Of a DNA stretch of 64,000 bases, positions 1 to 64,000 are shown one piece after another. Position 1 is the stretch's first letter. The number at the start of each line of letters is the position of its first letter. Source of the DNA: Mycolicibacterium aichiense (lineage in GTDB: Bacteria > Actinomycetota > Actinomycetes > Mycobacteriales > Mycobacteriaceae); assembly GCF_010726245.1 (NCBI RefSeq), contig NZ_AP022561.1, forward strand, positions 1,612,001 to 1,676,000. The letters run 5' to 3'. The translations under genes and the position numbers were made by a program. The notes below the pieces were generated by a model that saw nothing but the letters and a program-made list of their open reading frames with translations, made no database searches and was not told where the DNA came from.

Positions 1-702
1 GATTCGCTGAAAGAGGCGAAGAAGTACCAGAACGTGAAGAAGGGCGGCACGATCGTCGATCGGGTTCGCAAGGTGCAGGACGCCGGGCTGGAAGTGTGGT
101 GCGGCATGATCGTCGGCTTCGACAACGACGACACCCGAATCTTCAAGGAGCAGGCCGACTTCATCGGTCAGACCGACATCATGCACGCCATGGTCGGCAT
201 GCTCGCCGCGATCCCCAAGACACCGCTGCACGCGCGGCTGAAGAATGAGGGCCGCCTCGACCTCGACGACGAGCAGACCTTCGGCACCAACGTCATACCG
301 CTCAACATGAGCCGAGACGAGTTGCGAGACGGCTACATCGGCCTGATGAGTGAGCTCTACGATCCCGACTTCTACTTCGACCGCCTCGAAAATTTGTATT
401 TGACAAGACAATTCGATTTCGGGAGAGCACGCAACGAATACCTGCGTCATCATCCCTGGCGGCGCAGACAAGCCCAGTTATTCGACGCCGCACGGGCATT
501 CGGCCTGTTCCTGCTGCTGATGAAGAACGTCCCCGACGCGCAACTACGCCAGGTCTACCGGCGCCGGATGTGGAAGATGGCCCGCAGCCGGCCGGATCCC
601 GGGGTCTTGTTCGTCAGCGTGGTCAAGTGTGCGACGCACTACCACCACTACACGATGTCGCGGGAGATGTCCGACCGCCGGACCCTGGTCAATACCTTCT
701 AG
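1..702 (+). CDS. B12-binding-type radical SAM protein, C-terminal part (5' end outside window)
   Basis: The reading frame is open from the first base, so the gene is cut by the window edge and only about 233 C-terminal residues are seen. The visible part has the end of a radical SAM barrel (a strand reading GMIVGFDNDD, typical of the fifth or sixth barrel strand), followed by a region matching the DUF4070 tail found in actinobacterial B12-binding radical SAM proteins. The CxxxCxxC iron-sulfur motif and the cobalamin-binding domain would lie upstream and cannot be checked. The substrate is unknown. The stop codon overlaps that of the convergent GAF-ANTAR gene through the shared bases CTAG. Confidence 0.75.
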   Translation, partial: DSLKEAKKYQNVKKGGTIVDRVRKVQDAGLEVWCGMIVGFDNDDTRIFKEQADFIGQTDIMHAMVGMLAAIPKTPLHARLKNEGRLDLDDEQTFGTNVIPLNMSRDELRDGYIGLMSELYDPDFYFDRLENLYLTRQFDFGRARNEYLRHHPWRRRQAQLFDAARAFGLFLLLMKNVPDAQLRQVYRRRMWKMARSRPDPGVLFVSVVKCATHYHHYTMSREMSDRRTLVNTF

Positions 703-1532
703 TTCTCCTGCCGGCCGTTGCCGTTGCTGCCGGCGACCTGCTCGAGGAACTGCACGGCCAACACCCGGACAGGCACGTTCGTCTGCTGGCTCTGCTTGCG
801 CAATACATCGAAAGCCGCGTCGGCGTCGATACCGTGCATGGCCATCAGCACGCCCTTGGCCTGCTCGATCGGTGCCCGGCTCTGCAGCACCCGCTGAATC
901 GACTCCGCGGTGTCACGGGCCGACTTGTAGCGGGCGAAGTCGCCGATCGCCCGGGAGACCGCTTTTGTCAGCAGTTCGAGGATCTCGGCGTCGAGGCCGT
1001 CGAAGGCGTGAAATGACCGCCCGTACAGGTTGAACGAGCCCAGCGTCTGATCCTCGGTGAACAGCGGCGCCGCCAGGAAGCTGTTGACGCCTTCGTCACG
1101 CGCGGCGGACGCGAAGCCCCGCCAGGCGGCCATCGCCTCTTCGGAGTCCAGCTGGACGATGCTGCGGGTTCGTGAAGCGTGTAGGCAGGGGCCTTCACCG
1201 GCGTCGTACTGCTCACTGTCGATCCGCAGGGTGCGCTCGTCGGTGTGCACGGCGGTGTAGGTCAGCCCGCCGAGGTCGATCGTGATGCCCGTGTAATCAG
1301 CGCCCTGGATGGCCTCCTGGGCGATCGCGGCCACGCGCTGAAGCAGTGTGAGTAGCTCGTCTTCGTCATTGACGCTGCGACCGGCGTCGACCAGCAGGCG
1401 GCCCAGCTGGGCCGCCGACATGGCGTTGCGGGTGGCGGCCTCGATGACAATCTCGGCAGCCTGCTCAGCGTCGGTTCCATCCAGCGGCTCGGCCGGGATG
1501 GAGTCCTCGACGCGCGGGTCGCTGTGCTCCAT
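699..1532 (-). CDS. GAF and ANTAR domain transcription antiterminator
   Basis: This 277-residue cytoplasmic protein has a GAF sensor domain at about residues 60-195 and an ANTAR RNA-binding domain at about 205-265, recognisable by the IEQAKGVLM segment and a three-helix end. ANTAR proteins bind paired RNA hairpins and block transcription termination. In mycobacteria, GAF-ANTAR proteins are common and usually lack a partner kinase. The start was placed at the ATG at 1532 because the upstream in-frame extension overlaps the next gene and has low-complexity composition. It is convergent with the radical SAM gene. The ligand of the GAF domain and the RNA target cannot be inferred. Confidence 0.85.
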   Translation of the reverse strand: MEHSDPRVEDSIPAEPLDGTDAEQAAEIVIEAATRNAMSAAQLGRLLVDAGRSVNDEDELLTLLQRVAAIAQEAIQGADYTGITIDLGGLTYTAVHTDERTLRIDSEQYDAGEGPCLHASRTRSIVQLDSEEAMAAWRGFASAARDEGVNSFLAAPLFTEDQTLGSFNLYGRSFHAFDGLDAEILELLTKAVSRAIGDFARYKSARDTAESIQRVLQSRAPIEQAKGVLMAMHGIDADAAFDVLRKQSQQTNVPVRVLAVQFLEQVAGSNGNGRQEN

Positions 1533-1579
1533 GGGGTGAGTGTCCCACCTTCGGGACTTCTGGTTGCTGTAAGGGCTAT

Positions 1580-2971
1580 CTAGGGCAGCACGGTGTGCAT
1601 CAGCATCACGTTGTAGGCCGACCACAGCGAGAGGTTGTAGTACAGCTCCCGGCCCGTCGACCAGGGATGCAGGAACGGCGCGTAGATGCCACCGGGGATC
1701 TGCATCGACGACACCAGCATCTGCTCCGGCCCCCACGGCCCCTGAGGCGCCGGCGCGGTCCGCATCACCACGTCGTTGTTGCCGTTGCAGTACAGCACCA
1801 GATACTGCTTGAGGTAGTTGTTGAATTGGGCCGACATCTCGCCGACCGGGCCGGGGATCACCGGGGTGGCCGCCGCCGGGCTGCCCGCAACCCAGCTGTT
1901 GCTGTCGGCGTTCCAGTACTCGTACTTCGTCAGGTCGGGGATCAACCCGGGGGACACCCGCGACACGTAGGCCGACCCGCCCCGCCCGTTGGGTGTGCCG
2001 AACGAATAGATGTACGGATCGCCGGGACCGGGTTTGAGGAACGCGCCCATCTGGAATTTCTCGTTGCCGTTGGACGGCTGACGGACGGTGCCGGGGTAGA
2101 CGCCCCAGGTCTCGCCATTGTCGGTCGATGTCGCGATCGCCGAATAGTTCGTGGTCCACGAGCCGTAGTTGTCCCAGCTCCGGATCGACATGAAGTTGAG
2201 GAACTGGTTGGGCCCGACGGCCACGCCGGAGGTCGGGATGATGCCCGTCTCCTGCGGCGCACCGTTGATGCTGTTGATGACCTGCTTGGCGATGCCGGGC
2301 CGCCACACCGGTGCCCCCGAGTATTTGTTGCCGACGGCCCCGTCGGGCACCGCGACGGTGTTGGCCAGCGATCCGTCGGTGCTGCGCATCAGTGTGTTGT
2401 AGCGCCACTGCTTGCCGGGGATCATGCAGAAGCCGTTGGTGTCGCCGAACGCCAGCAGGACCTGCCGGTGACCGGGATCGCCGTTGTCCCACATGATTCC
2501 GAGGTCGGTGCCGGTGATGGCGAATTTCTGGATGGTTTGGTTCGGGCTGTCCGGCCCGGTCACCCAGCCGACCACCGAGGTGCCCGCGGGTGCGGTCGAC
2601 GGCGCGGGCTGCGCGGCGGCGGGAGCCGGTTGAGGTTGGGCGGGAGCGGGTTTCGGTGAGGGCGCGACCGCTGCCTGCTTCTGCACCTGTCCGGAATTGG
2701 GGATGAGCGCGTTGATGAGCATCTTGCCCAGCGTGGGCAGCGGCGCCTGGTCGTTGGCGCCGACCGGCTTGTGCCCGATCGGGCGGTCGAACGGCGCGAT
2801 GGCCGAGGGTTGCGGAATCTGAAACGCCTGGTTGGCGGCGGGTTGCGCTGCCGCCGAAGCGCCCTCGCACGGGTCGGCGGCCGCAGGCGGCGCGACACCG
2901 GTGGCTGCGCAGAGGCCGACGACCAGCGTCGAGGCCAGCGACAGCGAGGGGATACGGGGGCGCGGCGACAC
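1580..2971 (-). CDS. secreted DUF4185 domain protein
   Basis: The predicted protein has 463 residues. It starts with a signal peptide (basic start, hydrophobic stretch, cleavage near PPAAADP), continues with an alanine/proline-rich linker, and then has a long globular domain from about residue 120 with the features of the DUF4185 family (WVTGPDSPNQT, DLGIMWDNG, FGDTNGF). DUF4185 proteins are exported proteins of mycobacteria and corynebacteria with a beta-propeller-like sequence pattern and no established activity. The GTG at 2971 was chosen because a GAAAGG ribosome site lies six bases before it and the signal peptide follows directly. It is divergent from the lipoprotein gene at 3152. Confidence 0.8.
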   Translation of the reverse strand: MSPRPRIPSLSLASTLVVGLCAATGVAPPAAADPCEGASAAAQPAANQAFQIPQPSAIAPFDRPIGHKPVGANDQAPLPTLGKMLINALIPNSGQVQKQAAVAPSPKPAPAQPQPAPAAAQPAPSTAPAGTSVVGWVTGPDSPNQTIQKFAITGTDLGIMWDNGDPGHRQVLLAFGDTNGFCMIPGKQWRYNTLMRSTDGSLANTVAVPDGAVGNKYSGAPVWRPGIAKQVINSINGAPQETGIIPTSGVAVGPNQFLNFMSIRSWDNYGSWTTNYSAIATSTDNGETWGVYPGTVRQPSNGNEKFQMGAFLKPGPGDPYIYSFGTPNGRGGSAYVSRVSPGLIPDLTKYEYWNADSNSWVAGSPAAATPVIPGPVGEMSAQFNNYLKQYLVLYCNGNNDVVMRTAPAPQGPWGPEQMLVSSMQIPGGIYAPFLHPWSTGRELYYNLSLWSAYNVMLMHTVLP

Positions 2972-3151
2972 GACACACCTTTCGGAGGCGGGACGTCGCT
3001 GTGACGTCTGTTGACCTCTGTGACGATAGGGACCCCTGGGTTGTTTGCGACCGGCGCTGCAGCGATAGGTATGCATCCGTGACCGTGTCGCAACCAAGGG
3101 GGTGCTCGGTGGGTTACTGTGCGCATGATTCGCCCGACACAGGAGGCACTG

Positions 3152-3667
3152 ATGAGACGTGGATTCTCTGCTGCGGCAGCCGTTGCCGTAGCGGTCGCAC
3201 TGACCGGTACCGCCTGTGGCAACTCCGACTCCGGCAGCACGGTTGCGTCATCCGCGAGTTCGGCGGCGACGACTGCGAGTGCGACCTCGTCTTCGAGCAC
3301 ATCTGCGAGTGCCGCCCCGGTGGCCGCTGACAAGCTGCCCTCACTGGTGCCGACGCCGGCGAACAGCCAAACGACCAAGGGGCCGGACAACATCGCTGAC
3401 GGCGGAATCCATCTCTACTTTCAGGTCAACGGGTCACCCGCCGATGTGATGACGGCCTACAAGGCAGCCCTGGAAGAGAAGGGCTGGACGGTGACCACCA
3501 TGGTCACCTCGGGCGGCCAGGGCGGGGGCGGTGCCACCTATACCGGAACCAATGGCGGCGCCTATGGCGTGTTCGACGGTGGCGGCTACAGCACCAACAC
3601 CTACCTCGACGTCTGTGCGTGGCCGACCAAGCCCGCGAACCCCAATTGCAGCCGCGGCGACCGCTAG
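3152..3667 (+). CDS. probable lipoprotein of unknown function
   Basis: The 171-residue product begins with a basic start and a hydrophobic signal segment ending in LTGTACGN. The cysteine there is a plausible lipidation site, although the residue at -3 is glycine and so the lipobox is not canonical. A Ser/Ala/Thr-rich linker of about 45 residues follows, then a small domain containing a glycine-rich stretch. An AGGAGG ribosome site five bases before the ATG at 3152 fixes the start. The domain layout resembles small mycobacterial Lpp/Lpq lipoproteins, but I do not recognise a named family. It lies just ahead of the esterase gene with a 32-base gap, so the two may share a transcript. Confidence 0.75.
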   Translation: MRRGFSAAAAVAVAVALTGTACGNSDSGSTVASSASSAATTASATSSSSTSASAAPVAADKLPSLVPTPANSQTTKGPDNIADGGIHLYFQVNGSPADVMTAYKAALEEKGWTVTTMVTSGGQGGGGATYTGTNGGAYGVFDGGGYSTNTYLDVCAWPTKPANPNCSRGDR

Positions 3668-3699
3668 GCCGAATTCACGCCCCAGTAGAAAGACATCCC

Positions 3700-4557
3700 G
3701 TGAGTCGCCGTCGGACAGCACTCCTCGCTGCTCTTTTTCTTCTCTTCGCAGTTCCCGCAGAACACGCCTCGGCCACCGGAGATCCGCCCGGTGCCCTGAC
3801 TTTCGGTGGCGTGCAGCGGACGTACGTGTTACATGTGCCCGATGGGCTGGCCCACCCGAACGGCCTGGTGATCAACTTGCACGGCGGGAGTCAGACCGGC
3901 CGCAAGCAATCCGCGGAGACCAATTACAACGCCATCGCCGACCAGTACGGCTGGGTTGTCGCCTATCCCAACGGCATCGACTTCAGTTGGGCCGACGGGC
4001 GCGGCGCGGCGGCACCGGACCGGCAGGGGGTCGATGATGTCGGGTTTCTGGCGGCACTGATCGGCCGGCTCACCCATGACTACAACATCCCGGCTGGACG
4101 GGTCTTCGTCACCGGAATGTCGGCAGGCGGGTTCATGGCCAACCGGCTGGCGTGCGAGCGACCCGATCTGGTGGCCGCAATAGCCCCGGTGTCGAGCACG
4201 CTGGGAGTGAACGTCCGCTGCAATCCGTCCAAACCTGTTGCGGTGCTTGCGATTCACGGCACCGCTGACAAGGTGGTGCCTTACAAGGGCGGTCGCATGA
4301 TCGGGCGCGGGGGAGCCAGCACCGTCGTGTCCGCGCCGACGATGGTGGATCGGTGGTTGGCGTTCGACCGCTGTCCGCCGGCAACAACCACGACGATCGA
4401 TGGCGGAAAACGCTTGCTCGCCTTCGGTTGCGCGGACGGCACCGAGGTTGCATTCATCACCATCAACGGATGGGGCCACACCTGGCCGGTGAGTCCCGCG
4501 GCGGCCTTCGACGCGTCACGGGCCAGCGCGGAGTTCTTTGCCGCGCACGGCACCTGA
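3700..4557 (+). CDS. secreted polyhydroxybutyrate depolymerase-like esterase
   Basis: This 285-residue exported alpha/beta-hydrolase belongs to the LpqC/PHB-depolymerase-type esterase group. It has a signal peptide (SRRRTALLAALFLLF, cleavage near HASA), an oxyanion-region motif NLHGGSQ, the nucleophile elbow GMSAGG with the catalytic serine, a probable acid in IHGTADKVVP, and a C-terminal catalytic histidine in the NGWGHTWP segment. Family members hydrolyse short polyester or feruloyl-type esters outside the cell; the substrate here is not known. The GTG at 3700 gives a proper signal peptide and has a purine-rich AGAAAGA upstream. It is convergent with mceF. Confidence 0.82.
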   Translation: MSRRRTALLAALFLLFAVPAEHASATGDPPGALTFGGVQRTYVLHVPDGLAHPNGLVINLHGGSQTGRKQSAETNYNAIADQYGWVVAYPNGIDFSWADGRGAAAPDRQGVDDVGFLAALIGRLTHDYNIPAGRVFVTGMSAGGFMANRLACERPDLVAAIAPVSSTLGVNVRCNPSKPVAVLAIHGTADKVVPYKGGRMIGRGGASTVVSAPTMVDRWLAFDRCPPATTTTIDGGKRLLAFGCADGTEVAFITINGWGHTWPVSPAAAFDASRASAEFFAAHGT

Positions 4558-4568
4558 GCCAGGGCTGA

Positions 4569-6020
4569 TCACGGCTGCCCGGGCAGCAGCATCGACTGCC
4601 ACGTGCTGTTCTGCTTGGCAGGCTCGGCCAGTTCGGATTGGGTGTATTCGCGCCCGTTGGGTCCGACGTAGGTACCTGTCGCGGGGTCGTACCCGCTGAC
4701 GGCCACCAGCGCAGGCGGGGGGACGTCGGTCGGGGGACCCTCTGGCGGAACGTCGGGCACCGGTTGCCCGGACAGTGTCGCGTTCGGGTCGCCTTTCCAG
4801 TTGTAGCCCTCGTTGAGGGGCACATAGTTCTGCTCGCTCTGGCAGAGCTTGACCGTGGGCGCTCGCTTACCCGGCACCGTCTCGCACGGAATATTGCGCG
4901 CGCCACGGACATTGAACGGCGAGTCCTGAGGGGTGCGGCAGTACAGGTCACCGGGTGGACGCTCGGGATAGTCGACCAGGTTCGGGATGCGCTGCTGCTG
5001 GGCGGGCAGGAAGCCGGTGGTGCAGGCCGGTGGAAGGTTGATGTTGAGGTTGAATGACAGGTACTCGCCGCGGTAGGCCTGATTGGTGTTGGCGTTGGCC
5101 ATGAAGGTGGCCTGTCCTTCCGACACCGCGTGCGGCAGCAGGACGAGCAATTGTTCGATGTCATTCTGATATGTCACGGCAACCTGGCCGATGCTGGAAA
5201 GGTTGGCGACGATCACCGGCAGCGTCGGCTTGAGCCGCTCGATCAGGTTGCGCGCCTGCTCATTTGTCGCGACGAGGCCGCCCTGGTCGATCACGCCGGC
5301 CACGGCATCGTTGTTGGCTTTCAGTTCGCCGGTCACGGTCGCGATGTGCGAGGCCCAGGCTCGAATCGCGGCAGATGTCTGCACCTGGGAGTCGAGCACC
5401 GGCTTGGCGTTGTCGATGAGATTGATCAGCGGATCGAGGTTCGCACGGGCGTCGATCGCCAAAGTGGTTGAACCCTTGACGATGTCGGACAACTGCGGGC
5501 CCAGGCCGCCGACGGCCGTGTAGGCCTCGTCGATCGCGGTCTTGAGGTTCTCCCGTGGGATCGCCTGCAACCCGGAGTTGGCGGCGTCGAGGAGCGCGTT
5601 GATGTCCGGTGGCACGGAGGTGTGGTCGCGGGGGATGACATCGCCGTCCCGCAGCGGCCGTGCGGTGCCGTCGCGGGGGATCAGATCGACGTACTGTTCA
5701 CCGATGGCGGATTGGCTGTGCACTTCGCCGCGCAGGTCAGACGGGATGTCGATGCCCGACTTCAATGACAAGACGGCGTCAACTCCGCTGTCGCTCAATC
5801 GAACTGACTGAACCCGGCCGACCTCGACACCCCGGTAGGTGACGTTGCCGGTGTTGTACAGACCGCCGGTCTCCGGCAACTGCATGGTCACGCTGTAGCG
5901 GCCTACTCCGAACCACTTGGCGGGCAGCTTGAGAAAGTGCAAACCCATCACGGCGATCGCGGTGAGCGCGATGACCGCGAAGACTGCGAGCTGGATCAGC
6001 ATCCTGCGGGTCAGATGCAT
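4569..6020 (-). CDS. mceF: Mce family protein MceF (last gene of the yrbE-mce operon)
   Basis: The protein has 483 residues, with one N-terminal membrane anchor (about residues 8-30), an MCE domain at about 40-120 (GGLYNTGNVTYRGVEVGRV), a long helical region, and a C-terminal tail that includes the pattern DLYCRTPQDSPFNVRGARN seen in MceF/MceA-type proteins. Mce proteins form the periplasmic tunnel of Mce lipid importers in mycobacteria, which work with two YrbE permeases and an MceG ATPase. The MceF position is assigned from gene order. The start is one base after the mceE stop codon, which indicates translational coupling. Confidence 0.93.
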   Translation of the reverse strand: MHLTRRMLIQLAVFAVIALTAIAVMGLHFLKLPAKWFGVGRYSVTMQLPETGGLYNTGNVTYRGVEVGRVQSVRLSDSGVDAVLSLKSGIDIPSDLRGEVHSQSAIGEQYVDLIPRDGTARPLRDGDVIPRDHTSVPPDINALLDAANSGLQAIPRENLKTAIDEAYTAVGGLGPQLSDIVKGSTTLAIDARANLDPLINLIDNAKPVLDSQVQTSAAIRAWASHIATVTGELKANNDAVAGVIDQGGLVATNEQARNLIERLKPTLPVIVANLSSIGQVAVTYQNDIEQLLVLLPHAVSEGQATFMANANTNQAYRGEYLSFNLNINLPPACTTGFLPAQQQRIPNLVDYPERPPGDLYCRTPQDSPFNVRGARNIPCETVPGKRAPTVKLCQSEQNYVPLNEGYNWKGDPNATLSGQPVPDVPPEGPPTDVPPPALVAVSGYDPATGTYVGPNGREYTQSELAEPAKQNSTWQSMLLPGQP

Positions 6021-6021
6021 A

Positions 6022-7161
6022 TCAGGGGCCTTGATCGAAGTTGTACGGCGCGACCAGCGGGTTGCTCTTGGTGTACGGGCTGGGGAACTGCCCGATCGTT
6101 CGCCCCCACTGCATCTCGAGCTCGGTCAGATTGCCTTCCCACCGGGTTCCGGTGAACAGACCCTGGTCGATACGGCTCAGCGTGAGGTCGACGACGGCGG
6201 TCATGTTGGCGTAGTCGCCGCGCTGCCAGTTCTCGATGGTCTCGTTCGGGAACGGGAAGGTGGGGATAAGGCTCAGTGCACGGGTCATGCTGGGCCCGGC
6301 GTTGGCCAGCGACTCCAGCACCGGTCCAATGTCTTTGAGCTCCTTGATCAGGTTGGCTTTACTCTGACCGACCGAGCTGACGACCAGGTTGCTGAACTTG
6401 CCGAGCTGATCGGCGGCTTGGACGAGATTGTCACGTTCGTTGTTGAGCACCGCGAGTGCCTCGGGCACCGTCTTGAGCGCCTGATCCAGCACGGGCCGGT
6501 TCGCGGCGAGCACCCCGGTCAGCCGGTTGAGACTGTCGGTGGCGGCGATGATGTCGTCGGTCTGGTCGTTGACGTTGCCGGCGAAGGTGTCCAGTTGACC
6601 GATGAGGCTGCGCAGGTCCTCTTCTCGGCCGCGGAATGCCGTACTGAATGCCTCGGTGATGTCCTGAACCTGTGCCAGGCCGCCGCCGTTGAGGACGGTG
6701 GAGACTGCGGCCAGGGTTTGTTCGACGGTCGGGTAGGCCCCCGCATGGGACAGCGGAATGCGTGAGCCGGCGTGCAGCCGGCCTTGCGGGGGGGTGTCGG
6801 CGGGTGCGCTCAATTCGATGTGCTGTGAACCCAGGATGCTGGTGAGACCGATCGTGGCAATGGCGTTGTCGGGCAGGTCGACATCACCGTCGAGTCGCAT
6901 GGTGACCAACGCATGCCAGCCCTCCAATTCGATCTTGGTGATGTGTCCCACCGTGGCGTCGCCGACCCGCACCCTGGAATTGGGCTGAATATTGTTGACG
7001 TCGGGCATCTCTGCCTGGATCACGAATGATCCTGGCCCGCCGCCCTGAGTGCCGGGCAGGGGCAGCGAGTTGAGTCCCTGCCAGGTATCGATGCCGCAGC
7101 CGGACGACGCGGCCACCACCACGAGCAGCATCGCGAGACTGGCCGCGCGACGGACGATCAT
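6022..7161 (-). CDS. mceE: Mce family lipoprotein MceE (LprK/LprN type)
   Basis: This 379-residue protein is the lipoprotein member of the Mce hexamer. The signal sequence ends in AASSGCG, giving a lipidated cysteine at about residue 22. It is followed by the GLNSLPLPG motif typical of MceE proteins and an MCE domain at about residues 45-125 (NSRVRVGDATVGHI). A long helical part and the terminal FPFPNETIENWQRGDY segment follow. The ATG at 7161 overlaps the mceD stop by four bases (ATGA), so it is strongly preferred over upstream starts, which would lie inside mceD. Confidence 0.93.
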   Translation of the reverse strand: MIVRRAASLAMLLVVVAASSGCGIDTWQGLNSLPLPGTQGGGPGSFVIQAEMPDVNNIQPNSRVRVGDATVGHITKIELEGWHALVTMRLDGDVDLPDNAIATIGLTSILGSQHIELSAPADTPPQGRLHAGSRIPLSHAGAYPTVEQTLAAVSTVLNGGGLAQVQDITEAFSTAFRGREEDLRSLIGQLDTFAGNVNDQTDDIIAATDSLNRLTGVLAANRPVLDQALKTVPEALAVLNNERDNLVQAADQLGKFSNLVVSSVGQSKANLIKELKDIGPVLESLANAGPSMTRALSLIPTFPFPNETIENWQRGDYANMTAVVDLTLSRIDQGLFTGTRWEGNLTELEMQWGRTIGQFPSPYTKSNPLVAPYNFDQGP

Positions 7162-8441
7162 GATCCGCCTCCGCTCGGGGTCATCATCCCGGTCAGTCCC
7201 GCTGCCGGGTCGGTGGCCACCACCGGTTCCTCGGCGGGCAGCGGGGCCGCGGGCGCCGCGGGCGCCGCGGGCGGCACGTAGTCGGGACGCATCCAGTCCT
7301 CGCTGTAGGTCACCTCGTTGGGCCGGGCTTGCGGGCCGACCAGGAAGTTCTCGCCGATCGGCGGGAAGTTGTACTGGCGGTTTTTGATGATGGGCGCCAG
7401 GTACTGCACACACAGCTTCGCGGACTGCTCGGCGCCGAGTCGCGACGCTGCTTGAATTGCCCCGCACAGGAACGAGATCGGATTGGCGAAGTTGTTGACC
7501 GCGAGCGCACCGGTGAAGGCGCCGTTGGACGCCTCGTAGATGTTGGTGAAATTGGCGACCGTGGTCGGCGCGATGTGCAGGGTCTGCTTGATGTCGTCGA
7601 GGCTGTCGTTGAGCGCGGTACTGATCGACGCCAGCTTCTCGGTGGTGGTGCCGATGGTGTCACCGGTGTCCTCGACGAAATCCCTGACATCGCCGATGAC
7701 CGAGTTCATGTCGGTGAATGCGGCACCGATCTTCCTCGGGTCGTCGGCCAGTAGCCCGGTCACCGCGGCGAGGTTCTCATTGAGCTGTCCCAGTACGTCG
7801 CTGCTGCCGCGCAAGGCGCTGATGAGGATGGACAAGTTCTTGAACGTCGCGAAGATGTCACCGCTGTGGTCGCCCAGAACCGACATCGCCTGGGACAGTT
7901 TGACGATCGTCTCGCGGATGGTGCCGCCCTGCCCGCGCAGGTTGTCCGCGGCGGTGTCGATGAAGGAGCCCAGTGTGCTGACACCGCCCGGAGCAGTCGG
8001 TTTGAGCAGTTCGGTGAGGCGCTTCAGCTGCACCCGCACCTCATCCCACTCCACCGGAACCGCGGTGCGGCTGCGGGGGATGACAGCGCCGTCGCGCATC
8101 GTCGGTCCGCCGGTATAGACCGGCGTCAACGCGATGGCGCGGCCGGTGACCAGCATCGGCGAGAGGATCGCCGCCAGCGCGTCGGCGGGCACCTTGTATT
8201 TGCGGTCGAACCAGAACGCGATCTTCACCCCGTCGGGATGCGGCTCGACCGCAGTCACCTTGCCCACTGGCACGCCGAGAATGCGGACGTCGTCCCCGGG
8301 GAACAGCGCCGTGCTGTTGTCGAAGTAGCCGACGACGTCGATGCGGTTACCGTGTCCGACGCCGCGTAACAGAACGCCGCCGGCCAGGATCAGCACCAAG
8401 ACGATCGCGAGTGCGGTGCGGGCGTTGCGTAGCTTGGTCAT
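7158..8441 (-). CDS. mceD: Mce family protein MceD
   Basis: The 427-residue product has an N-terminal membrane anchor (ALAIVLVLILAGGVLL), an MCE domain at about residues 35-115 (FPGDDVRILGVPVGKV), the MceD-typical sequence RTAVPVEWDEV near residue 130, and a long alpha-helical rod. A Pro/Ala-rich tail with short AAP repeats closes the protein. It forms one ring or subunit of the periplasmic lipid conduit. Stop-start overlaps of four bases link it to both mceC and mceE, so the genes are very probably translated from one message. Confidence 0.93.
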   Translation of the reverse strand: MTKLRNARTALAIVLVLILAGGVLLRGVGHGNRIDVVGYFDNSTALFPGDDVRILGVPVGKVTAVEPHPDGVKIAFWFDRKYKVPADALAAILSPMLVTGRAIALTPVYTGGPTMRDGAVIPRSRTAVPVEWDEVRVQLKRLTELLKPTAPGGVSTLGSFIDTAADNLRGQGGTIRETIVKLSQAMSVLGDHSGDIFATFKNLSILISALRGSSDVLGQLNENLAAVTGLLADDPRKIGAAFTDMNSVIGDVRDFVEDTGDTIGTTTEKLASISTALNDSLDDIKQTLHIAPTTVANFTNIYEASNGAFTGALAVNNFANPISFLCGAIQAASRLGAEQSAKLCVQYLAPIIKNRQYNFPPIGENFLVGPQARPNEVTYSEDWMRPDYVPPAAPAAPAAPLPAEEPVVATDPAAGLTGMMTPSGGGS

Positions 8442-9736
8442 TGGGCGGCTCCTGGCTCGCCGGGGGCAGGCACGTACACCGGCGCCGGCGTCGGGTCCGG
8501 GGTGGAGGCGATGCCGGGCGGTGCTGCGGCGGGCGGCCCCGGGGGCGGCCCACCGGGTGGCGGTGCGGGCAGCGGCTCACGGTAGGGGTAGCGGGGGTCG
8601 CCTGGCTTACCGGTGATGGCGTCGGGCAGATTCAGGTGCGGTTCACCGCCTTGGCCGGTCCGCGGGTAGGGCACCGGCAGCGCCGGTGTGCCCGGTTGGC
8701 CGACTTGTGGGTCGGTCCGCAAGGACGGCAGCAGGGTAGCCGGGTCGACACCGAGATCGGAGAATGCGGCGTCGACGAACGGCTGCACGAACTGTCCGGG
8801 AAACAGGTTGGCCAGGTAGGCCTTGAAGAACGGCCCGGACGACACCGACTCGCCCAAGGACATCGCATAGCTGTTGAGCCGCTTGATCGCTTCTTGCACG
8901 CGCCCCTTGCGGTCATCGACGATCGTCAGAACGCCGTTGAGCTTCTCCAGCGCCGGTTTCAGCTGGGTGCGGTTCTCGGCGATGAAACCCTTGAGTTGCC
9001 GCGAGACGTCGGAGAGCTTCTGCCACAGCTGGTCGAGGCCCGCGCTTTGGGCGTTGAGAGCGATCAGCAGGGAGTTGGTCTGACGCACGAGTTCGACGAT
9101 CTGGTCGGTGCGTTCGGCGAGGACCTGAGTGGTCTTCGCCGCGTTGGTCAACAGGTTGCGCAACTGGGCATCCTGCTTGTTGAGGGTGTCGGCGAACCGG
9201 GACACTCCGACGACCGCCTGATGCAGGTCGGGCGGCGTGTGGGCGAAGGTCTCGGCCATCGTCGACAGCGACTGCGAAAGCTGTTGGGTGTCAAGCCCGC
9301 TGATGGTGGTGGTCAGGTCGCCGAGGGCGTCGGGGAGTTGATAGGGCGAGGTGGTTCGGTCCCGCGGGATGGGGCCGGTCAGCGCACCGTCGCCGCGCGG
9401 AGTGACGTCGAGCATCTTCGTGCCCAGCAGTCCCTTCGTCTTGATGGCGGCCAGAGTGCGCTCACCGAGATGGACGTCGCCGTCGATCCGGAAGGTCACC
9501 AAGACCTGCGGGCCGTCGAGTTCGATGCTGGATACTTTGCCGACGGGCAAGCCCGACACCTCTACGGTGGCCCCGGTGAACAGGCCGCCCGCCTCGGCGA
9601 AGTACGCGGAGTAGTTGCGGCCGGGATTGAGGAACGGCAGCTTCTGCCAATTCAGCGCACCCATCACGATCCCGGCGATGACGACGGCGCCGACTGCCCC
9701 CAGGATGACCGGGTTGCGTTCGGAAAAGGACTTCAC
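8438..9736 (-). CDS. mceC: Mce family protein MceC
   Basis: The protein has 432 residues if it starts at the GTG at 9736, which overlaps the mceB stop codon as GTGA. A GTG four codons upstream at 9748 is also possible. The protein has one N-terminal anchor (PVILGAVGAVVIAGIVMG), an MCE domain at about residues 35-115 (GLFTGATVEVSGLPVGKV), a helical region rich in Asn/Gln, and a strongly proline-rich C-terminus (PPPGGPPPGPP), which is usual for MceC. It is a periplasmic component of the Mce transporter. Confidence 0.92.
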   Translation of the reverse strand: MKSFSERNPVILGAVGAVVIAGIVMGALNWQKLPFLNPGRNYSAYFAEAGGLFTGATVEVSGLPVGKVSSIELDGPQVLVTFRIDGDVHLGERTLAAIKTKGLLGTKMLDVTPRGDGALTGPIPRDRTTSPYQLPDALGDLTTTISGLDTQQLSQSLSTMAETFAHTPPDLHQAVVGVSRFADTLNKQDAQLRNLLTNAAKTTQVLAERTDQIVELVRQTNSLLIALNAQSAGLDQLWQKLSDVSRQLKGFIAENRTQLKPALEKLNGVLTIVDDRKGRVQEAIKRLNSYAMSLGESVSSGPFFKAYLANLFPGQFVQPFVDAAFSDLGVDPATLLPSLRTDPQVGQPGTPALPVPYPRTGQGGEPHLNLPDAITGKPGDPRYPYREPLPAPPPGGPPPGPPAAAPPGIASTPDPTPAPVYVPAPGEPGAAQ

Positions 9737-10761
9737 TTCGGCGTGCACCGCCCGGTGTCCTGTCCGGCCACCTTGACGAAAACCGGTTGTCCGCCTTTGC
9801 CGTTCAACTTCAGTATCAGGTCGCAGAGGTAGAAGCTGAAGAAGTCGCCGTACATTCCCTGCCGCTGCAGGGCGCGGTATTTGTCTGGGAGTGTGTCGAT
9901 CAGCTTCTCCAGGTATTCGTGATCGGCCACCGCGATCGACGAGACCCGGTCGGTTTCGTGGACCACCTTCTGGAACGGCGCACGGGCGCCTGCGAGCAGA
10001 TCGGCGACGCTTCCCGCCGCCGCACTGGTGGAGGTGAACGCGGCGGCGACGTCGTTCCGGCGGGCGTCTAGGGCCTGCACCAAACCCGTCAGATTGGTGA
10101 CGGCTTTGTCGAGTTGGGCGCTCTGACTGCCCAGCGCACCCAGGACCGCGTCGAGGTTGGTGATGACCTCACTGATCAACTGATCGCGGTCGGCCAGGGT
10201 ATTGGTCAGTATCGCAGCCTGATTGAGGAATGAGCCGATCGTCGCTCCCTGTCCCTGCAAGGCCTGGTTGAGCTGTGCGCTCAGCGCGTTCACCTGCTCT
10301 GGGCTCAGGGCGCGGAACAGCGGCTTGAAGCCGCCGATCACCGAGTCGAGATCCAACGCCGGGGCGGTACGTTCGACGGGAATGGTCTGGCCCGCCGAGA
10401 GGCGTTTGACTCCGCCCGTACCGTCGTCGAGCGCCAGGAACCGGCCGCCGATGACATTGTCGTAGCGGATGATCGCCCGAGTTCCCTCGGTGAGCACCAG
10501 CGTGTCGGCTGCCGAGAATTCGACTCGCACGGTCGCGTCGCGGTTGATTCGGATGTCTTCGACCTTGCCCACCTCGACACCGGCGACGCGGACGAAGTCG
10601 CCTTTCTTCAGGCCGGTGACATTGGTGAACACCGCGTTGTAGACCGTGCCGGTGGTGAAGCGGAACTGGGCGAAGATGGCCAGCAGCGCGAATGCGCCGA
10701 GGAAGCACACCGTCAGAAAGATGCCGAGACGCCACACCGCGCCCGCGAGATTGTCCTTCAC
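9733..10761 (-). CDS. mceB: Mce family protein MceB
   Basis: The 342-residue protein has an N-terminal membrane segment (LGIFLTVCFLGAFALLAIFAQF), an MCE domain at about residues 38-118 (GLKKGDFVRVAGVEVGKV), and the MceB-type segment RTAPALDLDSVIGGFKPLF. It ends in a cysteine-containing DTGRCTPK tail. At this length it is the shortest member of the hexamer, as MceB usually is. The GTG at 10761 overlaps the mceA stop as GTGA. Longer in-frame extensions exist upstream but run antisense-like through mceA and are rejected. Confidence 0.93.
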   Translation of the reverse strand: MKDNLAGAVWRLGIFLTVCFLGAFALLAIFAQFRFTTGTVYNAVFTNVTGLKKGDFVRVAGVEVGKVEDIRINRDATVRVEFSAADTLVLTEGTRAIIRYDNVIGGRFLALDDGTGGVKRLSAGQTIPVERTAPALDLDSVIGGFKPLFRALSPEQVNALSAQLNQALQGQGATIGSFLNQAAILTNTLADRDQLISEVITNLDAVLGALGSQSAQLDKAVTNLTGLVQALDARRNDVAAAFTSTSAAAGSVADLLAGARAPFQKVVHETDRVSSIAVADHEYLEKLIDTLPDKYRALQRQGMYGDFFSFYLCDLILKLNGKGGQPVFVKVAGQDTGRCTPK

Positions 10762-12131
10762 GGCTGGCCCTCCGTCGGTTGCGGTTGTGCTGGCGGGGGT
10801 TCCGGTGCGGGCGGGACGCCCGGCCACAGCGGCACGCCACCGGGGCCGTACCAGGCCGCGCCGTAGGGCGGCATGCCCGGACCCGGGTCGGGTCCCGGAG
10901 CGGGTCCGGGCAGGCACTGCCGGATGCTGGGCGGCCGCGGATTGCCACGAGTCACCGGGAACCAGTCCGCCCAACAGGGATGCCCCAGACCGGGATTGGG
11001 CCGGATGTCCAGGCCCGTGCCCCAGCCGGTGTTCGTGACGAGTTGGCGCACCGGGAAGTTCTTGGTGACGTCCGGTAGCGACCCGCAGCCGGGCTTTCCA
11101 CCGGGGCCGCCTTTGGCGCCGACGATAGGCAGGTTGTCCGGATACTGATAGGGGTCGTTGCCCAGCAGTAGCGCGATGTCGAACACCGCGGACTTGCCGT
11201 CCTTGCCGCCCCAGGCCTCGTAGCCGCCATTGTTCAGCGTCCAGGTCGCGCCTTGCAGCCAGCATGTGTAGACGGGGTTGTACTTGAGCAGCAATGCCGT
11301 CGTGGGCTCCAGGATGTTCGCCGCGCGTACCAGGTTGCCGCCACTGCTTTCCAGCAGGTCGTGGCCGGACTGGGCGAACCCGATTGTGTTGAGCAGCAAC
11401 GTGTCCAATGCCTGTGATCGGTCGGCGACGGTGGTGCTGACGGTGCTGGCGGAGTTGAGGATGGCCACGATGTCGGGTGCGGCCGCGGCGTAGGTGTCGT
11501 TGAAGTTCTTGAAGGATCGCCAATCCGCGCGGATCGTGTCACTGCGCTCGTTGAGCGCCGTGAGGACCTGGTTGAGGTCGGTGGTCGCCTGGCCCATCCG
11601 GGGGCCTTGCCCGCGAACTCCGTCGGCGACCGCCGTCAGCACGGCGTTCAGTTTGGCGGGGTCGACCATGTCGAGCAGGTTGACGACATTCTCGAAGACG
11701 GTGTTGACCTCGGTGGTGACATTGGCCGAACGCAGTACCGCGCCGGCGGCCAAGCGCTTCGGGCTCGGGTCGTCGGGGTAAACGAGGTCGACGAACTTGG
11801 CGCCGAAGACAGTGGTGGACCTGATCTGTGCGCCGACATTCGCCGGGATGTAACGGATCTGGTCGGGATCGATCTCGAGTCGCAGACTGGCCGGACCGTG
11901 TCCACCGCCGATGGCGGCGACGCGTCCGACCTGCACTCCGCGCATCTTCACTTTGGCGCCGGTCTCCATGACAAGTCCGGAGCGGTCCGAGGTTATGGTG
12001 ACCGGCACGTAGGAGCGGAACGTGCCGGCGAACGCGGTTCCGGTCACGAAGAAGAAGACGCCGATCGCCGCCACGAGTATGACGGTCCACCAGCCGTCGG
12101 GAAGACGGTTCTCACCGGGGCGGGCGTCCAT
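10758..12131 (-). CDS. mceA: Mce family protein MceA
   Basis: This 457-residue protein is the first Mce subunit of the operon. It has a membrane anchor at about residues 14-36, an MCE domain at about 40-120 (SGLVMETGAKVKMRGVQVGRV), the MceA-typical STTVFGAKFVDLVYP motif, and a helical domain. Its C-terminal third carries the CWLQGATW pattern and a Pro/Gly-rich end. The start is one base downstream of the yrbEB stop codon. Sequence features alone do not tell which numbered mce family (mce1-mce8) this belongs to, so no number is given. Confidence 0.93.
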   Translation of the reverse strand: MDARPGENRLPDGWWTVILVAAIGVFFFVTGTAFAGTFRSYVPVTITSDRSGLVMETGAKVKMRGVQVGRVAAIGGGHGPASLRLEIDPDQIRYIPANVGAQIRSTTVFGAKFVDLVYPDDPSPKRLAAGAVLRSANVTTEVNTVFENVVNLLDMVDPAKLNAVLTAVADGVRGQGPRMGQATTDLNQVLTALNERSDTIRADWRSFKNFNDTYAAAAPDIVAILNSASTVSTTVADRSQALDTLLLNTIGFAQSGHDLLESSGGNLVRAANILEPTTALLLKYNPVYTCWLQGATWTLNNGGYEAWGGKDGKSAVFDIALLLGNDPYQYPDNLPIVGAKGGPGGKPGCGSLPDVTKNFPVRQLVTNTGWGTGLDIRPNPGLGHPCWADWFPVTRGNPRPPSIRQCLPGPAPGPDPGPGMPPYGAAWYGPGGVPLWPGVPPAPEPPPAQPQPTEGQP

Positions 12132-12132
12132 C

Positions 12133-12987
12133 TCACCCGGCCAGGTTGAAGTTGCCCGACTGTCCGTAGACAGCCAGGGAGATCATCACGATCTCGACCG
12201 CTGCCACCACCATCGACGTGCGCACCGCGCGCCCGACCGCCTCACCGACACCGGCGGGGCCGCCCCTCGCGGTGAAGCCGTAATAGGTGTGCACCAGCAT
12301 GATTACGACGGTCATCGCCACGGACTGCACGAACGACCAGATCACGTCGGTGGGGTTGAGGAAGGTGTTGAAGTAGTGGTCGTAGACGCCTGAACCCTGC
12401 CCGTAGATGGCGACGGTTCCGGTACGCGCCGCCAGAAACGCCATCATGACGGCGATGCAGTACAACGGGATCACGACGATCACGCCGGCCAATACGCGAG
12501 TCGAGGCCAGGTAGGTGACCGAGCGGATGCCGATCACCTCGAGTGCGTCGATCTCCTCGTTGATCCTCATCGCGCCGAGCTGCGCGGTGGCTCCGGCGCC
12601 GATCGTCGCGGACAACGCCACCGACACGGTTCCTGGCACGATGAGGCGGACGTTGAAGAAGGCCGACGCGAAACCGGTCAACGCCTCGAAGCCGACCGAG
12701 GACAATTGGTTGTAGCCCTGTACGGCGACCAGAGCGCCGGTGGTCATGGTCAGGAATCCGACGATCGCGACGGTGCCACCCACGACTGCCAGAGCGCCTG
12801 CGCCGAGGCCCATCTGGGCGATGAGGCGCAACAGCTCTTTGTGATAGCGGGTGACCGCCTCCGGTATGGCAACCAAAGTCGTGACATAGAACCGGGTTTG
12901 GGCTCCGATCCGCTTCCAGCCCGTGGTGGCGCCCTGCACACCGCTGAGCAGCTTCGGGTGCAATCTACTGGGCGTGCTGACACTCAC
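12133..12987 (-). CDS. yrbEB: YrbEB (MlaE-type) permease of the Mce transporter
   Basis: The 284-residue integral membrane protein belongs to the MlaE/YrbE permease family (PF02405). It has about five to six hydrophobic segments and the conserved cytoplasmic coupling motif GAMRINEEIDALEVIGI at about residues 155-171. YrbEA and YrbEB together form the transmembrane core that receives energy from the MceG ATPase, which is encoded elsewhere in mycobacteria and is not in this window. The GTG start at 12987 is 11 bases downstream of the yrbEA stop. Confidence 0.94.
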   Translation of the reverse strand: MSVSTPSRLHPKLLSGVQGATTGWKRIGAQTRFYVTTLVAIPEAVTRYHKELLRLIAQMGLGAGALAVVGGTVAIVGFLTMTTGALVAVQGYNQLSSVGFEALTGFASAFFNVRLIVPGTVSVALSATIGAGATAQLGAMRINEEIDALEVIGIRSVTYLASTRVLAGVIVVIPLYCIAVMMAFLAARTGTVAIYGQGSGVYDHYFNTFLNPTDVIWSFVQSVAMTVVIMLVHTYYGFTARGGPAGVGEAVGRAVRTSMVVAAVEIVMISLAVYGQSGNFNLAG

Positions 12988-12997
12988 CGGGCCATCC

Positions 12998-13768
12998 TCA
13001 TCCCACCGTGAACTGGATGCCCACGGCGGTCACGATCACGTTGATCGCGAACAGCACCATGAAGGTGAACACGACGGTCTCATTGACCGCGTTACCGACA
13101 CCGGCCGGGCCGCCGCCCACAGAGATGCCCTTGTAGCAGGCGATCAGTCCGGCGGAGAGGCCGAAAAGCGTTGCCTTTGTGAGCGAGACGAGAACGTCAC
13201 CCATACCGGTCAATAGGGTCATACCCGCGGCGAATGCGCCGGGGGAGACGTGCTGGATGTAGACGCAGAAGATGTAGGCGCCGGTCAACCCTGCCAGGAT
13301 CACGGTCGCCGACAATGCCAGCGCAACAGTGGTGGCCGCGAGCACCCGTGGAACCACCAGTGCCTGAATCGGATTGATGCCCATCACCCGTAGGGCGTCG
13401 AGTTCTTCCCGGATGGTGCGAGCTCCCAGATCGGCGCACATGGCGGTGGCACCGGCACCCGAGACAACCAAAACGGTGACAATGGGCCCGATTTGGTTGA
13501 CGGTGCCGATCGCGGCGCCCGTCCCGGAGAAATCGGTGGCACCGAATTCGCCGAGCAGGATATTGAAGGTGAACACCAGCAGCACTGAGTACGGCAGAGT
13601 GAGCATGAGTGCCGGGAGCACTGAAACGCGCGCGACGAACCAGGTCTGCAGCAGGTATTCACGCCAGGCGAAGGGGGGCTGGAACATCACAACCATGGTG
13701 TCCAGCGACATGGCGATGAACCCGCCGAATGCCCGTACCGGCTTGATCAGTGGATACGTCGCGGTCAC
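12998..13768 (-). CDS. yrbEA: YrbEA (MlaE-type) permease of the Mce transporter
   Basis: This 256-residue permease is the first gene of the operon. It carries the MlaE-family signature GARTIREELDALRVMGI at about residues 116-132, several transmembrane segments, and the GGPAGVGNAVNETVV end that is characteristic of YrbE proteins. The GTG start at 13768 has GGTGGGAA shortly upstream. With yrbEB it forms the permease of this Mce system. It is one of only two yrbE genes in the window, which matters because the second mce cluster at 26.3 kb has none. Confidence 0.94.
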   Translation of the reverse strand: MTATYPLIKPVRAFGGFIAMSLDTMVVMFQPPFAWREYLLQTWFVARVSVLPALMLTLPYSVLLVFTFNILLGEFGATDFSGTGAAIGTVNQIGPIVTVLVVSGAGATAMCADLGARTIREELDALRVMGINPIQALVVPRVLAATTVALALSATVILAGLTGAYIFCVYIQHVSPGAFAAGMTLLTGMGDVLVSLTKATLFGLSAGLIACYKGISVGGGPAGVGNAVNETVVFTFMVLFAINVIVTAVGIQFTVG

Positions 13769-14005
13769 GGGTTCCCACCCGGTGCCGACCGGTTCGTCGG
13801 CCCGGGTTCGACCATGACGACCGGCGGCATGGCGGAACGCTATCGTGAGCGTTGCTGAAGTTGCTGCTCCTCAATGGGGGCTAATTCCTACCCCCAAAGG
13901 GTTAGCAGTAGGTTCGACGCCCTCGTACGGGCGAATCAGGCTGTGCGGTTCGGCCCACCGCAAACGGCCGGCAGGCCCTGCTCAGCCTTTGCTGCGTCCC
14001 GGCGG
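13769..14005. other. intergenic region ahead of the yrbE-mce operon
   Basis: This 237-base gap separates the response-regulator stop from the yrbEA start, both on the minus strand. It must hold the mce promoter, but I cannot identify convincing -10 and -35 boxes. Two small stem-loops are present: arms TGCGGT/ACCGCA at 13944-13962 and GGGGG/CCCCC at 13876-13895. Either could end transcription from the signalling operon. No ribosome-site-plus-frame combination for a small gene was seen. Confidence 0.4.
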
Positions 14006-14458
14006 TCACCGGTTCTGTGAGCCCCCCGGCAGCCGAACCACCTGGACGAAGAACTCGTCGATCTGCCGGACCGCGCTCATGAACTGGTCGAGGTCGACCG
14101 GTTTGGTGACGTAGGCGTTGGCGTGCAGCTTGTAGCTGCGCAGGATGTCCTCTTCGGCCGACGACGTGGTGAGCACCACCACCGGGATGGTGCTGAGGTC
14201 GTCGTCGGATTTGATCTTCTCCAGCAGCTGCCGCCCGTCGTATTTGGGCAGGTTCAGGTCCAGCAGGATGAGGTCCGGGCGAGGAGCATCGGCGAATGGG
14301 CCGCGCCGGTACAGATAGTCCAGGCCTTCCTGCCCGTCGTGCACCACATGCAGGGTGTTCTTGAGCTTGTTGTGCTCGAACGCCTCCCGGGTGATGAGCT
14401 CGTCTCCGGGGTCGTCCTCGATGAGCAGGACGTCGATGGCGCGACTGCTGTCGCTCAT
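14006..14458 (-). CDS. stand-alone response regulator receiver (Rcp1/CheY-like)
   Basis: The 150-residue protein is a single receiver domain with no output domain. The acidic pocket is LLIEDDPGD, the phosphoacceptor is Asp67 in ILLDLNLP, and the conserved lysine lies in YVTKPVDL. The spacing and the insertion around YLYRRGPFADAP match the Rcp1 type that pairs with phytochrome-like histidine kinases. The start overlaps the stop of the upstream kinase gene as ATGA. It probably receives phosphate from that kinase and passes it on, or acts by binding a partner protein. Confidence 0.92.
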   Translation of the reverse strand: MSDSSRAIDVLLIEDDPGDELITREAFEHNKLKNTLHVVHDGQEGLDYLYRRGPFADAPRPDLILLDLNLPKYDGRQLLEKIKSDDDLSTIPVVVLTTSSAEEDILRSYKLHANAYVTKPVDLDQFMSAVRQIDEFFVQVVRLPGGSQNR

Positions 14459-16047
14459 GAAGCGGTTCCTTCCAGTTGCAAAGCTCGGGTATCGGGTGCG
14501 ATATGGGCGGGCAGGGTGAAGCGGAATCGGGTACCGCCGTCGTAGGCGGTGTCGATCGAGATGGTGCCGCCGTGGTGCTCGACGATCTTCTTCACCAGCG
14601 CCAGGCCGATTCCGGTGCCTGCATAGGCATCCCGGCCGTGTAGCCGCTGGAAGATCACGAACACCTTGTCGACGAATTCGTCGGCGATTCCGATTCCGTT
14701 GTCGGAGAACGTGAACACCCACTGCCCTTCGTCATCACCGGTACCGGTTTCGGAGGTGATGGCGATGCGCGGGGCAACGTCGTCGCGGCGGAACTTCACC
14801 GCGTTGCTGACCAGGTTCTGCCACAACATCGTCAGCAGGGTCGGGTCGCCGGTCACCGTGGGCAACGGGCCCGAGCGGGTGATCTCGGCACCGGTCTCCT
14901 CGATCGCGGTGGCCACATTGGCGATTGCGGCGTCCAGCACGGTATCGAGCTTCACGTCGACCTGGGTGGCGTGCAACCGGCCGACCCTGGAGAACGTCAA
15001 CAGGTCGTTGATCAAAACCTGCATCCGCTTGGCGCCGTCGACAGCGAAATCGATGTACTGGTGGCCACGTTCGTCCAGCTGGTCGCCGTAGCGCTTCTCC
15101 AGCAGCTGACAGAACGACGCGACCTTGCGCAGTGGCTCCTGCAGGTCGTGCGACGCGACGTAGGCGAATTGCTCGAGCTCGGCGTTGGAGCGACGAAGCT
15201 CGGCGGCCTGTTCGTCCAGTTGTGCGCGGGCTTCGCTGGACGCCTCGAGTTCGTCGACGATACGGCGTCGCATGCCTTCGACGTCGGCGGCGATCGCGCG
15301 AATATCCTTGGGGCCCTCGGGAATGATCTGCTCGTCGAAGTTTCCCTTGGTGATCCGCCGGCACGCGGATGCCAAGGCCTCCATGGGTCGGGTGACCGCA
15401 TTGCGAACCAGGATCGTGATCGCGAAGCCGGTGATCAGGAAGGCGGCGATCACCACGGCCGAGGCGCGGTCGCGCCACGCCTGGGCGGTGTCGAGCTGTT
15501 GCACCGCGTCGGTGCGGGCGGCGGCGAGGTGCTGATTCTGCGCGTCGAAAAGCCCTCGCAGGGAATCGAATTTCGACTTCCCGGCTTCCGCGGTGGCCTT
15601 CGTCAACACGCTCGGTGAGCCAGGTGTGACGCTGGCGATCAGCGGACCCGCGTATTGGCCCCGCCAGGTCGCCGCCGAGTTCTCTATCGCGTCAAGGTCG
15701 GCGAGTAACTCGGGGCGTCCGGCGAGCTGATGTCGAATAGCCTGCGCTGCAGTCTGTTCGGTGCGCTGGCCCTCGTAGTAGGGCGATAAGAACTGTTCGT
15801 CGGCGGCGATGACATAGCCGCGAACCGCGGTCTCCTGATCACGCAACGCGGCCTGCAGCTGGTAGGCGGCGACACGCGCGGGCTGAATGTTGTCGATCAG
15901 CTGCCGGCTGGTCTCGTCGGTTCGGTTGAGTAGCACCGCCGCCACCAGTGCGCCGCCGAACACCACCACACCGAGCATCAACAGCACGACGCTGAGCCAG
16001 CCCCGCACCGTCATACCGGACAGCCGGGTGCCCGCAACCTCTTTCAT
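14455..16047 (-). CDS. membrane histidine kinase with CHASE3 and HAMP domains
   Basis: The 530-residue sensor kinase has a first membrane segment (about residues 15-38), an extracytoplasmic helical region of CHASE3 type (about 40-185), a second membrane segment (about 195-217), a HAMP domain, and a coiled coil. A HisKA domain follows, with phosphoacceptor His300 in ASHDLQEPL, the form found in phytochrome-like kinases. A HATPase domain comes last, with N box NLVSNAVKF, G1 box FSDNGIGI and G2 box GTGIGLAL. Both ends overlap neighbouring genes by four bases. The stimulus is unknown. The genes on either side supply a phosphatase and a receiver, which suggests a phosphorelay controlling a phosphatase. 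Confidence 0.92.
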   Translation of the reverse strand: MKEVAGTRLSGMTVRGWLSVVLLMLGVVVFGGALVAAVLLNRTDETSRQLIDNIQPARVAAYQLQAALRDQETAVRGYVIAADEQFLSPYYEGQRTEQTAAQAIRHQLAGRPELLADLDAIENSAATWRGQYAGPLIASVTPGSPSVLTKATAEAGKSKFDSLRGLFDAQNQHLAAARTDAVQQLDTAQAWRDRASAVVIAAFLITGFAITILVRNAVTRPMEALASACRRITKGNFDEQIIPEGPKDIRAIAADVEGMRRRIVDELEASSEARAQLDEQAAELRRSNAELEQFAYVASHDLQEPLRKVASFCQLLEKRYGDQLDERGHQYIDFAVDGAKRMQVLINDLLTFSRVGRLHATQVDVKLDTVLDAAIANVATAIEETGAEITRSGPLPTVTGDPTLLTMLWQNLVSNAVKFRRDDVAPRIAITSETGTGDDEGQWVFTFSDNGIGIADEFVDKVFVIFQRLHGRDAYAGTGIGLALVKKIVEHHGGTISIDTAYDGGTRFRFTLPAHIAPDTRALQLEGTAS

Positions 16048-17255
16048 CGGCGGGTCCGCTCGACGCGCAGCACCGCGATGTCGTCGGTAATGCCACCGTG
16101 GGAGGCGGCCAGCGATTCTGCGCCCTTGATGAGGCCCTCCACGAACTCGGGGCCGGGAAGATCGGCGATCGAGCGGGCGAGGTCGAGCAGACCTTCTTCA
16201 CCGAGTCGCTTCTCGCCGATACCAGAGTGCCCCTCGAACAGGCCGTCGGTCAGTAACACCAGTCCATGGCCATCGGGCAGCTCCAACTCGTTCTGCGGCC
16301 ACTGCTGCGCACCCAGACCCAAAGCCGGCCCAGCTGGCGGCTCGATCCATTCGACGGTGCCCGGTCCGTGGAGCAGCATTCCGGGGTGCCCGGCGCGGAC
16401 GGCGGTGAAGCCTCGCGAGTCGGGCCACATAGCGATGCTGAGCACGGTCGCGAAGATGCCGCTACCTGCGCGCTCGGCGCGCAGGACCTGCTCGAGGCGG
16501 CGCATCCGGTCATTGCCGCGCAGGCCCGCGAACGTCAGCGCCCGCCAGCCGATGCGCAGTGCCGCCCCCAGCGCGGCCTCGTCGGGGCCGTGGCCGGCCA
16601 CATCGCCGACCATGACGTGCACGGTGCCGTCCGGGGTTTGCACCATGTCGTAGAAGTCGCCGCCCAGCAGGGCGTTCTCCCGGCTGGGTCGGTACTGCGT
16701 GACGATTTCGACACCGGGGTCTTCGTGCAGTAGCGGTAGCGGCAGCAGGGCTCGCTCTAGACGGGCGTTCTCCTCGGCCCGCATCTGACTGGTGTGCAGA
16801 TCGACGGCGGTGAGCTCGGTGCGTTTGCGTTCGATGGCGTACAGCACCGAACGGTGCAGCGTCTCGGGCTCGACGTGGCCCTTGACGAGGTAATCCTGGG
16901 CGCCGGAGGCCATCGCCGACATGCCGAAGTGTTGATCGTTGAGGCCGGTGAGGACGACGATCGGCAGGCCTGCGTCCATCTTGGCCACTCGGTCCACGGC
17001 GGCAACGCCGTTGGCGTCGGGGAGATTGAGATCGAGCAGCACGCAGTCGGGCCGGTGGGCGACGAGCTTCTCCTGGGCGATCGCCATCGATGCGGCCCAC
17101 TCCACGCTGATATCGGCGCCGGCCTCGGAGATCAACTCCTCGACCAGAATGGCGTCGCCCTGATCGTCCTCGATCAGCAGCAACGAGATTGGTCGCTTCG
17201 TGGCACCGGCAAAACCGGCAGGATTCAGCACCTGTGGGTCGTAAGGTGCGCGCAT
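16044..17255 (-). CDS. receiver domain fused to PPM/SpoIIE-type serine phosphatase
   Basis: This 403-residue protein starts with a receiver domain (LLIEDDQGD, phosphoacceptor Asp75 in VLLDLNLPD, to about residue 145). A helical linker follows, then a PPM (RsbU/SpoIIE) phosphatase domain from about 175 to 400, with metal-binding aspartates in GGDFYDM and GDVAGHGPDE and the closing GGITDDIAVL. Such proteins usually dephosphorylate an anti-anti-sigma factor and so release a stress sigma factor. No anti-sigma or anti-anti-sigma gene is visible here. It is the first gene of the three-gene operon and starts with an ATG at 17255. Confidence 0.9.
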   Translation of the reverse strand: MRAPYDPQVLNPAGFAGATKRPISLLLIEDDQGDAILVEELISEAGADISVEWAASMAIAQEKLVAHRPDCVLLDLNLPDANGVAAVDRVAKMDAGLPIVVLTGLNDQHFGMSAMASGAQDYLVKGHVEPETLHRSVLYAIERKRTELTAVDLHTSQMRAEENARLERALLPLPLLHEDPGVEIVTQYRPSRENALLGGDFYDMVQTPDGTVHVMVGDVAGHGPDEAALGAALRIGWRALTFAGLRGNDRMRRLEQVLRAERAGSGIFATVLSIAMWPDSRGFTAVRAGHPGMLLHGPGTVEWIEPPAGPALGLGAQQWPQNELELPDGHGLVLLTDGLFEGHSGIGEKRLGEEGLLDLARSIADLPGPEFVEGLIKGAESLAASHGGITDDIAVLRVERTRR

Positions 17256-17374
17256 GAAAGATCAGATCCTTAAGTTCAGATCGGCCGCGCTTTGACCTAG
17301 GTATTCTTCGAACAGCTCTTCGACCCTACCGGCTACCCCCCGTCACACCCAACCTGACTCGGTCGCGACGCAGG

Positions 17375-17884
17375 TCAGCGGCGTGCCGTGCCGGTCAGCG
17401 CTCGACCGTCAACGCCCTGCAGCAGGCAAATTACCGTGCTGGGGTAGGGATTGTCCGCCGTCCGGTCCTGGTCGGAGTCGATCAGGTAGCTCGTGGAGTA
17501 CGTGCCTGCCGCGGCAGCGCCGCCGATGTAACGCTGAAGGCCTGCGGCGCAGTCGCGGGTGGCGACGTCGTCGAGGGCGGTATTCACCGGGATCGGCGCA
17601 CGGAGATAGGTCTCGGCGGCGTGGGGACCCCCGCAGCCGACGACGCTGACCTCGACGACCGCGGGGTCGGTGGGCGGCGGGGCGGCCAGGCAGTCACCGG
17701 CTTGGAGATCAACCCACTTCACCGAGCGGGGCTGTGCCGCCGGTGCGACCACCGTGCCGGTGTTTGTCGAGCTCGGCGGCGATGTGGCGGTCAGGGCCGG
17801 GGTGGTGTCCACGCTCCCGCCGCAGCCTGCGGCCGCGGTGATCGCGACACCGATCGACAAGGCCCACCCCGCGCTGCGCATCAT
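17375..17884 (-). CDS. probable lipoprotein of unknown function
   Basis: The 169-residue product has a short signal peptide ending in AAAGCGG with a plausible lipidated cysteine. A Thr/Ser-rich linker follows, then a small domain with several cysteines (GDCLA, VVGCGGPH, RDCAAGL, VICLLQG). The GDCL and C-G-pH-AET pattern resembles the septum-formation-type domain (DUF4352/septum-formation-like) of mycobacterial lipoproteins, but I do not assign a family. Two adjacent ATG codons at 17884 and 17881 follow AGAGG directly. The gene is divergent from the GPP-repeat protein gene, with only 30-45 bases between starts. Confidence 0.75.
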   Translation of the reverse strand: MMRSAGWALSIGVAITAAAGCGGSVDTTPALTATSPPSSTNTGTVVAPAAQPRSVKWVDLQAGDCLAAPPPTDPAVVEVSVVGCGGPHAAETYLRAPIPVNTALDDVATRDCAAGLQRYIGGAAAAGTYSTSYLIDSDQDRTADNPYPSTVICLLQGVDGRALTGTARR

Positions 17885-17929
17885 CCTCTGTTTACCGCAG
17901 CGCGGCCTGCGGGTATGGGCCTTTTCATC

Positions 17930-18307
17930 ATGACTATCTCCAAGCTGACCACCAAGACGGCGCTGGTGACCGCCGCGGTCGCCGTAGCGCTCAGCGCGGG
18001 CGCGGGTTCTGCCGCGGCCGCCCCGCCAGGGCCCCCGGGCCCGCCCGGGCCGCCGGGCCCGCCCGTACCCGCGCCATGGGTGCCGAACGGCCCGGGAGTG
18101 AACGCCGGGGCGCCGGGCAATCCGCTGCCGCCGGGACAGGGCTACCTGCCTCCGCCGGGGCATCGCGCCGACTATGACGATGTCGTGCCCGTCTGGGCGC
18201 CACCCGCTCCGCCTCCGCCTCCGTGGGCGCCGTGGCTGCCGGTGGTGTGGAATGCGGACCTGCCTGCGTGGGGCGTGTGGTGGAACGGCGGCTTCATTCA
18301 GCTGTAG
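17930..18307 (+). CDS. small secreted collagen-like (GPP)-repeat protein
   Basis: The 125-residue product has a clear signal peptide (TALVTAAVAVALSAGAGSAAAA). A run of four to five Gly-Pro-Pro triplets follows, then a proline/tryptophan-rich region with APPPPPPWAPW. An in-frame ATG five codons upstream at 17915 is an alternative start. Similar Pro/Trp-rich exported proteins are common in mycobacteria and have no known function. The GPP run is collagen-like but too short to argue for a triple helix. The very short gap to the divergent lipoprotein gene suggests closely overlapping promoters. Confidence 0.65.
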   Translation: MTISKLTTKTALVTAAVAVALSAGAGSAAAAPPGPPGPPGPPGPPVPAPWVPNGPGVNAGAPGNPLPPGQGYLPPPGHRADYDDVVPVWAPPAPPPPPWAPWLPVVWNADLPAWGVWWNGGFIQL

Positions 18308-18315
18308 CCCGCATA

Positions 18316-18519
18316 TCAGAAGCTGCTCTCGCGACCCCGCACGAATTCCAGTAGTGCGGGGTCGTCTGAGGTGAACCGGTCGACTTCTTCGCCGCCGTCG
18401 CAGCGGTACAACCCGACAGTGACCGACTCGGCGTGACGGTCGATCACCGCCCAGTGCGCGCCGGCGTCTTCCCACCTAAGTAGTGCCGCCACGGGGTCGT
18501 CGCCCATGACCACCATCAT
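18316..18519 (-). CDS. small conserved-looking protein, function unknown
   Basis: The frame encodes 67 residues of a soluble acidic protein (RWEDAGAHWAVIDRH, VTVGLYRCDGGEEVDRF). The composition is that of a real protein, with balanced charges and no arginine/proline excess. It lies between the GPP-repeat gene (convergent) and a membrane protein gene (divergent). The start is uncertain: ATG codons occur at 18519, 18516 and 18507 and none has a strong ribosome site. I do not recognise a family. Confidence 0.6.
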   Translation of the reverse strand: MMVVMGDDPVAALLRWEDAGAHWAVIDRHAESVTVGLYRCDGGEEVDRFTSDDPALLEFVRGRESSF

Positions 18520-18587
18520 GGCTCGCCGGCGATCCGTCGTCTGGCAGAGTTGGGTTCCACAAGCGGTGCTGGCGGTGAGGGAGCGCA

Positions 18588-19022
18588 GTGAACCACTGGA
18601 CTGCAGTTGCGGGTGCGGCAGTGTTCGTCTGGCTGGGGATGGTGCTCGCTATTTCGTTCCTGGAGGCCCCGCTGAAATTCCGGGCCCCCGGCGTCACGAT
18701 TGCGCTCGGACTCGGTATCGGCCGGCTTGTGTTTCGGGCTCTCAACATCTGCGAAGCGGTGCTGGCGGTGATCATCGCCGTCGCGCTGGCACTCGGCACC
18801 GCCGGTCCGGGTGTCCTCGCGGCGGTCCTGGTGGCCGCCGCAGCGCTGGTGATCCAAGTCCTCGGCGTGCGTCCCGCGTTGACGCGGCGCTCGGACGCGG
18901 TGTTGGCCGATCCCACACAGGCCGAGAGCGGACGCTCGCACGCGCACTACGTCTACGTCGTGTTGGAAGTCGTCAAGGTGGTGGCGCTGCTCTCCAGTGG
19001 CGTTCTGCTGCTTAACATTTGA
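18588..19022 (+). CDS. small integral membrane protein
   Basis: The 144-residue protein has four predicted membrane segments (about residues 5-25, 45-65, 70-95 and 125-143). It starts with GTG at 18588, preceded by GGGAG. I do not recognise a family. The last hydrophobic segment ends at the C-terminus, and the stop lies ten bases before the cupin gene's start codon. The two genes are therefore probably cotranscribed. Confidence 0.75.
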   Translation: MNHWTAVAGAAVFVWLGMVLAISFLEAPLKFRAPGVTIALGLGIGRLVFRALNICEAVLAVIIAVALALGTAGPGVLAAVLVAAAALVIQVLGVRPALTRRSDAVLADPTQAESGRSHAHYVYVVLEVVKVVALLSSGVLLLNI

Positions 19023-19032
19023 GGAGGAAAGT

Positions 19033-19365
19033 ATGGATTCGATCTCGCTGACCCAGCTCGCCGACGAACAGTTGGCCGCGGCCCGCTCGTCGAACAGTGG
19101 CCGGGCCGCACACACCGTGCACGGCGGCCACGATCACCCGCTGCGGCAGACGGTGATCGCCCTGGCCAAGGGACATGAACTCAGCGAGCACCACACGCCG
19201 GGCGAGACGACGCTGCAGGTGCTCCGCGGCCACGTCCGGCTGGCCACCGCCGACGATGCGTGGGAAGGCAAGACGGGCGACCTGCTGGTGGTCCCGCGCG
19301 ATCGGCACGGCCTGCAGGCCATCGACGACTCGGTGGTCATGTTGACGGTGCTCGCCGACAGCTGA
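19033..19365 (+). CDS. small cupin-fold protein
   Basis: This 110-residue protein is a single cupin domain. The barrel pattern is seen in ELSEHHTPGETTLQVLRGHVRL, with the metal-type residues H, H and E, and in the second motif GDLLVVPRDRHGLQAIDD with a histidine. Small cupins of this type bind a metal and often act in stress or aromatic metabolism, but the reaction is unknown. A strong GAGGAGGAAA ribosome site lies just before the ATG at 19033. Confidence 0.85.
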   Translation: MDSISLTQLADEQLAAARSSNSGRAAHTVHGGHDHPLRQTVIALAKGHELSEHHTPGETTLQVLRGHVRLATADDAWEGKTGDLLVVPRDRHGLQAIDDSVVMLTVLADS

Positions 19366-19369
19366 CTGC

Positions 19370-20431
19370 TCAGTAGCGGTAGTCGGCCAGATCGGTAGCG
19401 CCCTGACGAATATCGCCGTCAAGCATCAGTAGGGCCGGCACCATCTCGGAGGTGACCAGCCCGTGTCGGCCGGTCACGTCGTCGATGAGGTCGAAGCACT
19501 GGCCGATGACCGCCGGGGTGTCGACGACGATGGTGGTCACCGGCACCCGGCGGCCGTACTGAATCAGCTTGTCGCCGTGGGGTTTATGGTCTCCGTGGAA
19601 GCCCCATATGCCGCGCAGGACGGTGGCGCCGCCGACGGTGTTGGATTCCCACAGTCGGCGCACCAGTGCCCGGTGGACCGGCACGCCGTCGTGGTGGGTT
19701 GATGCGTCGGTGTGAATCGTCAGCTTCTGACGTAGTTCGCGGCCGTGTGCGTCGACCGCGGGCAGGGCCGGCGGACGGGCGAGCAGTTGGCCGTCGCGTT
19801 TGAGTATCTGTACGCGTTCCACCGTCACCAGCGGCTGGTCCATCAGTCCTTCGAGTTCGGGCAGAACACGCTGCGCCTGGGCGGCGGTACCGATCGCGAT
19901 GATCATGATCGGCACGTCGGTGTTGCCGCTGAAGAAGCGGGCCCGGCGCCGTCGGCCGTCGGCCGTGCCGTCCACGCCGAGGAACACGGTCGCCCCGGCG
20001 AAGTGATGGCGGTGCAACAGATCGCACACCGCGTAAAACGCGGCCGCGCCGTTGATCCGCCGCCGACGGCCGACGTAGATGGTCAGCTTGACCTCGTCGC
20101 CTCCCTCGGGCAGCTCGCCGCTGTAGAGCCGGGCCCGCTCGAGGGTGAGCAATCCGCGCTTGGTGATGGCGATGACGTCGTCGATCAGCCCACCGATCGT
20201 GTCCGGGGTGTCGACGGCGGCCACCGCGATCGGCGGATCCTCGGACAGGGTCAGCGATTCGTCGCTGCGGATCACGTGCCTCGGGCCGAAGCTGGCAATA
20301 CCGCGCAGCATCACGCTCTCGGCCACCTGGCGTTCTGCATACAGGTCGAGCAGCGCCTCTGCCAGGAAGCGGGAGCCGGCGCGCTGGCGCTCGCCGAAGA
20401 ACGCGGTCAGCTTGAGATAGGTATCGGTCAC
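19370..20431 (-). CDS. DUF190 protein with three tandem modules
   Basis: The 353-residue protein appears to contain three related DUF190 (PII-like ferredoxin-fold) modules, each starting with a KLT-type strand: at about residues 5-105 (LKLTAFFGERQ), 118-215 (VKLTIYVGRRR) and 240-340 (QKLTIHTDAST). Modules one and three also share a VDTP-x-xIG motif near their ends. DUF190 proteins are often encoded next to crcB fluoride channels and are thought to bind small ligands. The GTG at 20431 overlaps the stop of the upstream crcB gene, so the three genes form one operon. Confidence 0.85.
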   Translation of the reverse strand: MTDTYLKLTAFFGERQRAGSRFLAEALLDLYAERQVAESVMLRGIASFGPRHVIRSDESLTLSEDPPIAVAAVDTPDTIGGLIDDVIAITKRGLLTLERARLYSGELPEGGDEVKLTIYVGRRRRINGAAAFYAVCDLLHRHHFAGATVFLGVDGTADGRRRRARFFSGNTDVPIMIIAIGTAAQAQRVLPELEGLMDQPLVTVERVQILKRDGQLLARPPALPAVDAHGRELRQKLTIHTDASTHHDGVPVHRALVRRLWESNTVGGATVLRGIWGFHGDHKPHGDKLIQYGRRVPVTTIVVDTPAVIGQCFDLIDDVTGRHGLVTSEMVPALLMLDGDIRQGATDLADYRY

Positions 20432-20793
20432 AGCAGCCCCGCAATCCACTGGCCGAGCATCGCCGCGGCGACACCCAGGACGACGCTGACGACGAGATTG
20501 GCTATCGCAGGCCAGATCTGGCGTTCCTCGGTGAGCCGCTGCGTCTCCAGCATCCAGGTGGAGAACGTGGTGTACGCCCCGACGAAGGCGGTGCCGGCGA
20601 GCAGCGCGACGTTATGGCTGAGGGTGAGCCCGCTGATGAAGCCGAGCAGCACCGCGCCGCTGATGTTGACCGCCAGCGTGCCGAACGGGAACGACCGTGC
20701 CGCGCGGCGGGCCACCGCACGGTCGACCATGAACCGGGCCACCGAACCCAGCCCGCCGATCAGCATCACCCCGGCCCAGATCGCGACGGTCAC
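20428..20793 (-). CDS. crcB: CrcB/Fluc fluoride channel subunit
   Basis: The 121-residue protein has four membrane segments and the CrcB signatures GGLGSVARF near the N-terminus, [15 protein letters not shown] in the middle and the polar track motif TTFSTWMLE. Fluc channels are dual-topology dimers that export fluoride. Some actinobacteria and firmicutes encode two different subunits side by side, as here. The GTG start overlaps the neighbouring crcB or DUF190 genes through four-base overlaps on both sides. Confidence 0.92.
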
Positions 20794-21188
20794 GCGCGGA
20801 TCCTGACCCGGCGGACCAGGGCCGTCGCGACGTAGACGGCCAGCAGTCCGGCAGCGATGCTGACCACGCTATAGGCGGCCGCGAGGCCGTAGTGGTGGTG
20901 CTCGATCATCTTCAGAGTTTCGACCTGCATGGTCGAGAATGTCGTCAGTCCGCCACAGAGGCCGGTGCCGAGCAACGGTCGGCGGTAACTCGACAGCGGG
21001 AGTCGTTCGAGCAGGCGGGTGGTGAAGTAGCCGAGCAGGAACGCGCCCACGATGTTGACGCCGAAGGTCGCCCACGGCCAGTGCGCCGGATCGTCGGCGA
21101 AGACCGTGGCGAGGATCGCGCGGGCCAGGGTGCCCACCGCGCCGCCGGCGAATACGGCCGCCAGTTCCCGGTTGTCATGACCGAACAT
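20790..21188 (-). CDS. crcB: CrcB/Fluc fluoride channel subunit (first of the pair)
   Basis: This 132-residue paralogue carries [24 protein letters not shown] and [12 protein letters not shown], the asparagine and TTFS track motifs of Fluc channels. The ATG at 21188 was chosen over a TTG two codons upstream because a run AAGGGGG lies at ribosome-site distance. The region upstream, shared with pgm, is only 68 bases and I could not find the conserved fluoride-riboswitch pattern in it. Confidence 0.92.
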
Positions 21189-21256
21189 GGGCAACCCCCT
21201 TAACCGTCGATGAATCCGCGAGCAAGTATCACCCTAGGGAAGGCAGAATTGGCGTC

Positions 21257-22887
<1,631 letters not shown>

Positions 22888-22891
<4 letters not shown>

Positions 22892-24150
22892 GTTCTGTCG
22901 CCGAAGGTGACTGTCCGTCGGAAGCCGAGGCCAAGCTTCCGCGGGAGGTCTGGGTTCTGATCGCCGCCAATGCGGTGATCGCCTTGGGCTATGGCGTGGT
23001 GGCGCCGGTGCTGCCGCAGTTCGCCCGCAACTTCGGCGTGAGTATCAGCGCCGCGACGTTCGTGATCACCGCCTTCGCGCTGATGCGGCTGTGCTTCGCC
23101 CCGGTGTCGGGCATGTTGGTGCAGCGGTTGGGGGAGCGCCGGATCTATGTCAGCGGCCTGCTGATCGTGGCGCTGTCGACCGGGGCGTGCGCGTTCGCCC
23201 ACACCTACTGGCAGCTTCTGGTGTTCCGGGCGCTCGGCGGTATCGGCTCGACGATGTTCTTCGTCTCCGCGTTGGGGCTGATGATCCGGATCAGCCCGCA
23301 CAACGCCCGCGGCCGGGTCGCCGGCATGTTCTCGTCGGCGTTCCTGGTCGGCTCGGTGGCCGGCCCGCTGCTCGGCAGCCTCACCGCGGGTCTTGGCCTG
23401 GCGGCGCCGTTCCTCATTTACGGCGCGGCATTGCTCATCGCCGCGGCGGTGGTGTTCATCAACTTGCGGCACTCGCATCTGGCCGCCCCGGCGCCGGCTG
23501 ACGAGCTGACGGTGACCCTGGGCGTGGCGCTGCGCCACCCCGCCTATCGGGCGGCGCTGCTGTCCAATTTCGCGACGGGCTGGTCGGCGTTCGGGCTGCG
23601 GGTGGCGCTGGTGCCGCTGTTCATCACCGAGGCGCTGCACCGCGGGCCCGGGGTCGCCGGCGCGGCACTGGCCACGTTCGCGGCCGGCAATGTGGCGGCG
23701 GTGATCCCGTCGGGCCGGTTGTCCGACCGGACCGGGCGGCGGCCGTTGCTGATCATCGGGCTGGGACTGTCGGGGCTGACGACGGCCGTGGTCGGCGCCG
23801 CGACAGTGCTGCCGGTGTTCCTGGTGGGTGCGTTCATCGCGGGGGCGGCCACCGGTGTGTTCACCGCGCCGCAGCAAGCCGCGGTGGCCGACATCATCGG
23901 CAAGGCCCGCGGTGGGACGGCCGTGGCGACTTTCCAGATGATGTCGGATCTGGGGTCGATCGCCGGGTCGCTGGGGGTGGGCGAGATCGCCCAGCATCTC
24001 TCCTTCGAGTGGGCGTTCGCGATCAGCGGGGCCATCCTGGTGTTGGCGTCTATCGGGTGGCTGCTGGCGCCGGAGACGCGGGACAAGCCCCCGTTGGAGC
24101 AGACCCCGCCCCGGCCGCTGGGTCCGGAGGCCGCCGGTGAGCTGCCCTAG
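22888..24150 (+). CDS. MFS transporter, 12 membrane segments
   Basis: The 420-residue protein has the two six-helix halves of a major facilitator. Motif A-like sequences occur after helix 2 ([17 protein letters not shown]) and after helix 8 ([15 protein letters not shown]). An acidic or basic pair at helix ends and a long central loop are present. The closest general type is a drug/sugar H+ antiporter, but the substrate cannot be deduced. It starts with GTG in a GTGA overlap with the pgm stop, so it is translated from the pgm message. Confidence 0.88.
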
Positions 24151-24272
24151 GGGCGATGCCATGCGTGAGACTGCACTGACGTAGGAAAAGTGCGAGTAGG
24201 CGTCTGCGTGAGTCCACTCTCGCCGCGGTCGCGGCGGATATCGCCGGTTGTTGGCTGCTCTGAACAGCGATT

Positions 24273-24301
24273 TTGAGGCGCGGGTGCCGGTGGTGTAATT
24301 T
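24273..24301 (+). promoter_or_regulatory. probable promoter of tRNA-Ala
   Basis: A TTGAGG hexamer at 24273-24278 and TAATTT at 24296-24301 are separated by 17 bases and lie 15 bases before the tRNA gene. This fits a housekeeping sigma promoter. The assignment rests on spacing and position only. Confidence 0.5.
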
Positions 24302-24315
24302 CGGTGGGCACACCT

Positions 24316-24391
24316 GGGGCTATGGCGCAGTTGGTAGCGCACCACACTGGCAGTGTGGGGGTCAGGGGTTCGAATCCCCTTAGCTCCACCA
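24316..24391 (+). tRNA. tRNA-Ala (anticodon GGC)
   Basis: The sequence folds into a full cloverleaf. The acceptor stem is GGGGCTA/TAGCTCC with one G-T pair, the D stem is GCGC/GCGC, the anticodon stem is CCACA/TGTGG with loop CTGGCAG (anticodon GGC), and the T arm is AGGGG-TTCGAAT-CCCCT with discriminator A. CCA is encoded at 24389-24391. The 3' 42 bases recur at 34643-34684, which marks this gene as the integration target of the island that follows. Its own 3' half was probably supplied by the element. Confidence 0.97.
24347..24388 (+). repeat. left attachment-site repeat (attL), within tRNA-Ala
   Basis: These 42 bases begin exactly at the first base of the anticodon loop and end at the discriminator base. 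They are identical to 34643-34684. The bases just outside differ on both sides (A versus C on the left, C versus G on the right), so the repeat ends are sharp. After the mismatched base CAGG is again shared. Confidence 0.9.
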
Positions 24392-24602
24392 GGCACGGCA
24401 GTACTCGTTTGGGTGCTCGGCAGGTTGTTTGACCACAATTCGTTGTCGGCCGATCTGACGCATACGCGGCACATCTAGCCGGCAAGGCGGCCATTAGCAG
24501 TCGGCGCCTTCGGTCTCAATGTGTTGTGGTCACACTGCCCGGGTGACCAATATCGCCCAGCGGACTCGCACAGACCGACGGCAACCCGGCCGATTTGGTA
24601 CG
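24392..24602. other. left end of the island, no gene seen
   Basis: About 210 bases lie between the tRNA and the TetR stop codon. This is where an integrase gene would be expected, but no frame of useful length with protein-like composition was found. An inverted repeat with nine-base arms (CGGCAACCC at 24579-24587 and GGGTTGCCG at 24606-24614) spans the TetR stop codon and could act as a terminator for tetR. It has an 18-base loop and no T-run, so this is weak. Confidence 0.4.
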
Positions 24603-25199
24603 TCAGGGTTGCCGGTCGATCAGGTCGATGATCGCCCGTTGGGCTTCACCGACTTCGAGGGGCAGTGTGGCGAACATTTCGGCGATCATCATCGCGACCG
24701 GCGTCGTCCACAGCAGCATGCCCAGTGCCGCGGCGTTCTGGCCGCCATGACTGGTTTCCAGCCGTTGCGTCACATTCGCGAGAGCCGCACCCAGTCGCTC
24801 CATGTGTCGGCTATCGAGGCCGGAACGCAGTTCTTTGGTGGATATGAGGATCTCGAGACCGGCCATTGCTTTGGGGTTGGCGAATGCTTCCCAGGCGCCG
24901 CGCACCAAGTCGCTGGTGTCGATCGGCTGGTCGGGGTCGGACAACGCCTCGAGAGAGGCGACCAGGCGATCGACGGCGTCGTCGATGACTGCGATCAGCA
25001 AGCCGTCGCGGTCGCCGAAGTGATGCTGAATGACGCCCCATGTCACACCGGCGCGTTCGATGATGTGACGTGCGCTCGCCGCTGAAAATCCTTCTTCGCG
25101 GATGCAGCGGACCGTCTCGTCGATGAGGCGTTCACGAGTGCGGTCACCGCGTTCGCGGCGGCCGGTGGTGGGACGGTCGGGGCTCCTGCGTGCACTCAT
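24603..25199 (-). CDS. TetR-family transcriptional regulator (likely repressor of the island mce operon)
   Basis: The 198-residue protein has an N-terminal TetR helix-turn-helix domain at about residues 20-65 (RERLIDETVRCIREEGF, then SARHIIERAGVTWGVIQHHFGDRDGLL) and an all-helical ligand-binding C-terminus. The ATG at 25199 is preferred, with AGGGA at ribosome-site distance; a TTG five codons upstream is an alternative. The gene is divergent from the EBP-like gene and the mce genes. By analogy with Mce3R, which represses mce3 in M. tuberculosis, it probably controls them and responds to a lipid ligand. Unlike Mce3R, it is a single TetR unit. Confidence 0.88.
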   Translation of the reverse strand: MSARRSPDRPTTGRRERGDRTRERLIDETVRCIREEGFSAASARHIIERAGVTWGVIQHHFGDRDGLLIAVIDDAVDRLVASLEALSDPDQPIDTSDLVRGAWEAFANPKAMAGLEILISTKELRSGLDSRHMERLGAALANVTQRLETSHGGQNAAALGMLLWTTPVAMMIAEMFATLPLEVGEAQRAIIDLIDRQP

Positions 25200-25243
25200 T
25201 GCCGTCCCTGCCAAGCGTGTCGCCTCATCCGTAGCACATTAGG

Positions 25244-25253
25244 ACACCGGTGT
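25244..25253. promoter_or_regulatory. palindrome, possible TetR operator 1
   Basis: The perfect ten-base palindrome ACACCGGTGT lies 45 bases upstream of the tetR start codon, where an autoregulatory operator would sit. The flanking bases extend the symmetry with one mismatch on each side. Assignment as an operator is inference. Confidence 0.35.
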
Positions 25254-25310
25254 TCGTCGACTGATCGCGTAGGCGTGCTGCTGGTGTGTCGTCGACGCTT
25301 GCCTTTCAAA

Positions 25311-25326
25311 CATGGCATGTGCCATG
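25311..25326. promoter_or_regulatory. inverted repeat, possible TetR operator 2
   Basis: The repeat has perfect seven-base arms CATGGCA and TGCCATG around a two-base spacer. It lies in the 283-base divergent region, about 157 bases ahead of the EBP-like start codon and 112 bases ahead of tetR. Its size and symmetry fit a TetR operator or the binding site of another dimeric repressor. The rest of the divergent region contains no other gene that I can support. Confidence 0.45.
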
Positions 25327-25482
25327 CTAGCGAAGAGGCGGGTGCCTGCTTGGTCGAACATCAATCGTCAAGCTAAAGCAGCGGGTCCGTCGGCACTTGC
25401 TACTGAATGTGACTGCTGCCAGTGGGGCTTCGTCGAGCTCGTCGCTGGCAGGCAAGTCCGGCGCGGGCATGGAGGCACGACG

Positions 25483-26244
25483 GTGACAGAGACGATTCCT
25501 CACGATGGCAAACACGATTCGTCGACGAGGCGGGGACTGTCCGTACTGCAGAAGTCTCTTTTCGGCATTTTGGCGTTCTTCTTCGTCATCCACATCTTCT
25601 TCTGGTACCTCGAATACCGTGTTGGGGTATCGCATGTCGTCGCCTCAACAACGTTGGTGGTCTTTGTCGTCGGCTGCTTCGTGACGGCACTGGTCCTTCC
25701 GTGGCTACCCCTTCCGGGGCAGCGGGATTGGACGCGGGCGCAGCGACTGAGTGCGATGGTGATCGTGTGGGTGTTCATCGCCCTGATACCACGGTTTATC
25801 TGGGAACTGCCGTGGCTCTTGTTCTTCAACGAGATCCGAACGGGCGTCGAGAATGGCGCGCTCTGGACATATATGTGGTCGCCGATCCTCCTGGGCGGTG
25901 ACGCACGCTATTTGAACGGTGACCCGCTGATCGTGGTGCTGGAGTGGATCGCGTTCTTCATCGGTTTGTTCGAGGCCTATGCGATGGTGCAGTTCTTCCG
26001 GAATGGCAAGCGCTTCACCAGTACTCAGTTGTCCTTCATCATGGGCGGCATGATCGTGGAGGTCACGCTGCCTGCGGTCTACTTCGGTGTGGAGATCGCG
26101 AACAACATGCAGAGCATGACCAGCCCGGTCGAGATGTGGATCAAGTTCGTAGTCCTGAACCTGTTGTGGTGCACCATGCCGCTGGTCACCTATTTCTGGG
26201 GCGTACGCAGACTGACGCGCCAAGACTTCGCTGTTGCTTTCTGA
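25483..26244 (+). CDS. emopamil-binding protein (EBP/EXPERA)-like membrane protein
   Basis: This 253-residue protein has five to six membrane segments. Its second half matches the EBP family of sterol delta8-delta7 isomerases as I recall human EBP. Here GGDARYLNGDP (139-147) matches GDSRYILGDN, VVLEWIA with Glu154 matches VCMETIT, and FVVLNLLWCTMP (222-232) matches FVFMNALWLVLP. Glu108 in FIWELPW lines up with a catalytic glutamate of EBP, but Arg104 replaces the expected histidine, so isomerase activity is uncertain. The GTG at 25483 has GGAGG seven bases upstream; an in-frame ATG at 25312 overlaps the dyad and lacks a ribosome site. The gene lies 108 bases ahead of mceA, in the place normally taken by yrbEA and yrbEB. 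Confidence 0.72.
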   Translation: MTETIPHDGKHDSSTRRGLSVLQKSLFGILAFFFVIHIFFWYLEYRVGVSHVVASTTLVVFVVGCFVTALVLPWLPLPGQRDWTRAQRLSAMVIVWVFIALIPRFIWELPWLLFFNEIRTGVENGALWTYMWSPILLGGDARYLNGDPLIVVLEWIAFFIGLFEAYAMVQFFRNGKRFTSTQLSFIMGGMIVEVTLPAVYFGVEIANNMQSMTSPVEMWIKFVVLNLLWCTMPLVTYFWGVRRLTRQDFAVAF

Positions 26245-26352
26245 ACCGTTGGATTCGTCGTGTCTCAGTGGGAAGCGATCCAGTGAAATGCCCTGTAGCG
26301 CAAAACTAGTCGGTGGAGCAAAGACTTCGAGCGTCTTGGTTTCAGGTAGTCG

Positions 26353-27537
26353 ATGAGGTCGTATGCGCGCCCGTTGGCTGGTCTGGCGATGGTTGTGGCC
26401 ATAGTCGGGATTGTGATCGTGGCGGCGGGGATGTTCCGCGGCAGTTTCGCCGACACGGTCCCCCTGACGGTGCTGTCGCAGCGGGCGGGTCTGGTGATGA
26501 ATCCGGACGCGAAGGTCAAACTGGTTGGTGTTCCGGTGGGGAACGTCGTGTCGATCCAAGAGCGTCCTAACGGTCAGGCCGCGATCCTGCTGGCCATGGA
26601 TCCGGCTCAACTGGCGCAGATTCCGGACAACGTCAAAGTCGACATCTCCTCGTCGACGGTCTTCGGCGCCAAATCGATTGACCTTGTTGCGCCGGCGAAT
26701 CCATCGACGCAGAAGCTGCGGCCAGGGCAGGTGCTGACCGCAGAGCATGTGACGGTCGAATTCAACACCATTTTTCAGCAGCTGTCCTCGGTGCTATCGG
26801 CGATCCAGCCGGAGAAGCTCAACGAGACCCTAGGGGCGATCTCCTCGGCGTTCAACGGCCGCGGCCCGCAACTCGGGCGCACCCTGAGCGATTTCGACGC
26901 ACTGCTGGCCAAACTCGAACCCAGCCTGCCCAATCTCGCCCACGACAGCGACACGGCACCGGAGGTGCTCAACGCCTACGCCGATGCCAGCCGCGATCTC
27001 GTCACCACGCTCGATGACGCGACCCACATCAGCCAGACCATCACCGAGGAACAGAACAGTCTGGATGCGTTCCTGGTCAGCACGATTGGGCTAGCCGACG
27101 TCGGCAACGACGTCCTCGGATCGAACCGCGCGGGCATCAGCGACGTGTTCCGAGTGTTGGTGCCCACCACCGATTTGACCAACCGGTATCACCAAGGCCT
27201 GAACTGCGGGATCAGCGCGCTGGCCGTGATCGCCTCGGGTCCACCGTTGGAGAAGCCGGGCATCACCGACTCCATCGGATTCCTGCTGGGCCGCGAACGG
27301 TACCGCTATCCGATGAACCTGCCAAAGGTCGCCGCCACCGGCGGCCCGCAGTGCACCTCGCTACCGAGAGTGCCATTCGACACCGGGCCACCGTTCGTCG
27401 TCACCGATGTGGGAACCAACCAGGCCCAGTACGGCAATCAGGGCATCTTGCTCAACTCCGATGGGCTCAAGCAATTGCTCTTCGGGCCCCTGCCCGGACC
27501 TGCCCGCAACACCGCCCAGATCGGAGAACCAGGGTGA
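26353..27537 (+). CDS. mceA: Mce family protein MceA, island cluster
   Basis: The 394-residue protein has an N-terminal anchor (about residues 8-28), an MCE domain at about 38-115 (AGLVMNPDAKVKLVGVPVGNV), the MceA motif SSTVFGAKSIDLVAP and a helical domain. The C-terminus includes LNCGISAL and a short Pro-rich end; it is about 60 residues shorter than the other MceA in the window. It is the first mce gene of the island. No yrbE gene precedes it. The ribosome site is weak (AGG seven bases before the ATG at 26353). Confidence 0.93.
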   Translation: MRSYARPLAGLAMVVAIVGIVIVAAGMFRGSFADTVPLTVLSQRAGLVMNPDAKVKLVGVPVGNVVSIQERPNGQAAILLAMDPAQLAQIPDNVKVDISSSTVFGAKSIDLVAPANPSTQKLRPGQVLTAEHVTVEFNTIFQQLSSVLSAIQPEKLNETLGAISSAFNGRGPQLGRTLSDFDALLAKLEPSLPNLAHDSDTAPEVLNAYADASRDLVTTLDDATHISQTITEEQNSLDAFLVSTIGLADVGNDVLGSNRAGISDVFRVLVPTTDLTNRYHQGLNCGISALAVIASGPPLEKPGITDSIGFLLGRERYRYPMNLPKVAATGGPQCTSLPRVPFDTGPPFVVTDVGTNQAQYGNQGILLNSDGLKQLLFGPLPGPARNTAQIGEPG

Positions 27538-28556
27538 GCGGCACACGGGGACACATCCTGAAATTCGGTGCCTTCGGCGTCGTCATGGTCGTGCTGACTG
27601 CGTTTCTATTCATGATCTTCGGGCAGTACCGCACCGGTTCGACCAACGCCTACTCCGCAGTGTTCGTCGACGTATCGGGACTGAAAACAGGTGATTCAGT
27701 GCGAGCAGGCGGTCTACGTGTCGGCACCGTCGCCGATATCTCGATGCGGCCAGATCACACCGTGACGGTCGCGTTCGACGCTGACCGCACCGTCGTGCTG
27801 AGCAGCGGCACCCGCGCCGCGGTGCGCTATCTCAACCTGGTGGGCGACCGATTCCTGGAACTCATCGACGGACCAGGCTCAGCCAGAGTGATGCAACCCG
27901 GCTCACAGATCCCCGCCGATCGAACTGCACCGGCGCTGGACCTCGATCAGCTATTGGGCGGTCTCAAACCGGTCATCCAGGGGCTGAATCCTCAAGATGT
28001 CAACGCATTGACCAACGCTCTGCTGCAGATCTTCCAGGGCCAGGGCGGCACTGTGGACTCGTTGCTGACCAAGACGGCATCGTTTTCCAACGGGCTGGCC
28101 GACAACAACCAGATCATCGAAGCGCTGATCGACAACCTCAACGCCGTGATCGGCACACTCGCCACCAGCGGAAGTCAGTTCGCCGATGCCATCGACCGCT
28201 TCCAGCGGTTGGTCTCCGAATTGGCCGCCCACCGCGACCCCATCGGCGAGGCCATCGACGCCCTCGACAGCGGCACAACATCGATCGCCGATCTGCTTGG
28301 ACAGGCTCGCCCGCCGCTAGCCGGCACCATCGATCAGCTGAGCCGCTTGGCGCCCCTACTCGACGACCAGAAAGGCCTGCTCGACGGGGCTCTGCAATCA
28401 GCCCCGGACAACTACCGCAAACTCGTCCGGCTCGGCGCCTACGGAAGTTGGATCAACTACTACATCTGCGAACTCACCGTCCGCGTCACCGATCTGCAAA
28501 ACCGGACCGCCGTCTTCCCGTTTATCAAACAAGACAACGGCAGGTGCGCCGAGTAA
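27534..28556 (+). CDS. mceB: Mce family protein MceB, island cluster
   Basis: The 340-residue protein has a membrane anchor (FGVVMVVLTAFLFMIFG), an MCE domain at about residues 35-115 (GLKTGDSVRAGGLRVGTV), the MceB segment RTAPALDLDQLLGGLKPVI and the cysteine-containing tail DNGRCAE. These match the minus-strand MceB of this window in layout. The GTG at 27534 overlaps the mceA stop as GTGA. Confidence 0.93.
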   Translation: MSGTRGHILKFGAFGVVMVVLTAFLFMIFGQYRTGSTNAYSAVFVDVSGLKTGDSVRAGGLRVGTVADISMRPDHTVTVAFDADRTVVLSSGTRAAVRYLNLVGDRFLELIDGPGSARVMQPGSQIPADRTAPALDLDQLLGGLKPVIQGLNPQDVNALTNALLQIFQGQGGTVDSLLTKTASFSNGLADNNQIIEALIDNLNAVIGTLATSGSQFADAIDRFQRLVSELAAHRDPIGEAIDALDSGTTSIADLLGQARPPLAGTIDQLSRLAPLLDDQKGLLDGALQSAPDNYRKLVRLGAYGSWINYYICELTVRVTDLQNRTAVFPFIKQDNGRCAE

Positions 28557-29641
28557 TGCTGAAATACCGCCAATCACGCCTCGTGCGAACGGGATTCATC
28601 GGCGCTGTCCTGATCATTCTCGTCATCACCGTCGGCCTGCAACCCGAACGGCTCACCGCGTGGGCCACCTCTTTGCGATTCCAGGCAGTCTTCGCCGAAG
28701 CCGGGGGACTGACCACCGGCAACGACGTCCGGCTGGCGGGAATGAAAGTCGGTCAGGTGGACGATGTTTCACTCGACGACGAAGGTAAGGCACTGATCAC
28801 CTTCAGCGTCGACAGTGCGATCACACTCGGCAACGACACGTCCGCGCACATCAGGACCGGCACCCTGCTGGGGCAGCGCATCCTCACGCTGGAATCCGCA
28901 GGCAACGGCCTGCTACGTCGCGGCGCGGTCATACCGCTATCGCGCACCTCCTCGCCGTATTCGCTGACCGAAGCAGTCACCGACCTCACCACCAACACCG
29001 CGGGCACCGACACCCACAACATCAACGCGTCGTTAGATGCGTTGTCGGACACCATTGAGCAGATCACGCCCCAGCTGGGTCCGACCTTCGAGGGGTTGAC
29101 GAAGGTCTCGCGGTCCTTGAACGCCCGCAACGACAGTCTGCGTGAGCTACTCAAGAGCGCGGCGTCGGTCACCGGCACCCTGTCCGAGCGCAGCCAACAG
29201 CTCAACACCCTCATCCTGGACGCCAATGACCTGGTCGCCGTGCTCAACGAGCGGCGCGAAGCGATCGTCAGCCTGCTCGCAAGCACCTCGGCGTTGGCGC
29301 GCGAACTGTCAGGCCTGGTTGCCGACAACGAGAAAGAGCTGGCACCCACATTGCAGAAACTGAACTCCGTGACCGCGATGCTGGAGAAGAATCGCGACAA
29401 CATCGCCAAAGCCCTTCCCGGTCTGGCCAAATACGAAATGACCCAGGGTGAGGCCGTGGCCAGCGGATACTTCTACCAGTCCTACGTCCCCAATCTCATA
29501 CCGGCGCAGGTAATTCAGCCGTTCCTCGACTATGCGCTCGGATTCAGGCGCGGTGTCAACAACGGGCAGCCACCCGACAACGCCGGGCCCCGGGCGGAAC
29601 TCCCGCTGCCCTACAACGGCATCCCGGGTGGTTCCCGATGA
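28556..29641 (+). CDS. mceC: Mce family protein MceC, island cluster
   Basis: The 361-residue protein has one N-terminal membrane segment (TGFIGAVLIILVITVGL), an MCE domain at about residues 38-118 (GLTTGNDVRLAGMKVGQV), and a long helical part. It ends in a short Pro-containing C-terminus, about 70 residues shorter than the MceC at 8.4 kb, which has a long proline-rich tail. The ATG shares one base with the mceB stop codon (TAATG). Confidence 0.92.
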   Translation: MLKYRQSRLVRTGFIGAVLIILVITVGLQPERLTAWATSLRFQAVFAEAGGLTTGNDVRLAGMKVGQVDDVSLDDEGKALITFSVDSAITLGNDTSAHIRTGTLLGQRILTLESAGNGLLRRGAVIPLSRTSSPYSLTEAVTDLTTNTAGTDTHNINASLDALSDTIEQITPQLGPTFEGLTKVSRSLNARNDSLRELLKSAASVTGTLSERSQQLNTLILDANDLVAVLNERREAIVSLLASTSALARELSGLVADNEKELAPTLQKLNSVTAMLEKNRDNIAKALPGLAKYEMTQGEAVASGYFYQSYVPNLIPAQVIQPFLDYALGFRRGVNNGQPPDNAGPRAELPLPYNGIPGGSR

Positions 29642-31068
29642 ACGCCAGGAGGTTACGGCTGGCGGCCGTGGTGGTGTTGGTCGCCTTGCTGCTGGCCGGT
29701 GCTGCCGTGCTCATCCGCAACACCTACTTCGCGCCGAAAGTGATCACCGCCTACTTCGCCAGTGCCACCGGCATTTACCCGGGCGACGAAGTCCGCATCT
29801 CCGGGGTCAAAGTGGGGACCATCGCTGCGATCGAACCGGCCGGCGCCAACGCCAAAATGACCCTTGACATCGAGCGCCGGATAAAAGTTCCTGTCGACGC
29901 CAAGGCCATCATCGTCGCGCAAAGTCTGATTTCGGCTCGTTACGTGCAACTCGCCCCGGCCTACGCCAAGGCCGGTCCTACGATGGCCGACGGAGCGGTG
30001 ATCCCGGTCGAGCGGACCGCAGTGCCCGTGGAATGGGACGAAGTCAAAACCCAACTAACCCGCCTGGCAACAGATTTAGGCCCGCACAGCGGCGTCTCGG
30101 AAACATCGGTGTCCCGCTTCATCGACACCGCGGCCAACGCGATGGACGGCAACGGTGCCAAACTGCGCCAAACGCTGGCCGAACTGTCCGGTCTGGGGCG
30201 GATTCTGGCCGACGGCAGTGGCAACATCGTCGATATCCTGAAAAACCTCCAGACGTTTGTCACCGCGCTGCGTGACAGCAACCAGCAGATCGTCGAATTC
30301 CAAGGACATTTCGCGACACTGACCAGCGTGGTCAACGACCGCACTGACCTCGACTCCACCCTGAAAGATCTGAACGCCGCGGTCAGTGACGTGCAACGAT
30401 TCGTCAGAGGCAGCCGCGATCAGACAGTGGAACAGCTGCAAAGGCTGACCAACGTCACCCAGACGCTGGTCGACCACAAACGCGATCTCGAGAACATCTT
30501 GCACGTCACGCCCAATGCCATCGCCAACGGCTACAACATCTACAACCCGGACACCCACAGCAATATCGGCTCCTTCGTGTTGAACAACTTCTCCAACCCG
30601 GGAGCCTTCCTGTGTCAGGCGATCGAAGCCGTCGCCGACGTCACCGCGGGCGAGACCGCAAAACTGTGCAGCCAATACCTCGGTCCGGCCCTCAACACGG
30701 TCGGGTTCAACTATCTGCCGTTTCCGTTCAGCTCCTACCTGATGAAATCACCGAGCCCAGAAAACCTCATCTACTCCGAGCCCAACCTCGCCCCCGGCGG
30801 GACCGGGCCGAGACCTGCCGCCCCCGATGTGCCGCCAGCGATCTCCGCCTATACCGGCCTGAACGGCGACCAAGCGCCCCCACCCGGATACGGCGCGCCA
30901 CCAGCAGTCGCCCCCGGCCCCTCGGCGCCGGATCACCTGCCCGCCGACCCCTCTCCGGCCCTCTACCCGGGAGCCCCGGTCCCGCAGTCGCGAAGCCTCA
31001 ACGACCTACTGCTGCCCGCTGAGGCGACCCCTGCACCGGCATCGGCAGCGGAGGTACCGCCCTCATGA
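29638..31068 (+). CDS. mceD: Mce family protein MceD, island cluster
   Basis: The 476-residue protein has an anchor (LAAVVVLVALLLAGAAVLI), an MCE domain at about residues 35-115 (IYPGDEVRISGVKVGTI), and the MceD sequence RTAVPVEWDEVKTQL, the same as in the other MceD. It ends in a long Pro/Ala-rich tail (APPPGYGAPPAVAPGP). It overlaps mceC and mceE by ATGA at both ends. Confidence 0.93.
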   Translation: MNARRLRLAAVVVLVALLLAGAAVLIRNTYFAPKVITAYFASATGIYPGDEVRISGVKVGTIAAIEPAGANAKMTLDIERRIKVPVDAKAIIVAQSLISARYVQLAPAYAKAGPTMADGAVIPVERTAVPVEWDEVKTQLTRLATDLGPHSGVSETSVSRFIDTAANAMDGNGAKLRQTLAELSGLGRILADGSGNIVDILKNLQTFVTALRDSNQQIVEFQGHFATLTSVVNDRTDLDSTLKDLNAAVSDVQRFVRGSRDQTVEQLQRLTNVTQTLVDHKRDLENILHVTPNAIANGYNIYNPDTHSNIGSFVLNNFSNPGAFLCQAIEAVADVTAGETAKLCSQYLGPALNTVGFNYLPFPFSSYLMKSPSPENLIYSEPNLAPGGTGPRPAAPDVPPAISAYTGLNGDQAPPPGYGAPPAVAPGPSAPDHLPADPSPALYPGAPVPQSRSLNDLLLPAEATPAPASAAEVPPS

Positions 31069-32375
31069 CCACTCGCCGACGCAGCCGCACGCTAGCGGTC
31101 ATCGCCAGCTGTGCAGTAGCGACGCTGTCCGGCTGCGGATTCAACGGCCTCAATTCCCTACCATTGCCCGGTGCCGTCGGACGAAGCCCCGACGCCAACG
31201 TCTACCACATTCAATTCGCCAATGTCGGTACCCTGGAACCGAATTCGCCGGTAATGATCGATGACGTCGTCGTCGGCAGCGTCCGACAGATGACCTTCTC
31301 CAACTGGCACATCGACGTCGAAGTGTCGGTGAAGCCGGACGTTGTCGTTCCGGCCAACGCCGAAGCCAGCGTCGGCCAAACCAGCCTGCTCGGCTCGATG
31401 CACATCGCGCTCGACCCCCCGCTCGGCCAACCGCCCACCGGAAGGCTCAATCCCGGAGCGACCGTTCAACTCGACAAAACCTCGACCTACCCGTCGACCG
31501 AACAGACCCTGGCGTCGCTAGCCGCCGTCGTCAACGGCGGGGGACTGGGCCAAATCGGCGACGTCATCCACAACTTCGCCGCCGCCCTATCCGGCCACGA
31601 AGGCGACATCCGGGATCTGCTGACCCGCCTGAACACGTTCGTCGACACACTGGATCGCCAGCGCGACAACATCATTGCCTCCATCCAAGCTCTCAACCGA
31701 CTGGCGGGGACCTTTGCCGAACAACGCGACCTCATCACCACCGCGCTGAACAAGATCCCGCCGGCACTGGACGTGCTGATCCGCGAACGTCCCCGCCTCA
31801 CCACGGCACTGGACAAACTGCGCACCTTCAGCACCACCGCAACCGGATTGGTCAACGACACCCAGGCGAACCTGGTCAAAAACCTGCACAACCTGCAACC
31901 CACCTTGCAAGCGCTCGCCGATGTGGGGCCAGACCTCGACAACGCCCTGGTATTCGGCTCGGTGTTCCCCTTCGGACAAGACCTCATCAAGCGCGGTGTC
32001 CGGGGTGACTACATGAACTTCTTCGGCCAAATCGACCTGACCGTGCCCCGGCTCAAACGCTCACTACTGCTGGGCACCCGGTGGGAAGATCAGAAAGCCC
32101 AGCTCGTACCTGCCCCCGGGGAACCGTATTGGCAGAAGTACACCTACGACCCACTGGGCCTACCGATCGCGCCGCCGCCCCCGGGTGGGCCGCTCGGCCC
32201 GGTACCGGGAAACCCGCCGACACCCGGGCTGAATGCACTGCCACCCGGCGTTGTACTCCCGGTCAGCCCACCACCGCCTGTTGCCTCCGCCGAACCCGCG
32301 CAACCAGGCACACCACCGGTCTTCGCCGGACCTTACGGCCCCGCCGACGCGACCCCCGCACCCGGAGACCGCTGA
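31065..32375 (+). CDS. mceE: Mce family lipoprotein MceE, island cluster
   Basis: The 436-residue lipoprotein has a canonical lipobox (LSGC at about residues 21-24), the MceE motif GLNSLPLPG and an MCE domain at about residues 42-125 (NSPVMIDDVVVGSV). Helical segments and the conserved RGDYMNFF stretch follow. Its C-terminus is rich in proline and about 60 residues longer than that of the other MceE. The start overlaps mceD by ATGA. Confidence 0.93.
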   Translation: MTTRRRSRTLAVIASCAVATLSGCGFNGLNSLPLPGAVGRSPDANVYHIQFANVGTLEPNSPVMIDDVVVGSVRQMTFSNWHIDVEVSVKPDVVVPANAEASVGQTSLLGSMHIALDPPLGQPPTGRLNPGATVQLDKTSTYPSTEQTLASLAAVVNGGGLGQIGDVIHNFAAALSGHEGDIRDLLTRLNTFVDTLDRQRDNIIASIQALNRLAGTFAEQRDLITTALNKIPPALDVLIRERPRLTTALDKLRTFSTTATGLVNDTQANLVKNLHNLQPTLQALADVGPDLDNALVFGSVFPFGQDLIKRGVRGDYMNFFGQIDLTVPRLKRSLLLGTRWEDQKAQLVPAPGEPYWQKYTYDPLGLPIAPPPPGGPLGPVPGNPPTPGLNALPPGVVLPVSPPPPVASAEPAQPGTPPVFAGPYGPADATPAPGDR

Positions 32376-33940
32376 TGCTCACCCGTTTCATCAAAACGCA
32401 ACTCGTCATCTTCACGATCGCCTCGGTGGTCGGACTGGGGCTGATGGTGTTCAACTACCTGCAAGCGCCGGTGTTTCTGGGTATCGGCCGCATCACCGTG
32501 ACCCTGGACCTCCCCGCCGCCGGCGGACTGTACCCGTTGAGCAATGTCACCTACCGTGGCGTTCAGATCGGCAAGGTCACCGACGTCAAAGCCGTCGACG
32601 CTAGATACGCCCAAGCGACGCTGTCATTGGACTCCAACCAGAAGATTCCCGCGAATCTCATCGCCCAAGTGCGCAGTGTGTCGGCCGTCGGCGAACAATA
32701 CGTCGACCTGCAACCGGTCGACCAATCCCCGCCATATCTGCATGACGGCTCGGTAATTGGCATGGGGCAGAGCAGAATCCCGCAACGAGTCGGCCCGATG
32801 CTGGATCAGCTCAGTGCGCTGGTTGGGACCATCCCGAAAGACAAACTGACCTCGCTGCTCGACGAATCGTTCACCGCGTTCAACGGCGCCGGCTACGACG
32901 TCGGTTCGCTGCTGGACTCCTCATCCCGGATCGCCGGCGACCTCAACGGCGTCGCCGACCACACCCGCGCTCTCATCGACGACAGCGGCCCCCTCCTCGA
33001 TGGGCAAGCGGCGACCACCGACTCGTTGAAGACCTGGGCGCACAACCTGGCCGGCATCACCGGCCAGATCAGACAGAGCGATCCGCAAGTGCGGACACTG
33101 CTGCACACCGGCCCCGGGTTCGCCGACGAAGTCTCGGCGCTGCTCAATCAAGTCAAACCCACACTGCCGGTTCTGCTCGCCAACCTCACCACAGTCGGCC
33201 AAGTTCTCGTCACCTACAACAAGTCTGTCGAGCAGCTCCTGGTCTTACTTCCGCCCTACATCGGCGCAATCCAGTCGTCGACACCAGTCAACAATCCGAC
33301 AGGAGATGCACTGGGCGACTTCTCCATCACCATCGCCGACCCACCCGCCTGCACCGTCGGATTCCTACCCCGCTCGGCCTGGCGCGCCCCGTCGGACACC
33401 ACCGAAGTCGACACACCCGATGGGCTCTACTGCAAACTGCCGCAAGACTCACCGATCGCCGTTCGCGGCGCTCGCAACTATCCCTGCATCGAGCACCCCG
33501 GAAAACGTGCCGCCACCGTGCAGGACTGCGACAGCGACAAACCCTTCGAGCCACTGGCCCTCCGTCAACACGCATTAGGGCCGGCCCCACTCGATCCGAA
33601 CCTCATCGCACAAGGAATTCCCCCCGACAGCCGAGTCACCAACGACGACAAGATCTTCGGCCCCCTCGACGGAACCCCAATGCCGCCTGCGGCCGCGCCG
33701 GCTGGACCAGGTGACACGTCTCCGCCACCCGCAGAGCCTGCGCCCGCGTCTGGAGCCCAACCCGTGGCGCCAAGCGCGTACACCAACCGGCCTGCACAGC
33801 AGGCACCCGTCGCAGTTGCCCGATACAACCCCCAAACCGGTTCCTACATGGCACCCGACGGGCACCTGTACGCCCAATCCAATCTCGTCGCCACGGCAAC
33901 ACAAAAATCGTGGACCGACCTCGTCATGACGACGGGATAG
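32375..33940 (+). CDS. mceF: Mce family protein MceF, island cluster
   Basis: The 521-residue protein has a membrane anchor (LVIFTIASVVGLGLMVF), an MCE domain at about residues 38-118 (GGLYPLSNVTYRGVQIGKV), a helical rod, and the MceF-type segment GLYCKLPQDSPIAVRGARNYPC. A Pro/Ala-rich end closes the protein. The ATG at 32375 shares one base with the mceE stop (TGATG). Longer upstream frames overlap mceE and are rejected. Confidence 0.93.
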   Translation: MLTRFIKTQLVIFTIASVVGLGLMVFNYLQAPVFLGIGRITVTLDLPAAGGLYPLSNVTYRGVQIGKVTDVKAVDARYAQATLSLDSNQKIPANLIAQVRSVSAVGEQYVDLQPVDQSPPYLHDGSVIGMGQSRIPQRVGPMLDQLSALVGTIPKDKLTSLLDESFTAFNGAGYDVGSLLDSSSRIAGDLNGVADHTRALIDDSGPLLDGQAATTDSLKTWAHNLAGITGQIRQSDPQVRTLLHTGPGFADEVSALLNQVKPTLPVLLANLTTVGQVLVTYNKSVEQLLVLLPPYIGAIQSSTPVNNPTGDALGDFSITIADPPACTVGFLPRSAWRAPSDTTEVDTPDGLYCKLPQDSPIAVRGARNYPCIEHPGKRAATVQDCDSDKPFEPLALRQHALGPAPLDPNLIAQGIPPDSRVTNDDKIFGPLDGTPMPPAAAPAGPGDTSPPPAEPAPASGAQPVAPSAYTNRPAQQAPVAVARYNPQTGSYMAPDGHLYAQSNLVATATQKSWTDLVMTTG

Positions 33941-33944
33941 CTTG

Positions 33945-34466
33945 ATGCGGAACATAACTCGGCTCACGAATGCCTGCGCCACATACCTCCTCGCGGGCGG
34001 TGCCGTTCTGACAGCGGCGCCGCCATCTGCCGCCGACTATGACCAATACGCCATGAACGGAACATTCACCGTCGTCTCAAACGGTGAATGGGCGCAAATG
34101 AACGGCCGCTATCAAGACCAGCCGACAGTGCGAAGCACCTGGACGGTGACCTCGACGTGCAGCACTGGCATTACCTGCGCAGGCAAAGTCACCAGCTCGC
34201 TGGGGTGGACCGAAGACGTCTACACCGAAGGCGGCTACTTCTGGTTCGTTCGACACCCGGTGCCCGACTGGATACCGTGCCCCGACGGCAGCACCGCCCC
34301 CGGAATCCAGGTCTACAGGTTCTATCCAGCCAAACAAGACGGCACATCACAGCCAATTTCTGACCTGTGGCTCGGAGAAGACCAAACCACCGGCGCCAGC
34401 GGAAACTGCGGACGAAACCAATCACTCGTACTCAACATGCCCCTGAAAATCACCAAGGTCACGTGA
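33945..34466 (+). CDS. secreted protein of mycobacterial type, last island gene
   Basis: The 173-residue product has a signal peptide ending near PPSAAD. The mature domain has four cysteines that may form two disulfides (TCSTGITCAG and CPDG with GNCG) and repeated Trp residues. The pattern DYDQYAMNGTF and VRSTWTVTSTC resembles a group of small exported proteins found in mycobacteria, but I cannot assign a function. It starts four bases after the mceF stop and so belongs to the operon. It may serve the Mce system outside the membrane; this is inferred from position only. Confidence 0.8.
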   Translation: MRNITRLTNACATYLLAGGAVLTAAPPSAADYDQYAMNGTFTVVSNGEWAQMNGRYQDQPTVRSTWTVTSTCSTGITCAGKVTSSLGWTEDVYTEGGYFWFVRHPVPDWIPCPDGSTAPGIQVYRFYPAKQDGTSQPISDLWLGEDQTTGASGNCGRNQSLVLNMPLKITKVT

Positions 34467-34471
34467 CGCGG

Positions 34472-34506
34472 GCGCCGAGACGCGCAACGCGGCCGAGTCT
34501 CGGCGC
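34472..34506 (+). terminator. hairpin terminator of the island mce operon
   Basis: A perfect ten-base stem (GCGCCGAGAC and GTCTCGGCGC) with a 15-base loop begins six bases after the last stop codon of the operon. There is no T-run, which is common for mycobacterial terminator-like hairpins. It is placed correctly to end the EBP-mce transcript before the attachment site. Confidence 0.6.
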
Positions 34507-34536
34507 TGCACACGAGCCGACAATGGCCGCCGAGCA

Positions 34537-34570
34537 CTGACGACAGATCTGATGACAACGCTGACGACAG
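34537..34570 (+). repeat. pair of ten-base direct repeats near the right attachment site
   Basis: CTGACGACAG occurs at 34537-34546 and again at 34561-34570, 24 bases apart and about 75-105 bases inside the right end. Short direct repeats near att cores can be arm-type integrase sites. This is a positional guess; no matching copies were seen at the left end. Confidence 0.35.
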
Positions 34571-34642
34571 TTGCTGCTCGAACTACGCCCGCTGCGCGCC
34601 AGAATCGGATCTATCCTGCCTGGTCACGGGCTCTGCCCGGTC

Positions 34643-34684
34643 CTGGCAGTGTGGGGGTCAGGGGTTCGAATCCCCTTAGCTCCA
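34643..34684 (+). pseudogene. tRNA-Ala 3' remnant, right attachment-site repeat (attR)
   Basis: The 42 bases are identical to the anticodon loop-to-discriminator part of the tRNA-Ala gene at 24316. No acceptor 5' strand, D arm or anticodon 5' strand precedes it, so it cannot form a tRNA. It most likely is the displaced 3' end of the original chromosomal gene. The bases after it read GCA, so the original gene did not encode CCA. Confidence 0.9.
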
Positions 34685-34690
34685 GCAGGG

Positions 34691-34730
34691 AACCCGCCGA
34701 GACCAAAGGTCTGGGCGGTTTCTGCTTTTA
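34691..34730 (+). terminator. hairpin with T-rich tail, probable original tRNA-Ala terminator
   Basis: Arms AACCCGCCGAGACC and GGTCTGGGCGGTTT pair with 12 of 14 matches around an AAA loop, followed by CTGCTTTTA. The hairpin starts six bases after the tRNA remnant, just where a tRNA terminator should be, while the intact tRNA gene at 24316 has no such hairpin behind it. The T-rich tail runs into the stop codon of the MerR gene on the other strand. Confidence 0.65.
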
Positions 34731-35558
34731 CACGGGCGGTGCCGTCGTCCGCAGAATCGGCCAACAAATTTCTGTAGCGGTAAAAGTCGCTGGTGCTGAG
34801 GACGTGCCGCCGAGGTAGTGCTCGCGGATCGGCCCCGGGTGGCTGATCAGGCGCTCGTTGACGTAGGTCCCCAGGGCCCCGTAACTGCGGTCGATGCCTT
34901 CGTTGTGTGCGCCGGGATGGGTGAGAACTGCGTACTCGGCCGCAGGCAGGACTTCGGCGCGGACGCCCTCCGGCGGATCCGCGGATTGCGGCGCTGCGAC
35001 GAATAGCGTTGCATCGCCACGATTTTCGAGGAACAGCGCTCGATTGTAGAGCCCACCCGGCACAATCGCGCAGTCCACGCCTGCCGCCGCGGCGACCACG
35101 TCGCGCAGTCTTCCCAGTGCTACCCCGAACCAGGTGTCGATCTCGGCAGTCTCGATGGTGGCGCTGACGGACCACACCGCGAGCGGCGGTTCCCGGCGTA
35201 TGTCCACGTGCGCAGCGGCGCGTACAGGCGAGAGCAACTCGCGCAGCGCGCCTACGGTGTCACGGGTCTGCTGCAACTGCACCTCCATCTGCTCGAGATG
35301 CGTGGTGATGATCTCGGCGCGGGCCGCGGCGTCATCCGTACTCAGCAGCGCCTTGATGTCGGGAATGGACATGCCGAGCGATCGGAACCGGCGGATGATG
35401 TGCGCATGATCGACCTGGCTGGTGTCGTAGAAGCGGTAGCCGGTGTAGGGGTCGACGTGGGCCGGTTCGAGGATGCCGATGTCGTGGTAGTGCCGTAGCG
35501 CCTTCCTGCTCAGGCTCGTCATCACGGCGAAGTCACCGATCGATACCTTCGCACCCAT
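34728..35558 (-). CDS. MerR-family regulator with GyrI-like effector domain
   Basis: The 276-residue protein begins with a MerR winged helix (SIGDFAVMTSLSRKALRHYHDIGIL, then the wing with GYRFYDTSQ). A dimerising coiled coil at about residues 80-120 follows, then a C-terminal GyrI-like ligand-binding domain. This is the architecture of multidrug-sensing TipA/BmrR-type activators. The ATG at 35558 has GGGGA just upstream. It is divergent from the SnoaL-SDR pair, with MerR-type promoters facing both ways. The ligand is unknown. Confidence 0.88.
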   Translation of the reverse strand: MGAKVSIGDFAVMTSLSRKALRHYHDIGILEPAHVDPYTGYRFYDTSQVDHAHIIRRFRSLGMSIPDIKALLSTDDAAARAEIITTHLEQMEVQLQQTRDTVGALRELLSPVRAAAHVDIRREPPLAVWSVSATIETAEIDTWFGVALGRLRDVVAAAAGVDCAIVPGGLYNRALFLENRGDATLFVAAPQSADPPEGVRAEVLPAAEYAVLTHPGAHNEGIDRSYGALGTYVNERLISHPGPIREHYLGGTSSAPATFTATEICWPILRTTAPPV

Positions 35559-35598
35559 GGCGTCCCCTCTGCGTTCCGTCGCCCTATCGAACACGGTC

Positions 35599-35629
35599 AT
35601 CCTGAAGCCTGCCCCTAGGGCAAGGTCAA
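35599..35629 (-). promoter_or_regulatory. MerR-type promoter for the merR gene
   Basis: Read on the minus strand, TTGACC (35629-35624) and CAGGAT (35604-35599) are separated by 19 bases, the long spacer typical of MerR-regulated promoters. The spacer holds an imperfect dyad with CCTTGCCC and GGGGCAGG as arms. TTGACCTTGCCC here matches 11 of 12 bases of the sequence that starts the opposite promoter. Confidence 0.55.
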
Positions 35630-35655
35630 CGTCGCGGCATGAGCGCGATCCCGGC

Positions 35656-35686
35656 TTGACCTTCCCCTTACGGAAACCTCCATCGT
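35656..35686 (+). promoter_or_regulatory. MerR-type promoter for the SnoaL-SDR operon
   Basis: TTGACCTTCCCC at 35656-35667 repeats the element of the divergent merR promoter (11 of 12 bases). With a 19-base spacer the -10 would be CATCGT at 35681, a weak box that fits the need for MerR activation. A partial dyad TTCC/GGAA lies in the spacer. The start codon follows at 35693, so the transcript would be leaderless or nearly so. Confidence 0.45.
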
Positions 35687-35692
35687 GGGGCC

Positions 35693-36034
35693 ATGACCAC
35701 GTCAGAATGGGAAACACTCCCAGAAACCGTAAGAATCTTCATGACTGCGCTCGACTCCCAGGAAGTCGAGCGGGCGCTCGCCACCCTCACCAGCGATGCC
35801 GTGGTGACCGATGAAGGGCACGACTACACCGGGACCGATGAGATCGGGACCTGGTTGGCCACCGCGAGCAGCGAATATACATACACCGCCGAGTTCACCG
35901 GCGCGACCACGACGGACGCAGGCGTCGACCTCACGCAGCACCTGGAAGGCAACTTCCCCGGCGGGGTCGCCGACCTGCACTATCGATTCACCCTGGATGG
36001 CGCGGTGATCAGCCGGCTGGTGATCGAGCCATGA
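35693..36034 (+). CDS. SnoaL-like (NTF2-fold) protein
   Basis: The 113-residue protein has the SnoaL/NTF2-like pattern of an N-terminal helix (FMTALDSQEVERALATLTSDAVVTDEG), a glycine-containing loop YTGTDEIGTWL, and beta strands ending in FTLDGAVISRLVIEP. Such domains bind hydrophobic ligands or act as small isomerases or hydrolases. Its stop overlaps the SDR start codon as ATGA, so the two products are coupled and may act on the same substrate. Confidence 0.82.
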   Translation: MTTSEWETLPETVRIFMTALDSQEVERALATLTSDAVVTDEGHDYTGTDEIGTWLATASSEYTYTAEFTGATTTDAGVDLTQHLEGNFPGGVADLHYRFTLDGAVISRLVIEP

Positions 36035-36894
36035 CGCGACGGTGGTTCATCACCGGGGGGACGCCCGGCAACTTCGGGATGGCGTTCGCCGAAGCGGCGC
36101 TCGAGACCGGGGACCGCGTGGTGCTCACGTCTCGACGTCCGGAGGAGCTGGCGTCGTGGGCCGACCAGTACGGCGACCGGGTTCTCGTCGTACCGCTCGA
36201 CGTCACCGACCCCGAGCAGGTGTCGCGGGCGGTGGCGGCGGCCGAGGAGCAGTTCGGTGGCATCGATGTGCTGGTCAACAACGCCGGCCGCGGGTGGTTC
36301 GGATCGATAGAGGGGATGGACGAGTCCTCGGTGCGGGCGATGTTCGAGCTGAACTTCTTCGCGGTGCTGTCTGTGACGCGAGCGGTGCTTCCGGGGATGC
36401 GCGCCCGCGGCGACGGATGGATCGTGAACGTGTCCTCGGTGGCCGGGATCGTGGCGGCGCCAGGATTCGGCTATTACAGCGCGACGAAGTTCGCCGTGGA
36501 AGCCGTTACCGAGACCCTCCGCGACGAAGTCGCTCCACAGGGCATCTCTGTGCTGGCAGTCGAACCAGGGGCGTTTCGCACAAACGCCTACGCCGGCTTC
36601 GTCGATGAGCCTGTCGCGGAGCCGATTCGGGAGTACCACGACATGTTGCAGCAGGTTCGCGCCACATTCGTCGAGATGGATGGGGTGCAACCCGGCGATC
36701 CGCGCCGCGGTGCGCGGGCGGTGATCACGGCGATGGCCCTAGACCCGCCTCCCCGACGGCTGGTCCTGGGCAACGGCGGATACGACGCCGTGATCGACAC
36801 GTTGGAGGGTGCCGTGGCCGACATCAAGGCGAACGAAACCCTGTCTCGCAGCGCAGACTTTCCCAGCCCGCCAGCTGATGTCCGCGCGCCGTAG
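36031..36894 (+). CDS. short-chain dehydrogenase/reductase
   Basis: The 287-residue oxidoreductase has a Rossmann nucleotide site TGGTPGNFG, slightly off the usual TGxxxGxG. It also has DVTDPEQV, the NNAG motif (VLVNNAGRG), the catalytic serine in VNVSSVAG and the Tyr-Lys pair in YYSATKFAVE. An arginine pair in TSRRPEE suggests NADP preference. The product is probably an oxidoreductase for a small alcohol or ketone induced through MerR; the substrate is unknown. Confidence 0.9.
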   Translation: MTRRWFITGGTPGNFGMAFAEAALETGDRVVLTSRRPEELASWADQYGDRVLVVPLDVTDPEQVSRAVAAAEEQFGGIDVLVNNAGRGWFGSIEGMDESSVRAMFELNFFAVLSVTRAVLPGMRARGDGWIVNVSSVAGIVAAPGFGYYSATKFAVEAVTETLRDEVAPQGISVLAVEPGAFRTNAYAGFVDEPVAEPIREYHDMLQQVRATFVEMDGVQPGDPRRGARAVITAMALDPPPRRLVLGNGGYDAVIDTLEGAVADIKANETLSRSADFPSPPADVRAP

Positions 36895-37003
36895 CTGTCC
36901 GCAAGGCCCGCCGAAGACCACGCGGAACCCGCTGCTGCCGGGTCGCGTAGGTTCTAGAGAATCGAAGTCAAGAACCTGACGCAGCCCTACGACGGAAGCC
37001 ATC

Positions 37004-37261
37004 ATGTCCGAGGACCAGAACACCGACGTTCCACCCAATCAGCTCTCGATCGATCCGCGCAGCCCCTTCTATAACGAAGAGGTGCTGCTACGCGACGTGG
37101 GTATTCGCTTCAACGGTGCCGAGAAGACCAACGTGCACGAATACAACGTCGAAGAGGGTTGGGTGCGAGTTGAAGTCCCGACCGCCAAGGACCGCCGTGG
37201 AAATCCGATGGTCGTCAAGCTCAACGGCACCGTCGAGCCGTATTACCGCCCAGCGGAATAG
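37004..37261 (+). CDS. DUF3297 family small protein
   Basis: The 85-residue protein matches the DUF3297 pattern (DPRSPFYNEEVL, GIRFNGAEKTNVHEYN, EGWVRVEVP). This is a widespread small bacterial family of unknown function, often called glutathione peroxidase-like in old annotations. The ATG at 37004 has GGAAG nine bases upstream. It is convergent with ctaD. Confidence 0.88.
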   Translation: MSEDQNTDVPPNQLSIDPRSPFYNEEVLLRDVGIRFNGAEKTNVHEYNVEEGWVRVEVPTAKDRRGNPMVVKLNGTVEPYYRPAE

Positions 37262-37281
37262 CGCCGCTCGGCCATCGGCGC
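37261..37281. terminator. hairpin between convergent genes
   Basis: GCGCCG and CGGCGC form a six-base stem with a nine-base loop in the 39-base gap between the DUF3297 and ctaD stop codons. It can serve either strand. There is no T-run. Confidence 0.45.
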
Positions 37282-37300
37282 GGCTGCCAACAGGTCAGCG

Positions 37301-39019
37301 CTAATTCACGTCCGCATCCGCCGGAACGTGCGCGCGTCCGACGTGGGACTCGGCCCGCATCCGCTCGATCATGTGCGGGTAGTGCAGTTCGAATGCCGGA
37401 CGCTCCGAACGGATCCGGGGCAGCTCGCTGAAGTTGTGCCGCGGCGGCGGGCATGACGTGGCCCACTCCAAGGAGTTGCCGTAACCCCATGGATCGTCGA
37501 CGGTGACGACCTCACCGTAGCGCCAGCTGCGAAACACATTCCACACGAACGGCAGCATCGAGATGCCAAGGGTGAAGGCGCCGATCGTGGAGATGATGTT
37601 CAGCGTGGTGAACCCGTCGGTCGGCAGGTAGTCGGCATAACGACGCGGCATGCCCGCATTGCCCAGCCAGTGCTGCACCAGGAACGTGGTGTGGAAGCCG
37701 ATGAACGTCAACCAGAAGTGCAGCTTGCCCAGTCGCTCGTCGAGCAGCCGTCCGGTCATCTTCGGGAACCAGAAGTAGATCCCGGCGAACGTCGCGAACA
37801 CGATCACGCCGAACAACACGTAATGGAAGTGCGCGACAACGAAATACGTATCGCTGACGTGGAAGTCCAGCGGCGGGCTGGCCAGCAGCACGCCGGACAG
37901 GCCACCGAGCAGGAACGTCACCAGGAAGCCGATGGAGAACAGCATCGGCGTCTCGAACGTCAGCCGGCCCTTCCACATCGTGCCGATCCAGTTGAAGAAC
38001 TTGATGCCGGTGGGCACCGCGATCAAAAACGTCATGAACGAAAAGAACGGCAGCAGAACGGCTCCGGTGACATACAAGTGGTGCGCCCACACCGCCACCG
38101 ACAGCGCCGCGATGCTGATCGTCGCGTACACAAGGGTGGTATAGCCGAAGATCGGCTTACGGGAGAACACCGGCAATATCTCCGACACGATGCCGAAGAA
38201 CGGCAGCGCCAGCACGTACACCTCGGGGTGGCCGAAGAACCAGAACAGATGCTGGAACAGGATCATCCCGCCGTTGGCGGGGTCGTAGATGTGCGCACCC
38301 AGGCGCCGGTCGGCGGCCAGGCCGAACAACGCTGCGGTCAGCAGCGGAAAGATGATCAGCACCAGGATCGAGGTGACGAAGATGTTCCAGGTGAAGATCG
38401 GCATCCGGAACATCGTCATACCCGGGGCGCGCATGCAGACCACCGTCGTGATCATGTTGACCCCACCCAGGATGGTGCCCAGACCACCGACGGCCAGGCC
38501 CAGAATCCACAGGTCGGCGCCCGCTCCCGGGCTGTGCACTGCGTCCGACAGCGGGACGTAGGCAGTCCAGCCGAAGTCGGCCGCGCCGCCCGGGGTGATG
38601 AATCCGCCAAGGGCGATCAGAGCCCCGAAGACGAAGAGCCAGAACGACAATGCGTTCAGGCGGGGGAATGCGACATCGGGGGCGCCGATCTGCAGCGGCA
38701 ACACCAGGTTGGCGAACCCGAACACGATCGGCGTCGCATAGAACAGCAACATCGCCGTGCCGTGCATGGTGAACAGCTGGTTGTACTGCTCATTCGACAA
38801 GAACTGCAGGCCTGGCACCGCCAGCTCGGCACGGATGAACAGCGCCATCAGCCCGCCGATGAAAAAGAAGCTGAAGCAGGCGACGCAGTACATGATGCCG
38901 ATCATCTTGTGATCGGTGGTCGTGATCAGCTTGTAGACCAGGTTGCCCTTCGGGCCTGTGCGGGCCGCGAACGGCCGGCTGGCCTCGAGCTTTTTCAGCG
39001 CAGGTGCTTCAGCGGTCAT
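37301..39019 (-). CDS. ctaD: cytochrome c oxidase subunit I (aa3 type)
   Basis: This 572-residue protein is the heme-copper core of the terminal oxidase, with twelve membrane helices. Visible signatures include the heme ligand in [10 protein letters not shown], the crosslinked His-Tyr of helix VI in [12 protein letters not shown], the copper histidines in WAHHLYVTG, and the heme a/a3 ligands in [11 protein letters not shown]. In mycobacteria it forms a supercomplex with the cytochrome bcc complex. The ATG at 39019 gives the usual MTAEAP start; longer frames are not supported. The gene stands alone, as ctaD does in mycobacteria. Confidence 0.96.
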
Positions 39020-39312
39020 GGCCGGCTCCACATCCGGGCGGTGGCGGCTACGTCGATGTCGCAGTCGATCACGAAGGGTCTCCAATCGCGTGCAGGCGTC
39101 ACCTCGGCAGTCGATGCCGCCCACGCCTGAGCCTTGCGCTCCGATACCGCGACCGACCAGGGACGAAAGTCACCGAACGAAGAGACGACGGGACACCGAA
39201 TTGATGACGTGGAGCAGGCCGTGTCGTGGTGCGAGCCGCCCACCAGACTTTCGGCGCCGTCGCAGCCGGTAACAACATCCTCGGTGTTCGTAGACAATGT
39301 CGTCGAGGAACT
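39020..39312. other. divergent intergenic region, ctaD and hydrolase
   Basis: This 293-base stretch contains the promoters of ctaD (minus) and of the alpha/beta hydrolase (plus). I see no RNA gene, no strong dyad and no protein-like frame; several open frames cross it but have arginine/proline-rich shadow composition. Confidence 0.4.
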
Positions 39313-40008
39313 ATGTCGAAACCCGCAGCGCGATGGATGCTTCTGCACGGCACACCGCTCGACCCCAGCATCTGGGATGCGGTCCGTGCCCAGCTGCCTG
39401 CCGATTCGATTGCCCCCGACCTCAACCGACCGCAAGCCGGCGGTCTGCTCCAGCAGCATGTCGCCGCCGCGGTGTTGAACGACGAGCCTGATGACGCGCC
39501 GCTGATCGTGGTCGGGCACTCCCTGGGCGGTCAGGTGGCCATGGAGATGGCTCTGCTTGCGCCGCACCGCATTCGCCGATTGATCCTGGTGTGCACGCGC
39601 GATATCCCAGTGCCCGAGTTTCATGCTGCGGCACGGGCATTGCGCGCAGGAGCGGCGCTCGATGTCGAGGCCACGATCGCGCGCTGGTTCACCACAGCCG
39701 AGATCGCGGACGGGGGCCCGGTGGTCCAGGGTGTCCGCCGCCGCCTGACAGCGGTGTCACCGTCGGCCTATGCGACCGCACTGGAGGCGCTGGCAACCTA
39801 CGACCGCAGGGCGGAGGTGGGCCGGATTCAGTCGCCGGCCGCCCTGCTCTGCGGTCGACTGGATCGTGGATGCACGCCCGAGGTGATGTCGACACTGGCG
39901 GCTGACCTGCCCGATGCCCGCCTTCAGATCGTCGACGCGTGGGCCCACATGTCTGCGTTCGTCCAGCCCGCCGACTTCGCGCAGTGGTTGCTGAACGCCG
40001 CGGAATGA
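39313..40008 (+). CDS. alpha/beta hydrolase
   Basis: The 231-residue protein has an HG oxyanion motif (MLLHGTPLDPSIW), the nucleophile elbow VVGHSLGGQVAME with the catalytic serine, a probable acid in LLCGRLDRGCTPE, and a histidine in the AWAHMSAF segment near the C-terminus. This is the layout of small esterases and lactonases. No signal peptide is seen, so it is cytosolic. GAGGAA lies just before the ATG at 39313. The substrate is unknown. Confidence 0.85.
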   Translation: MSKPAARWMLLHGTPLDPSIWDAVRAQLPADSIAPDLNRPQAGGLLQQHVAAAVLNDEPDDAPLIVVGHSLGGQVAMEMALLAPHRIRRLILVCTRDIPVPEFHAAARALRAGAALDVEATIARWFTTAEIADGGPVVQGVRRRLTAVSPSAYATALEALATYDRRAEVGRIQSPAALLCGRLDRGCTPEVMSTLAADLPDARLQIVDAWAHMSAFVQPADFAQWLLNAAE

Positions 40009-40063
40009 GACGGTGGCGGCAAATTGACTCCGCTGCTGCGCCAGGTCCCGTATACACAGATGC

Positions 40064-42571
40064 ATGAAAGCGTCTGCTCATATCGGTCGAGTCGGTGGTC
40101 TGGCGATCGCGCTGGGTATCGGTGCGGCACTGGCCTCGTCGACGGCTGTCGCATGGGCAGACTCTGACGACTCCGGTGGCACGCGCCCGGCAGCCTCCTC
40201 CGCGCGTGGCCACGCGGCTGGTCCGAGTGCGCCGCGAGCAACCAAGCCAGCCCCCAAGTCGGTGCCCAAACGATCCACTACGACGCAAAAGGTGACGTCG
40301 GCGGTGGCGAAGTCGACTGCCCGGGCTGCCGCCGCTGATCCCAAAGAGCCGGTGAAGTCCGCGGAACTTGCCCTGGCCACCGTGGTCGGCGCGCTGGAAA
40401 CCTCAGCTCCGCAAAGCAGGTCCGCCCGCGCCGCAGCCGCGGAACCGGTCGCAGCCGTAACCACAACGAATGCCTCGGCGGTGGCGCATATTTCGGCACC
40501 GACGAATTTGACCGCGGTTTTTCAGCAGCTGGTCTACACCCCGCTGCACGTCATCGTGCAGGCCTGGATCGCCAGTGAGATCGGCCGCCAGGTCGACGAC
40601 TTCATCAACTCCGCTGCCGGGTCCTACGTGATCGGCAACGGCGCCGATGGCACCGATGCCAACCACAACGGGGGAGCCGGCGGGTGGCTTCTCGGCGACG
40701 GCGGCGCCGGATGGAACAGCACCGAGGCCGGCGTAGCAGGAGGCGCAGGTGGTCGAGCCGGCGCACTGGGTAATGGCGGAGCCGGTGGAACCGGCGGTGC
40801 AGGGGCTGACGGCGGCGCGGGCGGTGCCGGCGGGCAGCTCATGGGAGTCGGCGGCGCAGGCGGTAACGCCGGCGCCGCTGTGGTCGGCGCCGTCGGTGGA
40901 CGCGGGGGTGCCGGCGGCGATGCAACGGGCCTGATCTTCGGCGTCGGTGGACACGGTGGCGTCGGCGGTGACGGGACCGACGGCGGACGGGGCGGTAACG
41001 GCGGCAACGGCGCGACGTTCCTCGGCAGCGGCGGCGACGGTGGCAATGCGGGCAAGAGCGGCGTGGGCGGAGCCTCTGTGGGTTTACCGGCGCTCGGCGG
41101 CGCCGGCGGCTCCGCGGGCTGGCTCGGAAACCATGGCGCTGTCGGCAACTCGGGTGCGCAAGCCGCAGCCGCGCCCGCCACCGGCTCGGTACCGCCGCTG
41201 TCGCAGATCGGTACCTGGCTCACCAACGGTGCCGGGCAGGCCGTCCTCCTGCACGGCGTCAACGAGGTGTACAAGCTGGCGCCATACGAACCGTCCGCCA
41301 GCGGCTTCGACGAGCAGGACGCACAGTTCCTGGCCGACAACGGATTCAATGTGGTCCGGCTGGGCGTCATCTGGGCCGGTGTGGAGCCGCAGCCGGGAGT
41401 GATCAACACCGCGTACCTCGACTCGATCAAAGCCACCGTCCAGATGCTGGCCGACCACGGCATCTACACCGTCATCGACATGCACCAAGACCTCTACAGC
41501 GGCACGTTCTATGGCGAGGGTGCCCCGGAGTGGGCATCCGACGGCGGGGGACGGCCCAACAAGAATTCCGGGTTCCCCGGCAACTACTACGTCAACGGTG
41601 CTCTCGGACATGCCTGGGATGCGTTCTGGGGCAACGCCGATGCGCCGAACAATATTGGGCTGCTGGACAATTACGCGCTGAGCTGGCAGCACGTAGCCAG
41701 CTATTTCGCAGGCAATTCCGCGGTCATCGGCTACGACATCATGAACGAACCGTTCCCCGGCTCGAACTATCCCGTTGCGCTGCTCGGCGGCTCGTTCTTC
41801 GTCGCCCAACAACTGACCCCGATGTACAACCAGGTCACTGCCGCCATCCGTTCGGTGGACGGCACGACACCGCTCTACCTCGAGCCCCCCAATCCCGCGG
41901 TCACCGAAGTCCCGACCCTGCTCGGCATCCCGGTCGCACTGCTCGGCCGCGTTGCTGATCCGAACTACGTCCTGGCGTTCCACAACTACTGCGGCCCGAT
42001 CGGTGGCGCGCTGTGCACCAAGATCGCCAATACGCTTGCGGTGCAAGCCGAGAACTATTCCAAACACCACAACGTCCCGGCGATGATGAACGAGTTCGGC
42101 GCCACCAGCGACATCGCCACGCTGACCAAGGAGATGCGCTCCGGCGATCGCTACTTCATGAGCTGGGCCGAATGGGCGTACACCGGAGCCGGTGACATCA
42201 CCGGGTCGCCGGATGTCGAGGGGTTGGTGTACGACCCGACCAAACCGCCGGTCGGCGACAATGTGAACACCGGCAATCTGCTGACCTTGGCGTCGCCCTA
42301 CCCGCAGCTGGTGTCGGGCACGCCCAAGTCCTGGTCGTTCACCAACGGCACCTTCACGTTTGGCTATTCCACCGCCAAGGTCGACGGTTCCGGAACGTTC
42401 GCCGAAGGTGCCCTGACCACGATCTCGGTGCCGGCAGTGGAGTTCCCGAACGGCTACCAGGTGACTGTGACCGGCGGCCACGTCGTCTCGGCGGACAACG
42501 CCGCCCAACTCGTCGTCGCTTCCGATTCCGGTGCGACCACGGTCAACGTCGTGGTGAGCCCCGCCCCGTAA
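40064..42571 (+). CDS. exported PGRS-like glycine-rich protein with GH5 (endoglycoceramidase-like) domain
   Basis: The 835-residue product has a signal peptide (cleavage near AVAWAD), a Pro/Ala/Lys-rich segment to about residue 155, and a Gly-Ala-rich PGRS-like region at about residues 195-365 with many GGAGG units. A family 5 glycoside hydrolase domain covers about 375-740. The domain shows GVIWAGVEP, IDMHQDLYS, Glu562 in MNEPF as acid/base and Glu677 in MNEFGA as nucleophile. DMHQD is typical of the endoglycoceramidase branch, which cleaves glycolipid headgroups. A beta-rich C-terminus follows. No PE domain is present, unlike PE_PGRS proteins. Export to the cell surface and attack on host or environmental glycans or glycolipids is inferred. 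Confidence 0.85.
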   Translation: MKASAHIGRVGGLAIALGIGAALASSTAVAWADSDDSGGTRPAASSARGHAAGPSAPRATKPAPKSVPKRSTTTQKVTSAVAKSTARAAAADPKEPVKSAELALATVVGALETSAPQSRSARAAAAEPVAAVTTTNASAVAHISAPTNLTAVFQQLVYTPLHVIVQAWIASEIGRQVDDFINSAAGSYVIGNGADGTDANHNGGAGGWLLGDGGAGWNSTEAGVAGGAGGRAGALGNGGAGGTGGAGADGGAGGAGGQLMGVGGAGGNAGAAVVGAVGGRGGAGGDATGLIFGVGGHGGVGGDGTDGGRGGNGGNGATFLGSGGDGGNAGKSGVGGASVGLPALGGAGGSAGWLGNHGAVGNSGAQAAAAPATGSVPPLSQIGTWLTNGAGQAVLLHGVNEVYKLAPYEPSASGFDEQDAQFLADNGFNVVRLGVIWAGVEPQPGVINTAYLDSIKATVQMLADHGIYTVIDMHQDLYSGTFYGEGAPEWASDGGGRPNKNSGFPGNYYVNGALGHAWDAFWGNADAPNNIGLLDNYALSWQHVASYFAGNSAVIGYDIMNEPFPGSNYPVALLGGSFFVAQQLTPMYNQVTAAIRSVDGTTPLYLEPPNPAVTEVPTLLGIPVALLGRVADPNYVLAFHNYCGPIGGALCTKIANTLAVQAENYSKHHNVPAMMNEFGATSDIATLTKEMRSGDRYFMSWAEWAYTGAGDITGSPDVEGLVYDPTKPPVGDNVNTGNLLTLASPYPQLVSGTPKSWSFTNGTFTFGYSTAKVDGSGTFAEGALTTISVPAVEFPNGYQVTVTGGHVVSADNAAQLVVASDSGATTVNVVVSPAP
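40660..41140 (+). repeat. PGRS-type GGC-rich repeat tract
   Basis: This stretch is made of imperfect repeats of GGCGGCGC- and GGTGCCGGC-type units that encode Gly-Gly-Ala/Gly-Gly-Asn triplets within the GH5 fusion gene. It is the region most likely to vary in length between strains and to assemble badly. Confidence 0.7.
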
Positions 42572-42581
42572 GAGGCGCGCG

Positions 42582-44021
42582 TCACCCGCCGATACCCGAC
42601 AGCATCACCCCGGTGGGATCGTAGGTGTGGCGAATGGCGTTGAACCGCTGCAGGTTCGGCCCGAGGTACCGCTCGAGCGGGTCGCCGCTTTCGGGGTAGT
42701 TGATGTAGCCCCCTACTGATGCCGATCCCAGCGCCTGGTGTGCTGCGGTGAGCCAGTCGGCTGCCGCATCGGAGCGGGCCTCGGTGTACCACTGAACGGA
42801 GGCCGCCTGCCGCCGCCATGGGAAGGCGCTTGCCGCCGGATCGACGTCGCCGACCGCCCCGGACAGCGACTCCACCACAGCCGTTGCCGAACCCGCGCCG
42901 GCCGGCCATGCCGCCATCGCGGTGACGATGGATTCCGCTGCCGCCGAGGTCATTTCGCCGATGATGTCGGAGCCCGCGACAAACGCGCGCGGCACTCGGG
43001 CGGCGTCGCCACCTTCGAAGTAGTGCACGAAGTCCATCCGTGCCAGCGTGCGGGTTCGGATCGACGATGCCGATGACCCGGCTGCGGCAACCATGTCCCC
43101 GGCGACCGCGGGCCCGCGGCCCGGCGGCGTTGCCAGGATGACCGTGCAGCGGCCGGGGCCGTCCCCGACGGTGATGTTGACCATGCCCCAGATGTCGCGA
43201 TCGGCCGCCTGCTGCCACCGCTGCCAGCCGACGATCACTGCGGCGGCGGCGTCCATCGGGAACGCGACAGTGACAACGTCGCGATCGGTGACGGGGAAGG
43301 TGCGAAACGTCATCGACGTCACTACGCCGAGATTGCCGCCCCCGCCACCGCGCAGCGCCCAGAACACATCGGGATGGTCGTCGGCGGAGGCCGACAGCAT
43401 CTCGCCGCTGGGAAGTACCAGTGCCGCCGAGACCAGCGTGTCGCAGGTCAGTCCGTGCAGCCGGGCGTCCGAGCCCAGACCGCCGCCCAGCGCCAGTCCC
43501 GCGACGGCAACCGTCGGGCAGCTGCCGGAGGGAATCGACCGGCCGCGAGACGCGAGTGCGGTCTGCACGGAATCCAGGTCTGTCGCGGGAGACACCGTCA
43601 TCGTGTCGCTGCCCGCGTCGACGCCACCGGGTAGTTGGCGCAGATCGATGACCAACGAGGCAGGGAGCGACGACGCACCGATGTAGGAGTGCCCGCCGCT
43701 GCGCACGCTCACCCCGATGTGGTTACTCGATGCGAACGCCGCCGCCTTCTGCACATCCGCGACGGAGGCAGCCGCCAGAACAGCCGCCGGTGCGGAGCCG
43801 TCGAAGCGGGAATTGAAGGTGCTCTTCGCCGCCGCATACTGCGGGTCGGAGGGCAAGAACAGCGAGCCGTCGAGTCGGCCGCGCAGACCTGCCCAGTCCG
43901 GCGGGCCAGGACTCGACACCGCGCGGGGTGTGACGGTGCGGCACGCGCCCAGGAGGGCCGCGCCCGCCAGCCCGCCCACTGCCCGCCGGACGAACTCCTG
44001 GCGGGACATCTGCGCCGACAC
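42582..44021 (-). CDS. exported FAD-linked oxidase (berberine-bridge type)
   Basis: The 479-residue protein has an export signal with an arginine pair (VRRAVGGLAGAALLGAC) ending in a lipobox-like LGAC. It continues with a PP-loop FAD domain with the His attachment motif VRSGGHSYIG at about residue 110 and a second covalent-site pattern SCPTVAVAGLALGGGLG, which suggests bicovalent flavin. A C-terminal berberine-bridge segment (YINYPESGD and YLGPNLQRFNAI) closes the protein. Such enzymes oxidise sugars or other alcohols with oxygen. Start is GTG at 44021 or ATG at 44009; neither has a strong ribosome site. Confidence 0.85.
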   Translation of the reverse strand: MSAQMSRQEFVRRAVGGLAGAALLGACRTVTPRAVSSPGPPDWAGLRGRLDGSLFLPSDPQYAAAKSTFNSRFDGSAPAAVLAAASVADVQKAAAFASSNHIGVSVRSGGHSYIGASSLPASLVIDLRQLPGGVDAGSDTMTVSPATDLDSVQTALASRGRSIPSGSCPTVAVAGLALGGGLGSDARLHGLTCDTLVSAALVLPSGEMLSASADDHPDVFWALRGGGGGNLGVVTSMTFRTFPVTDRDVVTVAFPMDAAAAVIVGWQRWQQAADRDIWGMVNITVGDGPGRCTVILATPPGRGPAVAGDMVAAAGSSASSIRTRTLARMDFVHYFEGGDAARVPRAFVAGSDIIGEMTSAAAESIVTAMAAWPAGAGSATAVVESLSGAVGDVDPAASAFPWRRQAASVQWYTEARSDAAADWLTAAHQALGSASVGGYINYPESGDPLERYLGPNLQRFNAIRHTYDPTGVMLSGIGG

Positions 44022-44037
44022 AGGCGCAATGCTAGTG

Positions 44038-44460
44038 CTACTCCAGTACGAAAACCGGGATCAGACGATCGGTCTTGGTCTGGTATTCGGCGTACGGGGG
44101 GTAGGCCTCGACGGCCAGCTTCCACCAGTGCTCGCGCTCCTCGCCGGAGACCTCGCGGGCGGTCAGCGTCACGGTGGTTTCGCCGTCCTGGGCGGTCACC
44201 GTGGGATTGGCCTTCACGTTGAAGTACCACGACGGATGCGCCGGGTCGCCGCCCTTGGAGGCGACCATCGCGTACTTGCCGTTCTCCTCGACGCGCATCA
44301 GCGGTACGTAGCGCTTCTTGCCGGACTTGGCTCCGGTGGTGGTGAACAGCACGACCGGGCGATCCATGATGTGGACGCCCTCGGTGGTGCCTTGCTTCAG
44401 AATCTGTTCGGTCTGCTCCCGCACCCAATCAGTGGGGCTCAACTCCGCGTTCTCAGTCAT
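44038..44460 (-). CDS. F420-dependent (Ddn-type) nitroreductase family protein
   Basis: The 140-residue protein belongs to the deazaflavin-dependent nitroreductase/FDOR-A family. The split-barrel pattern is visible in VVLFTTTGAKSGKKRYVPLMRV, which includes the lysine/arginine-rich F420 phosphate site, in SKGGDPAHPSWYFNVKANP and in AEYQTKTDRLIPVFVLE. These proteins reduce quinones or other small molecules with reduced F420. The start is the ATG at 44460, with GAGGAGT shortly upstream. Confidence 0.9.
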   Translation of the reverse strand: MTENAELSPTDWVREQTEQILKQGTTEGVHIMDRPVVLFTTTGAKSGKKRYVPLMRVEENGKYAMVASKGGDPAHPSWYFNVKANPTVTAQDGETTVTLTAREVSGEEREHWWKLAVEAYPPYAEYQTKTDRLIPVFVLE

Positions 44461-44544
44461 GGACCGCTCAACTCCTCTCGTAGGTGGACTATTCCCTCAT
44501 CTTGGGCGCGATAACCGGCGCTGTGCGCCGGAAATCGCGCCGGA

Positions 44545-45390
44545 TCACGACGGCGGGCCGGTGCAATAGGTCCGTGGCGGCATGGTCCAGATGAGTTGTT
44601 TCGTGCCAGGTGGGCACAGATCGAAGTCGGCCGCGTCCGTGCGCTTGACCACTGTGAAGTCGGCGGAGGTGTCGGTGCAGTCGACGGGCTCGAGGGTGTT
44701 GCCGCGGTTGGGGTGGCCTGCTGATGGGGTGCCTTGGATTGCCGCGTAGCACTGGCCGGTCTGGAGGTTGGGCAGGAAGCAGACGGCGTACGCGTCGTTG
44801 GTCCAGCGCGCGAAGTTGGTGTCGGCCCGCTTTCCATCCGGGCATTTCGCATCCTGCACGCCGGCGCTGACGACTTCGAAGACGCCCCGCGGGTCGCTGC
44901 AACTGATGATGTCCTTGGTGCCGATTGCTCCCGAGCCCAAGGCCTCGCCGGTGATGCACTGCCCGATCTTGACTGGGGGAGCAAACTTTTCGGCTGCGGT
45001 TCGCTCGCCGGCCGAGTCGGCCACCCGCGCGACTGCGCCTGCAAGGCTGACGGCGATGAGGATGCTTCCCGCGATGATCAAGCCGCGGCCCGCGGTCTGC
45101 CGCTGCGGCGGCATCGGTGGATAACCCGGTGGCGGGTAGCCCGGTGGGGGATAGCTCGGTGGGGCGTAGCCAGGTGGCGGGTAACCCGGAGGCGGGTAGC
45201 CCGGCGGTGGGTAGCCGGCAGGGTAGGGCGGCTGCGTGCGGCGGGCCTTGGACCGATCACGCAGACCGAGGACCAGCAGCAGCACTCCGACCGCGGGAAT
45301 CAGCAGCGTGAACATCAGCTCGCCGATAAGCAAAAATGGCCTGCCGTCGGCAAGCAGCGCAGTAGAGGCCGAGTAGCTGAACAGGGTCAC
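44545..45390 (-). CDS. membrane-anchored protein with proline-tyrosine repeats and cysteine-rich exterior domain
   Basis: The 281-residue protein has a membrane segment at about residues 20-42, a cytoplasmic-type loop of about eight GYPPP repeats, a second membrane segment at about residues 103-122, and then a C-terminal domain with cysteines in QCITGEAL, ISCSDPRG, AKCPDG, VCFLP, VDCTD and FDLCPPGT. This resembles mycobacterial LppU/septum-formation-like proteins. Pro-Tyr repeats are typical of actinobacterial membrane proteins that cluster at the pole or septum. No function is assigned. The start is GTG at 45390. Confidence 0.75.
   Translation of the reverse strand: MTLFSYSASTALLADGRPFLLIGELMFTLLIPAVGVLLLVLGLRDRSKARRTQPPYPAGYPPPGYPPPGYPPPGYAPPSYPPPGYPPPGYPPMPPQRQTAGRGLIIAGSILIAVSLAGAVARVADSAGERTAAEKFAPPVKIGQCITGEALGSGAIGTKDIISCSDPRGVFEVVSAGVQDAKCPDGKRADTNFARWTNDAYAVCFLPNLQTGQCYAAIQGTPSAGHPNRGNTLEPVDCTDTSADFTVVKRTDAADFDLCPPGTKQLIWTMPPRTYCTGPPS
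45115..45222 (-). repeat. tandem 15-base repeats encoding GYPPP
   Basis: About seven imperfect 15-base units encode the Gly-Tyr-Pro-Pro-Pro repeats of the membrane-anchored protein. The units differ by one to three bases. Copy number could vary between strains. Confidence 0.7.
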
Positions 45391-45430
45391 TGATCGTTGA
45401 CTCTAGTCCCGATCGGATTAGCCTGCGGGC

Positions 45431-46381
45431 ATGACCGTTGATACCGCGCGCGTGCAAGTGGCAGTCCTCGACGACTACCAGAACGTGGCGTTGACGATGA
45501 CCGATTGGTCTGCAGTCTCCGGGCGCGCCGACATCACTGTCTTCAATGACCACGTCTCCGATCCCGACGAACTCGTGGCGCGGCTGGCACCGTTCGACGT
45601 CATATTCGTGATGAGGGAGCGAACCCCCCTGCCGCGCAGCATCATCGAACGCCTGCCGAATCTGAAGATGATCGCCTCCACGGGCCCGTTCAACGCCTCC
45701 ATCGACATGGCGGCCGTCGACGACCACGGCATCCACGTCGGGACCACCGGCGGCACCGTTGCCTCCACGGTCGAACTGACCTGGGCTCTCATTCTGGCCG
45801 GCGCCCGGAATCTGGTCACCGAGGCGCGGTCGGTGCGCGACGGAGGCTGGCAGACCGGGGTGGGCCGTGAGCTGTCCGGACGGGTTCTGGGCGTCCTCGG
45901 GTTGGGCCGCATCGGTGCCCGCGTCGCCCGCATCGGCGAGGCGTTCGGCATGGACGTCATCGCCTGGAGTGAGAACCTCACCCCGGAGGCGGCCGCCGAG
46001 GCCGGGGCGACCTATGTCGGCAAGGACGAGCTGTTCAGCCGATCGGATGTGCTGACGATCCACATGAAGCTCAGCGAGCGTTCCACCGGCCTGGTCGGTG
46101 CGGCCGAGTTGGCGCAGATGAAGCCAACGGCATTGCTGGTCAACACTTCTCGGGGCCCGATCGTGGACGAGGCGGCGCTGGTCCACGCGCTGGGATCCAC
46201 CACCATCACGGCCGCGCTCGACGTCTTCGACACCGAGCCGCTTCCGGACGGGCATCCGCTGCGCACCCTGGACAACGTCATCGCCACCCCGCACATCGGC
46301 TACGTCGCCGACCGCCCGTACCGCATCTTCTTTCGCGATGCCGTCGCCGCCATCGGGGAGTGGCTCGACCGCAATCAGTAG
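45431..46381 (+). CDS. D-2-hydroxyacid dehydrogenase family protein
   Basis: The 316-residue NAD-dependent enzyme has the Rossmann motif LGLGRIGARVA near residue 157, the conserved NTSRGPIVDE segment, the catalytic-acid region DVFDTEPLPDGHPL and the catalytic histidine in ATPHIGYV. It belongs to the group of phosphoglycerate/glycerate/lactate dehydrogenases; the exact substrate is unknown. It is convergent with the amidohydrolase gene and overlaps it by seven bases at the 3' end. The usual substrate-loop arginine is in VNTSRGP. Confidence 0.88.
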   Translation: MTVDTARVQVAVLDDYQNVALTMTDWSAVSGRADITVFNDHVSDPDELVARLAPFDVIFVMRERTPLPRSIIERLPNLKMIASTGPFNASIDMAAVDDHGIHVGTTGGTVASTVELTWALILAGARNLVTEARSVRDGGWQTGVGRELSGRVLGVLGLGRIGARVARIGEAFGMDVIAWSENLTPEAAAEAGATYVGKDELFSRSDVLTIHMKLSERSTGLVGAAELAQMKPTALLVNTSRGPIVDEAALVHALGSTTITAALDVFDTEPLPDGHPLRTLDNVIATPHIGYVADRPYRIFFRDAVAAIGEWLDRNQ

Positions 46382-47643
46382 GCGTTCGGATCCTGCTGAA
46401 CGGCCGGCGGCACCGGGTGCTGGTAGAGCCGCGACGCGTTCTCCCATGTCACCTTGCGGATGATGTCGTCGGGCAGCCCGCTGATCTGTTCGCGGATGGT
46501 GCGCTGGGTGTGCGGCCACGTCGAGTCGCAATGTGGGTAGTCCGCTTCGAGCATGATGTTGTCCGCTCCGATCCGGTCGTACTGCACGAACGACGACTGG
46601 TCCTCGACCGCGCAGAACCGGAAGTTGCGGGTGAACACCTCCGCCGGCGTCAGCGTCTCACCGAGGCGCTTCCAGGTCCCGTACATCTCGTGGTAGCTCA
46701 GCATGTGGTCGAGGCGGTCCAGCAGTCCCGCCACCCAGCCGATCCCGCCCTCCGACAGGCAGATTCGAAGGTCTGGATACCGCGTGCAGACTCCCGAGTA
46801 CAGCCAGTCGACGGCCGCGCTGATCGCGTAGGCGAAGAACAGCACACCCGGCACGTCGGGCGGGGCGTCATCGGTGGTCGACGGCGAGGTTCCCGACGAG
46901 CCGATGTGCAGGTTCACCACAGTGCCCGTCTCCGCGCAGGCGGCCATCATCGGCTCCCAGTAGCCCGAGTGGATGGTCGGCAGCCCGAGCAGCGCCGGAT
47001 TCTCGCTGAATGTCACGGCGTGGAACCCGCGTTCGGCGTTCTCGTAGATCATCTGTGCGCCGACGTCGGGGTCGAGTAGCCAGGGCAACTGGCAGGGGAT
47101 GATCCGGTCCGGGTAGGCCCCGGCCCACGCTTCGATGTGCCAGTCGTTCCAAGCCCGCACCGACGCCATCGCCAGGTCCCGATCGGTGGTCACCTGCTGC
47201 AGCCGTTGGCCGGCGAAGCCCGGCAGGAAGGACGGGAAGTTCAGCGACGCGTACACGCCGTTGACGTCCATGTCCTTGACCCGGGCATGGATGTCCCAAG
47301 CGCCGCGGCGCATTTCGTCGAACCTGGCGGGCTCGAAGCCGTACTCCGACACCGGCCGGCCGACCACCGCATTGAATCCGACGTTGGGTAGCGACTTCCC
47401 GTCGTACATCCAGGTCTGGCCGCCGTCCTCGGTGTCGACCACCCGCGGCGCCTGGTCGGCGAACTTGCGCGGCACCCGGCCCTCGAAGGTGTCCGGTGGT
47501 TCGACGATGTGATCGTCGACCGAGATGACCGTGTAGAACCGTTCGGCGCGTTCAGGTTCCGGCAGAAATGTCACGGTCCGGTCGGCGCCGGTCTTGGCGG
47601 TGGTGAAGCTCAGATTCGACTGCAGATCCTCGATGGAAGCCAT
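46375..47643 (-). CDS. amidohydrolase family protein
   Basis: The 422-residue protein is of the amidohydrolase 2 (PF04909) TIM-barrel type, with the N-terminal strand YTVISVDDHIVEPPDTF carrying the DxH metal motif. Central histidines lie in NLHIGSSGTSPS, and the C-terminal acid region is IMLEADYPHCDSTWPHT. Mycobacteria have many of these; known relatives are decarboxylases or C-C hydrolases acting on aromatic or steroid intermediates. It lies downstream of the aldolase gene in a four-gene catabolic operon. Confidence 0.88.
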   Translation of the reverse strand: MASIEDLQSNLSFTTAKTGADRTVTFLPEPERAERFYTVISVDDHIVEPPDTFEGRVPRKFADQAPRVVDTEDGGQTWMYDGKSLPNVGFNAVVGRPVSEYGFEPARFDEMRRGAWDIHARVKDMDVNGVYASLNFPSFLPGFAGQRLQQVTTDRDLAMASVRAWNDWHIEAWAGAYPDRIIPCQLPWLLDPDVGAQMIYENAERGFHAVTFSENPALLGLPTIHSGYWEPMMAACAETGTVVNLHIGSSGTSPSTTDDAPPDVPGVLFFAYAISAAVDWLYSGVCTRYPDLRICLSEGGIGWVAGLLDRLDHMLSYHEMYGTWKRLGETLTPAEVFTRNFRFCAVEDQSSFVQYDRIGADNIMLEADYPHCDSTWPHTQRTIREQISGLPDDIIRKVTWENASRLYQHPVPPAVQQDPNAY

Positions 47644-47656
47644 GGCAGAGTCCCTT

Positions 47657-48433
47657 TCAGTCCAACACGCCGCGGTCGGCCTTGATGGTCATGCGCGCCG
47701 CGCCGGCCCAGTACACGTCGGCGGCACGTTCGATCAGCGACGCCTGCATGCCGACCAGGTCGCCGTGATTCATCTTCGACGGCTCGCGCCCGCTGACCAG
47801 CACGTCGTAGGCCAGTCGGCACACCCGTTCGATGGACACCGCCCGGTAGACCGCCGCGGCCAGATCGTGCCCGGTGGCGATCACGCCGTGGTTGGCCAGG
47901 ATCACCAGGTTGGCCGACCCGATCTGGCCGGCGAGTTCGGCTGCGCGCCAGGGAGCGTCGATCTCACCGTCGTACTTCTCCACCAGATACATGTCGTCGA
48001 GGAACAGCGCCCCGGTCTGGTGGACGAGTTCGGGCAGCATTCCCAGCGCGGCGATCAGGCTGACGTAGTACGGGTGGTTGTGAATCACCACCCGTGCGTC
48101 GGGTCGCTGCCGGTGGATCTCGGTGTGCAGGTGGATGGCCGGGGTGACATCCCAGCGGCCGCGGACCACGTGCCCGTCCTCGTCGACGACGCAGATGTCG
48201 GATGCGGTGAGCTCCTGCCACCACAGCCCCCACGGGTTGACGTACATCTCGGAGCGAGGCCCGTCAGGTTGCCAGGTGATGTGGCCGGCCATGTTCTCCG
48301 CGAAGCCGATGTCGGCGAGGTGGCGAAACGCGATCGCCATCTTCTGCTCGTCGGTGAGGTCGACACCGATGGGCGGCACTGTCGAGGGCGCCCATACTCC
48401 CAGGCCGCCCCGGCGCACTTCCGGTGTGCTCAT
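47657..48433 (-). CDS. class II aldolase/adducin family protein
   Basis: The 258-residue protein shows the class II aldolase/adducin metal site: AGHITWQP, IHTEIHRQRPDARVVIHNHPYYV with the HxH zinc ligands, and LANHGVIATG with a third histidine. Members are zinc aldolases or epimerases of hydroxyacids and sugars. It starts with ATG at 48433 within an ATGA overlap with the acyl-CoA synthetase gene. It is probably part of a degradation pathway with its neighbours; the substrate is unknown. Confidence 0.88.
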   Translation of the reverse strand: MSTPEVRRGGLGVWAPSTVPPIGVDLTDEQKMAIAFRHLADIGFAENMAGHITWQPDGPRSEMYVNPWGLWWQELTASDICVVDEDGHVVRGRWDVTPAIHLHTEIHRQRPDARVVIHNHPYYVSLIAALGMLPELVHQTGALFLDDMYLVEKYDGEIDAPWRAAELAGQIGSANLVILANHGVIATGHDLAAAVYRAVSIERVCRLAYDVLVSGREPSKMNHGDLVGMQASLIERAADVYWAGAARMTIKADRGVLD

Positions 48434-50025
48434 GATTGCTCCAGTATCGATCGAATATTCTCGCGGAGTTGGCCTTTGGCGATTTTGCCGCCGGACGACC
48501 GCGGCAACTCGTCGAGTACCTCGAGCCGTTCAGGCAGCAGCTCTTTGGAGACTCCCTGACGCAGCAGGTGTTCGACGAGGTCGGTGAGCACGAGCGTGTC
48601 ACCGGGATTCTTGAGTTCGGCGAACACGCACACCCGCTCCCCGAACAGGGGATCGGGCATGGCCACGGCGGCGGCCACCGCGATGGCAGGGTGGCTGGCC
48701 ACGACCTCTTCCACCGCGACCGCGCTGATGTTTTTGCCGCCGCGCAGGATGAAGTCCGAGGTTCGTCCCGCCAGTACCAGGTAGCCGTCGTCGTCCAGCT
48801 CGCAGATGTCGCCCATCCGCATCCAGCCGTCCTTGGTGTACAGCTTGTCGTGATCGGTGCCGCCCAGGTAGCCGAGGCTGAGCGCAGGTCCGCGGCAAGC
48901 AGGCTGTCCCCGACCGGATTTCGTGACGTCGTCATCGCCGTCGAAGAGCCGGACCTGCATCTCGGGCACGATGCGTCCGGCGGTCCGCAGCCGATGGTGT
49001 AGTGAGTCGTCGACAGTGGTGGCGCTGAGCATGCCGGTCTCGTTGGAACCGTAGAACTGCAGGATCGTGACACCGGTCAGTTCCTCGAACTGCGCAGCCT
49101 GGGTGTACGGCAGAGGCTCACCGCCGGTGAACACCACCCGCAGGCTGGACAGGTCATGCTCGCGCGAGGCGTCGTTGGCCAGGATCATCATCAATTGCGT
49201 ACTCACACAGCACAACACGGTCGCTCGGTGGCGTTCGATGGCGGCGCACGTCGCCGCGGCGTCGAACCGCTCGATGCGCACGGTGGTCGCCCCGAGGTAG
49301 ATGGGTGTCGTGTGGGAGGTCCAGATCCCGAAGCCGAACGGTGTCGGGATGACGGGGAGAAAGATGTCGTCGGCGGTCAGTTCACCATTGGCGACCGCTT
49401 TCTGGTGGAAGTAGTGCCATCGATTCTGGTTGTGGACTACGCATTTCGGCAGTCCGGTGGTGCCCGAGGTGGAATTGATCAGGAAGGCGTCATCAGGGCC
49501 TACTGGTGAGAGCTCGGCCATGGAACCCGGAGCGGTGTCGATGGTGAGCTCGCCGGCCCCGATTACCACGATCGGCACCGACACGTCGGCAGCGGCCTGC
49601 GCGGCATGAGCCGCACGCCCCTCGTCGCTGACCAGAAGCGACGGCTGCGCGGTCCGCATGATCTGCGCGGCCTCGCGGACGCCGGCGCGCGCCCCAAGAC
49701 CGACGCTCACCGCGCCGCAGCGCTCGATCGCCACCAGCAGGACGTGGATGGCGATGCTGTCGCCGTGCCAGACCGCCACCCGGTCACCGGGCGCTATGCC
49801 CAGACGCTGGAGCCGCACGGCCAGGTTGGTCGCGGCGTTGTCGAATTCCGACCAGGTCAGCGCCCGGTCCGGGCGGTCGAGGGTGAAGTCGATGTACGCC
49901 GTCTTCACGGGGGAGCGCGCGGCGTTGCGGCGTACGCACTCGGACAGCGTCGTGTCCGTCCACCAGCCGGCGGCCCGGTACTGCGCCGCTTCGGCGCTGG
50001 TCGCGGCGGCGGGGTCGTCAGCCAT
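48430..50025 (-). CDS. AMP-dependent acyl-CoA synthetase/ligase
   Basis: The 531-residue ANL-superfamily enzyme has the P-loop-like motif INSTSGTTGLPK at about residue 178, the A5-type motif QFYGSNETG, the hinge motif WMRMGDICELDDDGYLVLAGR and the C-terminal catalytic lysine in SSGGKIAKGQL. It activates a carboxylic acid to an acyl-CoA by way of an acyl-AMP. The ATG at 50025 lies 30 bases after the gntR stop, so both are in one operon. The acid is not predictable, but class II aldolase and amidohydrolase neighbours suggest a hydroxylated or aromatic compound. Confidence 0.9.
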   Translation of the reverse strand: MADDPAAATSAEAAQYRAAGWWTDTTLSECVRRNAARSPVKTAYIDFTLDRPDRALTWSEFDNAATNLAVRLQRLGIAPGDRVAVWHGDSIAIHVLLVAIERCGAVSVGLGARAGVREAAQIMRTAQPSLLVSDEGRAAHAAQAAADVSVPIVVIGAGELTIDTAPGSMAELSPVGPDDAFLINSTSGTTGLPKCVVHNQNRWHYFHQKAVANGELTADDIFLPVIPTPFGFGIWTSHTTPIYLGATTVRIERFDAAATCAAIERHRATVLCCVSTQLMMILANDASREHDLSSLRVVFTGGEPLPYTQAAQFEELTGVTILQFYGSNETGMLSATTVDDSLHHRLRTAGRIVPEMQVRLFDGDDDVTKSGRGQPACRGPALSLGYLGGTDHDKLYTKDGWMRMGDICELDDDGYLVLAGRTSDFILRGGKNISAVAVEEVVASHPAIAVAAAVAMPDPLFGERVCVFAELKNPGDTLVLTDLVEHLLRQGVSKELLPERLEVLDELPRSSGGKIAKGQLRENIRSILEQS

Positions 50026-50055
50026 TACCAAATCATATGAAAATAAGGACCGGCG

Positions 50056-50820
50056 TCAATGATCCCAGTGCCGCACCATCGCGGGGTCGACCATTCCCGC
50101 CGAACCGGGGTAGTGCTGGGCCGTGATCAGATGCGCGGCGGCGAGGTCATGAGCACGGCGAGCGTCGCCGGCCTCGATCGCGTCGATCACCTGCCGGTGC
50201 TCCTCGAGGACCGCCAGCCGCTCGTCGACGGGGACGATGCCGTCGTCGCTCACCCGGGTCGACCAGCCTTGCTCGTGCGCCGACCACAGCGTCTCGAGCG
50301 CTCCGGCCAGCATGATCATGGTCTGGTTCCCGCACAGGGCGACCAGCGCTTCGTGGAAGCGACGGCTCGCCGAAATCGCACGCTGAAAATCGTCGGCGGC
50401 CTCGACCGCTTCGGTGTGCAGTTCACGCAGTGCCGGAACGACGGTGTGATCGCGGTCGGCCCGTTCGGCGCACAACGCGGCGCACGCCGGCTCCATCTGC
50501 CGCAACGCCCCGCCCACATCCGACAGGCTCACGTCCTGCGAGCCGAGCACCAGTCCGATCGTGTAGGCGACGTTCGCGGCGTTGGGGCGGCGCACCACCG
50601 CGCCGCCGAGCTTGCCGCGCCGCACCCGCAGCAGTCCTTCGGCTTCCAGGATGCGCATCGCCTCGCGCAGCGACGGCTTGCTCACCGGGAACTCGCGCAG
50701 CAGTTCGTCCTCTTTGGGAAGGATGCTGCCGTCGGCCAGCTCGCCCAACAGAATTCGCCGCCGCAGTTGATCAGCGACCTGCTCGGCGAGGCGGCGGAAT
50801 TGAATCGTTGGTTCTGACAC
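50056..50820 (-). CDS. GntR-family (FadR/FCD) transcriptional regulator
   Basis: The 254-residue protein has an N-terminal winged helix-turn-helix at about residues 8-75 (QVADQLRRRILLGELADGSILPKEDELLREFPVSKPSLREAMRIL in segments) and an FCD ligand-binding domain at about 90-235 with metal-type residues (RFHEALVALCGN, EEHRQVIDAIEAGDARRAHDLAAAH). It is the first gene of the operon and probably represses it until a pathway acid or acyl-CoA binds. The GTG at 50820 gives the expected family start; the longer frame is rejected as shadow. Confidence 0.9.
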   Translation of the reverse strand: MSEPTIQFRRLAEQVADQLRRRILLGELADGSILPKEDELLREFPVSKPSLREAMRILEAEGLLRVRRGKLGGAVVRRPNAANVAYTIGLVLGSQDVSLSDVGGALRQMEPACAALCAERADRDHTVVPALRELHTEAVEAADDFQRAISASRRFHEALVALCGNQTMIMLAGALETLWSAHEQGWSTRVSDDGIVPVDERLAVLEEHRQVIDAIEAGDARRAHDLAAAHLITAQHYPGSAGMVDPAMVRHWDH

Positions 50821-50940
50821 GGACCGGTTCTCTATCGCGCTTGGTAACTGATGTGCATCGTACAAGCAGGATCGGACGTCATGTGGCCGGTAATGCGCGG
50901 ACGGGCCATCACCTCGAACGTGAGGAATTCGCGTGGATAA

Positions 50941-50954
50941 GGGTCCAAGGTCAC
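50941..50954 (-). promoter_or_regulatory. DosR-like box, distal
   Basis: On the minus strand this reads GTGACCTTGGACCC. It matches 12 of 14 bases of the box at 51199-51212 and keeps the GxGAC and CCC halves of the DosR consensus. It lies about 120 bases ahead of gntR. The match is weaker in context than the two proximal boxes. Confidence 0.3.
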
Positions 50955-51171
50955 CGAGTCGTGGGCCGGGAAGACGGCGCAACCGGCAGACGTCGTCACG
51001 CCCGAGGCCCTCGACCTCGTCCGGGAAGCACTTCGAGACCGAGTGGCCCGCCATCAACAGCGCCACTGAAAGCGTATGTGGCACAACAGTATAAGGAGCG
51101 ATCAATCGCAGGTCCCGCTGCGCACGTCCGCCGCCACGCGAACCGGCACACGCGTCGTGCCAAATGCCGCC

Positions 51172-51185
51172 GGGACCTGCGGCCG
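51172..51185 (+). promoter_or_regulatory. DosR-like box 1 upstream of ppsA
   Basis: GGGACCTGCGGCCG keeps the GGGAC half and the GxCC half of the DosR consensus (GGGACTWWAGTCCC). Its centre is 27 bases from that of box 2, and tandem boxes are usual at strongly DosR-regulated promoters. In M. tuberculosis otsB1 (Rv2006) lies in the DosR regulon, which makes DosR control of this ppsA-otsB1 pair plausible. Confidence 0.4.
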
Positions 51186-51198
51186 TGTTGTCGATGTG

Positions 51199-51212
51199 GT
51201 GACCTTCGGCCC
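51199..51212 (+). promoter_or_regulatory. DosR-like box 2 upstream of ppsA
   Basis: GTGACCTTCGGCCC matches the DosR consensus at about 10 of 14 positions, including the GAC and CCC parts that matter most. It lies 138 bases before the ppsA start codon. DosR control is inferred from this motif and from the known regulon membership of otsB1. Confidence 0.45.
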
Positions 51213-51349
51213 TGTCTGCGGGTGTCCCCCCGTGCGAAGTTGACAGGTGTGGAAAAGGTGTTGTCGGGCAACGGCACTCGACGGTCTGGGCCCCACCGTA
51301 TGCGGGAGCGGCGATCCGACCGCATGTGCGCGTCGCGAAGGGATAGGTC

Positions 51350-53746
51350 ATGAGCATGCCCAAATACGTCCGCTTCTTCGAGGAGTTCGGCATCGCCGAT
51401 GTGCCGTTGGTGGGCGGCAAGAACGCCTCGCTGGGCGAGATGTACCAAAAGCTGGCCGGGCAGGGCGTGCGCATCCCGAACGGTTTTGCCATCACCGCCG
51501 AGGCGTATCGCTACATGCTGGATGCCGCCGGCGCCTGGGGATCGCTGCATGCCGAACTCGATGAGCTCGACCCGGCCGACGTCACCGCGCTGGCCCGCAA
51601 GGCCAAACGTGCCCGGGAAATCGTCTACGGCGCCGGACTGCCCGATGATCTGGCCGCCGAGATCGTCGATGCCTACCGCAGGCTCCAAGACGAGTACGGC
51701 GAAGAGGTCAGCCTGGCCGTGCGGTCCTCGGCGACCGCCGAGGACCTGCCGACCGCGAGCTTCGCCGGCCAGCAGGACACCTATCTCAACGTCAAGGGCG
51801 CAGAGAGCCTCCTCGATGCGTGCCGCCGGTGTTTCGCGAGCCTGTTCACCGATCGCGCCATTCACTACCGCCTCGATCAGGGTTTCGACCAGTTCAAGGT
51901 CTCGCTGTCGATCGGCGTGATGAAGATGGTGCGCTCCGACCTTGCCTCGTCGGGGGTGATGTTCTCCCTGGACACCGAATCGGGCTTTCGCGACGTGGTG
52001 TTCGTGACTGGCGCATACGGTCTCGGCGAGAACGTGGTTCAGGGCGCGGTCGACCCCGACGAGTTCTACGTCCACAAGCCGACCTACCTGTCCGGGCATC
52101 GCGCGGTGTTGCGTCGCCTGCTCGGCGACAAGGCGGTGAAGATGATCTTCGTCGAGGGGCAGACGAAGTACACGACGCGCAACATTCCCACGCCCAAAGC
52201 CGACCGCGCCCACTTCTGCCTCTCCGATGACGACGTCCTGGAGCTGGCCGGCTACGCATGCACCATCGAGGAACACTACGGGCACCCCATGGACATGGAG
52301 TGGGCCAAGGACGGCCTGGACGGAAAGCTCTACATCGTGCAGGCCCGCCCGGAGACGGTCGCCTCCCAGCGCAGCATGACGGCGCTGGAGAGCTACGTGC
52401 TTGAGGGCCGGGGCGAGATCCTCGCCGAGGGCCGCTCCGTCGGGGAGAGGATCGCCTCCGGCACCGCCAGGCGGATCGAGAACATCACCCATCTGGCGCA
52501 GTTCCAGCCGGGCGAGGTCCTGATCGCCGACACCACCACTCCCGACTGGGAGCCGGTGATGAAGACCGCCGCCGCCATCGTCACCAACCGGGGCGGGCGC
52601 ACCTGCCACGCCTCGATCATCGCCCGGGAACTCGGCATCCCGGCCGTGGTGGGCGCAGGCGACGCGACCACGTCGGTCCCCGACGGCACCGTTGTGACGG
52701 TGTCGTGCGCCGAGGGTGACTCGGGACGGGTGTACCGCGGTGCGCTGGCCTTCCGTGTGGACAGCACCGAAGTGGGGGACATGCCGCGGCCACGCACCGA
52801 GATCATGATCAACCTGGGGAACCCCGACCTCGCCTTCAAGACGTCCTTCCTGCCCAACGACGGTGTGGGACTGGCTCGGATGGAATTCATCATCAGCGAA
52901 TACATCAGGGTCCACCCGATGGCCCTGCTGCACCCGGAGAAGGTCGACGACGCCGAGGCTCGTCGCACCATCGACCGGCTCACCCAGGGTTATCCTGACG
53001 GGGCCGCATTCTTTGCCGAGCGCCTCTCCGAAGGGATCGGCACCATTGCGGCCGCCTTCTGGCCGAAGCCTGTCGTGGTACGGATGTCGGACTTCAAGAC
53101 CAACGAGTACGCCAGCCTGGTCGGCGGCGCGGGCTTCGAACCCTCCGAAAGCAATCCGATGCTGGGTTTCCGCGGCGCCTCGCGTTACGCCCACCCCGCG
53201 TATGCCGAGGGCTTCGCGCTGGAATGCCGCGCGATGCGGCGGGTTCGTGAGGAGATGGGCCTGACCAACGTCGTGCTCATGCTGCCGTTCGTCCGCAGGG
53301 TCGCCGAGGCGGACCTGGTCCTGGCGACGATGGCCGAGCTCGGTCTGCGCCGCGGCGAGAACGGGCTCAAGGTGTACGCGATGTGCGAGATCCCCAACAA
53401 CGTGATCCTGATCGACGAGTTCGCCAAACGCTTCGACGGATTCTCCATCGGTTCCAACGATCTGACTCAGCTCACTCTCGGTGTCGACCGGGACAGCGAG
53501 ATCGTGGCGTTCGACTACGACGAGCGCGACGAAGGAGTCAAGGAGATGATCCGCCTGGCTGTGGAGGGCTGCCGCCGCAACGGGATCCACTCGGGTCTGT
53601 GTGGCCAGGCACCGTCGGACTATCCCGACATGGCCGAGTTCCTGGTCCGCCTCGGTATCGATTCGATCAGCCTCAATCCTGACACGGTGGTGAGGACCAC
53701 CGGCCAGTTGCTGCAGCTCGAGCAACAGCTTGCGCACTCGTCATGA
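51350..53746 (+). CDS. ppsA: phosphoenolpyruvate synthase
   Basis: This 798-residue enzyme makes phosphoenolpyruvate from pyruvate and ATP and feeds gluconeogenesis. It has an N-terminal ATP-grasp domain (VGGKNASLGEMYQKL at the start, LAVRSSATAEDLPTASFAGQ near residue 130), the swivelling phosphohistidine domain with His420 in GGRTCHASIIAREL, and the C-terminal PEP-binding barrel with IGSNDLTQLTLGVDRD and the conserved Cys751 in HSGLCGQAPSD. GGATAGGTC precedes the ATG at 51350. The otsB1-type gene starts 56 bases downstream on the same strand, and both may be induced together in slow growth. Confidence 0.95.
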   Translation: MSMPKYVRFFEEFGIADVPLVGGKNASLGEMYQKLAGQGVRIPNGFAITAEAYRYMLDAAGAWGSLHAELDELDPADVTALARKAKRAREIVYGAGLPDDLAAEIVDAYRRLQDEYGEEVSLAVRSSATAEDLPTASFAGQQDTYLNVKGAESLLDACRRCFASLFTDRAIHYRLDQGFDQFKVSLSIGVMKMVRSDLASSGVMFSLDTESGFRDVVFVTGAYGLGENVVQGAVDPDEFYVHKPTYLSGHRAVLRRLLGDKAVKMIFVEGQTKYTTRNIPTPKADRAHFCLSDDDVLELAGYACTIEEHYGHPMDMEWAKDGLDGKLYIVQARPETVASQRSMTALESYVLEGRGEILAEGRSVGERIASGTARRIENITHLAQFQPGEVLIADTTTPDWEPVMKTAAAIVTNRGGRTCHASIIARELGIPAVVGAGDATTSVPDGTVVTVSCAEGDSGRVYRGALAFRVDSTEVGDMPRPRTEIMINLGNPDLAFKTSFLPNDGVGLARMEFIISEYIRVHPMALLHPEKVDDAEARRTIDRLTQGYPDGAAFFAERLSEGIGTIAAAFWPKPVVVRMSDFKTNEYASLVGGAGFEPSESNPMLGFRGASRYAHPAYAEGFALECRAMRRVREEMGLTNVVLMLPFVRRVAEADLVLATMAELGLRRGENGLKVYAMCEIPNNVILIDEFAKRFDGFSIGSNDLTQLTLGVDRDSEIVAFDYDERDEGVKEMIRLAVEGCRRNGIHSGLCGQAPSDYPDMAEFLVRLGIDSISLNPDTVVRTTGQLLQLEQQLAHSS

Positions 53747-53801
53747 TCGACGCCGAATTCCTCTGCGTCCCATTGCCAATTCGTTGCCGAGGAGCTGTGC
53801 G

Positions 53802-56800
53802 GTGAAGTTGCCGGTCACTGTCGACCCCCGCTACCACGACGCGGTGATCTTCGACCTCGACGGTGCGCTGATCGATGACCCGCGACTGTTCGGGTCGATG
53901 GTCGAACTGGCGCGCAAGCTACGCCGCGGCGGCGTCGCAACGGCGGCCCACGGGTCCAACCCGCGCTTTCAGGATGTGTTGAAAGCCGCCGGGGTAGACG
54001 ATCTGTTCGATGTCTGCATCGACAGCCTGGAGGGCGCCACGCGCCGACTCGGGGTCAGTCCGCAACGGGCAGCTGTCGTCGAGGACACCGACGCCGGGGT
54101 CAGTGCGGCTCACGATGGCGGATTCGCTCTCGTCATCGGCCTCGACGGAACCGGGGACGCCGACACACTGGTGCGGCGTGGAGCCGATGTCGTGCTGGAC
54201 GACTTGGCCGACGTCGCGGTTCGGGCAGGGGACAAGCGCATCTCCGACCTCCCGGACGCGCTGGAAGCCTATGGTCAGCTCATCGGTGTCACCAGTGCCC
54301 GACAGTCGGTGTTGTTCCTCGACTACGACGGAACATTGGCCCCGATCGTGTCCGACCCCGCCGCGGCCGAGCTCGTCGACGGGGGAGCCGAGGCGCTGAA
54401 ACTCGTCTCCGCGGTATGCCCCGTGGCGGTCTTGAGCGGCCGGGATCTCGCCGATATCCGGGACCGGGTGGGCATACCTGGCATCTGGTATGCCGGCAGC
54501 CACGGGTTCGAGTTGATCGCGCCCGACGGCACATATCACCAGAACGACGCGGCTGCTGCGGCCGTGGCCGCCCTGCAGGACGCAGCCGATGAGCTACGCG
54601 GAACCCTGGCGCACATTCCGGGCGTACGAGTGGAGCACAAGCGCTTCGCCGTGGCGGTGCACTACCGCGAGGTCGCGCCCGAACACGTCGGCGAGATCGT
54701 CGCCGCTACGCACCGGTTCGGACAGCACGATGATCTACGGGTGACCAGCGGGCGCATGCTCGTCGAGCTGCGGCCGGACATCGACTGGGACAAAGGAACC
54801 ACGCTGGCCTGGATCCTCGACCGAATCGACGGGTCCGATTCGCTGCTGCCGATCTACATCGGCGACGATCTGACCGACGAAGATGCTTTCGACGCAGTGC
54901 AATTCGACGGCATCGGGATCGTCGTGCGGCACGACGAGGACGGCGACCGCAAGACCGCCGCGCATTTCACCCTGGCCGGTCCCGATCAGGTGCGAGCGTT
55001 CATCGAGCGGGGGTCTCGATGGCTGGCCTACAAGCTTCACGCGTCGGGCGAGGCCTGGGACTTCACCTTCGAGGGATATGACCCCCAGAGCGAAAAGCTC
55101 CGGGAGGCGTTGTGCACGGTAGGGAATGGCTATTTCGCCACCCGGGGCGCTGCGCCCGAGTCGAAAGCCGGCCAGGTGCACTACCCGGGCACCTATGCCG
55201 CCGGGGTGTACAACCGTCTCGTCGACGACATATCGGGCGAGACGATCGACAACGAGAGTCTGGTGAACCTGCCCAACTGGCTGGCATTGACCTTCCGGAT
55301 CGACGACGGCAGTTGGTTCGACATCGACGCGGTCACAGTGCTGTCCTACCGGCAGACCCTGGATCTTCGGGGCGCAGTGCTGACCCGCGAGGTCCGCTTC
55401 ACCGATGACGCAGGCCGCACGAGTTCACTGACCCAACAACGGTTTATCGCCATGCACATGCCGCACGTCGGTGCGCTCGCGACGACGATCGTCGCCGAGA
55501 ATTGGTCAGGGGTGATCGAGGTTCGCTCGACGCTCGACGGCAATGTCCGCAACTCCTTGGTCGAGCGTTACCGCGACTTGGCCGACACCCATCTCGAGAT
55601 GCTGGAGAAGCGCGAAATCTCAAGCAATTCGGTGCTTTTGGCGGTCCAGACGAACCAGTCGCGTATTCCCATCGCGATGGCGGCGCGTAGCACCGTCTGG
55701 CGCGACGGCGAGCCCGTGCCGGCTGCGTATCAGCCATTCGACGCGGACGCAGAAATCGGCCACGACATCTCCGTGCGGCTGTCTGTCGGTGAGGCGGTGA
55801 CGGTGGAGAAGGTGGTGACTCTCTACACAGGGCGCGACGTCGCGATATCCGAACCCAGCGTCGACGCCCAGCGCCGGCTGAGCCAGCTGGGCCGGTTCGC
55901 GGACCTCCTCGACGGGCACCTGACCGAGTGGGTGCATCTATGGGAGCGACTGTCCATCGAGTTCGATGACTTCTCCGACGAATTGCGCATCCTGCGACTG
56001 CATCTGCTGCATCTGCTCCAGACGGTGTCGCCCAACAGTGCCGATCTCGACGTCGGGGTGCCGGCGCGCGGATTGCACGGCGAGGCGTATCGCGGCCACA
56101 TCTTCTGGGACGAGCTGTTCATCTTCCCCGTGCTCAATCTGCGGCTGCCGATGATCACCCGTTCCCTGTTGCGATACCGCTACCGGCGACTGCCGGAGGC
56201 CCGGCACGCCGCGGCGGCCGCCGGCTATGCCGGCGCGATGTTTCCGTGGCAGTCCGGCAGCGACGGGCGCGAGGAAAGCCCACTGCTGCACCTGAATCCG
56301 CGCAGCGGCCGGTGGAACCCCGACTCGAGCGCCCGCGCGCACCACATCGGAATCGCCGTTGCCTACAACGCGTGGAAGTTCTACCAGGCCACCGGCGATC
56401 TCGCGTATCTGATCGACTACGGCGCGGAGATGCTGGCGGAGATCGCACGCTTCTTCGTCAGCAGAGCGAGCTACGACGAGGAGCGGGACCGCTACAGCAT
56501 CCGGGGCGTGATCGGGCCGGACGAATTCCACTCCGGCTATCCGAACGCGCCGTACGACGGCATCGACAACAACGCGTACACCAACGTGATGGCGGTGTGG
56601 GTGATCATGCGGGCCTTCGACGCTCTGAATCTGCTGCCCCTGCCGAACCGCCTCGACCTGCGGGAGACCCTCGGTCTGCACAGTGCCGAACTGGCGAAGT
56701 GGGAGCAGGTAAGCCGCCGGATGTTCGTCCCGTTCCACTCTGTCCCGAGCACCGGGTCCGAGCCCGGTGGGGATGTCATCAGTCAGTTCGAAGGCTACGG

Positions 56801-57464
56801 CGATCTCAAGGAGCTTGATTGGGACGCCTACCGCCAGAAGTACGGCAACATCCAGCGCCTCGACCGGATCTTGGAGGCCGAGAACGACGACGTCAATCGC
56901 TACCAGGCGTCCAAGCAGGCCGATGCGCTGATGCTGCTGTATCTCATGTCGTCGGACGAGTTGCGGGAGATACTCGACCGGCTCGGCTACCGCTTCACGC
57001 GCGAGCAGATACCGAAGACGGTCGACTACTACATCGCCCGCACATCGCACGGGTCGACGCTCAGTGGTGTGGTCCACGGCTGGGTGCTGGCCCGGGGGAA
57101 CCGTGATCGCGCCATGGAGTTCTTCCAACAGGTTCTGACGTCCGACGTTTCCGACATCCAGGGTGGCACGACGTCAGAGGGCATTCACCTCGCGGCGATG
57201 GCCGGCAGCGTCGACCTGATGCAGCGGTGCTTCACCGGGCTGGAGACTCGTTCCGGCCGCATCATCCTGTCGCCGCACTGGCCGGAATCACTGGGCGTGC
57301 TGGCAGTCCCGATTCATTATCGTGGCCTGCATCTGCACCTTCGGGTCAGCGGCAAGGGTGTGATCATCAGCGTGGATCCGCGCGACACCGGCCGAGTCGA
57401 CGTGGAATGCCACGGTCGCGTCGTGGCGCTCACGCCGGGAAAAATCGTCCGATTCCCCGGCTGA
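53802..57464 (+). CDS. otsB1: OtsB1-type fusion: HAD domain, trehalose-6-phosphate phosphatase, GH65 phosphorylase/hydrolase
   Basis: The 1220-residue protein has three parts. A HAD/beta-phosphoglucomutase-like domain covers about residues 10-150 (FDLDGALIDD with Asp18 and Asp20). A trehalose-6-phosphate phosphatase domain covers about 170-410 (FLDYDGTLAP with nucleophile Asp174, then LSGRDLADI and IGDDLTDEDAF). A GH65 domain covers about 430-1220, with acid Glu908 in GPDEFHSG and the KQADALMLLYL segment. M. tuberculosis OtsB1 (Rv2006) has the same order. The fused GH65 module of such proteins acts on trehalose or maltose-type disaccharides or their phosphates; activity here is inferred. The GTG at 53802 has GAGGAG seven bases upstream. 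Confidence 0.9.
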   Translation: MKLPVTVDPRYHDAVIFDLDGALIDDPRLFGSMVELARKLRRGGVATAAHGSNPRFQDVLKAAGVDDLFDVCIDSLEGATRRLGVSPQRAAVVEDTDAGVSAAHDGGFALVIGLDGTGDADTLVRRGADVVLDDLADVAVRAGDKRISDLPDALEAYGQLIGVTSARQSVLFLDYDGTLAPIVSDPAAAELVDGGAEALKLVSAVCPVAVLSGRDLADIRDRVGIPGIWYAGSHGFELIAPDGTYHQNDAAAAAVAALQDAADELRGTLAHIPGVRVEHKRFAVAVHYREVAPEHVGEIVAATHRFGQHDDLRVTSGRMLVELRPDIDWDKGTTLAWILDRIDGSDSLLPIYIGDDLTDEDAFDAVQFDGIGIVVRHDEDGDRKTAAHFTLAGPDQVRAFIERGSRWLAYKLHASGEAWDFTFEGYDPQSEKLREALCTVGNGYFATRGAAPESKAGQVHYPGTYAAGVYNRLVDDISGETIDNESLVNLPNWLALTFRIDDGSWFDIDAVTVLSYRQTLDLRGAVLTREVRFTDDAGRTSSLTQQRFIAMHMPHVGALATTIVAENWSGVIEVRSTLDGNVRNSLVERYRDLADTHLEMLEKREISSNSVLLAVQTNQSRIPIAMAARSTVWRDGEPVPAAYQPFDADAEIGHDISVRLSVGEAVTVEKVVTLYTGRDVAISEPSVDAQRRLSQLGRFADLLDGHLTEWVHLWERLSIEFDDFSDELRILRLHLLHLLQTVSPNSADLDVGVPARGLHGEAYRGHIFWDELFIFPVLNLRLPMITRSLLRYRYRRLPEARHAAAAAGYAGAMFPWQSGSDGREESPLLHLNPRSGRWNPDSSARAHHIGIAVAYNAWKFYQATGDLAYLIDYGAEMLAEIARFFVSRASYDEERDRYSIRGVIGPDEFHSGYPNAPYDGIDNNAYTNVMAVWVIMRAFDALNLLPLPNRLDLRETLGLHSAELAKWEQVSRRMFVPFHSVPSTGSEPGGDVISQFEGYGDLKELDWDAYRQKYGNIQRLDRILEAENDDVNRYQASKQADALMLLYLMSSDELREILDRLGYRFTREQIPKTVDYYIARTSHGSTLSGVVHGWVLARGNRDRAMEFFQQVLTSDVSDIQGGTTSEGIHLAAMAGSVDLMQRCFTGLETRSGRIILSPHWPESLGVLAVPIHYRGLHLHLRVSGKGVIISVDPRDTGRVDVECHGRVVALTPGKIVRFPG

Positions 57465-57508
57465 GCGCCGGCGGTGCGAAGGCGGCCGACCATACCCTTC
57501 AGGCACGT

Positions 57509-57530
57509 CCGCCATCGCCGCCGGTGGCGG
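57509..57530. terminator. weak hairpin after otsB1
   Basis: CCGCCA and TGGCGG pair around a ten-base loop between the otsB1 stop and the stop of the small minus-strand frame at 57533. It is short and has no T-run. Confidence 0.3.
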
Positions 57531-57532
57531 GG

Positions 57533-57670
57533 TTACTTGTGCGCGGGGCGCTTCAGCAGGAACTGAAGCCAGCGAACGTCGATCAACATGAGGTTCAACG
57601 TATGGGCCAAAATTAAGGTGGCAAGCGCGTAGCGGTAATACGTCGCTAAGAAAATTTGCCAGAGCGCCAT
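57533..57670 (-). CDS. possible 45-residue single-span membrane protein
   Basis: A minus-strand frame from ATG 57670 to TAA 57533 encodes 45 residues. It reads MALWQIFLATYYRYALATL, then a hydrophobic segment with NLMLIDVRWLQFLLKR and a basic RPAHK end. The composition is that of a small membrane peptide and not the arginine/proline mix of shadow frames. Codons such as TTA, ATT and TAT make this patch clearly richer in A+T than its neighbours. It lies 49 bases downstream of the flavin monooxygenase gene on the same strand. No strong ribosome site is visible, so this remains a candidate. Confidence 0.4.
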   Translation of the reverse strand: MALWQIFLATYYRYALATLILAHTLNLMLIDVRWLQFLLKRPAHK

Positions 57671-57719
57671 TATTTTCGGTCTGGCCTGCGGTTCGGCGTG
57701 GGAGCGTGAGAGGGCGCTG

Positions 57720-59249
57720 TTAGCGGAAACGCTGCTCGACCGTTACTTCCCGGAAATCTCGCGGTGTCCGTGTACGGGCCCGCTCGACGCTCGACCAGTA
57801 GCTGTGTTCCCGCTGAGTCAGTTCGTTGTCGGTGATCGCGCCGAAGGCCGCCGCCTCGCGAGCAAACCGGGCCGCGGCGTCCGGCAGCGCGTCGAGGCCG
57901 TCCAGGCGGAAGCAACTCGGCGCAAGCGGGCCGAACAGGAGCGCGCGCCGCAGGTCCGGCCACCTCTCCAGCCGCGGCTCCACACCCGCGGCGCGGGCAA
58001 AGGTGATGGCGGCCAGGTTCATTCGAGTCTTTCTCAACCCGAGCGAGCGGCACGCGGCGACCGCCTCGCGCTGGTGGGCATCCTCTGTCGCCGGGATGAC
58101 ACCGCCCCAGGTGTAGGCGATCCACCGGGCCTGCAGTTCCAGCGGGACGAAGTATCCGCCGGACTGATCCCACATACCCATGAAGGCCAGCCCCGGTAGG
58201 TCGGGGTGGAAGGTGTGCCGGTCGGTGTCGAACTTCCCGGCATCGACGTTGAGGGTGGCCCGAACATCGTCAGCCAGGAACGGCAGGCTCAGCATGAAAC
58301 CCGTTCCGAACACGATGCCGTCGAACTCTTCGGTGTGCCCGTCACCGAACTTCACCGCGGTGCCGTCGACCGAGTGCAGCCAGGGTCGTATCGTGATCGC
58401 CCCTTCGGCGACGGCGGGTAGGTAGTTCTGGTTGAGCGTCACGCCGGCAGCGAAGAGTGACTCGGCGGGACGCGGGGCCCCGTACTGCTCGGGACTGCCG
58501 GCGGATTCGACGACGATCTCCTTGAGCTGGCGGTCGATCTCGGCGGGCGGCAGAGCCTCGTCGGCCAGCGCCCCGTAGCGGGTGAACATCCGGTGATCCG
58601 ACGGCACGCCCGCCACGTACTTCGGCAGCACGTACCGCTGGCGTCGCTGAGTGACGACCACGTGGTGCGCGCCGCCCCCGGCGAGGTCGGCGGCGACCTC
58701 CAGGGCGCTGACCGCGCATCCCGCGACCAGCACGCGCTTGTCGCGATAGGCCGACGGACCGCGGTACTCATACGACGTGATCGCGCCGGCCGATCCGGCG
58801 AAGGTTTCCAGGCCGGGCACTGGCGGGACGAACGCGGTGTGAAACCGCCCGGTGGCGACGACGACTTTGTCGAAGCGTTCGTCGATGCCGTCGTGGCTGA
58901 CGACCCAATGTTGTCCGGCCCGGGCCAGGGCATCGACCCGTGCCCCGAATCTGATCCGGGAGTTCAGGTCGAACAGGCGGGCGTAGCGATGCAGGTAGTC
59001 GAGAATGTCGGCGCCGGAGGGAAATACGAGATCGCCGTCGAGCGGAAGATCGCTGAACGCGGTCAGGATCCGGCTGGTATTGGTGTGCATACCCGGCCAC
59101 ACACCGCTTCTGCCGGGCTGCGCGGTCCACTGTCCGCCGAGGGCGGAACCCTGCTCGAAGATCGACGGTTCGAAACCCTGCGACAGCAGCCATCGCGACA
59201 CCACCAGCCCGGCCGGGCCGGCACCGATCACCGCGACGGTCGCCGTCAT
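57720..59249 (-). CDS. flavin-containing monooxygenase-like FAD/NAD(P) oxidoreductase
   Basis: The 509-residue protein has an FAD-binding Rossmann motif VIGAGPAGLV at the N-terminus, GGQWTAQPGRSGVWPGMHTNTS typical of flavin-containing monooxygenases, the NADP-site region VLVAGCAVSALEVAADLAG (first Gly-x-Gly replaced by AGCAVS), and a closing FGTGFMLSLPFL motif. It probably oxygenates a soft nucleophile or ketone. It is divergent from the serine protease gene, 62 bases away. The product's target is unknown. Confidence 0.87.
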   Translation of the reverse strand: MTATVAVIGAGPAGLVVSRWLLSQGFEPSIFEQGSALGGQWTAQPGRSGVWPGMHTNTSRILTAFSDLPLDGDLVFPSGADILDYLHRYARLFDLNSRIRFGARVDALARAGQHWVVSHDGIDERFDKVVVATGRFHTAFVPPVPGLETFAGSAGAITSYEYRGPSAYRDKRVLVAGCAVSALEVAADLAGGGAHHVVVTQRRQRYVLPKYVAGVPSDHRMFTRYGALADEALPPAEIDRQLKEIVVESAGSPEQYGAPRPAESLFAAGVTLNQNYLPAVAEGAITIRPWLHSVDGTAVKFGDGHTEEFDGIVFGTGFMLSLPFLADDVRATLNVDAGKFDTDRHTFHPDLPGLAFMGMWDQSGGYFVPLELQARWIAYTWGGVIPATEDAHQREAVAACRSLGLRKTRMNLAAITFARAAGVEPRLERWPDLRRALLFGPLAPSCFRLDGLDALPDAAARFAREAAAFGAITDNELTQREHSYWSSVERARTRTPRDFREVTVEQRFR

Positions 59250-59311
59250 GCAGCGAAGTCTTCCACGGTCCTGCCGTACGATCGCCTCGATTCACTTCCA
59301 GGGAGGCCGAA

Positions 59312-59959
59312 ATGCGTGTTGGGTGGCGGATCGCGCGCTTGGCGAGTGTGGCTCTGAGCGTTGCGCTCGGGCTGGCGAGCCCCGCGGTGGCGGCCCCGCC
59401 GCCCACGCCGGGTATCGAGGTCGACGACGAAAGCGGCCGCTGCACAGCAGGTTTCGCCGCTCAGGACAATGTCGGCAACTACTACTTGCTGACCAGCGGA
59501 CACTGCGATGCGCACGACGGCTCGCCGTGGACGTACGGTGAGGACGACACTCGGCTGGGGACCATCAGTGCGAGCGAGGTGAACGGCGACAAGCGGGACG
59601 CGGCCATCATTCGCCTCGACCCCGACGTGGGCGCACCCAATGGCGACGTCGGCGGCCGGTATTCCGTGCGGGACGTGCTGGGCGCCAGCCAGATTCGCGC
59701 CGGGATGCCGTTCTGCAAGGTTGGCGCCGTCACCGGGGAGACCTGCGGTGAGGTCAAAGGCGTCGAGGGCGATGTCGTCGAAGCCAGTGTCTACAGTCTC
59801 GAGGGGGACAGCGGCAGCCCGGGCTTCGTCAAGAATCCGGACGGCACCGTCAGTGCGGTCGGCATCTTGATGTCCTCGCCCGACGGCGACGACTACACGA
59901 CCTACTTCACCCTCGTGCAGCCCTTGCTGGCCCAGTGGGGGTTGCGGATTCTGCCGTGA
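59312..59959 (+). CDS. secreted chymotrypsin-like (S1) serine protease
   Basis: The 215-residue exported protease has a signal peptide cleaved near PAVAAPP and a catalytic triad that can be read directly: His64 in TSGHCDAHDG, Asp96 in KRDAAIIRLD and Ser167 in EGDSGSPGF. Cysteines at GRCTAG, GHC, PFCK and GETCGE could form disulfides. The size fits small actinobacterial S1 enzymes such as streptogrisins, without the long prodomain. It is convergent with the CAP-domain gene, with only one base between the stop codons. Confidence 0.9.
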   Translation: MRVGWRIARLASVALSVALGLASPAVAAPPPTPGIEVDDESGRCTAGFAAQDNVGNYYLLTSGHCDAHDGSPWTYGEDDTRLGTISASEVNGDKRDAAIIRLDPDVGAPNGDVGGRYSVRDVLGASQIRAGMPFCKVGAVTGETCGEVKGVEGDVVEASVYSLEGDSGSPGFVKNPDGTVSAVGILMSSPDGDDYTTYFTLVQPLLAQWGLRILP

Positions 59960-59960
59960 A

Positions 59961-60446
59961 TCAGGCCGGCTGGCCGTACACCGCCACGAGAACCGAGCGG
60001 TCCAGGCTGTTGACCGACCAGACACCGATCGCGGTGTTGGCGCAGTTCGACATGATCGCGAAAGCAGCCGGGTCGTTGTACCACTGGTTGATGACGTCGA
60101 GGTTGTTGATCGCCAGCGCGGGGTTGATCGCCACCGTCTGGGTGACCGTTCCGGTGAAACCCGCTGCAGCAGCACGGCTTTGCGGTGTGGAGCCATCCGA
60201 TCCCAGGTCGCCGTCGAGTGTGCGGTTGTTGAGCACGTCGTTCGCGTGCCACTCGGCGGCCTGAGTCAGTGCCGGGTTCTTTGTGATATCGGTGGAGCAT
60301 CCGGCTTGGTGCTGAACGGTGTAGACGTTGGCCACGACGCCGTTGTTGAGGCGGGTGTTGTCGGCGTGCGCGGCCGGTGCGACGGCGGTGGCCAGCACGG
60401 TGGCGGCGCCGACCGCGGTGGCGGTGTGGATCATCCGATGGTGCAA
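59961..60446 (-). CDS. secreted CAP (SCP/PR-1)-like protein
   Basis: The 161-residue exported protein has a signal peptide ending near AHADN and a CAP-like core (NNGVVANVYTVQHQAGC, PALTQAAEWHANDVLNN, DVINQWYNDPAAFAIMSN, TAIGVWSVNSLDRSVLVAVYG). The two histidines of classical CAP proteins are only partly kept. The start is taken at the TTG at 60446 because AAGGA stands seven bases before it; an ATG four codons later at 60434 lacks any ribosome site. Function is unknown. Confidence 0.82.
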   Translation of the reverse strand: MHHRMIHTATAVGAATVLATAVAPAAHADNTRLNNGVVANVYTVQHQAGCSTDITKNPALTQAAEWHANDVLNNRTLDGDLGSDGSTPQSRAAAAGFTGTVTQTVAINPALAINNLDVINQWYNDPAAFAIMSNCANTAIGVWSVNSLDRSVLVAVYGQPA

Positions 60447-60459
60447 GGCTCGTTCCTTC

Positions 60460-60828
60460 CTAGGTGGACGGCACGTAGCCGGCAGCGGATTGGCGCAGCT
60501 GCCAGATGGCGGCGGGGCAGAGTTCCTGCGCGGACTGGCTGATCAGATAGGACGCCTGGAACTCGTCGGTCGTGGAGAAGTCGGTCTTGATGGTGTTGAC
60601 CAGCCGGCCGTAGCTGACCCCGGAATTGATTTGATCGCACACCCCGTAGCCGTAGGACAGCGCGGCGTCGGCGTTGGGGAAGTTGTACCCGGGCCGCACG
60701 GTGACGTTGACGAGGTAACCGATGTTGTCGGCGTGGGCGGGGTGCGCGCCGGTCAGAACGCCGACGGCGCCCAACGCGGCCAGGCTGCCCGCGATCAGCA
60801 GGCGGGGTACGGCGATATGCATGGGCAT
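60460..60828 (-). CDS. DUF732 family exported protein
   Basis: The 122-residue protein has a signal peptide (LLIAGSLAALGAVGVLTGAHPAHAD) and a DUF732 domain with the family pattern of a helical protein with two cysteines (YGYGVCDQINSG and AQELCPAAIWQL). DUF732 proteins are mycobacterial exported proteins of about 100 residues with unknown role. It lies 13 bases upstream of the CAP gene on the same strand, so the two are probably cotranscribed. ATG at 60828 follows GGGA; one at 60822 is also possible. Confidence 0.85.
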   Translation of the reverse strand: MPMHIAVPRLLIAGSLAALGAVGVLTGAHPAHADNIGYLVNVTVRPGYNFPNADAALSYGYGVCDQINSGVSYGRLVNTIKTDFSTTDEFQASYLISQSAQELCPAAIWQLRQSAAGYVPST

Positions 60829-60922
60829 AGTGTGTCCCAAAGTTGATCGCCGCAGGTCGGGAACTGCTCACGATCCGGGCAATCCACGCCGGTGAATCAC
60901 CTAGGTGATCTAGGATTCGGCC

Positions 60923-61312
60923 ATGATTCGGCCGACGTACGTGGTCTTGACAGCGTTCGCGGTGGCCCTCGGAGGTGTCGCCGTGACCGCACCCGTCGCG
61001 AGCGCCGGGCCGCTGCCGCCGTGCACGTACACCCTCACGCCGCCCGTGGTCGGTCCCGGCGGGGTCACCGCCACCGCGGATCTCGCAGGATGCGGGCCGG
61101 GCGGAGGGCCCTATCTGGCGGTCGCGTGTCTACTGGGCACCGACGGAGTCACGCACTGCACGCAGGCGCACGGTTCGGATCCTGCGGTGATCTCCGTGCC
61201 GTACCAGCCGGGCTTCACCTATATCGCGACCGGCCGGGGATGTCCCGTGTGGATGGGGCAGAACGTCGCGCCGGACTGCCAGCTCCTCGGCCCGTTCACC
61301 GCGACCCTGTAG
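60923..61312 (+). CDS. small secreted protein, function unknown
   Basis: The 129-residue product has a signal peptide ending near VASAGP. The mature part is rich in Gly, Pro and Thr, with six cysteines (PPCTYT, AGCGPGG, VACLLG, THCTQA, GRGCPVW, PDCQLL) that may form three disulfides. I do not recognise a family. It is divergent from the DUF732 gene and is followed after seven bases by the next gene. Confidence 0.75.
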   Translation: MIRPTYVVLTAFAVALGGVAVTAPVASAGPLPPCTYTLTPPVVGPGGVTATADLAGCGPGGGPYLAVACLLGTDGVTHCTQAHGSDPAVISVPYQPGFTYIATGRGCPVWMGQNVAPDCQLLGPFTATL

Positions 61313-61319
61313 GAACCAC

Positions 61320-61712
61320 ATGTCGATCGACAAGGCCGCGGTCGTCGCGGGCAGTATCCGGCTGGCTTCGGGAGTGCATTTTCTCGTCGACCCGATGGGC
61401 GCCAACAAGCTGTGGGGTGAGCCGAACGACCCGGGCCCGTCGGCTCGGTTGCTGCTGCGGTCCATGGGCTACCGCGACGCGCTGATCGGCGGACTTCTGT
61501 TGTCGGCGGGGTTGCGCGGGCGCAATACCCGGGGATGGTTCCTGGCTTCGGGCGGAGCGGACGCCGCCGACCTTCTCGGGGGCAGCAGCGTGCACAGCGA
61601 GCTGACCCGCGGACAGCAGATCATCGGACTCGGCGGCGCGGTGGTGGGCATCGGCGTCGGGCTCTGGGGTGCTACCCGACGTCGCACGCCGGCGCCGGAG
61701 GTCGCTCCGTAG
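61320..61712 (+). CDS. small membrane protein (DUF4267-like)
   Basis: The 130-residue protein has about four hydrophobic stretches with small residues (AAVVAGSIRLASGVHF, GYRDALIGGLLLSAGL, GWFLASGGADAADLL, IIGLGGAVVGIGVGLWG). The pattern GYRDALIG and GADAADLL fits small mycobacterial membrane proteins of the DUF4267 kind; I am not certain of the family. It starts at the ATG at 61320. Confidence 0.7.
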   Translation: MSIDKAAVVAGSIRLASGVHFLVDPMGANKLWGEPNDPGPSARLLLRSMGYRDALIGGLLLSAGLRGRNTRGWFLASGGADAADLLGGSSVHSELTRGQQIIGLGGAVVGIGVGLWGATRRRTPAPEVAP

Positions 61713-61726
61713 ACCCGCGGGCAGCG

Positions 61727-62383
61727 TTGTCGGTGGCGCTCGCCGCCGCTGTCCTCGTGCAATGCAGTCCGGCGCCCGCGCCGCATCCCGCCGCGCCGAC
61801 GTCAGTGACCACGACGGTCACCACCTCGGAGCCGGTGGTGCGGCCGGTCACCGCTGCGGACCTCGGAGCCACCTGGCGTCCCGGTTGTCCGGTGGCGCCC
61901 GACGAGTTGCGTCGGGTGGAGCTCGACTACGTCGGCCTGGACGGGCTGGACCATCGCGGCATGCTCGTCGTGCACCGAGATGTGGTGGACGAGGTGATCG
62001 CGATCTTCGCCGACCTACACCGGCAGCGCTATCCCATCGCGAGGATGCAAACACCCGATCACTACCCGGGGGCCACCGACGAACTGTCGATGGAGGACAA
62101 CAACACCTCGGCCTTCAACTGCCGTCCACTGCCCGGCAGCACCGCCTGGTCGCTGCATGCCTACGGGCGCGCGATCGACCTCAACCCACTGTTCAATCCG
62201 TACCTCGACCGATCCGGTGATCTCGAACCGGCAACCGCGGGAAGCTATCTCGACCGTCACCGCACCGCTCCGGGCATGCTGCACGCCGGCGACGCGGCGG
62301 TGCGCGCTTTCGCCGATCGGGGGTGGGTCTGGGGCGGCGATTGGCGCAACCCAGTCGACTACCAGCATTTCGAACGCCGCTGA
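61727..62383 (+). CDS. exported M15-family (VanY/D-Ala-D-Ala carboxypeptidase-like) peptidase
   Basis: The protein has a hydrophobic leader with VLVQCSPAP (possible lipidation) and a Pro/Thr-rich linker. An M15C-type domain follows, with zinc-site sequences SAFNCRPLPGSTAWSLHAYGRAIDLNPL (His and Asp ligands) and PVDYQHFE (third ligand). It would cut peptidoglycan peptides. No ATG exists in frame near the leader; TTG at 61727 gives 218 residues and GTG at 61733 is an alternative, both with weak ribosome sites. Its start overlaps no other gene. Confidence 0.82.
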   Translation: MSVALAAAVLVQCSPAPAPHPAAPTSVTTTVTTSEPVVRPVTAADLGATWRPGCPVAPDELRRVELDYVGLDGLDHRGMLVVHRDVVDEVIAIFADLHRQRYPIARMQTPDHYPGATDELSMEDNNTSAFNCRPLPGSTAWSLHAYGRAIDLNPLFNPYLDRSGDLEPATAGSYLDRHRTAPGMLHAGDAAVRAFADRGWVWGGDWRNPVDYQHFERR

Positions 62384-62399
62384 GCTGGGTTTGTAACCG

Positions 62400-63023
62400 T
62401 CAGGCGCGCAGGCGAGCCGCCAGCGATTCGCCGAAGGCGAGCAACGCAGCCCTGCCGATGTCGAGAATCGCTTCGTCGAACTCGCTGTTGTCCCGGTAGG
62501 AGAGCTCCAGCATGCGATCGGCCATCTCCACGGCCACCAGCATCGCCCTCGGGTCGGTGTCGGCGGGTATCAGGCCGACATCGACGAGGATGCTGTGCAG
62601 TCGGTCGGCGAGGGTGCGCATCCGGGCGTGCACGTGCTTGGTCACGGTGGGGGAGGTCCGCCCGCCCAGCCACATCCCGGCCGCGCTCGGATGCCTGCGG
62701 TAATAGTCGACGTGCAAGTTGATCTCGTTGTTGAGCAGATCGGCGATCGAGGTGATCGTCCACGTCTGCTCGGCCGCGACGCAGCGGGCGTCGATTTCGC
62801 TGCAGTGCCGCTCCATCAGCTCGTCGAAAATCGCGTCGCGGTCGGCGAAGAATCGGTATAGCGAGGGATAGGACACCCCGGCACGGTCGGCGATCGTGCG
62901 GGTGGTCGCGGCGTCGATGCCCTGCTCATCGGCGATGGCGGCGGCCGCGTCGAGAATTCGGGCGACGGTCTGGCGGCTGCGGGCCTGAACCGGCGCCCGC
63001 CGCGGAACCGACACCGTGGTCAT
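62400..63023 (-). CDS. TetR-family regulator next to an EthA-like gene
   Basis: The 207-residue regulator has a TetR DNA-binding domain at about residues 15-65 (RQTVARILDAAAAIADEQGI, RTIADRAGVSYPSLYRFFADRDAIFDEL) and a helical effector domain. It is divergent from the Baeyer-Villiger monooxygenase gene and shares an 83-base promoter region with a strong dyad. The layout is that of ethR-ethA in M. tuberculosis, so it probably represses the monooxygenase. It is not close enough by eye to be called EthR itself. Confidence 0.9.
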   Translation of the reverse strand: MTTVSVPRRAPVQARSRQTVARILDAAAAIADEQGIDAATTRTIADRAGVSYPSLYRFFADRDAIFDELMERHCSEIDARCVAAEQTWTITSIADLLNNEINLHVDYYRRHPSAAGMWLGGRTSPTVTKHVHARMRTLADRLHSILVDVGLIPADTDPRAMLVAVEMADRMLELSYRDNSEFDEAILDIGRAALLAFGESLAARLRA

Positions 63024-63057
63024 CGCAACTCCCTCGAACCCTTGACACTGATCCGCG

Positions 63058-63086
63058 AAACTATAACACTATTCACGTTACAGTTT
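63058..63086. promoter_or_regulatory. inverted repeat, probable TetR operator
   Basis: Arms AAACTATAAC and GTTACAGTTT match at 9 of 10 positions around a nine-base spacer. The dyad is centred in the 83-base region between the tetR start (63023) and the monooxygenase start (63107). A TTGACA at 63042-63047 and TATAAC at 63062-63067 lie close by with a 14-base spacing, so the repressor would overlap the promoter. Operator function is inferred. Confidence 0.55.
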
Positions 63087-63106
63087 CTACGCCAGAGGGT
63101 GCCCGA

Positions 63107-64000
63107 ATGACCGCGAACTCGCTCGAACAGGTCCGACCGACTCAGCCCTTGCGGGGCCACGTCGATGTACTGATCGTCGGTGCCGGAATCTCCGGCCTGG
63201 GAATGGGCCACTATCTGCACACCATGCAGCCGGGAAAGAGCTTCGCGATTGTCGACAGTCGCGATGCGATCGGCGGCACCTGGGACCTGTTCCGTTATCC
63301 CGGCATCCGGTCGGATTCCGACCTGCACACCTTCGGCTACGAGTTCAAGCCGTGGACGTCCGACAACGCGATCGCCGACGCCCATGAAATCCTCGACTAT
63401 CTGCACGAGGTGGTCGACGAGGACGACCTGGGCCGTCGAATCCATTTCCATCACAAGGTGTTACGGGCCAACTTCGACTCGGCCACCGCGCAGTGGACGG
63501 TCACGCTCGAGCGCGACGGCGAGCAGTTCGAGGTGACCTGTGACTGGCTGTTCGGGGCCACCGGCTACTACGACTACGCCGGGGGACACCGACCGCACTT
63601 CGAGGGCGAAGAGGATTTCGAGGGGCGCATCGTGCATCCCCAGTCCTGGCCGGAAGACCTCGACTACACCGGTAAGAAGGTTGTCGTCATCGGCAGTGGC
63701 GCAACCGCGGTGACGTTGATCCCCGCGATGGCCGGCGACGTCGAACACATCACCATGCTGCAGCGCTCGCCGTCGTACGTGATGCCACTGCCGCGCAAGG
63801 ACCCCATCGCCAACTCGTTGCGGAAAGTGTTGCCGGCCAAGGCCGCTTACGCCGCGACCCGCCGGTTCAACATCGGTAAGGGCCGTTTCATCTACAACCT
63901 GTGCCAGCGCCACCCCAAGCTCGCCCGGCGGATCATCCGGTCGATCAATATGAAGGCGCTGCCGGAGGGTTTCGAAGTGGACACCCATTTCAACCCCACG
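63107..64000 (+). CDS. Baeyer-Villiger monooxygenase, EthA-like (3' end outside window)
   Basis: About 298 residues are visible and the frame runs off the window. They carry the FAD motif VGAGISGLG at residues 24-32, the GGTWDLFRYPGIRSDSDLHT segment typical of the family, the type I Baeyer-Villiger signature FxGxxxHxxxWP (Phe171, Gly173, His177, Trp181, Pro182), and the NADPH motif GSGATAVTL near 204. The sequence is close in layout to EthA, which oxidises ketones and activates ethionamide. The start ATG at 63107 has AGAGGGT shortly upstream. Its likely regulator is the divergent TetR gene. Confidence 0.9.
   Translation, partial: MTANSLEQVRPTQPLRGHVDVLIVGAGISGLGMGHYLHTMQPGKSFAIVDSRDAIGGTWDLFRYPGIRSDSDLHTFGYEFKPWTSDNAIADAHEILDYLHEVVDEDDLGRRIHFHHKVLRANFDSATAQWTVTLERDGEQFEVTCDWLFGATGYYDYAGGHRPHFEGEEDFEGRIVHPQSWPEDLDYTGKKVVVIGSGATAVTLIPAMAGDVEHITMLQRSPSYVMPLPRKDPIANSLRKVLPAKAAYAATRRFNIGKGRFIYNLCQRHPKLARRIIRSINMKALPEGFEVDTHFNPT

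Follow-up and report, generated by a model that had tools for sequence, protein, structure and literature searches.

Work on Mce transporters has dealt chiefly with chromosomal systems, which help to decide what lipids a mycobacterium can take up. In the 64-kb stretch of Mycolicibacterium aichiense DNA analysed here (the window), a mceA-F gene set instead lies between two copies of the 3′ part of a tRNA-Ala gene. We conclude that the 10.3-kb segment is, with high probability, a module of the cis-mobilizable (CIME) type whose attachment ends are those of a family of AICEs and, we infer, are acted on by the AICE integrase.

A tRNA-Ala(GGC) gene is the integration target

The only tRNA gene that ARAGORN finds in the window is tRNA-Ala(GGC) (24316..24391, forward strand), the integration target. 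A sequence-only reading of this DNA had proposed a perfect 42-bp direct repeat running from the first base of the anticodon loop (tRNA position 32) to the discriminator base, and its coordinates are exact: the cores attL (24347..24388, forward) and attR (34643..34684, forward) are 100% identical over 42 bp and 98% over 47 bp, and no other direct repeat in the window reaches 30 nt. All 14 of the further contexts compared have this core with at most one mismatch. It serves as the crossover core for a family of elements inserted at tRNA-Ala(GGC).

Genome G093 has an unoccupied site, in which the tRNA gene is followed directly by the hairpin or terminator found in the window at 34691..34722 (forward strand), outside the element. 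A hairpin also directly follows the last core in G009, where the element boundaries are clean, and in G053, G565, G456, G594 and G004. In G093 and G024 the tRNA runs directly into CTTTT without an encoded CCA; the CCA encoded in the window (24389-24391) is made of the opening bases of the left end of the element. The proposal of a tRNA-integrated element is borne out by this unoccupied site and by the suggested GC comparison, the segment having 62.6% GC against 66.3% in the remaining window, with only 1 of 215 same-size sliding windows lower. The empty site had been expected to read tRNA, hairpin, MerR gene; the first two are in place in G093, but the full predicted order was not found. In the contexts read, a DUF3297 gene comes next in G093, as in G009, G565 and others, and MerR follows the hairpin in the window genome (G000) and in G053, which is occupied. 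We considered MerR as an island gene and rejected it, because it lies outside attR and, in G004, is separated from the tRNA by about 100 kb.

The module carries mceA-F without a permease or an integrase

Between the cores lie a TetR-family regulator (24603..25214, reverse strand; PF00440, E 1.9e-10; start uncertain) and, all on the forward strand, a gene for an EBP-like (EXPERA) multi-pass membrane protein of 253 aa (25483..26244; PF05241), mceA (26353..27537; TIGR00996, PF11887 and PF02470), mceB (27534..28556), mceC (28553..29641), mceD (29638..31068), mceE (31065..32375) and mceF (32372..33940), the last five assigned by MCE profiles and with inferred starts for mceB, mceC and mceF, and finally a gene for an Rv2253/PknI-dimerization-domain protein (33942..34466; NF052447, E 2.2e-19). 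All six MCE proteins score above the TIGR00996 cut-off. This is the gene list first read from the sequence, with two amendments: the EBP-like gene, for which a longer ORF opens at 25312, most likely starts at GTG 25483, since most homologues have 253 aa, and the protein described simply as exported has an Rv2253-like domain, although its sequence does look like that of an exported protein. A comparison of the predicted genes with Pfam and NCBIfam found nothing between the cores for integration, replication or transfer; an AICE has its own set of all three, and the segment is not an autonomous island.

As in canonical mycobacterial mce operons (PMC1810536), the six genes stand in the order A to F with PF02470 and PF11887. 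Of the features that define such operons for Casali and Riley, the six mce genes are here but the two yrbE genes directly upstream are not, and the EBP-like gene is found upstream instead. A PF02405 search of the whole genome detected no yrbEA/B at this locus; the host has seven yrbE-bearing mce operons. The module is therefore not a whole importer, contrary to the initial description of a complete one.

In a tree of mce sets the module falls in a yrbE-less clade. The tree uses 28 of 32 sets, the one-gene AICE set and L248, L249 and L250 having been dropped with fewer than six gene types recognised, and its members were drawn from the best MceD matches and from EBP neighbours, so that it does not give the frequency of yrbE-less sets. 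YrbE presence was scored by tblastn with one query pair, over 1.7-1.8 kb upstream of mceA in L168 and L170. Two separate mce lineages lack yrbE and have an EBP-like membrane protein linked to mceA-F; in five relatives without yrbE or an EBP-like gene (L175, L176, L184, L185 and L187), other genes or none were called upstream of mceA.

By sequence, the EBP-like protein is a member of the EXPERA family. PF05241 is found at E ≤0.01 in 39 of 39 aligned members (38 of the 147 proteins found were taken into the alignment), the window member alone reaching E 0.0021, under the Pfam cut-off, and the only PDB match of the profile at E ≤1 is the human sterol isomerase EBP (6oht, E 2e-7). With the human EBP residues His76, Glu80, Glu122, Asn193 and Trp196 as reference (PMC6549186) and an inferred chain-numbering offset of 8, the last four correspond to E108, E154, N226 and W229, invariant in 39 of 39 members, while the His76 position is an invariant Arg104; the full residue set of EBP, a sterol delta8-delta7 isomerase, is thus incomplete.

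The module shares its ends with a recently spread AICE

Elsewhere in the genus, tRNA-Ala(GGC) is occupied by a 23.4-kb AICE and by an arsenic-gene island. A domain scan of 10 of the 22 predicted ORFs of the AICE gave Phage_integrase with a SAM-like domain, RepSA (E 4.6e-133), FtsK_SpoIIIE and NUDIX, and its cargo includes a lone mceA-type gene, a P450 and an MMPL protein. The G053 element and others combine the features of an AICE, namely an integrase, a replication initiator, an FtsK/TraB-type translocase and att sites in the 3′ end of a tRNA gene. In its tyrosine integrase, RepSA, FtsK-like protein, NUDIX protein and use of the tRNA 3′ part, this AICE resembles the pSAM2 type (PMC3218068). 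The Mycobacterium AICEs covered by that survey had serine recombinases in all but one case, and from these it differs in its tyrosine integrase and in its cargo of a lone MCE gene, P450 and MMPL protein.

Core and right-arm repeats are common to the module and the integrase-bearing AICEs. On the right, the arm-type repeats TGACGACA, TGATGACA and TGACGACA (34538..34569, forward strand) start at 34538, 34550 and 34562 with 12-bp spacing, and all 7 elements compared have them at these offsets, 105, 93 and 81 bp left of the core; the window, G565 and G009 each have a change in one of the three. An equal number of exact right-arm copies arose in only 0-1 of 500 first-order Markov resamples. Of 396 genomes of the genus, at least 52 have the right end (arms plus core), a lower bound with two candidates scored per genome. 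The left arms are weak. The window has TGACCACA (24430..24437, forward strand), 41 bp inside attL and one mismatch from TGACGACA; a copy sits 40-41 bp from the core in 5 of 7 elements compared, but an exact one is absent in the window and G418, and that of G558 lies elsewhere.

This AICE, the candidate carrier, has spread very recently. Ten of 396 species-level genomes have its integrase at 100% identity, and the window genome gave no match to it at E 1e-150. Between the cores, seven genomes match the G053 AICE at 99.98-100% and G565 matches it at 98.9-99.96%, whereas the adjoining MFS gene is 86-92% identical, so that identity jumps at the core.

Signs that the module has moved between species

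Only 3 of 396 genomes contain the module: G000, G418 and G565. In G418 and G565, whose module proteins are 93-98% identical to those of the window, the tRNA is followed by a core, the AICE, a second core, the mce module and a third core; in the window the module stands by itself, with no integrase. In G039 the tRNA-side core was unmatched. Between G418 and G565 identity is 99.88% over most of the AICE but only 94.6% in the module, which indicates that the two did not make their most recent moves together.

The module shows signs, in sequence comparisons, of having moved between species. At 4-fold sites G000 and G418 agree at 1706 of 1885 positions (90.5%, nine genes) in the module against 991 of 1420 (69.8%, six genes) in the chromosome, which argues for interspecies transfer; between G000 and G565 the silent-site values are 88.2% for the module and 85.9% for the chromosome, which allows plain vertical inheritance for that pair. 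Ten chromosomal ORFs were tried in these comparisons, of which six (G418) and eight (G565) passed the filters. A chromosomal tree groups G418 with G004 and G093, both without the module (support 99). The idea of horizontal movement put forward in the sequence-only reading is accordingly upheld by 4-fold sites and the chromosomal tree.

Origin and mobility of the module

A module that stands alone without an integrase fits a CIME. A review that defines CIMEs treats their accretion in ICESt1-related elements of Streptococcus thermophilus and cis-mobilized Streptomyces pathogenicity islands (PMC5704250), and the likeness is twofold: the block keeps attL (with its weak left arm) and attR with no integration or transfer genes between them, and it shares a site with an adjacent element that has an integrase, the two in tandem in G418 and G565 although not in the window itself. 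It differs from the CIMEs described in that source in its mycobacterial host, its tRNA-Ala(GGC) site, its AICE partner and its mceA-F cargo, and cis-mobilization is putative here. In the course of events that we favor, the module would excise and transfer with its partner AICE. An incoming AICE would insert at the tRNA-side att, its tyrosine integrase would act on the ends of the module, and the composite or the module would excise and ride on AICE conjugation; tandem AICEs are reported to excise singly or together (PMC3218068). Departure of the AICE alone would leave the state found in the window.

The alternative that retains most weight, although we consider it unlikely, is decay in situ, by which deletions stripped a larger integrated AICE with mce cargo of the genes for integrase, replication and transfer and left the module as an immobile fossil. 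Decay is the usual origin of CIMEs (PMC5704250), the arm repeats of the window are partly degenerate and the AICE of other species has that mceA-type gene in its cargo, and decay may be how the module originated. But shared 10-kb content and ends in three species, with the excess of 4-fold identity between G418 and G000, indicate that the module moved after its present form arose. Far less probable is homologous recombination over the conserved flanks (the MFS-tRNA side and the downstream gene) in place of site-specific recombination. The flanks are conserved enough and identical gene order would result, and at its left edge the G418 module matches the window at only 88% over 150 bp, against 95.9% further in. 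Such exchange is difficult to reconcile with an MFS gene of 86-92% identity beside an AICE of about 99.9% or more, with a G000/G418 identity of 95.9% inside the module that falls to 89.6% for MFS and to 88.4% over the tRNA, or with different cargos that share boundaries and right-arm repeats. Plain vertical descent of an mce locus that happens to adjoin a tandem fragment of the tRNA, with no element involved, would suit G565, which is closest to G000 in the compared stretch (95.7%) and has the module at near-chromosomal silent-site identity, but it can be dismissed given the empty site, the tandem arrays with the AICE, the same ends on unrelated AICE and ars cargos, the incongruence of G418 in silent sites and chromosomal tree, and the absence of the module from G587, G024, G431 and G053, the next closest to G000 among 12 compared.

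Implications for Mce biology

A genomic island and plasmids with mce genes were known before, and the claim that this locus supplies new evidence of mobile mce clusters was too strong. MmGI-1 of M. massiliense, a genomic island with an mce operon for which horizontal transfer was suggested, was published in 2014 (PMC4263727), and MceD-like sequence occurs in 34 of 72,556 plasmid records. MmGI-1 resembles the present locus in that respect but measures about 111 kb, against 10 kb here, and has a YrbE gene preceding its mce operon in the published table, whereas the module is yrbE-less; the text found of that report gives no attachment repeats (PMC4263727), and the module is bounded by att sites. 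The AICE-linked form is absent from the literature matches listed, whose titles and abstract openings name no mce-bearing AICE or CIME. Phage carriage of mce was also considered and set aside: among 50,697 records there was one match, in six places, to an unannotated 10.7-kb 'Bacteriophage sp.' record.

Here mceA-F makes up most of the cargo in a small module with att sites at both ends, and with a recently spread candidate carrier and a sampled empty site, gain of mce genes by integrase action becomes directly testable. Functionally, TetR may control a plug-in lipid-handling set in which MceA-F would form the periplasmic conduit, borrow YrbE permease and ATPase from the resident yrbE-bearing operons, and work beside an EBP-like protein that could bind or modify a sterol- or terpenoid-like ligand. 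The missing permease raises the question of whether Mce subunits pair with YrbE encoded elsewhere or with something else. The lack of yrbE and the linkage of EBP-like genes to mceA-F in two lineages suggest one answer of low probability, that an EXPERA-type sterol-handling protein stands in for YrbE or feeds a hybrid complex with resident YrbE. If so, the module would be a portable, permease-less Mce system, a substrate-specificity cassette exchanged among mycobacteria by AICEs.

A repeat-bounded mce module at tRNA-Ala(GGC)

The sequence-only reading had reported a direct repeat at a tRNA gene, and this observation stands: ARAGORN places tRNA-Ala(GGC), the sole tRNA in the window, at 24316-24391, and a 42-bp core occurs in exact copies at 24347-24388 and 34643-34684. 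This is the window's only direct repeat of at least 30 nt, and a simple estimate puts the chance expectation of a perfect 42-bp match in 64 kb at ~1e-16. The genes listed for the 10.3-kb module between the cores (TetR, EBP-like, mceA-F and an exported protein) are as described, except that the terminal one encodes an Rv2253/PknI-domain protein and the EBP-like gene likely starts at the GTG at 25483, most homologues being 253 aa long. No yrbE and no integrase lie between the two cores of the window. Module GC is 62.6% (lower in just 1 of 215 sliding windows), compared with 66.3% for the rest of the window and 62.1% for the AICE, an integrase-bearing element found between the same cores in other genomes.

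The integration site and its occupants

A query spanning the MFS gene and tRNA-Ala matched in all 118 genus genomes searched (G-numbers denote congeneric genomes, G000 being that of the window), with both parts adjacent in many rows. The site is unoccupied in G093, where a terminator hairpin comes immediately after tRNA-Ala, with a DUF3297 gene next; the window copy of that gene lies at 37.0 kb. In occupied sites the encoded CCA of the tRNA comes from the element's left end; none is encoded in G093 or G024. Two cores lie 23.4 kb apart in G053 and 10.2 kb apart in G009, which carries arsenic genes inside (ArsA, ArsD and ArsR-type domains among the 6 of 14 predicted ORFs scanned); past its second core come the hairpin and the DUF3297 gene. 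The element's right end, arm repeats plus core, is present in at least 52 of 396 genus genomes, counting matches with query start ≤15 and end ≥145.

Arm-type repeats TGACGACA stand left of the right core at the same offsets and 12-bp spacing in 7/7 elements compared, though the window, G565 and G009 each have one of the three altered; of 500 first-order Markov resamples, 0-1 reached that number of exact right-arm copies. A left arm copy lies at 40-41 bp in five of the seven; those of the window and G418 carry one mismatch, and the position deviates in G558 and G039 (measured from the tRNA end in G039).

Other features accompany this site. In G000 and G053, genes for a MerR-type regulator and a short-chain dehydrogenase (34728-36894 in the window) separate the hairpin from the DUF3297 gene; the pair sits elsewhere in other genomes and is a further insertion without att repeats. 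In a G024 stretch (L082), an attP-like core at 4204-4245, with element-right-end sequence to its left and element-left-end-like sequence to its right, lies 1.8 kb from a tRNA-Ala that has its terminator directly after it. A distinct mce operon that includes yrbE genes (Mce identity 21-32%) occupies 7647-15099 of G098:C1:130001-146000 (L086), ~5.6 kb downstream of that genome's copy of the tRNA-Ala; this 16-kb stretch showed no second core.

A module stacked behind an integrase-bearing carrier

The 10 of 22 predicted ORFs scanned in the G053 AICE include those for a tyrosine integrase (425 aa), a pSAM2-type RepSA initiator and an FtsK/SpoIIIE-type ATPase, as well as NUDIX, HD, P450 and MMPL proteins and one MceA-type protein. 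An integrase 100% identical to this one is encoded in 10 of 396 genomes, and 17 have one with ≥66% identity (E 1e-150). From core to core, the AICE is 99.98-100% identical to that of G053 in G004, G418, G594, G431, G587 and G456, and also in G436 around an insertion of ~1.1 kb (L235/L236); in G565 a 21.1-kb part matches at 99.96% and a 2.2-kb part at 98.9%. The AICE of G039, whose tRNA-side core was not matched, is more diverged (87-96%).

The module (EBP-like protein at ≥97%) is present in 3 of 396 genus genomes. G418 and G565 share the order tRNA-Ala, core, AICE, core, TetR-EBP-mceA-F-Rv2253-like, core, with module proteins 93-98% identical to those of the window and nucleotide identities of 95.9% (G418) and 95.1% (G565) over 10.1-10.3 kb, falling to 88% in the first 150 bp of the G418 module. 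The hairpin of the empty site directly follows the last core in G565, whereas G418 has another module there, with P450 and ferredoxin domains. The sequence-only reading was right about a tRNA-borne element but missed the carrier.

According to PMC5704250, CIMEs (cis-mobilizable elements) lack integration and transfer genes but keep attL and attR, and accretion gives tandems of a CIME and an integrase-bearing element. The window module fits these structural features, and we consider it highly probable that it is a CIME-type module using the ends of the AICE family, on which the AICE integrase would act. In-situ decay of a larger mce-bearing AICE, leaving the module as a fossil, seems unlikely, though it is the best of the alternatives. 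The AICEs of G418 and G565 share 99.88% identity over most of their length and the modules 94.6%, so the AICE arrived, or a new copy took its place, after the two modules had diverged; this gap argues against joint travel of AICE and module. Spread by homologous recombination over the conserved flanks is improbable: the MFS gene beside the AICE is only 86-92% identical in the eight genomes with near-identical AICEs, which locates the identity shift at the core and favours the CIME-type explanation instead.

Horizontal movement of the module

At fourfold degenerate sites, nine module genes are 90.5% identical between G000 and G418 (1706 of 1885 positions), but six chromosomal genes only 69.8% (991 of 1420). 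A tree of 13 genomes, built from 4.5 kb of chromosome, joins G000, G565 and G587 (support 100) and groups G418 with G004 and G093 (99), both without the module. Together these results show at least one interspecies move, bearing out the proposed horizontal movement of the mce cluster and leaving next to no room for an ordinary, vertically inherited mce locus beside a tRNA fragment. For G000 and G565 the values are 1643/1863 (88.2%) in the module and 1508/1756 (85.9%) in eight chromosomal genes, and the module they share may be vertically inherited.

The EBP-like protein and the mce cargo

The only PDB match to the EBP-like profile at E ≤1 is human EBP (E 2e-7). Four of five EBP active-site residues, as named in PMC6549186, are invariant in 39/39 aligned sequences; an equally invariant arginine takes the place of the active-site histidine. 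Since human H76A loses activity (PMC6549186), ordinary delta8-delta7 isomerase activity is doubtful, but the protein could plausibly bind a sterol-like ligand. Genes of the EBP-like family, most of them beside a TetR gene, are also present without an mceA-F set in the stretches examined from, among others, M. asiaticum, M. alsense and M. intermedium.

The idea that a whole importer had moved is wrong, yrbE being absent from the module. According to PMC1810536, mce genes are "almost always" grouped in sixes and preceded by two DUF140 (yrbE) genes. Of the nine six-gene mce sets in G000, seven include a yrbE pair (with one yrbE gene matched as two pieces) and two have none, namely the module and a set at 3.217-3.224 Mb (G000:C1:3217003-3223549, L175). 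By eye, the genes upstream of mceA in L175 encode a multi-pass membrane protein of another kind and, beyond it, an adenylate-cyclase-like protein. The window also holds a complete minus-strand mce operon with a yrbE pair at 5124-13651, away from the tRNA site. In a tree of concatenated MceA-F (28 of 32 sets), the module falls in a yrbE-less clade (99), nearest to a G102 set (L176; 100). A second, distant yrbE-less clade (100) comprises six sets, each with an EBP-like gene nearby, from M. neoaurum, Mycolicibacter senuensis, Mycobacterium sp. AT1, a groundwater MAG, G027 and G082.

MceA-F of the module would borrow a YrbE permease and ATPase from elsewhere in the host. A lone yrbE gene ~0.1 Mb from the module (G000:C1:1752206-1752823, L188), with no neighbouring yrbE match, could be the partner of an orphan mce set.

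A genomic island that carries an mce operon, with horizontal transfer suggested, has been published (PMC4263727), and there are few AICE reports in Mycobacteriaceae (PMC8190616, PMC7478629); none of the literature matches listed, mostly outside subscription journals, showed an AICE or CIME with mce genes. Among 72,556 plasmid records, 34 contain MceD-like sequence, always below 60% identity. Accretion-type modules are already known as a kind; the mce cargo is unusual.
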